Source of the DNA: Pyrenula massariospora
Taxonomy: Eukaryota > Ascomycota > Eurotiomycetes > Pyrenulales > Pyrenulaceae
Direction of reading: 5' to 3'
NCBI GenBank assembly: GCA_021030905.1
Contig: JAGFMI010000004.1
Span: 620,001 to 684,000 of the forward strand
DNA length: 64,000 nucleotides
In this document: piece by piece, positions 1-64,000 of the stretch
How the letters are laid out: every line of letters begins with the position of its first letter
How positions within the stretch are numbered: position 1 is the first letter of the stretch
The notes under the pieces: generated by a model
Told to the model about the DNA's origin: nothing
Database searches by the model: none
The model's input: the letters and a program-made list of their open reading frames with translations, nothing else
Translations under genes and position numbers: made by a program

Positions 1-444
1 CTTCTGCCGGCTGGTCCTTCTTAAGCTTGGCGTCCTGAGTGGCGATCACCTGTTTTAAAGCCCTTTCTAGAACAGCAGCATTGAACCTATGCTTCAACTG
101 ACCCGTAAGGCCAATGGGTACATAATGTTGTTTTTTGCAAAACACTTCGCGCGAAAGACTTGAATAATTCTCTATACACTCCTCTACACCCATGCGTAAG
201 CGGCCAAGCATAATGGCGATCAATCTGCGACAGCTTAGCCGCAGTAGCACCATCTTTACTGTACAAAGATGTTAAAGACTTACCCTCCTGTACTAGTTCC
301 CCCAATCATATCGAATACATCACAAGGCTTTGGAGGACTTTCAGGGCGCAATCGTTCCATCAATTGCTGCAAGATCAAGAGCGAGGAAAGGCCGCGTACT
401 CCACCACCATCAAGGGACAGCAGACAAAGCTCTCGGTCTGACAT
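1..444 (-). CDS. patatin-like phospholipase, 5' part only (runs off the left edge)
   Basis: Predicted serine acyl hydrolase that would cleave membrane lipids. Exon 1 is 444-284, a 59-bp intron (283-225) follows, and exon 2 runs from 224 past base 1, giving about 128 residues. The start is the ATG at 444, just before residues SDRELCLLSLDGGG. The glycine-rich oxyanion loop DGGGVRG is at residues 12-18 and the nucleophile elbow GTSTG at 49-53, with Ser51 as the expected catalytic serine. The intron interrupts the gene right after this elbow, and the frame continues as LIAIMLGRLRMGVEEC. The motif VPIGLTGQLKHRF further on is typical of fungal patatins. The catalytic Asp (DGG) would lie outside the window. 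In fungi such domains occur alone or at the front of NLR-like proteins, and the missing 3' end decides which applies here. Confidence 0.85.
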
Positions 445-1278
445 CGTGAATATGTGATACGATTGTCGATTAGGAAAGTAAAAAGAACAGATTTTGAAGG
501 AGAAAACCATCATTTAGTACATCAGGGAAGGTAGCGTTGCGATTGCCTAAAAGAAGTTGTTGCGGCCCAGCCGTCGATCTGGCCCATCACAAGCGCCAAG
601 ACCTACCGATTTTTGTATTGGACGCCGGATATTGAGATTGGCATTAAAAGTGACCAGGATGCGCCTCATTGACAAATGAATTGACTACTATGCAGTGGAA
701 GTCTAGGCAGAATGGGTATTGACCCTGTCCAGACCGCGTGGTCGGGGCTAAGCATCAGAATTCGTGGCGCATTCAACGATTAGCCAGGCGGGCATCAACA
801 CTGACAATTAGATGCGCGTCGACTTCTGATACCCACCCTTAGTTGCAAGAAGACGTGATAAGCTCATGCTCACCGTATTGACTGTAACGGAAGGGGGATG
901 ACAGCCAGTGCGTATCGATAGATAGCTTACATCGCCGACAGCCATGTTGTAGGGATATGACAATCGGGTAGATTGACGGCTAGGACTGCAGTAGAATGAG
1001 GTTGAAGACTCTCCATCAAGCCATGTGTTAAGTCAGACGAGAATACACTTTGGACATAATTAAGTAGATATTTTATAAACTTATCTTATAATTTACAGGG
1101 TCGTCGAAGTTAGCAGCCAAGAGCGCCAAGCCTGACAAGGCTGTAAACTTGGGCACGGAGAAAGTACGGCGAAGAGCTTCGGCTCACAGCTTGGATGGCA
1201 CAACTTCTGCTCTGGCCCCAGTCGGGCTGCCTATGTAGAGGCTCTCAAATCAGATGCGAATCCCTTTTAATTTTCTGA
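445..1278. other. intergenic, nothing recognised
   Basis: About 830 bases between the patatin start (- strand) and the thioesterase start (+ strand), so it should hold both promoters. All frames are closed at short intervals, and I see no repeat, RNA gene or clear element in it. Confidence 0.5.
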
Positions 1279-2242
1279 ATGTTCGGTCACCTTTCCTTCA
1301 GCAAGTCTAGGGCGCTCCGGACTCACCTCACTCATTTTACTTCAGAGCTCACCTCAGCCCGTGTTCATTCGCCTCGTCTCCCTCCGTTTCCTAGACCTGA
1401 GCCGATCGGCCATTTATTCAACAGACGCCTTGCGCGATACTATAGTCCTACTGGTAAAATTCTCCTGAAACTGCGGTTTATCAGACCTGAACACCGCTAA
1501 ATCTTTGTCTACAGTGATTGTTGAACCCTCTCCCCAAACGAAATCGAGACGGTGGACCATAGGCACAGTAGTTCTTTCTATCTGCACTTTCTCCTGGAGC
1601 GTCTATTGGTGTCTCACACGAAATCCTCCGATCTATTTCCTACCGATCATGGGTTCAATCGCTACCGATGAGGAATCCCTTGGCATCTACGACCCTCCAA
1701 ACGATACTTGCCGTCAAATCGACCAATACATCCACGACCATCCTCTCTCGATGTCGTTAAGGGAGAATCCTAACTTCCAGGAATCCAGACCGCATATGAA
1801 AATTCCGGCGCACGTAAGAGGTCACAATCTGACAGCAGGGACGCTCTTGGGGCCAGGAATGATTGTTGTCCCACCGTACATGTGGAATGAGAGGGAAGGG
1901 AAGAGCGCGGTGTCTGTGTTTTACCTGGGCGATCAAGTATCAGGGCATCCGGGTATTGTTCACGGCGGCCTACTAGCTACGCTACTGGATGAAGGACTTG
2001 CCAGGTGCTGTTTCCCGGCGCTGCCGAACCAAGTTGGCGTTACTGCAAACTTGGAAATCACATACATAAAGCCTACGATGACGAGCCAATACTTGGTACT
2101 CAGAGCAAATACAACGCTTGTTGATGGGAGGAAAGCATTTGTTGAGGGACAAATCGAGACACTGCCGGAAGGGGATGAAGAGCCACAAGTTCTGGTGAAG
2201 GCAAAAGCCCTGTTTATTGAGCCTAAGGCCGCAAAGGTATGA
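1279..2242 (+). CDS. hotdog-fold thioesterase with mitochondrial-type leader
   Basis: Predicted acyl-CoA thioesterase of the 4HBT/PaaI type. Exons are 1279-1453 and 1515-2242, giving 300 residues. The 61-bp intron has donor GTAAAA, branch CGCTAAAT and acceptor CTACAG, and it joins two frames that are otherwise separate. The downstream frame alone has no ATG until 1649, which is why I chose the upstream exon. Residues 1-58 are rich in Arg, Ser and His and almost free of acidic residues, like a mitochondrial presequence. A hydrophobic segment (about 72-86) follows. The hotdog core starts near residue 203 with HPGIVHGGLLATLLDEG, where the HGG loop and the acidic pair are the usual active-site features. 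Substrate is unknown. A start at 1649 without the leader is the alternative. Confidence 0.75.
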
Positions 2243-2877
2243 TATCATTCGAATCGCTTCCTTTGTTGAAAGCATGACTGACAAGGGCCTCAGGCTATGA
2301 AGAGTCTTTACAGGGTGACATGAAGGATGAATTCTAGCTTCTATGCACTTCAACAGCCAGCAGAGCCGAGCCAGCACATCCGAGCTAAGGTGACCTGCAC
2401 TCCGAAGATGAGTCACCTGATCCCATGCTGAAGTACCCATAGTTCTTGCGACACCGCACTTTTGAAGGGTGACTTTGTCCCATTTTTCGGTCACGTTTCC
2501 TGCTATATACTTTCAATGGAAAGTGGATGGAACTTCAACCAACCCGTTTTCTATGAAGAAGCTCGTTTGTCGGGCACGATAGACCTAGATTTTATGTAAA
2601 TAGATTAATTAAAATTCCAGATTCCGTCCGCACCTCGAATATACTGTCTTAATGCCCTGAAGGTCTAACAATTTTTGACCGCGTGCCTGCCGCGCCCCAC
2701 GTTACCTTGGAGCTGGATCCTGAGCTAAGCCAAAGTAGGAAGTGCTTCGTCAGCCGCCAGCGCTGAGAAAACCTTGACCGCGAAGCTCGGCCTTCGAATA
2801 GACAATTAGCGAAAGGTGAAAGCCATATAATTAAGACATATTCGGGGTCTTGGAATGTCGTACTAGAAAACGCGAAG

Positions 2878-5571
2878 ATGACCGAAGCGATCGAGACGCC
2901 CAATAGGATCATACACAAGAGGAAAAGGACTGCTCTTTCTTGTTTCCGATGTCGCTCAAGGTAAGCTCGAGTTGGTAGACCGGAAAAATCTTTGCTTTTG
3001 ATTCTCGCGCTGAATGATTTGTACTGATCTGTCAAAAGAAAAGTAAAATGCGATCGCAGCCTTCCAAGCTGCACTCGCTGCATAAAGGGTGGTTTCGCAG
3101 ATAGCTGCAATTACGACTCCGCCGCCGCAACCGCCCATGCCGGTACTGCGCATTCTGTCAACAGCGACAGCATTCAGGACGACCACGCAGATGACCATGT
3201 GCAGAGGCCGGATTACGACTACGATCATGCGATGGACTACGTCCCACCGGACCACAACCGGCGGGCTGGTCCATCCACACGCTTCGAGGACAGCCATGTG
3301 CAAACGCCGAGTAGGAAGCGGACGGCTCCGAGAACGCAGGAGGATGAGATTTATGAATTGAAAGGTAAAGTTCAGGCGCTGCTCGAGTCTGCGATAGGAG
3401 GGTCGAGAGGTCCCCGACGGTCACGCCATGGAGAGCATTATCCGCTGAACTTGGATGGGTGGCAGCACGTGGAGGCTCCAGGTGCGACGGCGGAGGGGAT
3501 CTTTTTCCGAGGAAGGAGCTTTAAGACGCAGTATCATGGGCCAAGTCATCTTTTCAGCTTTGTTGGAGAGGTAAGCGTCTTGAACTTGTGTGTGGGTGAT
3601 TGCTAATGTTCGATATTAGTTTCCGGATCTCTCGGATTTTATGAAGGTGATCATGTCGCAGATTCCTATCATGCGACGTGCGAGAGACGAGATGATGACC
3701 TTAAAGAAAAATGAGAGCGAGCACGCAGATTTTCGTCCATCTTTTGAGCGGGAGAAATTGTTGCGGCTCATCCCGTCACGAGAGGAATCCGACAAACTAG
3801 TGCGAATCTACCTCAGAAACTTCGAGACAACGTTCCGAGTCCTTCATCTTCCGATCTTTCTCAAGCAGTACGAGCACTTCTGGGCAGCTCCGCACGAGGC
3901 AAAGACAGAATTCCTCATTATCCTTATCCTCGTCCTTGCAATTACGTATTGCATACCTCCACCTGACCCGGTCAGCTTCGTTGGCTTCAGCTCCACACGC
4001 CGTAATACTGCAATAGAATGGATCGCAATTTGCGCTTCATGGCTAGACAGCCAGAGTCAAAAGCATACAACTCTCGCCTTCTTCCAAGTGCATTGCTTAA
4101 TCTATCTGGCAAGGCGAATGAATATCGTGAAAGTTAAGCGCTCCTGGACCTCGGCTGGTTACGTTCTACGGCGTGCGATGGAAGCAGGTTTCCATCGGGA
4201 ACCGAGTCTCCTTGCTCATAAGATATCTGTCTTTGACCAAGAGATGAGACGGAGGCTATGGGCTACCATTTGCGAATTTGAACTACAAGAATCTATCGAC
4301 CGTGGCATGGCTCCTGGCATTCGAGAAGGCGATTGGGATGCAAGACCACCGGTAAACATTGGTGATGAAGAGTTGGACGAGGACTCCACCTTTCTCCCTC
4401 CCTCAAAAACCGTCACAGAGTTCACAAATACTGCCTTCCTAAACTTCTCAGCGAAGAATGTAGGCACCAGGCTAGAACTAGTATCCATGCTAAACCGCCT
4501 CGGCGCCCCAATCTCCTACGAGCAAATTCTCATGTACGACGAGAAATTATTGACAGTCATAGATGAACTTCCGACGTGGGGCACAGAGCTCACCTCCAAC
4601 TCCGAAAGACAACCCGCCATTATCGCACGTTCGCTCATTTGGCTACAAGTCCACCAATTTCTGATCATGCTTCACCGGCCTTTTGCACAAGGTGGAAGTC
4701 AAGCTTCCCGATACCGATACTCCCGCAACTCGTGTATCAGTTCGGCGCTTAGCGTGCTAAATCGATACACACAGCCTGATATCCAGACCGAATTCTCGCT
4801 CTGTGTGCTACGGACGGACCTCTTCCGCGCAGCATTCAGTCTATGCTATGATCTCGTTACTCTGAAAACGGACGGCACTCGTAAGTACCACCCCTCTCCC
4901 CTATTTGCTCACAGAATGTTCTCACACATCTCCCCACAGATACAGAATACATCCCTGCCCTTCCCCTCCTCACCACCTCCACTTCCTCCGCACCTTCCTC
5001 TTCTGAGCCCATCCGCCTGATCGAGCAATCCATCACCCTCCTCGAAGAAAAAGTCACCCGCCTCGGCCAAGCCATGCACCAATACTTCTTCCTCGTCTGC
5101 GCCTTCTCTCTCGCACAGATGCGCCTCCACCCCAATCTCTCAGACGCCGCAAAATTCAAACAAAACGCCGCGGACCGCATGACGTACTTGTGCTTCAAGA
5201 TCTTAAGCAGCCAGGTCGACGGACAGGCGGGCGGCATACGGCAGAGTGACCAGAGGGCCGGGGTTGGAGTTATGAGCGCGGAGCAGTTAGCGGGGACCAA
5301 GCCACCGCAGGAGAAGCAGCACAGGGGGAATTATTTCGGCGGGACGCCGGGAGATTCGATGGTGAATGGGGGGATTCCGACGCCGGATGTGTCTGCTGGG
5401 TTTGGGGGGAGTTTGCCTGATGTGAGTTTTTCTCTCTTTCTTTTGGTCCGGGATTCGGACGTGCTGACGGGGGATGCGTTGCAGCTCAATGATTTCTCGA
5501 TCGATTCGTTTAGCCAGGCTGATCTTTGGTCGTGGGATATTGATAATACGTTGTCGTTTATGGATGGGTAG
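2878..5571 (+). CDS. Zn2Cys6 fungal transcription factor
   Basis: Nuclear DNA-binding regulator of 814 residues. Exons are 2878-2960, 3039-3570, 3620-4880, 4940-5421 and 5485-5571; the introns are 78, 49, 59 and 63 bp. The binuclear zinc cluster spans intron 1: Cys22, 25, 32, 39, 42 and 51, with the RKVKCD stretch between the two halves. A basic run KRKR precedes it. The middle carries the fungal-specific transcription factor domain (about residues 250-550), with RIYLRNFETTFRVLHLPIF and the RRLWATI element. The C-terminal exon is short and acidic and ends in FMDG. Its neighbours are the thioesterase upstream and a 2.3-kb gap downstream. It could regulate the PKS cluster 10-20 kb away, but nothing in the sequence shows that. 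Target site unknown; proteins of this class usually bind CGG repeats. Confidence 0.88.
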
Positions 5572-6271
5572 CGATGGATGTCGGTGGGTGTGTGCGAATT
5601 AAATGGATGGAGATTCAGATGAAAGCAGGAGAGTGGTGATGACATATATGAAACTGACATAATAGGTGGTGAACACCGGAGACTCTTTCCTAGTTTGGCA
5701 ACATGAATTACCTCTTAGCGCTTTCAAACCCGTCCAAAAACATACCTTATATCACTAATCGTAATCACGTGGTTTACAGAGTTGTATCAAATCTCCATTT
5801 CGCGACGTAGACTCCTCGAATCTTTTGTGCCAAGCCAAAACCAACACCGGTTTAGAATGCTGTACAGGGAGATGTGGCCTCAAAGCAGCCACTGGAAGCA
5901 GCGTTTCCTGTTCGTAGAACGACTTCGCCAGACGGGGCACTGTCTTCAAAGCTTCGATTTTTCGAGATTTCCGTCTAGACCTCCTGACTGGACATCATGG
6001 CGCTTTAGCCTAGTTGCCCCGCATTCATTTAAACTCCATCGCGGATAAGGCTCCGGGATGGCTTTCTACTGAGATCAGCGAGTTCGTCGACCCAATCCCG
6101 CCCTGCCCTATATTATCTCATACATGGCTGTGTGAAGGGGGAGTGACATCCCAGGATCTATGTAAAGACAAGCGTTGGTACAAGGATATAGCGGGCTTCG
6201 GAAAGATTGATGGATGTTGCCGTGAAGCAGTAGAATATGGCTTTGAGTGGGTCTGAATTGATACTTGCTGC

Positions 6272-6388
6272 ACGTAGGGATGTCACTAGTACTGATGATG
6301 CCATACGGAAGAGGGTGCATTTGCCACCAGAATTGATAGGTACATTAGACACGCCTTTAGCCCCATTGTAGAGTAACCAGCCCGCACC
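6272..6388. repeat. diverged direct repeat, copy 1
   Basis: Aligns by eye, in the same orientation and with few gaps, to 6486-6602. Shared blocks include AGGGATGTC/AGGAATGTC and CGCCTTTAGCCC/TGCCTTTGACCC. In one forward frame the two copies read RRDVTSTDDAIRKR and RNVARTDNALQKK, which suggests both descend from a coding segment. Family unknown. Confidence 0.5.
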
Positions 6389-6485
6389 CCCTTTCGGGCA
6401 TGGTCGCCACGCGTCAGCAGGCCGCTGGTTTTGACATTGCATAAGGATCGCTTCAGTGAAATCTACGCAACATAATAGATTTGCA

Positions 6486-6602
6486 TTTAGGAATGTCGCC
6501 CGTACCGATAACGCCCTACAAAAAAAGGAGTATTTGCTGCTAAAAATGATGGTTTTATTAAGCCATGCCTTTGACCCTATTATAAGTAATCAGTCTGCGC
6601 TT
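6486..6602. repeat. diverged direct repeat, copy 2
   Basis: Partner of 6272-6388, about 214 bases further on. This copy keeps a longer open frame on the + strand (6456-6770), but I recognise no family in its translation. Confidence 0.5.
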
Positions 6603-7859
6603 AAAGTGGCATCATACTTTGAATATAATCATTTTATCCTGATCAGTCATCGTTTTAACCTCTATGTAAAAATTACCGGCGAAAATTCAGTGCGTCCATG
6701 GTGTTTCCGATGTTTCGTATTGCGTATTCTGACTTTTTCTGCCTGCGCACCACCTCTTTTAAGGCCCTGATCAATTCGAATCATAGCACTCTTGGATTTA
6801 TAATGGGTCACCAGTGTGACCCTGGCAGTTGAATTACGAACTAAATACTCTATCACAGTGTGAATCGGCTATTACGCGGTTCAAAAATACCCTTCTCACC
6901 CAACAGATTGGAGGATCTTGTCCAGGTCCGGGCCACCTGATGCGAATCAGTCACGTACCAGGCAAAGCTCACATATCCCGTGATCATTTCCCAGAGCTCT
7001 TGTCTTCCAAGAGCTGAAATTTTTTAGTTAGAGTACTGTAACAAACGTCCACAACAGGGAGGGTTCATCAGACCTTGCAAAGTGTTTCGGAGAATGTCGT
7101 CCTTGGCAAATTTGGGCGTCTCGCAGCTGGCAGTCATCACTTAGACGAGTTCTGATTGAGCTCTAGCCGTAACACTGCTGGGAATCTTGACTCAAAGGTC
7201 CCCGAGAAGCTTCCATGCTATGGTTACGCCTTGATCAGGGTTACAAAGATTGACCTCCCTCAGTTGTCCTGCTGAATGATGCTAAGGCTAATGTCAAGAG
7301 CTGCGTGAGGACCTGCGCTGAGAACTTCTTGGAACACGGAAAGCCCAAAGCCGACTCTGCAAGCCGCTGTCCATCCTTGGCCATGTTCAGGCCTTTAGTG
7401 ACATTCCATCTTCCTCCTCATGCCTCGCACGACCGGGCGCTTATGCAAGGTGCCAGAATTTTCTATAGCAGGGATATGAGCTTGATGGACGTAGGCGAAT
7501 TTGGGCAATCTTTGGATTCGACCTGAAGGCGATCTTTCGACAATTGTAACAAAAATGGTGACTCTACAATAGCACACGTCGATGATCATTGTTCATTCAA
7601 TGGTAATTTCCTTCAGAATAGGTGCTGTACGCCGTGCACGAATCAGAAAATCGAGAATATCATCGCGAATCGCAGCGATGTGTTTCATTGGCCATGGATT
7701 CAATGCAGGCTAACGGCTCAGCCACGAGGCTGTGAATAGCTCTGTCGACCTCGACTTCTGACCGTTCGAGCACTTTCACACAGGCCAAGTATTCTCTTCT
7801 GCCACCGTGATTTTCACACTTGTCCCTTTGTTTAAGTATTACAGTCAGTGGCACGCAAA

Positions 7860-9793
7860 ATGCCTATTGGCTTCGGATTTTCGGTAGGCGACCTCGTAAA
7901 AGGCATCAGCCTTGTGCACAACCTGATTAAAGCGCTTCAAGAAAGCAGAGGATCCTCGAGGGAGTACCTCGAGCTTATCTCAGAGCTTCGAAGCCTGGAG
8001 ACAGCTTTTGTCCAGATTAAGGCCCAGTACCGTGAAGTTGAGCTACCCGCGCAACGAATCGCGCTCGATCAGGCTGTACGAGCGTGTCAAGAGTCGATCG
8101 ACGATTTTCTCAGGAGCGTCAGCAAGTACCATCAGCATCTCAACATACATGGTACCGATTCGAGAGCTAGGGACGCGCTCCGGAAGGTTCAATGGCATCT
8201 AACAAAAGCTACCGCATTAGAGAAATTCCGATCCAGAATTTCTCTACATGTTCAATCAATACAGACCTTGCTCGTTACTATTCAGGTGTCAGTCAATCCA
8301 TTTTGGATGCTTGTATGCATCCACTAACGCAGGAAAGGTCTTCTCTGACAATTACGCAACGTCAAGTTAAGGCACAAGGAAGCGATGGCCAGGAGCAGGC
8401 TCACCAAATGAGCAATGTGAACCATTCTTTGGTCCTGATCAATTCCTCCTTCGACACATTGAGACAGCAGCTAGTCGATCAAGGGCCCATCGCGGAACAG
8501 ACGCCCGCTACAGTTGATGCGGTCAAGCAACTCATGATGTAAGTCCTACGTCTCAACTTCGGACGCAGTGCTTATACAACGGTACAGCGCCAACAATGTA
8601 CAGCTACTTGCTGCTATCAAGCAGCTACAAGACTCTTTGCCTCCTCAGGTTCTTCTTCAGAAGCCAGTGATTTTACTGACGCTCTTGATCGCATCGCACC
8701 CGTCCATCTCGAGTGGATCACCTCTTGGGACTCATTCCTTGCTGTTCTCGAGATCCGCTTCAAGGACCTTGGACAAAGTAAAGTAAGACGTCGAGAATTC
8801 ACTCTGCGAGAGGCGGTGACGCGTCGCATGATCACGTTCCGAAGACCATTAGATGTGAGCGTGACACCAGGTCAACATGTGGATATGAGCATGATTTTTC
8901 GGGATTATATCGGAAATTTTGCACAAACTGTATGCCCGCATTGTCACTTGAGCTGTAATGGTGCTGCCGAAGAAGATATCGAATGGTGCGAAGTTTTCTC
9001 AAATCTATTATTCGTGGCTGACATACTAAGCACTCGCTGTGGTTGCTATTTTCGCCGAATACAGCATACAGGAGATACTCCCGAAGTGTCCGAGGATAAC
9101 ATGAGATGTGAGGCAGCAGACGGGGAACAGGCAATAAGATCGTCTAAGAAGCGCAGGAGGTCTGATAGCGATATGCATGACGATAATGTCCGGCCAAGCG
9201 ATTTTAAGAGATTACAGTTGTTGTGCTTTGCCACCTTACGAAAGAAAATGGCAAATGACGACCCTAACAACAGTGTTCGACGTGAAGACAATGATGAGCC
9301 TCAAACGTCCATAGAAGATCCCGATCCATGGTATGCTTTGGACAAATCATTCGATCCGTTCGATCTGTTTGATCCATCCGACCCATCCGATCCATCCGAC
9401 CCATCCGATCCATCCGATCCATCCGATCCCATCGAGGATATTGCAGACGTATCGAGTCCCGAACTGCATAACAAGAATCGTTCGCCATCGCTCGAGCCCG
9501 ACGAAGTATCTTTCGTGCAGACTGCAAGTCGTTCACGACGCAAACAAAAGCTTAGGCAGCTTTCAAACACTGAGAGACCACATCAGGCACCTGAAATGGT
9601 TGATTCGGTGGCTGAAGTACGAACTGACTCTGTCTTAAGTTCACAATCGAGTCAAGAAATTGAGCAAGCGCTTGAATGGTTGCACTCTTTTTCTCCAGTT
9701 CGGATAGATACACGATTAGGAAACGAAAGCCCTGAGGTTTCGGACGGCTTCTTTACGTGGCCAGATATCTTTGAAGAGCCTACTGGGGAGTAG
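7860..9793 (+). CDS. STAND-type N-terminal domain plus ubiquitin-like domain protein, apparent frameshift
   Basis: Resembles fungal NLR-associated proteins: an N-terminal helical STAND domain (MPIGFGFSVGDLVKGI, residues 1-140), a helical linker, then a ubiquitin-like region (DALDRIAPVHLEW ... VDMSMIFRDY) with a CPHC zinc-type motif. No NACHT, NB-ARC, ankyrin or WD part is present. Exons are 7860-8285, 8333-8538 and 8588-9793, with introns of 47 and 49 bp. The start is the ATG at 7860; the frame before it has only a GTG. In exon 3 the homologous frame changes at the TTTT run at 8671-8674: QVLLQKPVI is in one frame and FTDALDR in the next, as after loss of one base. The total of 1838 bases is one short of whole codons. 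A different acceptor near 8630 could also restore the frame. The C-terminus is acidic and contains (DPS)6. The role may be in self/non-self signalling; that is inferred from the family. Confidence 0.6.
9371..9424 (+). repeat. 9-bp in-frame minisatellite coding DPS repeats
   Basis: Six copies of GAYCCATCC inside the STAND/ubiquitin-like gene, encoding Asp-Pro-Ser repeats. The unit is a multiple of three, so gain or loss of copies keeps the frame. Confidence 0.85.
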
Positions 9794-10249
9794 TTTAGGT
9801 TGCGGCCTACTTTATTCGAGTGATGCCAACTACCAAGCATAGCAGTGTGAGAACGTGTAAAGGACGAGACAAAGAAAGCTCTGGCTGAAGAGGTACATGG
9901 TTATATAGGAACGGTGGATCATACCGGAATGCTTCTTCGCTCCTAGCTAATTCATCGAAGCATTGATGGAGGCTTCTAGAACTAACAAGAATAAGGTTAT
10001 ACAATCCTTAGAGCCTCAAATATGATCCTCGTCTCGCCAGCTAGGGCAAAATAATCTAGTTGGCGCTTAGAAGTTAGCATGAAGGTGGATATTGAAAAGG
10101 GAGAAAGAATTTCCGTGGAGAATGTAAGTATCGCGGCGATAACAACTAGAGTACTACGCGGATACTGCATTCGAGGTTTCATTCCACCCTGTTGTGACCT
10201 GTATGCCATCCCGAACATTTACTGCTCCTAGCGTGCTGAACAGTTTCAT

Positions 10250-10760
10250 ATTAACTTAAATTCGCTGTCGAATAATACCTGTGTCGAATTTGGCATGCTC
10301 GACTGCGGAAGCAAGGTGGAGCAGCAACTCGCGGACGAAGTCATTTGTCTCGCCCTTGGCTTCCAGGTGGCACATATTGCCAATATGATAAGTTCGCTGT
10401 GGTCTTTTGTAGATGAGTTTTGTATGGCAGTCACCGAGGGATTTTATCCCAGCTCTCGTATATGGAGCGAGATATAAGACCGCGACGTGGTGTCAGCCTT
10501 GCATTAATCCATCCTGGTAGTTCGATCGCAGGGTCGGAGTTGGAAAGCCCCAGTGCTGTAGGCTCAATTATGTCCATCTGGGTGCTTGAAACCAAATATT
10601 CTTGGGGATAAACCTGAGGATGGCTCGCTGATACGACCATTTCGAGTGCACTGAGAAAATATTCTTGAGCTGAACCTTCCTGTTTTAACAAATTATCCAA
10701 GAATCGCAGAACACCGACGACGGCATTCTGTGACGAGGAAAGTTTTCTAATTTTAGCCTT
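10250..10760 (-). pseudogene. possible decayed coding segment, unidentified
   Basis: On the - strand one frame reads KLKAKIRKLSSSQNAVVGV and on through DNLLKQEGSAQEYFLSALEM to a stop near 10431. An adjacent frame continues with ETNDFVRELLLHLASAVEH. Both have protein-like composition, but joining them needs a frame change and I see no good start or splice pair. The family is not recognised. It may equally be a chance open stretch. Confidence 0.22.
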
Positions 10761-11804
10761 CAGCTTTTCGGTTCCTTGACCTTATGTATCGGCGTTTTAT
10801 TGTGGTCTGAAAAGCTCATAGAGGCAGACGCTAGCGTCGCTTTGGATGCGGCTTTACGAGAAGGCAACCAACCTCTGCGGCCGGTGTGCGTACAATATGA
10901 AGACACAATTCGCCAGAGATTTTTGTATCTCAATTACATCCTTGACGTATCATGAATGATGAGTGTGCGGTTAGTTTCCTTAAATAGTGAACAGCGTTGC
11001 GTCGATGCACCGTTTCTTCTCTTGCCTCCCTCACTGCCGCAATATCTTCAGCCACCGTCTTTTTCAATCTCCCTGCTCAATTGAGCGTCTACTGATCGAT
11101 TTGTGAGACCTTCATACTCGACTAAAACCCAAATTTTTTTTATCGAGGCAGAGTCTGTCATCAGGACGAATGAAGGTGGCATTCTCAGAGGACAAGTGGA
11201 GCAAACAATCGAGCGTGACCGTCGTTCTCCTGCTCAAGTACATGTTCTCAAATTTTGTCATGAGGTGGAATAAGACCTAATTTCATTGCTTCATGAACGT
11301 ACGGCACGATTCTTGGAGGCGTTCTGCATCTGCGTGCTAGGAATTTGACTTGGGAAACGGCTGCTAGCTCCTAACACTGGTTTAGAGGACATAGTAGAAT
11401 AATTATGATCTGATAAGGCCCGCATGCCTTGTGCCTTACTATTTTACGTAAGCTAGCCGGCATATCTATTCTTAATTAGAGATAGCACGATGAGCAGTGA
11501 GAGGCGGACCATGGGCCGGAAGGCTGAATTCGATCAAACCCAAGGTATGGCGGCCTCCGTGATATGGTGAGTGCGCAAAAATGTGACTGTGGATATATGG
11601 CAAAGACTGAATACAGATGAGCGAATACTGATCGATACAAGTTATGACGCATTCCCGACCAAAAGAGGGTTTAGGAGCATTTGGGAAGTTAACTATCTTG
11701 TAGTATTCTTTAAACAAAATGCAGTGAAACCTACTGCGACAAGTGTCAACGGCTTTCCGTATTAACGGCCATCCCCAATGTAGGCTATTGCCGATTTCGC
11801 CCGC

Positions 11805-12249
11805 TCTTAATGATTGACCCCGAAGTCATGTCCGAGGATGATGCAGATGCATATCAGGCATTGAGCGGTCACGATGATCCGACACTCAAGAGCGCTTGCG
11901 CGCAGAAGGAAGGCTAGACGAGTTCGATGGAGAAAGTGATGGTGATCCTGAAATGGGAAGAGCATGGGTGTCTCCTCTGAAGCTACCATCTTCTCATTGT
12001 ACCTGCAACCACCGGAGGGTGTCCGGATCGCAGTTGTGTGAACTAATCTCTCAGCGACACGAAGGGAAAAAGATGGGCAACCTAATTTCTTATATTATTG
12101 AGAGACACCAGGAAAACCTCGCAGCGCCACCTGTGCGTCATTTCCGAAAGGAGGATAGCTTCAGATTAGCGAGCATCACCTCCAGCTGGTCCGGAAGTCA
12201 ATCTCGAGCAGCGATCTCCATTATCGTTCTTGTTCGATTCGAAAAGTGA
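11805..12249 (+). pseudogene. possible decayed coding segment, unidentified
   Basis: On the + strand MIDPEVMSEDDADAYQALSG is followed, after a frame change near 11885, by LRAEGRLDEFDGESDGDPEM and a stretch ending at 12249. Its composition is acidic and protein-like. No domain is recognised and no intron explains the shift, so this is a weak call. Confidence 0.2.
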
Positions 12250-12591
12250 TGAGCAGATTCTGGATTCCGCCGCATTCGGCATTCCGAATACTTTGTACAA
12301 CCTAAAGAGGAGCATCACCCCAAGCCACATTCCAGCGAGGTTTAGCTTGCAATGGAGCCCCTCCCATTTCAGCTGCCAACTTTGACGCCTCTCACTCCCC
12401 TCTGCATCCAGATCACAGACGAGCAGCCACACTCGACATCAAGCCAAACAAAATTCTCGACTTAATGCAGCCATGGCGCCGATCGAGCACATTTTGGTAG
12501 CGGACGAAAACGTGTCCTGTGATGCAGTGCCTGATAAGCTCTCCCAGCAACGACTAGACTCTCCAATGTAGGGGCTCAGCCAGCCATGATA

Positions 12592-12630
12592 CAGTGCGTC
12601 CTACCCAGTGCGTCCTACCCAGTGCAGCCT
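12592..12630. repeat. 15-bp tandem repeat, about 2.5 copies
   Basis: The unit CAGTGCGTCCTACCC is repeated directly, followed by a partial copy. No function is evident. Confidence 0.7.
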
Positions 12631-12895
12631 TCTACCTATTCGCGAATAAGTTTTGGACAAGGCTTCAGAATGGACCCCTAGAGCTGCAAAGAAAGCTTAG
12701 CTCTTGAGGGGCAGAGCTTGAAGTCCACCATGCCCCTCTTTTCAAAATGCGAGGCTCTCCCCTCTTCATCACTGTCCAATGTTTTCTGTCTTTCAATGTC
12801 TGAAGTTAAGGGCTTCTAGGCGTCCCAATTTGTTCTTCTACAGTGGTTCTGATCCTACATCTCTGTTCCCTGGGGTGCGTTCTTTTTTGCACAAC

Positions 12896-14615
12896 ATGTC
12901 GTCCAACAAATCTAATAGCCTTCGCGATGAACACCCACCTCTTCCTAAGATCGATGAGCGAGACAGGTTCTCAAAGCGGCTCATCCTCGGCTTCGATGGA
13001 ACAGGCAACTCCTTCCAGGGTAGCGAGTCCGACACAAACATAGTGAAACTAATGGATATGTTCGAGCGTTCAAGTCCCCGTCAAATGCACTATTACCAGC
13101 GTAAGTGACTGTTACACCTACGGACTAGAGAGTTCCGGTATCTGCCAAGTACTTATACTTTCTTCTCTACAGCTGGTATAGGTACCTATTCAACCAGTGG
13201 CGGCGTGAACCAATCATTCTTCGGGCGAATAAACCGATCCATTTCAGAAACAATCGACCAAGCAATAGCCACTTCCTTCGATGCCCACGTCATAGCTGGC
13301 TACCGCTTTCTTATGCGCTACTACGGCATGGGCGACCGAATCTATATCTTCGGTTTCTCACGCGGTGCATTCACGGCTCGTTTCCTCGCGCGCATGATCT
13401 CGGCCGTCGGTCTCCTCTCTATGGGCAACGAAGAAATGGTTCCATTTGCGTACAAAGTATACCAAGACTATGAGATGAAGCTCCCAAATGAGGAGCGAGC
13501 TTCAGCGTACATGAAGACGTTCCGCCAAGCATTTTGTCGCCACGAAGGTGCTATAGGTGTTAAAATTCACTTTCTTGGTCTGTTCGATACTGTCAACTCT
13601 GTCGGCACCTTTGACGTTGGAATGACCGGCAATATGAAAGCACCTGATGTGATTGGCACGGCTGAACACGTCCGCCACGCTGTAGCTATCGACGAACGCC
13701 GCGTCAAGTTCAAAGCTGCGTTGCTTGCTCAGGATAGAGCTTGTGATGACTCTGTCCCTGAAGATATCAAAGAAGTCTGGTTCCCCGGCAATCACGGAGA
13801 CATTGGCGGGGGATGGCCCGCTGAGTCTCAGTCAACTAAACGGTTGGGTTTCTGGCAACGGATCAAACGCGCGTGGGTTGGGGCAAAGGATACGCGGGGT
13901 CCGCACGTAGACAAGTCCAACGATCCCTTCCAGCTGAGTGACATTGCGCTTAAGTGGATGGTTGACGAGCTGGAAGACATTGAGTTTGAATTTAACACTG
14001 ATGGAGTGGAGTGGAACAAGAACAAAAGCAACTTCATTGATCGCTTCGAGAACAAGCTTCACTGGTCTGAGGCCATTACCGGGCGTATGCACGACACTAT
14101 GACCTTCGGCGGTGGGTCTTCGTTCTGGACGACGCTAATGTGGAGGCTAATGGGTAAGTTGCCTCTCGTGGTTTCACGTGTCCTCGCTTTCAAACCTTAA
14201 GCACACCCTTACCTTCCTCCATCATCAACCAGCTGCCTTCACACCTCATTAACATCCTTCCTCTTCAGAATGGATCCCTGCATTCCGCCGCTGGGAGTAT
14301 AATTACAACAAAGAAAAATGGGAACCCCAGCGCTTCCCCCCCAACATGGGCGGCACGCGCGACATCCCCCCCGGCGCCGTCTTCCACCACAGCGTCACCG
14401 AACGCATGCTCAAGTTCTCCAACAGCTACCACCCGCACAACGACATCGACCGTGGTAGTCAGGTCTTGCGCCATCAGATGCTGCATCTCAACGACGCAAG
14501 GCAGAGGAAGGAGGACGGTGTGCCGTATTTTAACGCGGTGAATAAGGACCAGAAACGTCCTGACGGGAAGGATGTGAGGAAGGAGGATTGGGTGTATAAG
14601 TTGATGCTGAAATAA
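12896..14615 (+). CDS. DUF2235 alpha/beta hydrolase (Tle1-like lipase family)
   Basis: Predicted serine hydrolase of the DUF2235 family, which is widespread in fungi and shared with bacterial phospholipase effectors. Exons are 12896-13100, 13173-14153 and 14269-14615 (introns 72 and 115 bp), giving 510 residues. Family motifs are intact: GFDGTGNSFQG near the N-terminus, YYQPGIGTY rebuilt exactly across intron 1, and the nucleophile elbow GFSRGAFTARFLARM. The segment GNHGDIGGGW further on carries the usual Asp and His surroundings. No signal peptide or membrane segment is obvious. The ATG at 12896 is preferred because residues upstream of it in the same frame are not family-like. The substrate in fungi is not established. 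It stands alone between two gene-poor gaps. Confidence 0.85.
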
Positions 14616-14730
14616 GGAGTATTCAGGGGGTTCTGGTGGAAAAAGGATGGGCGCTTGAGGGAAATTGATTTTGGATATTTTTTTGTCATGTGTCCCCTTG
14701 CTTCTCACGGAGTACTGTTATGCGCTTGGT

Positions 14731-14800
14731 GGGATATGGGTAGTGGGATATGGGTAGTGGGATATGGGTAGTGGGATATGGGTAGTGGGATTTGGCTAGT
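14731..14800. repeat. 14-bp tandem repeat, five copies
   Basis: Five head-to-tail copies of GGGATATGGGTAGT, the last diverged, about 115 bp past the DUF2235 stop codon. It is exactly 70 bases and G-rich on one strand. The near identity of the first four copies points to recent slippage. Confidence 0.9.
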
Positions 14801-14817
14801 ATAACCCTTGAACCGGC

Positions 14818-15571
14818 TCATTTCTGAAAATTTGGTTGGGGAGTATTTGGGTTATGATCTACTTGTATTTTGGTAAATTGAATGACTCGCCGGATCGCTG
14901 GATAATCAGACCACGAACTTTTTTTATTCTCATCACCTCTATCCGGAAGAAGCCACAGTCCAAGCCAAAAGATCCAATAACAACCCCCATAAATTCTCGC
15001 CTTCAACCTCTCTAAACTCCCCACCCAATCCCCCCCATCCCTTCCCCATCACAACATCAACAACACCCCGCTAAACAACCCACAATCCATCCCCACCCTA
15101 ACCTCCTCCTTTACCCCGCCAACATCAAACATCACATTTCTCCCTTCCCCTGTCCCAAGTAGGTATCTAGGTACGTACCACCTCACCCCCAAACCCCCGC
15201 AACAAAGCGTCATCGCCCCTCCGCCTAATACTCCTCTGATGATGATGATGGCTGTGAGCTGTAAAGATGGTGCGCCCGAGGCCGGATCCACGGCAGGCGG
15301 TGATGGGGACGGGGATGGCGGGGGTTGGGTACTAATTAATAGGGGATAGGGGCGTCGTGCCCGGGGGGGGTAAGGTGGGAAGGCTTGTGGGAGAGGAGGA
15401 GGGTGTGTATTGGGGGGGCGCTGGGGGTGGGGGTCTCGGGGTGTTGTTGGGGGAGGAATTGGGGGAGGAATGTTGTGTGAAGGGACTTTCAACTGGGTCA
15501 TTTTGGGTTGGCTGGGCGTCGAGAATGCGCTTTAGGGGAGTCGGTAGGAGTGATGGATCACGTAGATCCAA
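14818..15571 (-). pseudogene. probable decayed gene for a small membrane protein
   Basis: From 15571 the - strand opens with MDLRDPSLLPTPLKRIL and a Pro/Ser-rich stretch. At the run of eight G (15363-15370, + strand) the coding-like frame moves by one base. It then gives LTAIIIIRGVLGGGAMTLCC, RWYVPRYLLGTGEGRNVMF and DVGGVKEEVRVGMDCG. An in-frame TGA lies at 15051-15049, after which the same frame continues LERLKARIYGGCYWIFWLGL and stops at 14818. The two hydrophobic stretches and the conserved-looking middle suggest a two-pass membrane protein of roughly 250 residues. It carries one frame change and one stop, so it is either a pseudogene or affected by sequencing error in the homopolymer. I recognise the layout but cannot name a family. 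Confidence 0.35.
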
Positions 15572-15892
15572 GCGCTACCAGCGCTGACCGTAAGGGAGTG
15601 GATCTCGACCTTTTGTCCAGGGGCTAAGAAGGGGAATCGCCATTGATTCGATCGGTATTGATGCGTTTAGCTCGTTCTGGTCTGACTCACATAACTAAAA
15701 GGACATATATTTAATTGCAGATATCCCAGGTCTTGAAATACACGAGACTCCGAGGTCCGTCGATGGAGTCATTAAGGGCATGGAACGCGGTTCGTTCTCA
15801 GCTGGCGTACCTCCCTCACCTGTCATCTTCGCCCTCATGCGCCGGTTCAACCTCCGAGGAAGGCCAAGCTAGTGACAATTTGCCCCCTCCCA

Positions 15893-17270
15893 TCAAGCCA
15901 CCAGCCCCAACTTCTGGCCAAGCGCATACACCATCCACGCGCACGCGCTCCGCACCATCTCAAACCTCGTGCCCAATGCATACGCGGTCACCAGGAAGGC
16001 CCAACGGCTCTGCGCGTTCCCATATCTCAGCACGGCCCGATTCCACGCCTCCGGCGTCATCTCCCCCTGTACCACCTTCTCCATCAACCCGCAGTGGTAG
16101 GCTGCCTGGTTCGTGCTGAGACCGACATTCGGCCGGATGGTGAATACGGCGTCCCCAACGATGAAGACCTTGCCGTTGCAGAAGACGGCGTTCGGGGACG
16201 CGACGTCGAAGATTTTGGTGACAAAGGGGGCGCGGGTTTTATTCAGGATGGCGGCAAGACCCGGGGGGAGGGAGGCAGTGGCGAGGGCTTTTCGCTTCTC
16301 CCAGAGCTCGGGCCGGACGAGGTTGCGCGGGACGGTGCCATAGTGCAGGCGGCCGTTGGTGTCGGTCATGACTTCGGCGAGGCCGTCAGAGTCGGCAGGG
16401 AGGTTTTCATACCAGATCCAGTTATGGATGCGTTTACCGGGGTCCAAGTCGCCGTTGTCGGTGGGGACGGTGTATCTGAGTAGCAGGTCAGCTCCCATTA
16501 TTCTTTGCTCGATGGATTGTTCGATTTACGCAAGCATGTAGCTCCGATGCATGACGTGCAAAGGCATCCGCTCGCTGTACAGCTCATTCCATTTCTCGTC
16601 GATCGAAGCTTCTGGTGCTGTACCCCTCCAGCACATGTACCCAGCATACTGGCGGCGGTTCCCCGGCATGAAGATTTCGCGGGTCGAGGAATTCGATCCT
16701 TCAGCAATAATGACCATATCTGCCGCGATCGAGTGCTCTGTGCCACTGCTGATATCCTCGTAGTGCACCACGACTTCTGATCCTTTGTCCTTGACATCAG
16801 TAGCCCTTGCTCCATTCCTGAACTCCACCTCGCCGTCACCATCCTTGCTAACGTTTGCGTCGGGGACAGCAGCGCATGTCGTACCATCAAAATTCGCTCT
16901 CAGCATACTAAGCATTAGCCCCCAGCTTGTCGAACGCATAGCCTGATTGGATTTTGCGCTAATTTTCCCACCGCTGCTGACAGTTAGAGAGGCGGCGTTA
17001 TCGACAATGTGTGGCCGCTTCACGCGGTCATGCTTTTCGAGGAAAGCGAGAAAGTCCGCTTCCATCTTCAAACCCGCGTCATAGCCCTGACGGATGGTGG
17101 AGGTCGCCTGCTCAAGAATGGTGACCCGGTAGCCGTGGTGCTTCAACATGATGCCGTGCATCAGGCCGGCGTTGGAGCCACCGATCTGGAGCAATATTAG
17201 CCACATGCATGGTACCTGGCGGCCTTTCGCTGCGTCTTGGGGTACCCACGATGACTGCAGATTTGCCCAT
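15893..17270 (-). CDS. FAD-dependent monooxygenase
   Basis: Flavoprotein aromatic-hydroxylase type, 419 residues. Exons are 17270-17250, 17185-16530 and 16475-15893 (introns 64 and 54 bp). The first exon is only 21 bases, yet its join rebuilds the Rossmann motif as MGKSAVIIGGSNAGLMHGIM, which fixes the start. A variant GxxxxG loop (IGGSNAG) binds the FAD ADP moiety, the acidic residue at the end of beta-2 is in VTILEQA, and the second FAD motif is GDAVFTIRPN near residues 334-343. It resembles dihydroxypyridine-hydroxylase-like enzymes, many of which act on small aromatic or polyketide substrates. It is divergent from the MFS transporter 1.46 kb away and lies about 7.7 kb from the PKS, so tailoring of the polyketide is likely but inferred. 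Confidence 0.85.
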
Positions 17271-18727
17271 TGGGGAGATTTGTCGTCGGAAGTCAAGGAA
17301 TGTCTTGGAGATGGACTTGGACCGAAAGCGTGTCCGGGACTTCGAGCAGGATAGAGTGAGTCTCTGAAAGGAACGCTTCCCAACAAGACAGAGAATCGAA
17401 GCTCTTTTCTCAGACTGATGTCTCGCTCCACCACCAAAACAATAGCTTGGCTGCGTGCGGCTGCGCTGGCCCGAACGCGGTCCAATCCACGAGACGTGGA
17501 CTTGTCAACTGCTCAACTTACCGCAATCTAAAGCCATGCTACGTTGGGGTAGGAATTTGTAAGATGCCGATTCCACAGCGCTCTACTCCTACGTGGAGCA
17601 GCGGTGTAATCGTCAACGGTTAGCAGCATTGTGATCCAGGCTCTTTCGAGCTCAGTGTTCGGCCGAGTCCTGTCACGGTGCGCCCAGACTTAGCATGGAT
17701 TGTCTAGAGTGTTTCGGCGCCCTGAAATGGGTGACTTGGTATTGCCTTGTAAAGCGGGACATAAGTAACTGTGGTGTCGCACGCTATGGGGTCCAAATGC
17801 AGGGTCGCGAGGGTATCACAGACACGAGAGATAGAGAGAGAGAGGGTGTGTGAGAATGTATGTCATGAACGTCGGGGAGCTGTCGGCAAACCTGCCAGCC
17901 ATGCCAGCCACGCCCCCCACGCCAGCCTGTATCACAGCACGCAGCTCAGTTTTAGCCGAGAAACCTTGCACGCCTCAAGGATTGTACTACGCATGCAATG
18001 TCAATTTAGCCATGGATTAAAGGTTAGCCCCTTTCACCCCCCCGAGCACGGCAACAACCTAAAGCTTACTTCAATCTTGCATCAGCCAGGGGGATTGTCA
18101 GCCGGCCCATCGTGGTGCCGATCCCATTTCGCGTGGACGGGAAGGAATACAGCACCGTACATACAGATGTACGGGACAATACGCGGGAGGTCGACTTCGC
18201 AATACTGTGGTTTAGCAAGGTCAATTCTGCTCGCTTACAACAAAGATACCCGAAACCGTGAGAAATTTCTTCGGCCCCCAATCCAATGATCCAGTCGGGA
18301 TCAATGTTTGTGGATTCGACAAGGCAAAGCGGTCATGGAGCTTCCCTGCCGTCCTGACAAGGCGATGCAGTCCAATGTTGTCGCTATTGAAACCATCCAC
18401 TATCCAGTCGTCAATTAGCTGGGATCCGCAGTGGCTGCAGACCTCTTCATGGGCGTAGCTGCCTCGGCAACTGGGGAGTCTCATACTAGTGTGTCGTCCC
18501 TCAGCAAGGGTCTAGGAAAGATACGAGGCGGACCGGTGGCTGCACGGAGCGAGCCCCCGGCCGCAGTGGAAGCTCAAGAAACTAACTAAGTTTCTCAAGA
18601 GCTGTGGAGCCATTCAGCAAATTCCGGACTGACCTGCAAGGACGATTTCGTTATTGTCTCTTTGCTCTCTCGGCTTTTTCGCTTCTACTGGCCTTGCTTC
18701 GACTCTCAACCACTTCACTTGAGAGAA
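17271..18727. promoter_or_regulatory. divergent promoter interval between monooxygenase and MFS transporter
   Basis: A 1.46-kb gap between two genes that start facing away from each other. It holds a GA-rich microsatellite near 17828-17850. A 172-codon open frame at 17771-18289 has no protein-like features. No specific factor site could be supported. Confidence 0.4.
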
Positions 18728-20770
18728 ATGGGTCAACACAGCTCACCAGGATCGAGCGAAAGCTCGTCTCGGCCAGAAGACCCGGAGAAAACACCTGAAA
18801 TCGTAGCCGGAGAGTCGCAGAACGACGAGCAAGCAGATTCAGTCAGGCAGTCATACCCTTCAGGCCTCAAACAACGGATACTTACCTTTGGGTAAGTAAC
18901 AATGACAACAAAATTATGGTCTCAGAGATTCAGATATACGGAGCGGCATGGCTGATCAAATTGCAGATTATGTCTCAGCATCTTCCTTGTCAATTTCGAA
19001 ATCTCTATCGTGAGCACAGCGCTGGTCTCGATTGTCGATAGCTTGCAGCAATTTGGTCGCAGCAGCTGGATCATCACCGTTTATCTGCTGACCTACACTT
19101 GTGAGTTTTTCGGCTGCCAGACAAGGCGTCACCAGCATCTACTGAAACGCCCACTACGTAGCGTTCATGGTCATACTCGCCAAACTCAGTGACAACATCG
19201 GACGACGGCTGGTGCTAGTTTCGAGCCTGGCCGTCTTTGTTATTTCCTCGGGTGCGTGTGGAGCGGCGCAGACCATGAATCAGCTGTAAGTAAGACAGGC
19301 ACCCAAGATGCATCAAGTCCGGTCATTGCTAAGAATCTGTGGTCTACAGCATCGTGTTTCGCGCCTTCCAAGGGCTCGGTGCCTCGGGTGTGTATTCTCT
19401 GGTCATGATCGTTATCTTTGAGATGGTCGCTCCGGAACGGTATCCCAAGTATTCTGTCCTTGTGACATCGCTCTTCGCGCTATCTTTGTTTTCCGGACCG
19501 CTTCTGGGTGGGGCTATCAACAATAATACAACGTGGAGATGGATTTTTCTGTTGAAGTAAGGTGGCATCTTAGACTCTCCGGAACAGCGCTCTGACATAC
19601 TCATAGCTGTCCTGCAGGCGCGATTGGCCTGGTTGTCCTCTTTATTTGCATGCCGAATGATTTCCCCAGAGGCGGTCCCGACAAGGCAGACAAAAAGTTC
19701 GAGCTGCGCAAGCTTGACACGGTCGGAGCGGCTCTTATGCTTGCGGCTCTAGCACTCATGATCGCTGGATTTGAAGACGCAAGCAGTTTCTCGCCCTGGA
19801 CATCGGCCAAAGTCCTTGCCCCCATCATCGTGTCTGTCTTCGTTTTCATCGCCTTTCTTGTGCACGAACGGATAGTTACCCTAAGAGGAACAAATCGGCC
19901 AGAGCCGGTGCTTCCTTGGAGACTTCTCACAAATAGAGTCATTGTTGGTATCATTCTGTATGTTTTCTCAGGCGACAACTATGACAGTTCAATCACTAAT
20001 ACCTTGACACAGCAATGCATTCCTCACCGGCGGCGTTATCACATCTTGCATTATCCAGATTCCTTTGCGCTTCCAGTCCGTGCATAACGAGTCCGCATGG
20101 CACGCCGGAGTGCGTTTGATCCCGTTCGGCGTTGGCATTCCGATAGGGGCGGGCTTGACAGCAACAATCTGTGGGAAGCGACGAATGCCCATCATGTACA
20201 TGCTCGTCCCTTCCTTCGTGCTTCAGATTCTGGGATTAGTCTTCATGTCTCGACTGACTGTGGCCCATATCACGTGGGGTGGACAGTATGGTCTACAATT
20301 CATCACCAGCTTAGGCTGCGGCTTTTCCATCGGAGTGGTTACTTTGATGACGCCCTTTGTCATTGAGAAGAGAGACCTCGGTAAGAGCGTTCTGCCCAAT
20401 CTCGTGTTCCGTGTCCTCCCCAACGCGTCTTCCGGGGCTGACTGACTGACATCGGGTACCAGCGACCTCGACTTCGGCTGTTTTCCAATCGCGCCTGCTC
20501 GGTGGGGCCCTCGTTCTAGCCATCATCACAGCTGTCATGAACAGCAAATTGAAGAACGAGCTCGATCAGCTTGTCCCTGCCGAGGACGTGGCCCGAATCT
20601 TCCGAAGCGCGAAAGTGATCCAGACCCTCGCAGAGCCGACTCGGGCCAGAGTCAAAGACGCCTTCAATGGGGGCTACAATATGCAACTGAGAATCCTGGC
20701 CGGACTTGCGGGGGCGGAGATTCCGGCGACATTGATCATGTGGCAAAAGGAAGGGGTCAGGATTGCATGA
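18728..20770 (+). CDS. MFS multidrug-type transporter (DHA2-like)
   Basis: Polytopic plasma-membrane exporter of 551 residues. There are seven exons: 18728-18891, 18967-19100, 19162-19285, 19350-19556, 19607-19957, 20013-20380 and 20463-20770; the six introns are 50-82 bp. A hydrophilic N-terminus rich in Ser, Glu and Gln (about 50 residues) precedes the first membrane helix. The loop-2/3 MFS signature appears as LSDNIGRR, and the third-helix region has IVFRAFQGLGASGVYSLVMI, as in drug:H+ antiporters. I estimate 12-14 helices; the length and layout fit the 14-helix DHA2 group. The start at 18728 is the ATG before GQHSSPGSS; an in-frame upstream ATG at 18662 is less likely. Its position between the monooxygenase and the FSH/PKS pair suggests that it exports the cluster product. 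Confidence 0.87.
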
Positions 20771-21591
20771 GCGGGAGTGCTCACTTCCGCGATATCAACG
20801 ACAAAGGAGTTTTTGTCTTACGCAGTGCAAGCAGTCGTGGCGTACCTAGCTCTGGAGCGGTACAGCCTCATGCCGTGTCGTAACCAAGAGGAGGTGGAAG
20901 GAGTTCCAAAAGTTATCTTACAATATAGATTGGTGGCAGCGTATCTTACAATTGTAAATTAACAGGCTCCATCGTGCTAAGCATTCCTTGACCTTCCTTT
21001 GAAACACTACCGCATCTCGGCGACCTCTGACACACTACTACAACTTGAAGACCATTGGAAGCGTTTCACAGATTTTTTCGTCTGTGCATCTAGCGTACCC
21101 CAATGCTTTTTATGTCAAGTAAGGTGTTAAGTTGATGGACTGATTGGTAAGTCTAACACTAATCACGTGAAAAATTTGACTGCGTATAAAAAGCAGTGTC
21201 TTACTGTGGGGACGGTAGGTAAAGTATCACAGAGTTCTGTACTACTTTGCTCATTTTCAAGCTGATGCTTCTCGAGAGAATACTTAGGAAAAGAAATGCG
21301 ACAAATTTTGGCTCGTTTACTCCCGACAATACAGCAGGGGCTTAAGGGCAGTGCATCGCCATTAGAGTTTATACCTCATCAAGAAGGCACCGCATTACTG
21401 AAAGTGGAGCTGCGAAACGGTTCCATCGGCACACTACTGCACCTTGACAATGACTTACGTACTCTCCATGCTAAGTGGTAGTCGCGTGTTCATAACAGCA
21501 CCAACCCAAAGGTGAACTACGCACCATCCAATCTCAGGGTCTCACATGCGGTCGAGACTGTCTGATGGCGCACACACTAAGTTAGGCTGGG

Positions 21592-22015
21592 GGCGGCTCA
21601 TCCCGTCTACCGCAGTAATACAAGATAAGAGATCCGTGCTGCCTTTCCAGGCTTATTAAATTTTAGCGGCCTTCACTGCCCCACTAGTTTTTACATACAC
21701 GTACAATTCTTATGGTGGGGCTCGTTTAACTAGACCTGAAATATATACGCTCAATAACCAACGTTACACAAAACCCACTAAAATTCAATCGGCCTGAGAC
21801 GTAGTAAGCAAGAAGGTCAGGTTTATACGTTCTATTCCTTCGGCTGCAGGTCGTCGATCGTAATGGCCCCGAAACCGAAAGCGGCTCGTCCCGTCTACTG
21901 CATCGTCGCAAGATAAGAGATCCGCGTCAGCATGGCCGACCAGATTCATATGTTCTGTTCCTTCGGCCGCAGGCCGACGATCGTGCTGGTCCCCGAATCG
22001 GCCAAGCCCCGTCCC
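21592..22015. repeat. cluster of three related short repeat units
   Basis: Units at about 21592-21645, 21825-21935 and 21946-22015 share the blocks GGCTCRTCCCGTCTAC, AAGATAAGAGATCCG and CCTTCGGCYGCAGG. Read on the - strand, the last two units both give DRRPAAEG followed by a short similar tail. They look like pieces of an old duplicated element of unknown family. Confidence 0.6.
21662..21788. repeat. dispersed repeat, copy 1
   Basis: Aligns in the same orientation to 23963-24089 over 127 bases without net length change. Shared blocks include TTAGCGGCCT, TTACATAC-CGTACA and CCCACTAA. Several differences are C/T or G/A changes, as repeat-induced point mutation would leave. Element type unknown. 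Confidence 0.6.
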
Positions 22016-22892
22016 CTTTGGCGGCCGGTCCATCCACAGAGACATGTACACGGTTAGTATTCGCGAGGCTGGGTATCCACACGCCACGGCAAGTGCTATG
22101 GCTGCCTGGATCGGGTCAGCACTTTCGGCGCACATCCGTCCGTGTACGTGAGATTGCAGATGCATGTCGTCATATCCCGGAATCAGAGAGCCTCAATCGA
22201 GAAATGTCTCAATTGATGTGGAAGCCTTCGCACACCTTCTCGAGACGAATTAAATTGAAAGCTCAGCGAGGGCCCCTCTACTAACGAGACATAGATCTGA
22301 CACACATCACACCTAGCCTACACCTAGACTACCATGGCTCCAAGACTTGCACATTTGTGGCAGTCTAGTAGTACTAAACACCGACTGGGCGTACATTTTG
22401 GGGGTTCGGAGGCGGTACAAAGCACCGCTATACCTAATCCGGTCACAAAATGCGCAGCCTTATCCTTGAAGATACAGAGACGGCCTTCTTAGTCATTATT
22501 ACGTGATATTCGGTGTTAACAGTTGATAGGATATGTCTGAATGTATCGTCGCCTGCTTCCATAGCTTGTTGCTAGGCGTCGTTGACCTCCAAAAGGTCGT
22601 TTACTAGTGCTACAATCGCCGTTGAGTTAAGGCGTCGGAATCGGGTAAATCAGTTGTCGAGCGAAGCTTGCCTGACGCTAGAATAAGCTACAAGAAAGGG
22701 GTGTAACGGGTTCGGGGGGGTGTTACGGGTTCGGGCGGGCGGGACGGGATGTGGAGTGGGTAGGGGTTCACCCTAAGCTCTAATCGGAACTCCTCCAGCT
22801 AAAAAGCCAAGCGACGCTACAGCACTGTCTATTAACCGTGCATCCGAAGATGACCTTGTGAAACCCTGGGGCCACGTTTTCCTGGCCGCTTT

Positions 22893-23684
22893 TCAGCCCG
22901 CTTTTTTTGCCCTCCAGATTGCCCTCCTCACCAGATGGACCACGCTCCTGACCGCAGCCTGATCCTTGCTGCCGGGTATCTCGTGGCCACCCGCATGTTG
23001 GAAGTCTTCCCTGGTATCTTTGGCGCACACCTTCTTCAGTTTCGGTGGCCACTGTGTTTCGCCCTGCTTCACATCGCCCCAAACGTGCACTGTGGGGATT
23101 GTGATGGTCTGCTCGGCCTCGGGGTATTCCATAAGCTGGAATTTGTCCTGAAGCAACACGTCCGGATCTGTGCTGAGGCCCCCTGAGAAGAAAATTGCCA
23201 TTCGGAAGGGCGCCGCTAGCTGGGGTTGACGGGCATAGCGGACCAGGAGCGTTGAAGCCAGGGAGGCACCGTTGGAGAATGCGATGACTCCATCGAACGG
23301 TCCGTAAACCTTGACGTAATGGTCCAGATCATTGAGTGCCTTCAGACAAGAGCTTGGCGAATCTTCGTAGAAGTAAGCAAAGTGCTGATCTTTGGCAGAA
23401 GAAAGTGCTTCGAGCCCTGCAGTACCCTAAGTTAGTGTCACAATGGCGGAAAATCGGATAACCTTCTCTATTTGGAGATCCTTCGTACCTGGCGCCGCCT
23501 CTTCGGGCAGGAAACCTTCCACGAATTCGTAGGAATGACCGTCACCGAGTTGGTACCGCATGGCTCCTAGTCTTCTCAGAGATCAATTCCACCAAGGATA
23601 TGAGGGCAGAAAAAGGGTCTCACCAAGCTGCATTTCCATTATCTGGGAGTTGCTCCCCTTGCCGTGAAGGCATAGAAAACGCAT
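22893..23684 (-). CDS. FSH1-type serine hydrolase (LovG-like)
   Basis: Small alpha/beta hydrolase of 220 residues. Exons are 23684-23624, 23566-23489 and 23416-22893 (introns 57 and 72 bp). The family start MRFLCLHGKGSNSQIMEMQL fixes the ATG. Ser94 lies in the elbow AFSNGAS, where the usual first Gly is Ala. The family His appears as His191 in HAGGHEIPG. The acidic residue is probably in VHVWGDVKQ. For the last intron I chose the acceptor CTGCAG at 23417, because the nearer TTAG would break the ALSSAKDQHFAYFYED segment. Members of this family such as LovG release the product of highly reducing PKSs that lack a thioesterase. It sits 1.3 kb from, and divergent to, exactly such a PKS, which makes that role likely here. 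Confidence 0.83.
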
Positions 23685-24982
23685 CTTGTCGGGTAAGTTG
23701 TCCGAGGCTTCAGAGTTGGATATTGACAGCAAAAGAAGAAGATGAACGACCAACGATGCTTTACTTCTGATTTCTGGACTCAGGAGCTCGTCTTTCCATA
23801 TTTTAAAAAATATCGGACATGCAGGGCAAGATCGCCGTGACATGGTACAGCCACACAGTCTGAGGGCATGTGCGGGAGCATGACCTAGCCCGCTTCTTAC
23901 CTTCGAACAGACAAAATGGACCCTCTCCGCCCTCCTGTACTATGGCCGCATGGGTATAAGATGTTAGCGGCCTCCACTATCTCATCGTATCTTACATACG
24001 CGTACAGTTCTCGCAACGGATGTTTTCAACCAATTTTAGAAGATTCTCGCACAATAAGCAAAGTTACAGAAGGCCCACTAACATTTAATACCCTGGGGAC
24101 CATAGTACGCTTCCCCCGGCTAACAGTATTGTATTCACAGCGACGCGCGAGCGAAGGAGCGCTAGGCGCCGCCGAAGGTTTATTCCAGCCTCTGTGGTAC
24201 CACTACTGTTCATCGAGGCATCGTTGCTGATGGGTATCACAGCCTTGACAATCAATTCTCTGGCCTGATATACGATAGTCAATTGCAAGTCCCTGTCATC
24301 ATCCCTTGGTGTCGGTCCAGATTGAGCCGCTGCAGGTTCCGTCACTTTGCCCCCTTCGTCACGTAAAACCTTTCTAATGATGCACGTCTCGCTGTATCGG
24401 AGGCGATACAGACAGGAACTAAGTCTTTATTACCGGCTGAGAGGATTTCAGAGCCTATCTTCAGACGAAACTTTGAAACACAGCCGGCAAAATTTGCGAC
24501 AGGATCTTCGGTATCTAGGCACTGGCTTGTGACGGCGAGGCACCGAAGTCGTGGCCGACACGGTCTAGAAGATCTGATGGTGCTTGCAACCTGCTACAGG
24601 TTAGTCTGAAGAGAATTAGCAGGCATACGCGTACGCGATGCACGGCATATTGTGATCGTTCGTTGCCGAAGGAAGCTTTGAAGAATCCATAGTCAAGCGG
24701 CAGGCTTGTGGGGGTCCTCATACTACGATCGCAACATCGCTGTCTGGACCCGCGCCACTAACACAATCTTGGAAGCCATGTGAATACGGTAAGCGGACAA
24801 CCGGTCGAGTCTATCTGGGGGCTGTACGATGAAAAGGCAAGATGGAAAAAGGAGAGGAGCGGTGCGTTGAGGCTTAGAAGGTTGTAATAATTTGAAGAGT
24901 GCTGCTGTACTTCGATGTATTGAGGCCACACCATCTCCATCACTTCCCTCTCGCCCCTACACACATCATACTCGCATCCAAG
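23685..24982. promoter_or_regulatory. divergent promoter interval between FSH hydrolase and PKS
   Basis: A 1.3-kb shared upstream region, which would allow joint regulation of chain synthesis and release. A relic repeat (23963-24089) lies inside it. No binding site for a named factor could be supported by eye. Confidence 0.45.
23963..24089. repeat. dispersed repeat, copy 2
   Basis: Partner of 21662-21788, about 2.3 kb away in the same orientation. The two copies lie on opposite sides of the FSH hydrolase gene. This copy is richer in CpG than copy 1. Confidence 0.6.
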
Positions 24983-27900
24983 ATGGATTCCTCTTCCTCC
25001 TCGTCACGTTCACCAGACTTGTCTACGACTGACACTTCATTGTCTGACCAAAATGAGACGATACCGCCATTGTCGGCTCCTGTCGTGGAGCCAATCGCCA
25101 TTATCGGAATGGCGCTCAAACTGCCTGGTGAAGCAGACTCAATTGATTCATTCTGGGATTGCATGATGAATGGGCAGTGTGTGGCATCTGAATTCCCAGC
25201 AGACCGAATCAATCATGCCGCGCATCACAACCCAGATCCAGCAGCCATGGGCACAGTGAGTATCATCCAAAAGCAGAGAAAACATCCTTGATGACTTGCT
25301 CCAAGATTCGTCCCCAGAAGGGTCATTTCCTCAAGGAAGATTTGGCTGCCTTCGATTCGTCGTTCTTCCGTCTCTCTGCAACGGAGACTGCAGCCATGGA
25401 TCCGCAACAACGAGGTCTGTTGGAGACGACCTATCAGGCTCTTGAGAATGGTTTGTACGTCATTGATACTAGGAAACTTTTCTTACCTTGAATATAGCTG
25501 GTCTTCCCTTGAACAGAGTATATGGCACCGATACGTCGGTCCATACAGGCTGCTTCACGGCTGATTACATGTTGATGATGGGAAAAGATCCGGAAGTCAT
25601 GCCAAAATACACGGCAACTGGTGTCGCGGCAGCCATGTTATCTAACCGCCTTAGCTCCTACTTCGGGCTCACAGGGCCTAGCTCAACCATAGATACAGCA
25701 TGCTCTGCCAGTCTAGTGGCTCTGGATCAGGCTTGTCAGTCACTTCGCCTTGGACACAGCTCAATGGTATGACTCCTCTCAAGTAGGCAGCATAGAATTG
25801 GACTAATACTCTCAAGGGAGTTGTTGCGGGATGCAACCTTATTTTTTCGCTCGACTTGACCATCGGCCTGTCAAACATGGGATTCCTCTCGCCGGATGGT
25901 GTTTGTCATAGCTTCGACTCGAGAGCGAATGGCTACGCACGTGGCGAAGGATTCGGCGTCATTATCATCAAGCGCCTTAGCGATGCAATCAAAGATGGTG
26001 ATACAATCAGAGCCGTCATTCGAAATACCCAAAGCAACCAGGATGGTGACACACCGCTCGCGCAGCCGAGCAAAGAGGCGCAGGCCCGCCTGATCTCCGA
26101 CACCTATAGAAGAGCTGGTCTTAGCACTTCAAAAACCCGGTATGTTGAAGCGCATGGGACAGGGACACCCGTCGGCGATCCTCTCGAAGCCAGCGCGATC
26201 GGAACGTCCTTAGCTGCCGGCAAGCCAAAGGCGGACGCGGTTTACGTCTCTTCTTTAAAAGCCAACTTTGGACATCTTGAAGGTGCAGCCGGTATCGCGG
26301 GTGTCATCAAGAGCGTCCTCATACTTGAAAAAGCCATAATACCTCCGATTGCTGGCCTCGAGAGCGTCAACCCAGAGATCGACGCTGATTTCCTGAACAT
26401 CAAAGTTAGTCTGTCTTGAGTGCCTCACGTCAGTAACTGACCATTTTCCCATCCAGTTTCCAACAAGCGCGATTCCGTGGCCCGAGCCTGGCGTCCGCCG
26501 AATTTCTGTCAACTCTTTTGGATTTGGTGGCACAAATTCACATGTTATTCTAGACGACGCCCACCATTACATGCAAAAGAATGATTTAGATGGGAAACAT
26601 TCCACCAGACCAAGTACTCCCTCTCTGGCTGAGCTCAAAGGCATTGAGGAGAACGACTCGATCATCCCCTTCATGCCTACATTACGAAAAACTGATTCAC
26701 CGCTTTTACTCGCGTGGTCCGCGAATGACGAGGTGTCTTTGCTAAAGATGACAGAAGAGTACTCGAGATGGCTCGCGAAAGCAGAGAAGCAAAATTCTGG
26801 CAATCAAATTGCAACATCGCTTGCGCACACACTGCTTCAGCGCAGATCTCTTCTTCCCTGGAGAAGTTTCGCAGTTTCAAGTCCAAACCAAGGCGCAGAC
26901 CAGCTTTTGATCTCGAGACCCAGGAACGCACAACCAGCTTCAGATCTCTCCCTCGCTTTTGTGTTTACTGGTCAAGGAGCCCAGTGGTGTGGCATGGGCA
27001 GGGAGTTGTTGGTTCATCAAGTCTTCAGGCAGAGTGTTTCAGATGCGACGGTATATCTCAAGAGTCTCGGTTGCGAAAGGGATCTCCAGGGCGAGTATTC
27101 TATGTATTCGACCATACAAGGATTCTGGACTGACTTCTACCTAGCTGCATTTACTCCTCAACTTGTGCTCGAAGAAGAGCTTAGTGAGCCCAGTTTCGCC
27201 CAACCAATTTGCACGATTCTTCAGATTGCTCTGGTGGAGCTACTTGCTTCTGTGAACGTACGACCCTCAATTGTCATCGGACATTCGTCTGGAGAAATTG
27301 CCGCCGCGTAAGTCGCACTACCCATTCCATTTTGACGTGACATTCTGAACGTGCTAGTTATGCAACGGGCGCAGTCAGCCGTGAATCTGCATGGCGACTT
27401 GCCTACTTGCGCGGGGTTTGCTCGAGCAAGCTTTCTCATATGGAAGGAGTACGTGGAGCTATGGCGGCTGTGGGTCTCTCGGAGCATGACGCACAACAAT
27501 ATATCGACAACCTTGTGAGCGAGCTAGGACCCGGTGACCTCACCGTCGCATGCGTGAATAACCCCACAAATGTGACAGTTTCTGGGAACAGGGCTCATGT
27601 CGAGGCACTGACTGCGCGTTTGGAGCGGGCTGGAACTTTTGCTCGTATTCTGAAAGTTCCTGTAGCCTACCACGGACCACACATGAACCTTGTCGCCGAT
27701 GAGTACCGGGCGGCCATTGGTCATATTGATCCAGGGCAATCGCTCGCTCGCAATCACGTCAACATGATCTCGTCTGTCTCTGCGGACTGCGTGTCACAGG
27801 ACGATCTTCGGGATCCAGGCTACTGGGTTCGAAATATGGTATCCCAGGTAAAATTCTCACAAGCAGTACAGATTGCTTTTGCCAGCCCCAAACGGAAAAT

Positions 27901-30900
27901 AACCAAGAAACTGGACCTTTCTCACCAGAAGGCTCTCTGGGCAACCGAGATCCTTGAAATCGGACCGCATGGGACTCTGTCAGGTCCAGTTCGGGAGTCG
28001 TTGAAGCCGGTGCCTAACGGAGATGCGATAGAGTACTTTTCCGTCCTTTCGCGCAAGAAAAATGCTTACATTACAGCCATGGAAGCTCTGGGTCACCTGC
28101 ACTGCAAGGGCTACCCTGTGAATCTGCTCAAGATGAATGAGCCCTCCAGTGGCGATCCAGACGGTCAACTTTGTTTGCCGAGTTTGCCTTCGTATCCCTT
28201 CAATCATACCAAAAGCTTTTGGTTCGAATCGCGAATCAGCAAAGACATGCGGTTTCGGAAGAACGGAAAGAACGTCTTTTTGGGTTCCCCAGTTCCTGAC
28301 TGGAACCCGCTCGATGCCCGGTGGCGCGATTTTCTGAACGTCCAGAAATCAAAATGGATTCCGGACCACAATATCAATGATCGTGTTCTGTTTCCTGCTG
28401 CTGGAATGCTTGTCATGGCGATTGAAGCCGCACTGCAGATTTCCAGCGATACCGAAGTATCCGCAATCGAGATCACGGACGCGGAGTTCCACTCTGCGCT
28501 TGAAATACCGTCCGAATCTCACGACGTGGAGACGCAATTCCAAATAGTTCCGCGAAAGTCGAGCACCACTAAGAATAGCTCTCAATACGACTGGCAGTTG
28601 AGGATGTTCCAGCAGGAATGGATCGAGGTATGCCGAGGAACGATTCGCGTTATCCACGCCGGCAACGCTTCTAGCGAAGTTGATTCCCAGAGCGAAGAAG
28701 GTCGTCTGACCCAGCTGTCTGCCGAGCAATTCGACAACATCTCTCGCCAATGCTCTGGCACTGTGGAAGGGCAAGAGCTATACAGCCGTTTGTGGAAGCG
28801 TGGCTACCATTTCGGTCCAACTTTCAAGCGTATTCTAACGTCAACGCACTCCTCTTCTGGTGAAGCGACGGCAGAGGTTGAGGTTCTCGACTTCGAAGGG
28901 GTTGATCAGCCTACTGTCGTGCACCCAGCAACGCTCGATGGGATACTGCAGATCATGCTACCGAGTGCTACTGATGGAGGCGAAGACTCCGAGTTTGCAA
29001 CAGCCCTTCCAACTAGGATCAATCGGATCTGGCTCTCCCGGAATGGTCTACTTCGCGCTGACGCAGAGAAAGTCAAGGTTGCCGTTAATATGCAGAAAGA
29101 TGGACTGCGCAACACAACGTCGGATATTGTGGCGCTGGCGGCGGATGGATCGCTGCGCGTGTTTGTTGAAGGCATTCAGACGACGTCCATAAGCGACGGT
29201 CTGGAGTCATCTTTGAAGAACCCTTCAGAAAGATCAGCAAGGTTATGTTGGGATATCGTCCATAAACCCGACGTGACGCTTCTACAGCCCGGCCATTTAC
29301 AAGCTTATCTCGATCGAGACGTCCCAACCCTGGCAAATCCGGCACAATATTACAAGGATTTCGATATCATACTTTATTCATTTATCAAACATACTCTGGC
29401 TGAGCTCAAGGAGGATTCCGTCGCTAATTCCTCATCTCATCTGGAGCATTACTACCAGTGGATGGTGAAAAGGATTGGGGACTCACATATTAATATTGCG
29501 CAAGCATCCGAGCCGGTAGAAGACGCACTAGTACTCACGGATTTCCGATCCAGAGTTTTTGCTCAAGATCCTAGGCACAGCGAGATGTATAACAGAGCCG
29601 GTCAGCACCTGCTCAGCATCCTGAAGGGAGAGACAGATGCTCTGGCCCTTCTTTTCGAGGGTGACGATCTATCAGACTTCTACGTCCGGATCCTTGAAAC
29701 AGCCGATTTCCTGACCCCGCTTCAGCGCTACATTGGTCTTCTTGCCCATAAGAACCCTTCGATGAGAGTCCTCGAGGTGGGAGCCGGTACCGGAGGAGCG
29801 ACGACTCATTTTCTGGAGGCCCTGACCCAGCCCGGGACTGTTGGCCAAAGTGCCTATTTCTCCGACTACTGCTTCACAGATATATCACCATCGTTCTTTG
29901 AGAAGGGTCAGCAAAAGTTCAGTGACGTGCCTCGAATGAGTTGGAAGGTCCTGGACGCTGAGAAAGACGTTTTGGAGCAAGGATTTGAAACCGAGTCATT
30001 TGACCTAATTGTCGCCTCCCTTGTCCTCCATGCAACAACGTCCCCGAGCGATGCGTTGGCAAATTTGGCTAAGTTGCTAAAGCCCGGAGGAAAACTCGTC
30101 GCTGTTGAGATCACCCGTCCGGATCAATTACGCGCGGGCTTTGTCTTCGGTCTCCTCCCGGGGTGGTGGCTGAGCAGTGAGTCGTCCCGTCCCGATCGAT
30201 TAAGTCCGGCTTTCACAGAGTCCGAATGGGATGAGAGACTGCGCTTCAACGGTTTCAGCGGCGTGGATCAGATCTTCTGGGATAGTGATGATGACGATAC
30301 TCGTCTTCTGTCGGTCTTCGTCTCTACAAGGGTGGAGACGCCTCAGAGACAGGTGGATGAGCGTCTACCTTCGGCGGCTATAGTAGCCACATCCGACTGT
30401 TGCAGCGTCTACGCGCAGGTGTGTCGCCAAAAGCTTCTTGACGCTGGTCTTGAGACATCAGAGACAAACTTTGCTGCTCTGGCAGACCCCAAGGACCTGT
30501 CAACTACCCTAGTTGTGGTCATTGATAGCGCCTCCAAGCCTTTCCTTCAATTGTTTGACGAAGAGCAGTTCCTCAGCCTTCGTAACCTGCTTTCTCAAAG
30601 ACTGAATATTCTGTGGATCTCGACAAGCGAGGAAGAGGACGCCTCAGCCGCGTCAAAAGGCATTGTCTACGGCTTCGCTCGCACGCTCCTGTCTGAGAAT
30701 GCATCTCTGAGATTCACCATTTACGAGGCAAGCTCTTCATCGTCCATTAAGCGTCAGGGCGAAAACCTCGAAGCCGTCATCCGACATTGTCTCTCCGCTT
30801 CATCACCCGGTCCTTCCCCCGAGCCAGAGATCCTCGAAGTAGATGGCCTGCTCCAGATCCCACGAGCAGTAGAGGACGTCGAGCTCAACCAGAAAGTGTC

Positions 30901-33220
30901 GGAGCAAGGCCTCTCCAGAGTCCGTCGTGATGTGCACTTTGGCGAAGAAGACCTGAGGCTCACGGTGCAAACGCCCGGCCTCCTCGACAGCCTGATATTC
31001 AAGCAGTGCGTTGAGCCTCTGCCACCGACGCTGAGTGCAGACGAGGTCGAAGTCCACGTGATGGCCGTAGGCGTCAATTTCAAAGACTGTCTCGTCGCTC
31101 TGGGCCGCGTGCCGGACGATACACTTGGCACCGAGTGTGCTGGCATCGTTGAGAGGGCTGGCGCCTCCTGCAGCGTCCAAGCTGGGGATCGGGTCGTTGT
31201 GTCCGCCTTAGACACATACCGCAGCCGCGTACGTTGCAACGAAGCGCTCGTGGCAAAGATTCCCGACCATATCCCCTTCACCACGGCCGCGAAACTGCCC
31301 ACTAACTTCGTTACCGCTTACCATGCCCTTGTCGAATTGGGCCGCATCTCTTCAGGGGAGACCGTGCTCATCCACGCCGGCGCTGGCGGCACCGGGCAAG
31401 CGGCCGTTCAGATCGCGAAAGTATACGGCGCTGAGGTCTTCGTCACGGTGGGTAGCCCCCACAAGCGGGATCTGCTCACATCGACCTACGGCATTCCCAA
31501 GGACCACATCTTCTACAGCCGAGACACGTCGTTCGCACAGGGGGTCAAAAACGCCACTGGCGGCCGAGGCGTGGACCTGGTCCTCAACTCGCTGGCGGGT
31601 GAAGAGCTGCGGGCCTCGTGGGATTGCATTGCCCCCTATGGACGATTCCTGGAGATCGGCAAGCGGGATATACTCGCCCGTGAGCAGCTGCCCATGTTCC
31701 GGTTTTTGAGAAATGTGTCGTTCTCGGCGATCGATATTGCGGCGATGACGAAGGAGCGCCCGGACCTGATACAGAAGGCGCTGTTGGCGGTGGTGAGACT
31801 GTTGGCAGATGGAAAGATATGGGTGGCGGCGCCGCTGCGCAAGTTCTCGCTCCTAGAGGTTGAGGACGCGTTTCGGTACCTGCAGAGCGGTACGAATGCG
31901 GGAGCGGTTGTCGTGGAAGTTGACCAGAACACGATTGTACCGGTGAGTCACGAACAGCATCATGATCACCACTTCACCCTCTTCTCATCACTAACTTCCT
32001 TTCCTCTTAGGCCTTGATGGTACCCGCGCAAAAATCCTGCTTCAAGCCCGATGCAACATATGTCATCAGCGGCGGCCTCGGCGGCCAGGGCAAGAGTATT
32101 GCGCGCTGGATGGGCGAGCAAGGAGCAAAGAATCTCCTTCTACTCTCCCGACAAGGCTTGAAGACCAAGGGCGCGGGTGATTTCATCACCGAGATGGAGA
32201 CCATGGGCGTGCGTGTCGAGGCACCCGCGTGCGACATCACAGACGAGAACGCGTTGCGGCAGTGCCTAGCCATGATGACGGCGTGGATGCCGCCCATCAA
32301 AGGCTGTATCCAGGCGGCCATGGTTCTTAAGGTAAGCTTTCCCCCTATTCCCAGCTACTAAAAAGGAAAAAGCAGCTGACGCTGTGGTCCAGGACTCCCT
32401 CTTCGACACCATGCCCCCCTCCTCCTTCCGTGCCCCCCTCTCCCCCAAACTCGCCGGCACCCTCAACCTCCACCACACCCTTCCCCCCTCCCTCGATTTC
32501 TTCATCCTTTTCTCCTCCACCTCCGGCATCATCGGCTCTTCCGGCCAATCCAACTACTCCGCGGCCAACACGTACCAGGACGCTCTCTCCACCCACCTGC
32601 TGCGCCACAGCCAGCGAAAAATCGTGTCGCTCGACCTGAGCGTCATGGGCGAGGCCGGCTACTTTACCGAACACGGTGACGTGTTGGAGCAGTACCTGGG
32701 GATCAAGAAGCTGGTGCGGATGGGGCAGGCGGAGCTGTTTGCCGTGTTGCAGCATTTCTGCGACCCGGATCTCTCGCTCGGAGACATGAAAGACGGAAGC
32801 AGTCAGGCGAAAGGACAGGTCGTAATGGGTCTCGCCCTCCCCGCCGACGTCGCCGAGACCGCGAACTGGATGTCGCGCCCCCTCTTCTCCTCCCTCCACG
32901 CCCTTCCCCCCTCATTCACCACGTTAGGCCTTCCCACATCCTCATCCGCCCAGCCGGATGCAGCAGGCGGCCCTGTCACCCTGTCTTCCATCATCCTCTC
33001 CCTGCAGACCAAGCTCTCGCGCCTCATCTCCCTCCCGGCCTCGGAGATCGACACGGCCCGTCCCATCGCGAGCTACGGGGTCGACTCGCTCGTGGCGGTG
33101 GAGTTGCGGAACTGGTTCCTACAGAGGTTCGGCGTGGATGTCGTGGTGTTTGAGATCTTAGGCGGTGGGAGTGTGGAGGCGCTGAGTGCCGATGTTGCGC
33201 AGAGGTTGGGGGTGGAGTAG
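24983..33220 (+). CDS. highly reducing type I polyketide synthase
   Basis: Iterative PKS of 2619 residues. Eight exons: 24983-25255, 25306-25450, 25498-25766, 25817-26404, 26457-27307, 27358-31942, 32011-32331 and 32393-33220 (introns 47-68 bp). Domain order: KS (about 35-430, Cys208 in [20 protein letters not shown]), AT (about 590-900, Ser702 in GHSSGE), DH (from about 1000, His1046, partner motif [10 protein letters not shown]), C-methyltransferase (about 1450-1700, [11 protein letters not shown]), ER (about 1925-2235, [13 protein letters not shown]), KR (from about 2250, SGGLGGQG and NYSAANTY) and ACP (Ser2576 in [10 protein letters not shown]). It ends just after the ACP with no thioesterase or reductase. 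All catalytic motifs I can see are intact, so a methylated reduced chain is expected. An 18-residue insertion in the AT may be an unspliced GC-AG intron (27091-27144). Confidence 0.95.
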
Positions 33221-34310
33221 TAAGTTAGGGGGCGGTGGCGGAGGAGGTTCGGGGGAAGACAATATTGTACTATATATATTCATTGTTCTACGGAATGCGG
33301 AGCTTGGGATAGATGTATGGATGCGGGATTCGTTTATTTCGCGCACCGATTTACTTTTATGTATGCGCTCTTTTTTTATTTTCCTTTCCTTCTTCTCAAG
33401 ACCTTGTCTCGATTGTTTTGCGGTGGTACTTGCGCGTTCTCTGGGCTTTATTTTCTTTTATTTTCCTTTTTCCTAGTCGTTACATATTCTAGACTACGCT
33501 CATATTGATAGATTAGTAAGAGAAACTATTTCTGATATATATGACTTTGGTCGGCCTTAAAGTTTGGTCTCGTAGTGTGTTCGGAGCACGGGGAAGGATT
33601 TTCCCTTTTATTCACACCCTCGGACAGCGAGAACTAGACTTAAATCGATATGCCCAGGCGCACAAAAAAATGAAATGTTATATAATAAGGCTATATAGTA
33701 GGATTTTTCTATAAGATTTTATCATATTAAAAAGTGAGTACATTTGTGGTAAAAAGCGCGGACCTTGGACCCCTTCGCTCTGATTTTAGATTCTACATCT
33801 CTCACACTGGTCGAGCTGGAGGGTCAATTTTGTCTACTCTCTTTCCCCACGCTGCTAAATTTTGTACCACATGCTACGACAGCTGCCAGACATCATATCT
33901 TTACCATTGAAGATGGTCAATGCAAGAAGATGCGGCACCTGCACCACGTGAAAAGCCGGCTTTTAGTGTGCCACGACTTAAGACCGAGCCTTCTGCCCAC
34001 AATCCGCTGCTCCGAGTCTAAGAAGCTCTTATCACCGAGATGGGGTACGTAATGTGCCTTTGAGTCATAATGTGAAACGCGTCACACCGTGTTCATTCTC
34101 CTAGCAACTTGTATGGACTTGTGACTGTAGGGGAAAGGTAAGTGTGTCGGTTTCTTGCGGGTGGGCGGGGTTGGTCTGGTATGATGTATGGACTCGGTGA
34201 TACGAATCGCGGGCGGAGGAAAGAGCAGAGGGTATAAAGGTAGGGAGGGAAGGAACAGAATCAGAATCTTATCAGATCATCTTTTCTCATTTATCCCTCG
34301 CTTCTGCTGT
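33221..34310. other. intergenic, AT-rich
   Basis: 1.1 kb between the PKS and the O-methyltransferase, both on the + strand. Bases 33660-33740 are strongly AT-rich. It should contain the PKS 3' end and the methyltransferase promoter; nothing else recognised. Confidence 0.45.
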
Positions 34311-35287
34311 ATGATTCGCACAGTCAAACCGCGGATCCTAGCGCTACAGGCTCATCCTGCTATCCTGTATTCCACCTCCGCCACCACCCCACTCAAGATG
34401 TCCGCCCCACCCCCCGCCAATCCCACCGAGCCCGAACCCACCGACTTCTTCCCCAGCCGCTACGCACCCCGCGACAAAACCTGGTAAGCCCCCCTTCCCC
34501 TCCCTTCTCCCTCTTCCCCTCCTTGCTCCCCCAACCCCACCCCACCCCCTCCCTAACCCCCAATCCGCACAGGGAAGCAATAGACCGCTACACCCTCACC
34601 CACCTCGCCCCACCCCCCTCCTCCCCGCACCACGCCACCCTCCAACGCACCCTCCACACCTCCCTCTCCTCGGCACTCCCAGACATCCACTCCTCCCAAA
34701 CCTTCGCGCGCTTCCTCGCCCTCCTCGCCCTCGCCACGCGCACCGCCCACGCCCTCGAAATCGGCACCCTCGGCGCGTACACGAGCATCCAGCTCGCCCT
34801 CCTCAACCCCTCCCTCCGCGTCACCACGCTCGAAGTCAACCCGCGGCATGCGGAGGTCGCGCAGCGGAATATAGACAATGCCGGGGTGGGCGGGAGGGTG
34901 GAGATTGTGGTTGGGGCGGCGATGGAGAGTATTGCGAAGCTTGAGAAAGAGATTGAGAGGGGGGAGAGGGAGAAGGTGGGGCTGCTCTGGATCGACGCGG
35001 ACAAAGCCAACAACCACGCCTACCTGAGCGCGTGCCTCCCCTTGCTCCGCCCGCGCGCGCTCGTGCTCGTGGACAATCTCGTGCAGCGGGGGGATTTGCT
35101 GAGGGACCCGGATCAGGATCAGGGGCAGATGGGGGAGGGGGAGAGGGGGGCGGTGAGGGGGGCGAGGGAGGTTATTGAGAAGACGGGAAAGGAAGGAAAA
35201 GTGGAGGGGGTGGTGGTGCAGACGGTTGGGGAGAAGGGGTGGGATGGGTTTTTGATGGGTGTTGTCAAGGACGGTTCAGGGGAGTGA
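34311..35287 (+). CDS. class I O-methyltransferase (CCoAOMT-like)
   Basis: SAM-dependent catechol- or caffeoyl-CoA-type O-methyltransferase of 295 residues. Exons are 34311-34483 and 34573-35287 (intron 89 bp). The SAM-binding motif is ALEIGTLGAYTSIQLALL. The metal-binding Asp is in LLWIDADKANNHAYL and a second acidic motif is in LVLVDNLVQRG. The first 29 residues (MIRTVKPRILALQAHPAIL and on to YSTSATT) look like a mitochondrial presequence. A second in-frame ATG at 34398 would make a cytosolic form. The coding region is very C-rich at third positions, like its flank. It follows the PKS by 1.1 kb and could be a cluster member, but conserved fungal genomes carry such enzymes outside clusters and the leader argues for a general role. 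Confidence 0.82.
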
Positions 35288-35968
35288 AGGGGATGGGTGG
35301 ATGGGTGGGTGAACGCAAGGGGATAATCATTGTTTTGGTGGGGAGGGAGAGGAAATAGGTCTGAGGTTACGAGAACAAGCAGTCCGGTTAGACTAACTAT
35401 GGGGATGTTAGGAGGTCTGACAGTGCGAAAAGACCGCGAGAGAGTTGGACCCAAGGGGACGTGGAAGTTGTCAATCAGTATCACTCACATAAAAGGACAG
35501 AGCATTAATATATGGAAGAAAATCCATCTCCCATTTCAACTACCTGCGCAATCCGTCACCACGATCCATCCATCCACCCACCAGTGCCCCGCACTCGACC
35601 AACGACCAGAAGCGACTCTCGAGACCTGCACATCCCTCAAGCCCCCCCAGCCCCAGCCTTCGCACGAACACAGATGTCTCACCCAACCCCTCGCCTTGCC
35701 CCCTCATCCGCAAATTTTTTGTTACAGAACAAGCAAGATAAAAGAATGATAACAGGCCAAAAAATCCATGCCTTTCCTTCCCTGTGCAATATCTCCCCCG
35801 CGCGGGCCATGCAATTTGCGATTTACCGAAAAAATGAGAGAACTAAGACAGGGCCCCATGCTAGCTAGGCTCCATAGAAACGAATCGATTGCTTTGTGCA
35901 AAACGCCGGGCAAAATGCGATCGTAGTAGAGACATGAAGTGTGTTTAAGCGCACGCGCGTGTCGTGGA
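35288..35968. other. intergenic between convergent genes
   Basis: 680 bases between the 3' ends of the O-methyltransferase (+) and the ubiquitin ligase (-). It should hold both 3' untranslated regions. I see no gene or repeat. Confidence 0.5.
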
Positions 35969-38900
35969 TCAAGCAAAGCCAAAGTACTCGCTCCCCGTCG
36001 TCATGGCCATGTACAGCCGTTGACGGAGCGTCTCGTAATTCTCGTACTCTGGGAGATCGAGTTCTGTGGGATGATGATGGATTAGTATGGGTACTTCTAG
36101 CAAAAGAAAAAAATGTGGAATGGGGGGTTTCTTGACTTACGATTGAAACAAGTATGACTACTAGGCAACCTCTCCTTGTTCCCGTAATCTTTGTGGATGT
36201 TGAACTTGGAGAACCCGTTCATGCCTTCCAGCTCCTTGAATCCATTCAGCGGTACTTTGCTCGTTCCTGTCACGAACTGCAACAACTTGGCTTGCTCCTC
36301 CTTGTCGAAGCTGCGAACCGCACGCCAGAACCACTGAATCTGGGGGCTCGATGCTGTGTAAGTGTGGTATTCAGTATTGGCCTTCCAGTCGTCAATATTG
36401 ATGTCTGGTAGTCCAGAGATGAGGAGTTCAAGCTCTTGCTCGTTGAAAATGGAGATGACTTCGGCAGGAATGATGTCGAAGAAGCCCTGGAGGAAATTTT
36501 CAAGTTGCTCTTTGACGGAGTCTGTGAGGCGATATTCGACAACGCGCTGAACGTACTCTTGTTTGTTCTCTTCCGTAACGGGAATATGACGGCCATCTTC
36601 GATCAGATCAATGATTTGACTCTCGCCAAAGTCCGCAGTCTCGACCGAAAAGTTCTCGGTGATAATGTCGGTGATGTCGTTCTCAAGCATCCATACCAGA
36701 GACTTGTAGTAATCGAGGTCAAGCGTCTCCATATCCTTGAGGGAAACGGTCTTTCCGAGGATCCGCTTATAAACGGCGCGGCTGAAATGACAATCGAGAA
36801 CCCTACCCTCATACAATGCCTTCCCAATGATACGACCAATGAATTTGAAAAATCTCAAGTGTTCTTCATTGATACCACTTAAACGATTGGGATGGAACGT
36901 TGTTCGATCTGAAGCAACTGGGATGAAGAGTGCGTAATTGGGATTAAACATGCCTCTAGCCAGGACTTGGAACCATTCTCGGGTGACACCTCCTGCATCG
37001 ACACCTTCTTCGCCATGGAAGCGGATGCTCAATTTTCCGTACTTCATCTCATCGGCATTCTTGAAGTAAAGGGAACGATAAGAGTCCATGAAGGTCTCGT
37101 TGCGACGAATAGAAAGCTGAAGAGGAGGCTGAGGGTGTCCTCTATCCTGCCTTCTAATGCGCTTGCGGAAGTACGATAGCTTGTTATCGAAATCCAAAAC
37201 CTTTGGATTCTTCACAAGTACAGAGAAACTGCCACTCATGAGCTTAGGATTCTGCCGTACGAGATCATTCAATATTCGCCTATGCTCCTCCGTGAAGTTG
37301 AAGAAAAGCGTCTCAAGGGAATTGCCACTGACAATCGGAGTCAGCTGTCGAGAGAAGGCTGGTATATCTTTCAAAGAGGTGTTCTTGCAGATGACCATCA
37401 ACGCCTCAATTGAAGGCTGAAGGATGGTGGCAGCACTGATCATATTTTCCTTCTGGCGAATTGCGGTCAAACATTCGCCAACTTTAGCCCACAGCTTGCT
37501 AAACTCCGAATTTTCGTACAGACTTGGTAATAGGTTTTCGTCCTCTTTGGAAGACTCGAGACCGTATTTGGCATGAATCTCTTCCCTCTTAGGGTCATAG
37601 AGATAGTCCAGGGCAGTGAGGACACGCAAAAGTTTGTACTGGTCGGACGTGGAGCCTGAAAGCTTGGAGAAAGCAGGCCCGTGTAAGTCAGGTCCGTTCT
37701 GAGCATTTCGAATGCTAGGCAAAAGGTCATCAAGATCTGTTAGGATTGTTGAGCACAACAATTGGGCTTGGTGAACTAACTCCTTGCCGAATACCGCCTT
37801 AGTATCAGGAATTAGGGAGAGATTCATCATGGTTGACATCGTATTCTGAAAAGTCTTCGCATGACATTCTCGAGCCGCAATAACGCCAACGACAAGACGT
37901 AAATTTGCTTCTGGGATAACTGGTGGCTCAAAGGGCTTTTTGATCTTTGATTCTTGAGCCTCTTTGGATTCATCGGACTTTGACTCAATTTTTGATGATC
38001 CTTCACCACCATCCGCTTCTGAAGGCTTAGATGTATCTTGCGTACTTGCATTTGTCTGTTCGCCTTCTATCGGGTGGGCGACATCGGTCATAGGAACATC
38101 AGCCACGACTGGCTCTGAAGTTTGTTGTGTAGCTTCAGTCTGCAATGTCTCAGCGGCTCTTGAACCATCTTCTGACCTTGTCTCCCCGTTCGTCGTTCCT
38201 TCTTTCGACTCGCTTACGGGGCCATCTTTTGAGGTATCTCGGTCCTTATCTTTACGCAATAATTGTTGCAGCGGCAGCGTGATAAGAGCGAGAAGACGTG
38301 CTAGTGGTTCCATGCACGCCGAATTCTCGGTGATCATCTTCCGGTCGAGCAGACCAAGCAGGGCATTCACTGCAAATTTGCCTGATCTGTCATCCCTTCC
38401 TTTGCCTTTGGATTTGGGCTTCAGCTTACTCTGTGAGCTATCAGATCGTAGAAACGCTGACGAGACATGCGGGTTCTCAAGATTAAGATTTTCAAGAGCT
38501 CCAAGGCATTGTTGTACAACAGTCAAGGGTGTTGCTTCGGTGACTGTAGATTGGCCAATGGGGAGAGACAAAGTTCTCTTCAAGGAAGGTGGAGGTTTTG
38601 GGCCGGGGGTCTTTGCTCGCAGAGACAGATTACTTAAACTCTTCTCGACAGCTGCTATGTCAGCGGAACCATCATGTAGGATCGCAAGAATGGTATTGAT
38701 AACGTCAATTCTTGTCTGCCTATGCTCGCAAATGTTACGGAGAACAGTATAGAGGCTGGTCTTCGCAGATCCCTGCTGGGGCATGAACATGAGTCTGAGA
38801 ATGGTGGCTACGCCGGCATTATCGACCATTTGTATGATCTGCCTCTTGGAGTCCTTAGATGGTGCTTGTTCTTGACCACGGCGAATATCATCAGAGCCAC

Positions 38901-41900
38901 GTCCGATTGGGATTCGGCCCCCTCTGAACTGATTCAGGGTGTGGCTCAACATAGATCGAGCTTCGGCAGCAAATTGCGGTGCTAGGCTCTGGATGATCTC
39001 ATCGGATTGTTCGGCGAGAATGGAACGACGCAAGGCTGGATCGAGGGAAGCCATGAAACTATCAGTATCCATTTCTTCAGCCCGGGGTGGCCCTCCTGAA
39101 TCTGTTGCCCGACGACGGGCTGCATCACGCTCTCGACGGCGTCGATCTGCAGCCTCTTGCTGCAATAACTCTGCTCGTATTTCTTCTGGCAGTGCGTCTA
39201 AGAACTCGTGATTTATTTCGCTGGGAGCTTGTCCATGTTCCTCAGCTTGGTGGCGTTGCTCAGCGTACTGCTGCATAATGACTTCTTCCCGAAGTTCCTC
39301 CGGTAATGCCTCCAGATACTCGGCGTCAATTGACATGTCTGTGATATCTATTTCTCGACCCCGAATGGTTGTGTATACGCGAGGTACAGGGGCAGACGAC
39401 GGAGCTTCAGCTGTCTCATCCTGTCCGGCAGGAGGAGCAGTGTCGGAGTCCTGCACATCTTGCATTGATTGGGCATCGGTAGAAATTTCCTGCTGACTTT
39501 CACTCTGAGACGCGGCATTTGCAGCAGCTTCGGCCGCGGCGGCTTCTTCAGCAGCACGACGAGTGGCCTCTCGCTCTTCTTCCTCTTTCCGTTTCCGCTC
39601 TGCCTCCTCTCTAGCTTCGCGTTCTTGACGCTCTTTCTCGGCCCGCTCTTCTGCTTCTCGCTTGCGCTCCTCATCTAATCTCTTTTGCCGGGCTTTTTCT
39701 TCTTGAATTGCAGGTGGAACAAGTGCTTTCAACAGAGAATTTATCACACGCATACTCTTTTCAATGTAGACCGTCCCGTAGAGTAGCCTGGCTTCCTCTT
39801 GCCAACGAACCGGAGTCACCATAGGGCTAAAGTTCACAGCTCGCTGAGGATCGTCTCTAACCGCGCGTGGTCCTGCGGAAGGAGGCTGGCCAGGAAGTGC
39901 TGCCAGGCCGCGAAATTGAGGTGTAGCGGTCTCTAGTCGAATATCAAATTGTCCACCGTTACCTGACAGATGGACAGTTCGTTCACCTCGTTGTACCGCT
40001 TGCATGAGAGCGTCAAACACGTCACCCCCGCCTCCATGCCCAGGGTTTGATAGGTAGTTCAAAAAGCTAGGTCCGACATCCGAGAAAAAGTCTATAGACG
40101 AAGGCCGAGTGCCAGCAGGGGGAGCAGCGGCCGAGGATCCGGATCTTCGGAGAAGTGGGTTCGTACCGTCATCGGGTCCGCGAGGCTGAGCGGGCGGACG
40201 CATTATCCTGCTAAATGGATCAATGTCATGGCGTCGCAAAAACTCTGTAGGAAGCACAGCTGCAGGAGGGACACCAAAATGGCGATGAAGGCCACGATGA
40301 CGGTGGTGATGGTGATGATGACTTCGAATTGGAGGAGCATCGTCGTTTTCCCAGTCCCAAGGGGTATCATCACCGGTGTCAAAAATGAAGTTCCTATCGT
40401 CATAGTTCTGATCATCCTCTCCTTCATCGTCATCTTCTTCGCCATATTCTATGTTGTCCTCAAGAGCTCCCTCGTCAACTAGGTCTGCGGCATCTTCGCC
40501 AGTCCATGGCGGAGGAGTTGGATCTTCTCCAACTCGGGCGTCACCCACGATTTGCAGCAAGGTGTCAAGGCCACTCTGCACATCGCCGACCGCTAAGTCT
40601 TCGCCATTAACGGGGGGTCCTGCGGGGTCCATCAGATTTTCGAGGTCGTGTGAGATCTCCTCCGCCTCTTCTTCAATCCCTCCTTCCTCACTTTCCCAAC
40701 CCTCTTCCCCTCCCATTTCCCCGAGGCTGGCATTCTCATCGTCCCCGTTAATTTCACCGCCTGCAATAACGTCATTTTCATCCACTTCTATGTCGTCGTC
40801 CTCGTCAATATCATCCAAATCATCTTCGTCTTCGTCTTCCTCGATGTCATCATCTTCATCGTCTCCATCCTCGTCACTTTCCTCGTTCATGCCGTCGTCT
40901 TCCATGACAAGTTCAATATCCATAGGCACGTCCCCTGGAAGTCCCTCAATCGGGCCATGTCCCATGTCATCTGGATCTTCGTCACTAACAACCTCGCCAT
41001 CGCCTGCGGGCTGTGCTCCCATCTCGTCCTCGTACTCCATTTCGTCGCCATACTCCTCCTCATCATCATACACTTCATCGTCATCATCGTCATCATTCTC
41101 TTCTGAGTCAGAGCTGGATTCATCTTGTCTACTTGGTTCAAGCATCCCAAGTGTAGAGTGACGGAACAGGTCGGGAGTCTCTTCTCGCTCATCCATTTCC
41201 GAAACAGACGAGGCTGAAGAAATTTCATCTTGTTCGCCTTGACCCAGAGCGGGAATGACTGGATTAGATGAGCTCTGGCTTAGGACAAGAGCCGTGCCTG
41301 TAAGGGTCTCAAGTGGTTTCAGGATAGCCTTCACAACCCGCTTGGCGCCAGGAAAATTCAGATCAATGTCCGCAATGTTGGATGTGATAATCTGGATGAA
41401 GTTCTTCTCAAACATCATCTTTCCCAGGACTTTGTAAGACGAATTGCTTGTTCCGCACACGCCTTCAGGTCCAGTTGGCTTAGCAAGCAATTTCTGGAAC
41501 AACTCTGCTAGACCTGACAGCCTTGAATATTTGGCGTCCAGAGCTTCTGTGGAAGATGCGGCATTCTGGAAAGCTTTAATGGCATGTTCGAGAACGAATC
41601 TTCGAACAAAGCTGAGGTCTGCTTCATCATCGTTGTCCGTAATCCTCTGAACCGTACTGTATCGATCCCTTGCGGAACCCGTCCCGAGCTCGCCAGTCTT
41701 CGAACACAAGGCAACGACAGCTTTCGTGGCCCACTCTGAGACTGTAGCCCGCTTTCTACTAGTGATTGAGTCATTGATTTCCAAGGTCCCCAACGGAATC
41801 AGCCCATTGAGCAAATAGTTCAAAACTGTACCTCGGGGTTTGGAAGGAGTGCTGACGAAGGGATCCTGTTTGCGAGAAAAGTTGATGAATTCAATCTTTG

Positions 41901-44900
41901 TACGATTATAAGAGTGGAGAAGTTCGGTTAGACACTGCAGAATAAAGCACCGATAAGTAAAGATAGGATGATCATCGCTCTTGAAATGTCCTTTCTCTTG
42001 GGTCAAATGATTGTCATTACCAAGCATACCTACTCTGTGAACTGTAGGCAACAAAGTTTCATCACTCTGAGGAAGCGTGCCATCTTGTGAAGCGGCACCA
42101 CTAGTGCCGTTTGATTGCTTTTCAACAGGCTGCACTTCCTTATCATCAACGTCTTTGTACGAGAGTAACTCTGAAAGTAGGTAATGAATAACGCCATCGG
42201 GATTCTCAACAATAGGAGTGTGTAGCTCGGCAGTTTTCGTTCTTGACAAAGGTCCGTGTTCGTCAATATGACGCTCCTGTTTGGCCAAAGGCTCATGGTT
42301 GTCATTCTCGGCTGGGGAGTCTCCATGAGGAGCCGAGGATGAATCCTCGAGTTGCCTGAGAGTATCGATGCGGGCGTCACTCTTCAACACCATATTTTGC
42401 GGTCGCGTATGCGCATCGTATTGCTGAAGCTTCACTTTTTCATTTGTAGCTGAAACGAAGACATCTGGTGACCTGAGTATCAGGTGATACATTTGGCGAG
42501 CGTAAGCTGTGGTGTCGGTTGGCCGAGTAGAACGACCTTCAAAATTGGCGACAATTTCACTCTTCATAATTTCAAGTAAGGTCTTGTCGTCCTCAATAAT
42601 GTGCCTAAGGATGAGCATAAGTGAACTCATCAAGCGTTCATTGGAGACAGTTGTCAACTGTCTGACCATTAGAAACAATCTTGAAAGATTTCGCTTCTCG
42701 GATAATCGAACTGCAATTAGGCGCAATCTCGTAAGGATGACAAGCACTCGACAAATAGAGAGTGCTAGGGAGCTTTCTTTACCGACTTTGGGTAGAACTT
42801 CTAGGATTGTTTCAAATAGTAGCATTTTGTCTTGCTGGCTCACGATTTCCTTCGGGGCAACAGAAACAGTAGAGTCCTCATCAGGTGATCCGTCGGGATT
42901 TGGTGGGTTCCATACGATATGTTGCGGCTCAGCGTCATCAGACAACATTTTCTCAATGACAAGTAAGACTGGAGCAATCCACGGCCGTGAGTTTTCCTCG
43001 GAATGACTTGCTTGTGGCGATGTTGGCTTGATGAAGGCAACCAGCATCGAAAAAGCCGTCTTTAGAGGCTCAACACAGGCATCATACATTAGCGTATCTT
43101 GTATCAGCAGAGCTAAGAAGTGTGCTGATGCTGCCGTCTTTTTCCCAGCCGAAGCTATGTCATCCTCCGTCTCCAAGTCTGACTGAAGGGACGTGAGCAT
43201 ACTAACCACAAACTCTCCTGCGGTCTCACGGTATTGCACAGCTTCATCGATGGACAACTTCTTGGTAGCGGAAAGGAGGAGATCAGAAAGGTCAAAGGTA
43301 GAGTCTGGATGCTCGCAAAGAACGTTAAGACATTGCTCGACCAAATCTGATCGAATCTTTTCACGCTCCGCATTCATGTCTTCAACCGTATATGTCTTCT
43401 GGTCTTGAGGCTGTGGATGTGGCTCCGGATCGTTGCTGGAGGCGGCTGCGACGGTTTCTTCCACCTGGTTTGCGGTGGTTGTATCAATTGCATGATGGCT
43501 AGATGCTTCGTCTACGCTCATATCAGACACGCTCTCCTCGTCGTCGTCTTCGTTCGCCTCTACCACGGAAAATTGATGAAGATGATTGAGAGCTGGGGAA
43601 ATACTCAAAGCTGCAGACTGCTCCGTTGTCGTTGCATCCTCTGGCTGGGCGCTGACCGATGAGGGTTCTGGTGGTGGAGACCGCTGCATATCCGGAGTTT
43701 TTGCTTCAGGCTCTGAACTGGGGGGAGGGCTACGTGAGACACGGAACCAAAGAGTGACTGATTTGCAGTACTCCTCTGCCTCGGAAAGCTTATTATTGCA
43801 TCGATACAAAGCTTCATGAGCAAGACTTTTGTCAAAGCCACGCTCCATTAAAGTTGTAAATTTTTCAGTGTTCAGGCCGAATGGCTTTGTCGAAATAGCT
43901 GGCTGGTCTTTCAAGTCAGCCGACTTGAAAGCATCATTTTCATTATCGCCATCAAGAACATGTCGTAACACGTGAACAATAGGTGCCAGCATTGGATTTG
44001 ACGCAGTCTCGGCTGGTGACTGTTTGAAATCTGGGCTGTCTCCCCATATCTGACAGATTAAAGGAAGAACATCCATGCGAAGCTCGAGAAGAAATTGTCC
44101 AGGCTGGAAGTAGTTTGGTCTCGTGCGATCCGAAGTTTTCAAGGACTGAGATTGGGAGGCGTCAACGATGCACTTACTTGATGAAACAGAGTCGCAGAAG
44201 GTGAGTATGGAGCCCAGTCCGCGAGACATGTAACGTTCTAACGTCTTCTGCTCGTCCTCGCCAATGCTGCTTGCATTCTTTTGCGAATAGACGAGGGTTG
44301 AATATAGAAACAGACCAAGCTTCTGCAAGACGCGCATCCCACCGGCTTTACGGAAGGCAATCAAGACGGCTGTCATGCAATTTGGAGGATGATGAATGAC
44401 TAATCCAGGACTCTCTCCCAGCGTCACCTCCCACAAGTTCGCTAAGACTGCGTTATGGAATTCGTGTCTTGCCGTCAAACAGGCATATTCGGACAAGTGC
44501 TCGCTTTTCAACGTAAAGCATGGAAACTCTAACTGATGACTCAGTACGGATCCAATCGAATCTGCTACGTTGAAAGCACTCTGCTTTTGCCACGGTTCCA
44601 TTCTACGTCGCGGGATTAGGCCTTGGGCAAGCGCGTGGAACCACCTCGAGATGTTGCGGGGGAGCTGTTTCATCAAGTAATTGAGAGTTCGGAAATTTCG
44701 GTAGCCGGGATCCTGGTCGAAAGTATCATGCCCAGTACTCGACCCGTTGGCTGAATCCATGACCAAAGATTCTGGACGATCTGAATCTTCCACACCGGAC
44801 GAGTCTTGGATAGGTCCCTGATGAGAAGCGTCAAAGGCCCTCTCAAGTTCTTCTGCATCTTTCCCAATGTCATACAACTTTGAGGCACTCTTCCAGTTCT

Positions 44901-47900
44901 CGGAAATTGTCTTTTCCATGTATATTTCCTCTTTAAGGCAGAAAGTCTGTAAGCGTCCTAACCTTGAGGACAACTCCATGTAAAGATCACCGGTGTTTAC
45001 CTGTAAGAATGGGGAAGGTTGCTGGCTCTGCCTAGTGCGATAGAGCGGTGAAGAGAAGATTTCCTGTAAAATCGTCACGAGCACATTCAATTGCACAAGT
45101 GAAGTGACCGTGTCAGTCCCAGTGGCTCTCACGGCTGTCGCGTCAAATGATGGCTTCTCATCATTCAGGTCGTTTAGTAACAGAAATGGTCTCCAGTAAA
45201 ACTCAGGGCTTGAGTTGTCGCTCACAAGCATCTCTACTTGACTCAGAAGGCGGAGACAATGCTCCAATATCGACGGAATAATAAGATGAGGTTTATTCTC
45301 TGCCATCAGATGCATGACCTGAGCAATCTCAGATGGTCCGGTATGAGATCTTCCATCTTTGTTCCTGAGAAAATCAGAGGGTAGATTAGGGAGAACTGCA
45401 AAATCGAGTACAAGTTCCGTACCGCCTGCCTCCATGAAACTGGCACAGAATGACTGGTTTTCGAAAAGGCCCACCAGGAATGACATGACGCACGTGACAT
45501 AGTCAGTAACATTGATGTCTTCGTTACCCTTGCCCGCTTCCACTTCGTGACTATTTTCAGCCTCATTCTGAGGCTGGTCAATCCAAAGATCAGCGCCGGT
45601 TGGTAACTTTAGAGTGCGAGGAGCTCCAGCTTCGTCCTCTGAGATCGCATGATTCACTAGAGAGCCACTGCTAGGATCTTGTGCTCGCAAGGATTCCGCG
45701 CCTTTGATTTTCCCGTTATCGTCCTTCAGCCAAAGTCGGGTCGCAAAATCAGCACATTGAGACTCTGACCGACAGATGTATCTCAAACGAGCAATCATAA
45801 TGAGGATCGAGCTTAATACGTCATCTCTCAAGGCAGGATGATGACGAACCAATTCATCGAAAACGCTACCAAGATGTGGTAGAAAATCAACAGACCGCAT
45901 AACTTTCACGTGTGCAGGAGTCTCAAAGATAGAGAAAAATGCCCGAAGAGCAGAAGACTTTTGAAAGAGGTCAAAGCCAGAACTTGTTAAGCATATAGCT
46001 TCGAAAGCCTGTGCAACGTTTGAGATTGCCTCCGTAGACGCAGGTATGCCTTGAGTACTATGAGAAAGACCTGAAGGAATATTTGCCAAGTTCCGTGGTG
46101 GCTCATCGTGTCCATTATTGTTCGCCATTTCAACGTCGGTGTTGACATTTTCTGAGGAAGATGCAACAGGTTCATCTCGAGTTTCAGGCGGGGTCGATCT
46201 CTTAGCTCCCCGGTTGGCATCCAGTGGCTCCCCAGTTACGGTCTCAAGAAAGGCTCTGCTCAGTCCTGCCTCCGCAATCACAGCGTAGCTGGTCGGCTCA
46301 TTATGAAGGAAAGAACCCAGAACCTTTATGGCACCAGCCCAGATGTGTCCTCCAAAAACTTTGCCGTTCTCGATTATCAGGCGCAAACTAGTGAGCAGGG
46401 GAGGCGTATCAATGAGGCTGCGTAGTATCCTGTCTGCGACCGCACCATGTTGACCAAGAACTTTATCAAGGAAAGGCAAAAGGAATCGTACGACCTGCTG
46501 GCTGGGATATGGTATGTCATAATCTATTGACGGGGTTCGATACTGATTTGGGAATCCTTCGCCTCGCATGGTACATTCCAGGGAAATAGTGACTTCGGAG
46601 CTGAGTAACCCCGTTACAGCCTCAAACGCGTTGTGATTAACAAGAGTCGATAAGCCATCTTTTGCAAGTTGACATAGAGAGTCGAAGAATTCAAGTACTT
46701 TGAGGTAGAGACGTCTCGCCTTTTCTGTCCTGGTGTTCAAGATATCCACATATGCGGTCATAAGGCCAGGAGAGGGTACTGAGTCACTTGACCTTAATGG
46801 AGGAAAGGTAAACATCAAAGCGTGCACAAGTGAGAAAACAGAATCTCGCCACTCATCTTCTGCGAGCTCGTCTTGGTCGTGAGAGGATGCCGAGAGACTC
46901 GTAACAGCCTGTCGAACTGTAAACAGGAGTATCCCATGACTTAAATTGGCGCCAAGCGAAGTCAGTATGTCAGACAGCCGATTCTTGTGCCTTGTTAAAG
47001 CCCGGAGTCCGATGGCAGCGACGGAACGCAGGTGAAAAGGTAGACACTTTTGATCTTGAGGGTTTGAATGCATGAGATTGGAAAGCTGATAGCTGATCTG
47101 ATGGTCTCTTGGCAACTGAAGGTCCTCTCGAAGTATAGTCGACTCGAAGCGAGTCTCCGAATAGACATAAGCAAGATTTGCAAACGCGAGAATCCTCGCG
47201 ACAAGAAGCATTTGACGTTGTTGGGCGGAGGTTCCGAGGCTGTAACATGTCCTGAGCCTATGTAGGAATAGAAAATGCATAGATCGCGGAAGCTTAGACA
47301 TGTTCGCCTTGAGAGCCTCTTCGATAGGCATTTGATTAATAGTAGACCATAAGAGAGTAAGCTTCTTGACCTCATCCTTAGCAGAAGTCTCAAGGACCCC
47401 GTTCCGTCCATTAGAGGATAGTGTGTTCGCAGTTGATGAGCGTCTGAGCTGTGTGCTTTGACCGCTTGAAGGCCTGCGTAAGCGACTTGGACTCTGTACC
47501 TCGCTCCGTGTTTGCGCATGATTCAATCCGTTCATATCCGCTTCATGACCGTCATCTATCGACTGCGGTACATTGTATTGTTGAAGGTCCAGGTTCAGCC
47601 ATTCTTCCCAGCCAGCGCCATTTTCGGTGCCACCATCTTGAGCTAGGGAACTGAGATCGTTAGGCTCAGGCTGTTGAGGACGGCCTTGTGAACTTGTGGA
47701 CCCGCGGGATCTACCCTTTGACCTGGGAGGACCAAAGGGGAAGATGCCATCGGAAGCCGTCGTCTTCGAGATTGGCGCGCAAATGACCTCAAGACGGTGG
47801 GTGTCTATGTCATACTGCGGGGGGATCGAAGAACGGTGCCTCCGGTCTCGGACGCTGTATCTCTGGGCGACGCAGAGAGCAAGACGCAGCGTACAGTTCA

Positions 47901-48354
47901 GTAACGGCAGTGATGTCGTATTGAGAAGGGTGTTTAACCGTTCACTGCTTGCATAGAGATTGCGATTTCCACATTTCTCCAACAATATCTTAGAGAATTC
48001 CAGAATAGCTTCCACAAGCTGTCTGTCTCCATCCGTACTGTAGCCCCGCCGGAAAAGGTCTTTCTCCTTCTCCGGCTGTCTTCCGTCAGTAGTCTGTGAG
48101 ACGAGGTATTGAAGACCGAATTCCTTCAACTGCGGCCCATCCTCAAGCTTATAGAGCTCGATAACATCGTGCAGGATGTCATCGAATCGATTTAGTGGTT
48201 GTATCCAGTGATACAGGTCACCTCTTGGGAATGGCCATCGTGGTGGGAAGGTGGACAGGTGCGCAGGTAGCTCAGGGACTGGGACTGTGTTGGTCTTTTT
48301 GATAAAGTCCGAAAGGGCTGGAGACTGTAGCTGATTGTCAGAATTGGAACCCAT
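35969..48354 (-). CDS. TOM1: HUWE1/Tom1-type HECT E3 ubiquitin ligase
   Basis: Giant E3 ligase of 4102 residues, involved in family members in ribosomal-protein and histone turnover, mRNA export and stress. Exon 1 is 48354-36141 and exon 2 36063-35969, separated by a single 77-bp intron. Without splicing the last HECT helix would be lost; with it the protein ends in the canonical GSEYFGFA. N-terminal armadillo-like blocks (about 80-900) come first, then a UBA domain near 1496-1535 (ERGFDKSLAHEALYRC). A long acidic tract lies near 2415-2555 and a charged helix near 2880-2950. Ubiquitin-binding LPEELREEV and LPEEIRAEL motifs follow at about 3000-3060. The HECT domain begins near 3750, with catalytic Cys4069 in SHTCFN. 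Yeast Tom1 is shorter (about 3270) and human HUWE1 about 4370. Confidence 0.95.
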
Positions 48355-49109
48355 TTTGCGTTTTCAAGCTTACCAGAGTACTCTCATGCTTGATACTCGC
48401 AGCTTTCTTAATCTTCCCCATCACGCTTGTTCAAGGCTGAAGGTTCCACCATGAGCAGGCGGAGGATTTGAGAAATTATCGTTGGGCGACGAATTACGGA
48501 TGCGAGGTTTACTTGAATTTGCAAAGAAGATGACCCGAAAGCCTTGAGTATGGTTCGCTATGGCGCCGTAGATAACAAGATTTTCCCGAATTCAAAGCAG
48601 TGGAAGGAAGAGGAAGAAGGTTAGTGGGCGGCTGTCCGAAAGCTGTGTACGTTTGCCGGTCGCGGTCAGAATTCGGAAGCGTGGAAGTCGTGGAGAAAAG
48701 AGAGAATCACGTCAGACGGAATGAATGATGATGTCTATAATTTTACGGACTTGGGAGAAAGGAAAGGGAAAATGGCAGGCAGGTATGTTTAAGGGTGAAC
48801 GCTGTCTCTTGAATCGACAGGGAGTTTGAGGTGAACCTGCCTGCAAATGACGGAGACCTTTTCTCACGCGCCGCTCGCCGCACCGCGGACCGTGCACGGA
48901 CCAGCTCGCCTCACCCTCAACGCTCTCCGCATCCAGCTTCACCCTTGACCACAACGACTAAGGTACCTAGCACGATGCGCTCTTTCGAAAGAGCAGATTT
49001 CAATAACAGGAGGTACAGGAACGTATACATTCTGAATATCTACGTCATTGAGCTACTCAATGCCGCCGCCGCCGCCTCTGTTTGCCGCTGCACACTACCA
49101 TCCCCCGTT
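48355..49109. other. intergenic upstream of the ubiquitin ligase
   Basis: 755 bases between the ligase start codon and the 3' end of the Ppo gene, both on the - strand. It must hold the ligase promoter. An open + strand frame at 48831-49175 overlaps the Ppo end and has no protein-like features. Confidence 0.5.
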
Positions 49110-52100
49110 TTAAGCCTTACCGATCTCTGGAATCGCTCCATCCCACTGAACCCTCATAGACGGCGGGAACGGTGAGAAGCTGCTTTCATCCGGCGTCATG
49201 TATGCTCTGAGTCCAAAGGGTTGCAGAATAGTCTTGATCTGTCCTTGGGGACCAGGCGCTCGTCGAAGATTGTCAAGCCGTCCAATGACCTTCAGCATCG
49301 TGGTTAGTGCAGTCATGCACCATTTCTTTCCTACGCAGTAGTGTGGACCGATGCTGAATTGAACATAATCCTCTACTGGGCGATCGAGAACAACCTTTTC
49401 GGGATCCGGAAATATTGCGGGATCCATCGACGCAGTGACAAGGTCACACATTATTCGATCTCCAACATTCAGATGGATTTTCTTGCCATCATCTTCCACG
49501 TCATATGACTCAGCGACGTCTCGAGACAGGGCCACCGCGTGTCTCATCCTCGAGCCTTCCAAAAAGTAGTGGAGAAGCTTGTCTTTTGCTTCACCAGTGT
49601 CCATCTTGGCCAGCCGATTGATTTCTGACAGATGGACTTTGCCAGCATCAGACAAATAGTAGTCAAGGCATTGTGAGAACAGTTGACCTTGATTGGCTAC
49701 GGAGCCTCCTGAGAAAGGAAGCACGTGCGTCCATACAAGGTCTTTTGGCTTGATGCCCTGATTTAGGAGGGCCGAGATCATGTGAACTCCGTATTGCGGT
49801 AATTGAGGTAAGGTTCCCTGCTTGTGGACCTTTTCCAGAAAAGCGGCGACGCCCCCAGTGTTTGCAATGGCCTCAACCTGAATCTCGAATACCTTTCCCA
49901 ACTGTTCGGTCAAAGTGTGAGCTGCTTGGCGTAAGGGAAAGGATTTGGCAGGGTCAACATCATAGAAGATGAAGGCAAAGTCCAATGCCATCAGCGAATA
50001 TAGTTCTGATTCGGTGAACAGACCCCGAGGGTTATCAGCAGATTTGAGGGGATACGCAAAAATAGCTGCGGCAAAGCGAGCATGAGCGAGGTTGATCACA
50101 TCTCGAATAACGTCAACCTGATTTATTCCCGTCATTTGGTATGAATGCTTTTTGAGTAAATCAACCGTAGTTTCTTCGTAGAATCTTTTGACCTGATCTT
50201 CCCAATCCTGATGGTACATGCATAACTCGAACTGTTCTCTTGCTTTGTGGTTAGCTAACTCGTCACCCGACAGCATGAAGTCCTTGCCGTAGGATTGTCC
50301 AGGCTGATGCACAAGTTTTTTGATACTCTCTCCCCAAGTGACTCGAAAAGTCTTCTGATTCATCAGAATCTCCTTGCACGCTGAATATGACGTTATGAAG
50401 ATCGGCTTGGCTGTTGGTTCTGGCGAGTCCCAGTTGTACTGCTCAGCTTTTCCGAGTCCTGTCATAATCTTGTGGTTTTCCATTGGTGTCGTTAGCGGAA
50501 AGTGAGCATATATTGAGTCTGGCCGGAAATTGTTCGGGAGGGCTCGTAGGACGAGCTTATAGAGTACACAGCCATGGTTCACAGTCGGATCATAGTTAGC
50601 CTCTGTGAAACCCCAGTTGGTCAAATTATTTGCAGTATAGTCTACAGTGTAAAACCTATCTGAGCGAACAAGGCTCGTAGCATCAGATAGAATGGCTCGC
50701 GTCGTTGTGAAGTTCGCGCAAAGGCCGCTTCCTGGAATCATAGGCTTCTTGGTTGCCTCGACAACAACACCAGGGTACAGCTCCACCAGATCTGGGTGAT
50801 CGTACAGGCGCTTGAGTTGTTCCGAGACAAACGGGTCTGGATTTATCGACTCAAACGTCATGTGAGGGGTGAGATTGAAAAATTTCCGCAGCTCATTCAA
50901 GGTACATAGATTCCAGGCCCGGCCCTGCTCGATACTTAGCATTTCAACAAGCCGCAGAGCTTTAGGAACATTTTGAGCTCCAAAGGCCCCGGCAGTGTCC
51001 TCAACACTATCGCTCCACAATTTTGCTAGATCATTGTCCTCGTACTTCCCATCTAGGCCACGAGTCAAACCAGCAAATGGTCTCGTAGTAGGCTCGCGGG
51101 AAAGAGAATCTTCCCAACGTCCAAGTAAGCGAACGAGGTCCCCGGTTCCTAGACGCGTTAGATCTTGGCCAGGAAACAAAGTTTTGTAAGCTTCCTCTGT
51201 CCATTTAGTGTCCCGTTCAGAGACGCATGAATGCCACCGGTAGATGAGATTGAATTCGGCGCTGACTTGGTTTCCGCCGGCTTCTTGTGCTCCTTTCTCA
51301 GCGAGGTCATTCCCAAATTTAGAGCGTGGATCAAGACCCCAGGAGGTATCCGTCCGATTGAGAGCAAGGATGGTACCTACATAGTCTTTAAGGACTATGT
51401 TGATGTAGAGACCGCACGTAATCAGTCTACCAGTCTGAAACAAGGCTTCATCGTATTTGTCATTGCCCTCACGAAGCATTTTCGAGAATCTGCCGTTCTC
51501 ATCGATGACTTTGAGATTTTCCACGATATAATTGTGGAATCGTCCAAACATGATGAGCATTGCTCCACAGCCAGGAGGAAACCCAAGAATTCGCTTGGAA
51601 GAGAAGCAGTCGGGCTTGATCTTACCATCTTTGAACGTCCTCATTTGGCCCTGTTCCTTTACATTGCTTCCGTACAAGGGTGAGAGGTCAAGGTAGGAGG
51701 ATGTTTCATTGATTTGCTGATCTGTATGGCTGGTCCGGAAGCAATCATGAATGATGATGGTTGCAACATAGAATAGCACACTTGATATCTTGTTTGGGTG
51801 TGGTATGAATGTCTTACGCTCCAACACCGAGTCAAAGATAGTTCCAGGGTCTGGCCGAGCGACTTGTTGCATAGTCACCGGCTGAACACTGCGAGCATAT
51901 GGAGTTCCTGCTGCGCCAACATGTGGGAAAAGGACGTTCTACAATTTTGTTAGCTTCGGCCTGGGTTCGATGTATATCCCTTACATTGTTGGATCCGTCT
52001 GCCTGGCGGTATGAAAATTGCTGGCCCAGGAACCTAAGAAGTTTCAGTCAAATTGTAAGTAGGAGCTTTCTAGAAGCAAGACATACGCCCACGGAGGATG

Positions 52101-52529
52101 TTGCAGGTCGTTCCACAATTGGTGGAGCAAAGTGCTTGTCGTCTTGGTGCCATTGGCAGAAGAGCTTGGAAGATCAGCGGCCAGTTGGATGAGCTTTTCC
52201 ATAACGTAATCTCGATCGTCCATAGGCTTCCCATCGCGAGATTTGACGAAAGTCTCGAGCAAGTTCGTGTAGTCTCTTGCTTTCATGTGCTCCATATCCG
52301 ATAGCACACTTGTTTGTGCCGGTTCAGTCGCTACATAAGAGCCATCCCCTGTCTCTGTAGGAAGTGAGCGCAAAGAGGCCTTGATCAAACTCCTAGCTTG
52401 CTGAAAGGCGTTTGCAATTTCTTTTCTGAGAGAGCCATGGTGCTCTTCAGGGTCCTGGCTCTTGGGGTGGCGGAAGGAAAGGGCCTTTAGCGTCGATATG
52501 CTTCTAAAGTCGGAGTTCTTGCGAGACAT
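49110..52529 (-). CDS. Ppo fatty acid oxygenase (heme dioxygenase-P450 fusion, linoleate diol synthase family)
   Basis: Makes oxylipin (psi factor) signals from oleic and linoleic acid, which tune sporulation and secondary metabolism in Aspergillus. 1106 residues; exons are 52529-52087, 52033-51985 and 51938-49110 (introns 53 and 46 bp). The 49-base middle exon rebuilds the conserved FLGQQFSYRQADGSNN. Peroxidase-like dioxygenase domain: distal His228 in IIIHDCFRT, then Tyr397 and proximal His400 in YRWH. The C-terminal P450-like domain has an I-helix ANQGQ near residue 910, which diol synthases use for hydroperoxide isomerisation, and heme-thiolate Cys1032 in GPHYCVG. PpoC of A. nidulans is reported to lack that Cys, so this protein is closer to a bifunctional PpoA-type enzyme in mechanism. 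Regiospecificity cannot be read from sequence. Confidence 0.93.
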
Positions 52530-53394
52530 TGAATTGATCGATTGTAGGTATGAGTTTAGGAGTTTAAAGAATAGCCACCGTTGGCTTCTCAGGCGGCTTG
52601 ATCAAATAATAATAGGAGGTCGGCGTGTTTGGGACGACAGTATCACGGCAAGGCAAGCCTTCAAACACACTACGCAGACAGTTGAGATAAAGAACATAGG
52701 AGCTCAAAATAACGTAGGGAAAATATAGTAAGATGAGAGCCATTTCATAGAGGAGCAGCATGACTAAGGTAAACAGGGGCAGTAAAAATATTCACGGAAA
52801 GGAAGCTACCATTTGCATGCTGGCTCGGCTACCTTCGCTCCTGCCAGGCTGAAGACAGTTCATTCAGCCAGCTGGCCGCAGGAGACGAACAAGTCAGTCA
52901 AGATGTTCGGGATGGTGCAGCTGCAGGAATGCTTTCGCTTACAAAGGGTCCTTGATAGAGCGCACGAGCCCGTAGCCCGCCTTCTTCTTTCGTTCTTCCG
53001 ACTTTCTCATTTTCTAGAAGACAATTGTGATCTTTTGCGGTGGCCAAATTATTTCATTGGGAGCTTCTCGAGTTTTCATAGCACATCACAGGCTTAAACA
53101 TATTACCATGAAGCAACCTGAACCTGGAACACCAAGTCCACGATATTGAGACAAAGGATCCGAGTAAACTTGTTTCCCACGCGATGTACATCTTTGAGCC
53201 GCAGGGAGGGAAGTAGGAGCATTGGCAGCCACGTGGCAGCATCTAGTCCGGAGGTCGCAGGTCTGTTCGGCAAACTTACCGTTGGGGGATGCTCGGAGAG
53301 CTCGAAAGATTTCTGCACCTCTGCATGACCCTGGGCAATTGGTTGTTGCTTTCAGACGCCTCACACCTACTGGTGAGCGACTCGTTGCGAAACC
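52530..53394. promoter_or_regulatory. divergent promoter interval between Ppo and TSC13
   Basis: An 865-bp region between two start codons pointing apart. Both genes act on fatty acids, so shared control is conceivable. No site is assigned. Confidence 0.4.
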
Positions 53395-54368
53395 ATGGCG
53401 TCTCAAAGCATGGTAATACGATGCCAACCCCGTGGTAAGCACCACCATCTGACACCCATATGGCTGTGCTCACGCCCATAGGAAACCCCATCTCCGGGCT
53501 CCCAGAAGAGATCACCACATCTGCCTCGTCCCCTTCTGAGGAGATATACAAGAAACTGGCGCAGCACTCCAACCTCTCTATACATCGTATTCGAGTGACA
53601 AAGGGGAGTGATGGTAGCCTTATTCCAAGCTCAACCGAGACCACAATCATTTCTACTGGCCTCCGTAACCAAAGCACGGTCTACGTAAAAGATCTAGGGC
53701 CCCAGATTGCATGGCGGACTGTCTTCGTGATTGAGTACCTGGGACCGTTACTCATTCATCCTCTTGCCTTCTTCCTCCGACCGTACGTCTATCCGTCTGC
53801 GCCTCCAGAGCCTACGTATTCACAGCAATTACTGTGTCTACTCATCGTGCTTCATTTCCTCAAACGTGAGGCCGAGACCCTGTTCGTCCACCGCTTTTCT
53901 CTTGCTACAATGCCAGCCAGAAACATCTTCAAGAACAGCGCTCACTATTGGATACTCTCCGGCCTTAACATTGCAGTCTGGTGTTATGCCCCATCCTCTC
54001 CCACGGCCAAAGAGCCGTCAAATCTAACCCTACTCTATCCTGGAATACTCTTCTTCGTCATTGGAGAACTCGGGAATTTATATTCACATCTGATTCTAAA
54101 AGGTCTCCGCAGCGCTGGTGGCAAAGAAAGGGGCATTCCGAAAGGCTTTGGCTTCGGTTTGGTCACTTGCCCGAATTACATGTTCGAGACGATCGCGTGG
54201 GTTGGAATCACCCTTGTCAGCCAGCTCAGCTTAAGTGTCGTCCTCTTTGATGTATTCTCAGTTGCTCAGATGATGAGTTGGGCTAAAAAGAAAGAGATGC
54301 GATATCGGAAGGAGTTCGGTGACAAATACAAACGCAAGCGGTACACCATACTGCCCGGAATCTACTAA
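53395..54368 (+). CDS. TSC13: very-long-chain trans-2-enoyl-CoA reductase
   Basis: Performs the last reduction in each cycle of very-long-chain fatty acid elongation in the endoplasmic reticulum, feeding sphingolipid synthesis. 308 residues; exons are 53395-53434 and 53482-54368 (intron 47 bp, branch ATCTGACA). The 40-base first exon gives MASQSMVIRCQPRG and joins to NPISGLPEE, matching the N-terminal ubiquitin-like region of the family. An ATG at 53460 inside the intron would give a poorer start. Family blocks: LSIHRIRVTKGSDGSL, STVYVKDLGPQIAWRTVFVI, the HFLKREAETLFVHRF segment with catalytic-region residues, several membrane helices, and the basic C-terminus KRYTILPGIY. The ORF shows no defects. 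Confidence 0.93.
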
Positions 54369-54893
54369 CACTCCTAATGCGCTGCATCAAAACCAAAAAA
54401 AGTCCAGTTCAGATTTCAGCGATGTGTTTTCGGTGCCCAGCCTAGTTTATGATAGGTGCGCAAATCGTGCATAGACTTGTCAATAAAACATAAATTAGAT
54501 TTCAACTTCAATAGCAGTCGATCGAACAAAATACATAAGATCACGACGTTCTCATCTTCTTCATGAACCAGTAGTGCAGGTACAAGCCATTGCCATACTA
54601 CCTAACTGAGAAGTATTGGCGTCCATCCTTCCATAACCCTTCGCCCTACTGTCGGACATGTCCAGAAGGTCTTGGCACGGCGATCTCCAGGGACCACGGA
54701 CAGAGCCGCACTAAGGCAATCTCAGCCTCGTTTGCCTTCCGGACAGCCTTAATGCGGCGATCCCTAGCTAGACATCTTACAGATTTAAAATGGCTGTTCA
54801 CCTTCATACCTCATATCAGGCTCTTGAACATCACATGTATTCACAACTTGGCTCCTAGAATCTCACCTCTCCTCTTGCTAGGAGCGCACTGGC
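54369..54893. other. intergenic between TSC13 and the mannosyltransferase gene
   Basis: 525 bases. A 108-codon open frame (54590-54916) overlaps the next start codon and lacks protein-like composition. It presumably holds the 3' end of one gene and the promoter of the next. Confidence 0.45.
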
Positions 54894-55992
54894 ATGCATT
54901 TCGCCCTACCCCCTAGAAAGGGATCAGAACATCCCTATGCAAGACCAAACCGTTCAGCCGTGGCCGCCGCTAAGAGACGACAATGGCAACTGCTCGGCTC
55001 GATAATATTTTCACTTCTCACACTTTATCTCTTTTGGTCCTACTTTTCGCCTTCAGATGATTCCGAAAGAATACCTGCGGGCACACCGTCCGTAGTAATT
55101 GTCACCCTCTTCGACGAAGAAAACACAGATGCGACTTATATGCAAAAGATCAAAAACAACAGGGACGACTATGCTCTACGACATGGTTCACCCCCCAGTT
55201 CAATCTTCTTCTTCTCCGTTAACAGGCTTACAGGCTACCAAACCTTCTATACAAACACAAAAAATTACACCTCATACACCAAGAATTCCCCGGATTCCTG
55301 GACCCTCGTCCCCGCCGTCCGTCATGCCATGACCCTCCACCCCCACACGCCCTTTTTCTTCTCCCTCAGCCCACATGCCCTCATAATGACTCCATCGCTC
55401 TCGCTCCACGAGCACATCCTCAAACCCTCACGCTTAGAACAGCTCATGATTAAAGATATCCCCGTCGTCCCCCCAGACAGCGTCATCCACACATTCAGCC
55501 ACCTAAAAGGCAACAAAGTCGACCTCATCTTAACGCAAGACGCCGAAAACTTGGGGCTGGGGAGTTTCATCATCAGACAAGGAGATTGGGCAAAGTACTT
55601 CCTCGACGCCTGGTTCGATCCTCTGTACCGCGCGTACAACTTCCAAAAAGCCGAAGGGCACGCCTTGGTTCGTCTCCACCTCCCCCTCTCCCTTCCTTCT
55701 CCTCACCTATCTAACACACTCCCTACAGGAACACATCGTGCAATGGCACCCCACGATCCTCGCCAAGCTCGCCCTCGTCGAACAGCGCGTCATGAACGCA
55801 TACAACGTGGACCGGCGCAAGTCCGACGAGGCGCAGAAGCACCGCGAGAAGAGCATATACCAGGAGAACGATTTTTTGGTGCGGTTCTTCGAGTGCGACC
55901 AGGCGGGGGACCGCAACTGTGCAAAGGAGATGCAGCCGTTTTACGAGACGTGGGAGGGGCGCGTGCAGGGGTTGGGCGGGATGAAAGGCTAG
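54894..55992 (+). CDS. Golgi alpha-1,6-mannosyltransferase complex subunit (Mnn10/Mnn11-like, GT34 family)
   Basis: Type II Golgi membrane protein of the mannan-polymerase type that extends the N-glycan outer chain. 345 residues; exons are 54894-55667 and 55729-55992 (intron 61 bp, branch ATCTAACA). A short basic cytoplasmic tail precedes one membrane anchor at residues 32-51. The lumenal GT34-like domain has VVIVTLFDEENTDATYMQKI, SWTLVPAVRHAMTLHPHTPF, and a C-terminal region with LGLGSFIIRQGDWAKYFLD and AEGHALEHIVQWHP. Where GT34 enzymes carry the metal-binding D-x-D, this protein reads SLSPHALIM (residues 157-165), with no acidic residue. It may therefore be a non-catalytic partner subunit. 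The residues next to the intron (HAL joined to EHIVQWHP) match the family well. Confidence 0.8.
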
Positions 55993-56316
55993 ACGTCTAG
56001 CTAGGTAGTTGGCCGGTAGGGAAGGATCATTTTGGTGCATGCGACGGCGTTAAATGGGGTACCTACCTAGTGTATGGTTTGGTCTGGTCTGATCCGCAAA
56101 CGGAAACGGATGCGAATACAGGAAAGGGAATGCGAAGGCGATATACATTACACACCGGCGTCAACCCTCTAACACTGAAATTGAATTATACTTTTTACCC
56201 CCGTCCAAAGCTCATTCCCCCTCCCCTTCCCTCCCAAAAGCCGCAAAAACACAACTCCACCCACCCACACAATCTCCCCTCCCCCCCCTCTCCCCTCCAG
56301 CTACGTAGCATCACTC
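55993..56316. other. intergenic between convergent genes
   Basis: 324 bases joining the 3' ends of the mannosyltransferase (+) and rhodanese (-) genes. C-rich on the + strand. Nothing else seen. Confidence 0.5.
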
Positions 56317-57166
56317 CTATTCTTCATCCCAAACATCCTTAACCCAATCCCGCGTCAAGCCCTCGTCGGGCCCGTACCGCGCCTGCCAGTGCACGAACCC
56401 GCCCTGCAGCACGCGGATGTCCTGCGCGCCGTCGCCGTCGGCTTCGTTCAGGCCCAGCACGCGGCGGCGCTCGCGCGCGTATTTGAGGGCGGCGGCTGGT
56501 CTGTGTTTTTGTTGTTAGGGTTAGTTGGTGAGGTTTCTTTGGTGGGGAGAGGGAGGACAGGGTTTGGATGGGTTCATGATGTTTGGGCTACAAAGCGTGG
56601 AAAGAGGCGAGAAATAACACGTACCCTCTCTGCTGGCTTAAGGCGCAGTGGAAGATGACCGTGGGTTGGTTTTCCAGACGGCGGACGAGCTCGGGGAGGC
56701 GAGGGTCTATTTGTCGGTAGGGAGCCCAGAGGGAGTCTTTGATGTGGCCGCCGACGTGGTCTGTGGTGATGGGATTAGGTCAGATGGCGGATCAGTTGAG
56801 GGTTGCGCTCTTAGAGGGAAGAATGATGATGTGGGCAGAGGAGAGATCAGATGAGTGAAGGCGTAGCTGTGGGACATGGCATTTCTGTCATGCTTGAGAC
56901 TTGAGACTGCGTGACTAGGCAGCATTGAGGCTGTGACAGTGGAAGCGCCGGAGGACAGCTTGAAAAAGCCAAAGGCAGCCATGAAGAATTTCCGGAAAAG
57001 GACAAATAAAAGAAGATTGTTGAGCACACGACCTTTCACGGCCGTACATACCTTCATCTCTTACATCCACAACGGTGACCCTCTTCGCCTGTTCCGGATC
57101 TTGAAGAGTTGCTGCGAGTTCTTCTCGAGTGGTGTATCTCAGATCGGAAACAGTCTGAATGGACAT
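56317..57166 (-). CDS. rhodanese-fold phosphatase or arsenate reductase (Cdc25/Acr2/Ibp1-like)
   Basis: Small cytosolic or nuclear rhodanese-domain protein of 144 residues. Exons are 57166-57052, 56760-56625 and 56500-56317; the introns are 291 and 124 bp, unusually long for this window. The active-site loop HCALSQQRG follows the HCX5R pattern of Cdc25, Acr2 and Ibp1, with Cys as nucleophile. The N-terminal VTVVDVRDE and the DHVGGHIKDS segment are typical of the fold, and the join at intron 1 reconstructs that segment exactly. The C-terminus has IRVLQGGFVHWQARYG. Arsenate reduction and phosphotyrosine dephosphorylation are both known for this group and sequence does not choose between them. 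An in-frame upstream ATG at 57223 would add an Arg-rich leader; I prefer the shorter form. Confidence 0.85.
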
Positions 57167-57926
57167 GTTGCGTCTGGGTGAACGAGGGCGGCGGCGGAAG
57201 AAAAGGCGGAAACGACGCCTCATAGATCTATACGAGAAGCGAATTTCGTTGGAAGAAAACACGTTCAAAGGTAATTGGAAATGATACGGAAGACAGAAGA
57301 TAATTGGAGAGACGCGTGGTAAAATCAGACTCGTTGCAGAGTCTGGATCAGACTGAAAGAAGACCACGGGAAAAATAAAGGATTGGCAGGCTTTACCGAC
57401 CTGGACTTGCCTCGGAATAAATGTACGCAGTTCCTATATTAGGTAGGGTCGCTCTGGATGGCGATTGCAATATCCTTATTTCTGAGCAGATAGGAAATGT
57501 TAATGAGTCGAATCTGTTCGGTGTTTTTAAATACAGGTTTCTAAGATTTCGACATTATGTACGCCTAAAGTCCATGCAGAGGGTTCATCAATACGGCATA
57601 CCTACCTCGGCTAGCACCAATCGCAGGCTCTCCACGAGTCTTTAAATGCACTTAATTTAATACACATTAGGCCCATCCGGCTTAAGAATCGACTTTGGGC
57701 AAGGTAATATTTATGCGCCCATTATGTGGATGCGGTAAAATAAAAGTAACTTCGAGATGGTACTTGCCCAATGCTCCTGTGCCGGGCGAATACTCAGACA
57801 GTCTGACACGCCTAGTCAACAATTCCTCAACGCCTTTGCATCCCACGTAAGACGTGTCCACTTCGAGTCAAGTTACCTGAAAACGCCTCCAGTTCTTCTA
57901 GATGCTTAGAAAACTTGATATCCTTG
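57167..57926. other. intergenic between rhodanese and ADA2 (both - strand)
   Basis: 760 bases holding the rhodanese promoter and the ADA2 3' end. A 74-codon + strand frame (57421-57645) shows nothing recognisable. Confidence 0.45.
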
Positions 57927-59635
57927 CTACCCCTTAGCAATCCAGCCACTATGGATCATGAAATCATAAAGGCGATTTGCTTTGACAGGATCGACCTGAA
58001 AATCATCAGCTCAATTCTCTAGATCATGCACTACATGTGCTTCAACTCACTTTGCAAATGGTTTTTGCGTCTTTCTTCTTGATCGTACCACCGTGCATAA
58101 ATGCCTCCTGAAGAAGCGCGAGCTTCATCGCATTATACGCCTTAGGAGCAAAATGCAGAACATTGCACAATTCTAATTCTTCGGGTCCTAAAAGTTGAGC
58201 GTCTGATAGAAGAGGTTCGCCCTTTTCCAGTTTCCAAGGCGTTACACCAGGCATTGGCGGAATCGGGAATTTGATCTTCGGCTTGGGTGATGGGTTATGC
58301 GGAGGAGATAGTCCACCATTTGATTCGGCAAAAAGTTTGTCGAATTCGTTGGGTATAGCGGGTTCTTGAACAGCCTCTTTTGGCTTGGGTTGGAAGCGAA
58401 TAGGTAAGCTCGCGGATACAAGCCTTTGTGCCTCAGATGGAGTTTCGGGAGCGTCCTTAACGCCGGGCTTCTGACGACTGCCGAGAGAACTGCTGGCCAT
58501 ACGATCGAACGAACCCTGGGGTTGATTGCGCTGTGACCTGGCGAGTTTCTCTGTCTCATATTTCTCGCCTTCACGTAAGTCTGAAATTCCGGCATTACGC
58601 CATGATTGGAGCTGGCCAATGGCGACGCGGAGATTGTGCTCGTACATCATGTCATCGGAGAACTTCTTAAAATCTTCGTGATTCATCATACGGGCGAAAG
58701 GCTTGCATTTATTGAACAAGTCGCGCTCCTCTTTCGTCCTTTTTTTGTCAATCGTATTTATCTTTCGGTATTCTAGTAATCCATGCTCAAAAATCACGCG
58801 TTTGCGGTTGCTTCGATCGTTGAGGCGGGAGTTGTAAATATCAAAGACGGTCATCTTCAGGAGGGTCTCCTCGTCCATCTGGCCATTCGCGTCCAGACCA
58901 TCCCCGGGCTCGAACTGCATATGCTGAACAGCTTCTTCGGCTTCGTTCGCAAACTCGCTCTCAAATTCGAGACGACCAGGCATGAAGCCTTGCACTTCAT
59001 GACAAGCGGGAACTGATGCCGTAGGCTTTTGTTTCGGTGTAGTTGGAGGAGCGGTTTTAGCAGCCTCCTTCCTCTCTTCGATACGCCTCTTCTTGCGTGC
59101 TTGGAATTCCTCCTTAGGGATAGACTCTAGCAAGCGTTTATCTTTGGGGTCGGCGCGCTCTGGCAGGGGAAATTGAGAGCTATTAACATAGGTGTTGATA
59201 TAGTGGTCGCGACACTCGTCTTTGGTCCGAAAGCCACCGACATGATCTGCTACATCAGCCCAGGAACCAAGCCCGTACATTTCAAGCCCCTCAATGAGAA
59301 GCAACTCTTCGTCGGCGCCCCAGTCCTTGTCGTAGATGGGTATTGAGTTCTGTTCAACAACATGAAAGGCATGTGTTCGAGGGTCATGGTTTCTGCTCGT
59401 CTCTCCCTTGCCGAAGCATGGTACACATAGATCGTATTCATGACAGGCAGAATCGGCACAAGAAATGCGGACCTAGGTGCAGAAAAATATTAGAGACAAG
59501 CTCTCCTCGATGTAGGGTCGCATCCATGTGGGATTATGGCCGTACCGTTGAAGTAACGTCAACGGAACAGACATCACAATGAACCTTGAGGCCCCCACCT
59601 GAACCACGGTTCAGTGTCTTCCTAATAACACCCAT
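57927..59635 (-). CDS. ADA2: SAGA/ADA transcriptional adaptor Ada2
   Basis: Adaptor that binds and stimulates the Gcn5 histone acetyltransferase in SAGA. 526 residues; exons are 59635-59546, 59472-58051 and 57995-57927 (introns 73 and 55 bp). A ZZ zinc finger begins at about residue 18 (CDVCSVDVTSTVRISC) and continues to CVPCF. A SANT/Myb domain follows, starting WGADEELLLIEGLEMYG and including FRTKDECRDHY. The conserved region EFQARKKRRIEERKEA comes next. A C-terminal SWIRM domain is completed only after the last intron (KVDPVKANRLYDFMI). The start MGVIRKTLNRG matches the family. The same frame stays open for 144 codons upstream, to 60067, so a longer N-terminus is possible. Confidence 0.93.
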
Positions 59636-60373
59636 TTCCCAGCGCTTGACGCAATTCTTTTCGGCGTCATCAGAATCTGTAGACTCCCCGCGCAACCAGT
59701 TGGGAGGCGCATGCGATTCGTCGAGGGGTTGAGGCTCGGCGTAGCTCACAGGACGGCGAGAAAGTCGGACAGACTTTCGCGAGTATCGTACACGGGAGTT
59801 CCTGGCATGGACTCTAGCACGAGCTGCCGACTGTGCAGCCTTTAGCCGAGCTGGCTCATAGTCGTCGTCGAGTTCAATAGTCTGTTTCGCCGAGCCCACC
59901 ATGTGAGGCTGGTGGCGATGGACGCTAGGCATGTTCGGGGCAAACGCGTGGCGCGTCAGCCACAGTCTGCGAACCCTGAAAGTCAAATCGTCTCCAACCC
60001 CACGTCGAACCCCAAAAGGTTGTCTCAACGGCACCACCGAAGTGTGTACCCACCCGTGTTGATTCAAGTCAGCTTCGTATCCACCGCTGCGTTCGCTCCT
60101 TTATCCCGCCGCTGCAAATATCGATTGATTTTCTGTTATTTCCACCGGCAAAGTCAGGGTCCTTGCCGTGCTGTTCATATCATTAGCTCATTGCTCCTAT
60201 CTGTGGGGGTGACCGCGATTGCTGAGTGACCTCACCGGTACAACTGCAACACCAGTTCCAAGCCACGAACGGGCCTGAGCCTTGTGAATAAATCTCTCGA
60301 TTCTCGAAAGCACTGAGAGCCTCATAGAATTGCCTTCTTTCCTTGACTTTCATCCAAGTTCCAAACAGTCAAA
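59636..60373. promoter_or_regulatory. divergent promoter interval between ADA2 and SCH9
   Basis: 738 bases between two start codons pointing apart. An open - strand frame extends from ADA2 through much of it. No specific site assigned. Confidence 0.4.
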
Positions 60374-62503
60374 ATGTCGTGGAAACTCACGAAGAGTACG
60401 TTCAAGCTATGCAACACGGTCTTACCTACGAAGATCACTAACGGTGATATGTTGCAGAACTGAAAGAAACTCACCTTGCACCCCTCACCAGCACCTTTGG
60501 CCGGACCACATCACAGTCCACCATCAAGCCTGACACACCCGAAGAGGCACCCTCAACTGGTACGCCACAATCGACTACGCCTAGTAGTGCAAGTATTGCG
60601 TCGTCGAATGGCATAAGTAAGAGATGCAATTCCCTCGCGAGATAATAAAATGGCTGATTTTCGTGTTAGCTGCATCTGAAGCTCTAGTGTCTCCTCCAGT
60701 TGCACCGACCAAACCTGGCATCCTTATTGTGACCTTACACGAAGGAAAAGGTTTCTCGCTGCCAAATCACTATCAACAGATATTCAACAATCATTTCAGC
60801 GGATCCAATGTCGCCGGCTCAGCTCGGCCAAATTCATCATACACTGGTGGTTCCATGGCTGGCTCCTTTCAGCAGCAGGGAAGACCACAGTCCACGAATA
60901 GTAGTATCAATATGGCTCCAACAAATCATGGTCGATATAGCAGCCGATATCTTCCATACGCCTTGCTCGATTTCGATAAGCTACAAGTGTTCGTCGACGC
61001 TGTCTCTGGTACGCCAGAAAATCCTCTGTGGGCCGGAGATAATACCTCCTTCAAGTTTGATGTCTCCCGTGTAACAGAGCTCAGCGTTCAATTGTACCTG
61101 AGAAACCCTGCTGCTCGACCTGGCGCTGGAAGGAGCGAGGACATATTTTTGGGAGGTTGCCGAGTCACCCCACGATTCGAAGAGTCTAAGCAATTCGTTC
61201 CAGACCCAAAGGCTAGCAGAAAGGATCGTGAGAAGGCAGAAGCGGCTTTTCAGCACCAAGAAAGACAGGCGGGACAACTAGGCGCCGATTGGCTCGACGT
61301 TCAATTTGGCACAGGCTCGATCAAAGTTGGCGTCAACTATGTTGAAAATCGACAAGGAAGCCTAAAGATAGAAGATTTCGAACTTATGAAAGTTGTTGGA
61401 AAGGGTAGCTTTGGAAAGGTCATGCAAGTGATGAAGCGTGACACTGGCCGAATATACGCCTTAAAGACACTCCGAAAAGCCCACATTATCTCGCGGTCAG
61501 AAGTCGCACACACTCTTGCTGAACGATCAGTCCTCGCTCAGATCAACAATCCATTCATCGTACCTCTGAAATTTTCGTTCCAGTCACCTGAGAAGCTTTA
61601 CCTTGTTCTTGCTTTTGTCAACGGAGGCGAGCTTTTCCACCATCTTCAGAAGGAGCAGCGCTTCGACATCAACCGTTCACGCTTCTACACAGCCGAGCTT
61701 CTCTGTGCTCTTGAATGTTTGCACGGCTTCAAGGTTATCTACCGGGATTTGAAGCCGGAGAACATTCTTCTGGACTACTCAGGCCACATCGCATTATGTG
61801 ATTTCGGTCTTTGTAAGCTGGACATGAAAGACGAAGATCGGACTAATAGTGAGTTGCCGTGAGACTTGAGTCGAATTTGACTAACACGATTGTAGCGTTC
61901 TGTGGCACTCCCGAATATCTTGCGCCAGAGCTACTGCTTGGTCACGGGTATACAAAGACGGTTGATTGGTGGACACTTGGTGTCCTTTTGTATGAAATGC
62001 TAACAGGTCTTCCACCTTTCTACGACGAGAACACCAACGAAATGTATCGCAAGATACTCCAAGAGCCTCTCCACTTTCCAGGACCTGAGATCGTTCCATC
62101 AGCTGCCAGAGATCTTCTCACAAAACTCCTCGACCGTAACCCGGAGCGTCGCTTAGGTGCTAATGGTGCAGCCGAAATTAAAGCACACGCATTCTTTGCA
62201 AACATCGACTGGCGGAAACTTCTTCAGCGCAAGTACGAGCCAAGTTTTAAGCCCAATGTGGTATGCAGCATTTCTTCACCCATTTGTGTCGGAGCTAATA
62301 ATCACTAGGCTGATGCTCGGGATACTGCTAACTTTGACCGCGAATTTACATCTGAAGCTCCAACCGACTCATACGTGGAAGGACCCATGCTTTCGCAAAC
62401 CATGCAGCAACAATTTGCAGGATGGTCCTACAACCGGCCAGTCGCTGGGCTAGGAGATGCAGGCGGAAGTGTGAAAGACCCATCTTTTGGCAGCATTGCC
62501 TGA
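60374..62503 (+). CDS. SCH9: AGC protein kinase Sch9
   Basis: Nutrient-sensing Ser/Thr kinase, a target of TORC1 that controls growth, stress response and ageing. 639 residues; exons are 60374-60395, 60458-60616, 60670-61848, 61896-62260 and 62309-62503 (introns 62, 53, 47 and 48 bp). The 22-base first exon gives MSWKLTKK joined to LKETHLAPL, the expected N-terminus. A C2 domain starts near residue 80 (KPGILIVTLHEGKGFSLP). The kinase domain has GKGSFGKV, the catalytic Lys in YALKTLRKAHI, YRDLKPENILLD, DFGLCKLD and activation loop TFCGTPEYLAPE. The AGC tail has turn motif PTDSYVEGP and hydrophobic motif FAGWSY, the TORC1-type site. An intron splits the activation loop. Confidence 0.95.
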
Positions 62504-64000
62504 GTCTCGAAATCATAAGAAATGAGCATAGAGAAACTACCTTAAAGTCTGTGAATGTTGCTTGCATTAACGGTTGATCAGAGACAGAGCTGGTTTGAGC
62601 CTAAAATCACGGTGGTTTTGGTGGTTGGCTCGAGTGTTTCTGATCCCTCGACAAGGCGTTGATACGGCCTCTATAACTTGGGCAGGGAGCTCAGAGGGAT
62701 AGAATATGACTGACTGTCTGTGTACCATGTATGCCCCCCAGGGCTCAACCCTGCAGAATTGGATGCGCCGCACGTGACACTATACCAAGAAAGGACGAGA
62801 GAGCACGATAGATACCGCCCGTCTTGATCACAGGTTGTTGTTTACCTCTGTGCTACCTGAAATGTGTCCAACCTCCACACGCAGCCAAGCTCTCAGGCGC
62901 AGGTTGTCGCCCATAGCCTTCCATAACCCTGTCCCAAACAATCAAAGTCATCCTATAACAACAAGGCACAGAAGTACCAGCCGCTTGGAAATGTCGACAC
63001 CTGGTCGGCGCCAGGCTCTGTACATTCCCCATAGGCTTCAAGTCTTCAAATCGCGCAGGCCGCCCCGCAACACAGCTAGCTTTGCGGGCAATATTAACCT
63101 TTGGCGCCCTTGGAGCTACAAGGGCGGAACAACATTTATAAAACTTTTCTGTCGACACCGAGAAATTTAAGAACAACATTCCCGTCCAATAAGCCTGTCA
63201 CTTTCCTCAAACCATATTCCCAACCCAGCCTCGCCCATCCGGAGAACCATCAATAGGCACGCGTCTGCAGTTCTGCCAAGCCGCTCCTTGCAACCAATCC
63301 CAATCCGTCGCCCCTGCACCGCCGATCTTCCGCTCCGCCTCCTTTTACGGGCGGCGCAGCCCTTCTTGAATCTTGAAACGCCCCAGGATTCGCCAGCCAG
63401 TCCTGTTCTACTTCCCGACTCGACTGCAAGGAATTGCCTCCCGATACGCCTTACTCTAAGTGGCGCGGCACGAGGTTCGGTCTGAGCCTATCTCTAACTT
63501 ATCTTCATTGACTCGAGATTTGGGGGTCACGCGCGACTTGCAGCCCGCGTGGACAGCAAGGTGAGGGCCAAAGAGGATCTCACACTAGGACTCTCTTACG
63601 GATACGCTATTCTGGAAAGCCGTCATTCCGGCGCCGACTGAGATAGCTCACGGACGAGGCCGGAAATTTTGTTGACCACAATGCATCAAGTGAGACCACC
63701 TACCCTAATTCCTATCTAAAGCGATCATCCAAGTGTTTCAGACATCCCGAACTCTGAGTCAAGATATGACGGCATATGCAGCCTTGCTGCTATCACCCCT
63801 GTTCGTTTACTATTCAAGTATCCATTCCTCATCCCTGACTCGCGCGCTGTCCGGCGTAGAGCAAAGAAGCCTCGTCTAGCGCCACGGTGCTTCCGTGCCG
63901 CAGACCTGCAAAAACATGACCTGACCCTGCACCCGGCCTCACGCGTTACCTATCCGGGGGCTGAATCTGCGGATTGCTGTGCCTCTTTGGACTCGGGTCG
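62504..64000. other. window end, no gene supported
   Basis: 1.5 kb after SCH9. Open frames at 62835-63170 (+) and 62853-63179 (-) overlap each other and have Arg- and Pro-rich, unstructured translations. Probably 3' UTR of SCH9 followed by the upstream region of a gene beyond the window. Confidence 0.45.

What the first reader, a model, noticed from the sequence alone, without database searches (positions are those of the whole stretch)
15893..33220. Compact polyketide cluster: monooxygenase, MFS, FSH hydrolase and highly reducing PKS
Two divergent pairs (FAD monooxygenase/MFS and FSH hydrolase/PKS) stand together, with a Zn2Cys6 regulator 10 kb to the left and conserved housekeeping genes from 35969 rightward. 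The PKS has KS-AT-DH-MT-ER-KR-ACP with intact motifs, so it should make a C-methylated reduced chain. I cannot match the set to a known compound. The edges are uncertain: the left may reach 2878 and the right may include the O-methyltransferase.
Basis: partly seen in the sequence, partly recalled or inferred. Interest (0 to 1): 0.72.

Follow-up and report, generated by a model that had tools for sequence, protein, structure and literature searches.

The report
Ordinary fungal reducing polyketide gene cluster
A fungal chromosome carries an intact enzyme for making a methylated, reduced polyketide beside the hydrolase that probably releases it; an oxygenase and an exporter next to them may or may not belong, so this is a normal orphan gene cluster with an unknown product.

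Summary
The genes exist as described: FAD monooxygenase (-, 15893-17270), MFS transporter (+, 18728-20770), FSH1-type hydrolase (-, 22893-23684) and highly reducing PKS (+, 24983-33220, 2590 aa, no in-frame stop) with KS-AT-DH-MT-ER-KR-ACP. It is an ordinary orphan HR-PKS locus with a LovG-like hydrolase, in a 37.8-Mb fungal genome with 63 merged ketosynthase loci. The hydrolase-PKS half is well supported: 12 of 17 other FSH1 loci lie within 16 kb of a ketosynthase. The monooxygenase-MFS half is not: 0 of 6 other family members do, and the best monooxygenase paralogue neighbours an MFS paralogue 22 kb from any ketosynthase. A 2.1-kb repeat-bearing spacer separates the halves. The regulator at 2878-5571 has an intact Zn2Cys6 finger, but two genes without an evident biosynthetic role intervene. 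Depudecin does not fit by content. New details: Lys where the hydrolase's catalytic Asp is expected, and a MITE-like copy in the hydrolase-PKS promoter. Product unknown; novelty low.

The parts
24983..33220 (+). Highly reducing PKS, KS-AT-DH-MT-psiKR-ER-KR-ACP, 2590 aa, 9 exons (24983-25255, 25318-25450, 25498-25766, 25817-26404, 26457-27069, 27145-27307, 27358-31942, 32011-32331, 32393-33220); the 27070-27144 intron is uncertain
   Evidence: Gene model and motifs; Pfam; LovB 7cpx best PDB match E=5e-251; MT, ER-KR and DH matched to solved domains
22893..23684 (-). FSH1/LovG-like serine hydrolase, 220 aa, 3 exons; probable trans-acting chain-releasing thioesterase; Lys at the usual catalytic Asp position
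15893..17270 (-). FAD-dependent monooxygenase, 2,6-dihydroxypyridine-hydroxylase-like (PF22607), 419 aa, 3 exons; membership of the pathway uncertain
18728..20770 (+). MFS transporter, about 14 transmembrane segments, 551 aa, 7 exons; membership of the pathway uncertain
23685..24982 (.). Shared divergent promoter of the hydrolase and the PKS, with a MITE-like copy at 23938-24107
21645..21806 (.). Second MITE-like copy, 5' end eroded, in the spacer (20771-22892) between the two gene pairs
2878..5571 (+). Zn2Cys6 transcription factor (Zn_clus + Fungal_trans), 10 kb left; link to the cluster not shown
34311..35287 (+). O-methyltransferase-like protein (PF01596), 1.1 kb right of the PKS; membership not shown

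Best explanation
This is a small orphan secondary-metabolite cluster around a highly reducing iterative PKS. The PKS would build a linear chain from malonyl units, C-methylate some positions with its MT domain, and reduce to varying degrees with its own KR, DH and ER. No release domain was found on the PKS. The divergently transcribed FSH1 hydrolase would cut the chain from the ACP in trans, as LovG does for LovB. The FAD monooxygenase would then hydroxylate or epoxidise the released product and the 14-TM MFS protein would export it. Shown here by sequence: the genes, the domain order, the active-site motifs and the genome-wide pairing of FSH1 genes with ketosynthases. Inferred: release in trans, the oxygenation, the export and the order of steps. 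The product is unknown.
For: Open 2590-aa PKS with [57 protein letters not shown] and GVDSL (what these motifs stand for is recalled). Pfam lists no thioesterase or terminal reductase domain. KS to DH match LovB and psoA, MT matches LovB, 7dmb and psoF, ER-KR matches mycocerosic acid synthase, and the ACP matches LovB weakly. The MT keeps the glycine-rich motif and the VLHAT...VEIT stretch. The FSH1 gene is divergent from the PKS. 12 of 17 other FSH1 loci lie within 16 kb of a ketosynthase locus, where 5.2% of the genome does, and 9 of 17 within 10 kb. Trans-release is described for lovastatin, and loss of the thioesterase gene abolished fusarielins (PMC6274466, passages). Monooxygenase and MFS are open and adjacent.
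Against: Nothing independent ties the monooxygenase/MFS pair to the PKS: 0 of 6 other family members above the cut-off are within 16 kb of a ketosynthase, and another such pair lies 22 kb from one. 5 of 17 other FSH1 loci are not within 16 kb of a ketosynthase. The hydrolase lacks the canonical acid (Lys; 6 of the 7 paralogues read have Asp). A fusarin-cluster FSH hydrolase was reported as not essential (PMC10512364, passages). No shared promoter motif. No expression or chemistry data.
Confidence: 0.52

Rival explanations
1. The pathway is only the hydrolase-PKS pair. The monooxygenase-MFS pair is a separate module, for example for taking up or detoxifying a small aromatic or heteroaromatic compound, that happens to lie alongside.
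For: The monooxygenase's nearest solved relative is 2,6-dihydroxypyridine hydroxylase (2vou), a catabolic enzyme (that role is recalled). Its family is otherwise away from ketosynthases. The best monooxygenase paralogue lies about 1.3 kb from an MFS paralogue (C11:246053-247381), whose first part has the highest identity over more than 100 residues of the rows scored (45%), with a short-chain dehydrogenase-like ORF on the other side (read by eye) and no KS within 22 kb. The spacer between the pairs is 2.1 kb and holds repeats.
Against: The two pairs sit within 17 kb between genes of no evident biosynthetic role, and oxygenases and MFS exporters are common partners in such clusters (recalled). 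The second part of that C11 MFS is only 30-34% identical, the best-scoring MFS match is another gene, C11:280919, and the chance of such a neighbourhood was not computed. The window monooxygenase has RPN where the 4 paralogues read (of 6) and 2vou have RPH, which hints at a changed substrate.
Confidence: 0.28
2. A larger cluster: the Zn2Cys6 regulator at 2878-5571 and/or the O-methyltransferase at 34311-35287 belong too.
For: Both are families often found in such clusters (recalled); the regulator's zinc finger is intact.
Against: Two genes of no evident biosynthetic role (ULD_2 with a sub-threshold PigL_N match, and Tle1-like) lie between the regulator and the cluster. No palindrome stands out in the two promoters. 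The O-methyltransferase is convergent with the large HECT-type gene.
Confidence: 0.1
3. A decaying or silenced cluster: the hydrolase has lost its catalytic acid and a transposon relic sits in the PKS promoter.
For: Lys at the Asp position; MITE-like copy at 23938-24107 in the divergent promoter and another at 21645-21806.
Against: The PKS and the other three gene models have no in-frame stop. The hydrolase keeps Ser and His, and an Asp two residues upstream might stand in for the acid.
Confidence: 0.08

Closest known systems
Lovastatin LovB/LovG system (PKS structure 7cpx)
   Same: HR-PKS with KS-AT-DH-MT-KR-ACP and a separate LovG hydrolase; best PDB match of this PKS. That LovG is of the same family as the hydrolase here rests on the papers' wording, not on a comparison
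   Different: This PKS has its own ER domain matching solved ERs; LovB works with a separate LovC (abstract of PMC7870829) and its chain runs on well beyond the ACP (3046 aa). No partner genes like those of lovastatin were sought beyond the window.
Fusarielin FSL cluster
   Same: Reducing PKS with MT plus a trans-acting thioesterase whose deletion abolished fusarielins (PMC6274466, passages)
   Different: FSL uses a trans-acting ER, an epimerase and a P450; here there is a FAD monooxygenase and an ER in the PKS
Fusapyrone FPY cluster
   Same: PKS with an FSH1-domain protein and an MFS transporter (PMC10512364, passages)
   Different: FPY has a P450 and a dehydrogenase among its genes; the term 'monooxygenase' had no occurrence in that paper's text
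Depudecin DEP cluster
   Same: Reducing PKS with FAD monooxygenases and an MFS transporter (PMC6177402 and PMC8620734, passages)
   Different: DEP has two FAD monooxygenases; a DEP5-like PKS is listed without a methyltransferase (SNOG_06676, 66% to DEP5, PMC4205913, passages). Here there is one monooxygenase, a PKS with MT and an FSH1 hydrolase.
2,6-Dihydroxypyridine hydroxylase (2vou)
   Same: Closest solved relative of the monooxygenase, E=7e-18
   Different: A catabolic enzyme (recalled); residues 153-354 carry most of the match, the N-terminal part only weakly, and RPH is RPN here. In NCBIfam the best match is the unnamed subfamily PRK07236 (E=7e-70, below its cut-off).

Membership tests
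Fungal highly reducing PKS | KS-AT-DH-(MT)-ER-KR-ACP on one chain with active-site motifs | tested here: met
Fungal highly reducing PKS | Makes a reduced, C-methylated chain | not testable with these tools
   Needs expression and chemistry
LovG/FSH1-type trans-thioesterase | FSH1 family profile with nucleophile Ser and His | tested here: met
   PF03959; AFSNGA and GGHEIP align with paralogues and 1ycd
LovG/FSH1-type trans-thioesterase | Catalytic Asp at the conserved position | tested here: inconclusive
   Lys at the column where 6 of the 7 paralogues read (of 17 other loci) have Asp and the seventh Glu followed by Asp; an Asp lies two residues upstream (columns counted by eye); the AlphaFold model of the exon-3 part was unusable, pLDDT 37.8
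LovG/FSH1-type trans-thioesterase | Releases the PKS product | not testable with these tools
   Inferred from pairing with ketosynthases
Depudecin cluster | Two FAD monooxygenases, MFS and PKS together | tested here: not met
   One monooxygenase among the modelled genes around the PKS; definition from passages
Depudecin cluster | PKS without methyltransferase domain | tested here: inconclusive
   The MT is present and keeps its motifs, but the domain list seen is that of a DEP5-like PKS, not of DEP5 itself
Depudecin cluster | Sequence similarity to DEP genes | not tested
   DEP sequences are not held by the tools
PF22607 / dihydroxypyridine-hydroxylase-like monooxygenase | Family profile and FAD-binding motif | tested here: met
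   PF22607 E=3e-38, PF01494; 2vou E=7e-18

The most novel reading that the evidence does not exclude
The four genes form one pathway in which a dihydroxypyridine-hydroxylase-type flavoenzyme, a family otherwise away from PKS genes in this genome and with an altered RPN active-site motif, has been recruited to oxidise a C-methylated reduced polyketide, giving a compound type not yet described.
Probability: 0.25. Interest if true: 0.42.

Novelty: new member of a known kind. Interest (0 to 1): 0.25.

Why it matters
It adds one orphan polyketide locus to a genome with 63 merged ketosynthase loci. The more general result is a measured, genome-wide association of FSH1 hydrolase genes with ketosynthase genes, which supports trans-release as a common mode in this fungus, together with a caution that neighbouring oxygenase/transporter pairs need not belong to the cluster. 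If the four genes do act together, the monooxygenase would be a testable case of a catabolic flavoenzyme family used on a reduced polyketide.

Tried and rejected
Depudecin was considered first because of its FAD monooxygenases, MFS and reducing PKS. It was rejected on content (one monooxygenase, an FSH1 gene, MT present); sequence comparison was not possible, and a search for DEP5, DEP6 and depudecin together found no paper. Citreoviridin/aurovertin- and ACR-toxin-like clusters were considered from memory only and not pursued. A paper search for a dihydroxypyridine-type monooxygenase in a polyketide setting gave one listing, on salicylate catabolism. Searches combining HR-PKS, FSH1, hydrolase, FAD monooxygenase and MFS terms showed no title or abstract start with this gene set; only listings were seen for most of these, so this is not proof that none is in print. 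A shared regulator motif was sought in the two divergent promoters: one shared 11-mer, none of 12 or more; CGG/CCG palindromes share only the spacings 9 and 14, once each; no shuffled control was run. An AlphaFold model of the hydrolase's exon-3 part from a single sequence was useless (pLDDT 37.8). The segment 21052-21435 that matches C31:640842-641239 looked like a shared cluster gene because it lies near another FSH1 and KS, but no coding match was seen and it looks like a repeat. The first gene-finder run was undertrained and missed genes; it was replaced after training on 200 kb of the same genome. An alternative AT-intron donor broke the frame and was dropped.

Counting notes: 115 KS rows were merged to 63 loci; they include fragments, any fatty-acid synthases, and matches with stops inside, which may be introns or pseudogenes. 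21 FSH1 rows were merged to 18 loci, all above the family cut-off. 11 PF22607 rows were merged to 8 loci and one, C20:331889, below the cut-off, was dropped, leaving 7; no KS row lies on C20. The MFS search scored 79 of 159 candidates. An earlier count from the protein search (11 FSH and 7 monooxygenase loci; rows) gave the same picture: 8 of 11 and 1 of 7 within 10 kb, the window's own included. The binomial figure treats loci as independent. One unlinked FSH1 locus (C7:1081031) is about 3 kb from its contig end (contig length), so a PKS beyond could not be seen.
Full report
What the window is. I trained a small splice-aware gene finder on 200 kb of the same genome plus the window and a few short loci and refined splice sites by hand.

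The four genes lie at 15893-17270 (-), 18728-20770 (+), 22893-23684 (-) and 24983-33220 (+). None has an in-frame stop in the final models. Introns are 47-82 bases with GT...AG ends; one PKS intron in the AT region (27070-27144) has a weak donor, so its exact edge is uncertain. Pfam assigns PF22607 and PF01494 to the monooxygenase, PF07690 and PF06609 to the transporter, PF03959 to the hydrolase, and the full highly reducing set to the PKS, including a pseudo-KR (PF23114) and a C-terminal ACP. The transporter has 15 hydrophobic peaks in a simple scan, the first two overlapping, consistent with 14 segments.

The PKS. The best solved relative is lovastatin nonaketide synthase LovB (7cpx, E=5e-251). 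The MT aligns through the glycine-rich motif and the following catalytic stretch with LovB, 7dmb and psoF. The ER-KR part aligns over nearly its whole length with mycocerosic acid synthase (5bp4, E=2e-83), whereas LovB matched only in the KR there. The DH matches psoA and LovB. Which positions are methylated or reduced cannot be read from sequence.

Hydrolase and PKS belong together. FSH1 family members were sought across the genome: 18 loci after merging 21 rows. Distances to 63 merged ketosynthase loci show 13 of 18 within 16 kb, or 12 of 17 without the window's own, where 5.2% of the genome is that close (binomial p about 2e-12); and 10 of 18, or 9 of 17, within 10 kb (p about 9e-10). Five of the 17 are farther away, by 34 to 901 kb. 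Loci are not strictly independent, but the effect is large. Trans-release is described for lovastatin, and deletion of the thioesterase gene abolished fusarielins (PMC6274466, passages). The fusapyrone paper notes an FSH1-domain protein in its cluster, and that a fusarin-cluster FSH hydrolase was dispensable (PMC10512364, passages).

A caution on the hydrolase. It keeps the nucleophile (AFSNGA) and the histidine (GGHEIP). At the column of the catalytic Asp it has Lys (HVWGDVKQG), whereas 6 of the 7 paralogues read (of 17 other loci) have Asp and the seventh Glu followed by Asp (by eye); the yeast structure 1ycd has Asp there. An Asp two residues upstream may replace it. A single-sequence fold of the exon-3 part was not usable.

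Monooxygenase and MFS are less certain. Seven PF22607 loci exist above the family cut-off; apart from the window's, 0 of 6 lie within 16 kb of a ketosynthase. The highest-scoring paralogue of the monooxygenase (C11:243431-244729, 33-34% identity) is about 1.3 kb from an MFS paralogue at C11:246053-247381. The first part of that MFS has the highest identity over more than 100 residues among the rows scored (45-48%), its second part 30-34%; the best-scoring MFS match is another gene, C11:280919-282424, 30%. The next ketosynthase is 22 kb away and an ORF on the other side reads as a short-chain dehydrogenase (by eye). So monooxygenase plus MFS is a neighbourhood that exists in this genome without an adjacent PKS; I did not compute the chance of that. 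It does not exclude recruitment: the window monooxygenase has RPN where the 4 paralogues read (of 6) and 2vou have RPH.

The spacer. Between the MFS and hydrolase genes lie 2.1 kb without a predicted gene. It holds a 162-base element (21645-21806) that matches 25 other places (the 27 rows are these, the window itself and one unrelated match); the copy at 23938-24107 matches 13 others. Neither search listed the window's other copy; that they are one family rests on their alignment with 12 genomic copies and on a 74% match over 57 bases. Aligned copies show inverted ends of the type TACTAC/TACTATGG...AGGCCTATTAAATTTTAG with TA at the tips, which suggests a Tc1/mariner-type MITE (class inferred from memory). 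One copy is in the spacer and one in the hydrolase-PKS promoter. A second repeat-like element spans about 21050-21435. These relics make later joining or drifting apart of the two pairs plausible.

Edges. Left of the monooxygenase are a Tle1-like protein and a ULD_2 protein, then the regulator, whose Zn2Cys6 finger is intact, then, reading predicted proteins by eye, a patatin-like protein and a calcium-ATPase-like protein. Right of the PKS is a PF01596 O-methyltransferase, then genes with no sign of a role in this pathway; the Ppo-type oxygenase is probably a developmental oxylipin enzyme (recalled). No shared long word or outstanding palindrome links the two promoters.

Known systems. Mechanistically it works like LovB/LovG or fusarielin release, with its own ER. 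It is not depudecin by content: that cluster has two FAD monooxygenases and an MFS; a DEP5-like PKS is listed without a methyltransferase, though DEP5's own domain list was not seen. No paper with this exact set showed in the listings. I could not compare with MIBiG.

Verdict. A real, intact, ordinary orphan HR-PKS locus. By my judgement the core (PKS plus hydrolase) is about 85% likely to be one functional unit and the four-gene version about 52%. Novelty is that of a new member of a known kind.

Noticed in passing
21645-21806 and 23938-24107: Two copies of a 162-170-base MITE-like element with inverted ends, with 25 and 13 further matches in the genome; they flank the hydrolase gene, and one lies in its divergent promoter with the PKS.
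   Followed up: yes
about 21050-21435: Segment 66% identical to C31:640842-641239, which lies near another FSH1 and ketosynthase; partly matching inverted ends suggest a second repeat element.
   Followed up: partly
21593-21636/21881-21924 and 21818-21892/21941-22015: Two diverged local direct repeats (73-82%) in the MFS-hydrolase spacer.
   Followed up: no
49110-52529: Haem peroxidase plus P450-like protein of the psi-factor-producing (Ppo) oxygenase type beside the large HECT-type gene.
   Followed up: no
12896-14668: Protein with the domain named after the bacterial T6SS phospholipase effector Tle1 (PF09994, E=3e-79).
   Followed up: no
7860-9793: ULD_2 protein with an in-frame run of Asp-Pro-Ser repeats.
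   Followed up: no
whole genome (G000): 63 merged ketosynthase loci in a 37.8-Mb genome; some matches contain stops, which may be introns or pseudogenes.
   Followed up: partly
C11:243431-247381 (L031, L056): Monooxygenase and MFS paralogues side by side, 22 kb from the nearest ketosynthase.
   Followed up: partly
right flank, window coordinates 68434-72796 (L023): Outside the window: a second Zn2Cys6 regulator and an alpha/beta-hydrolase-like gene (read by eye).
   Followed up: no
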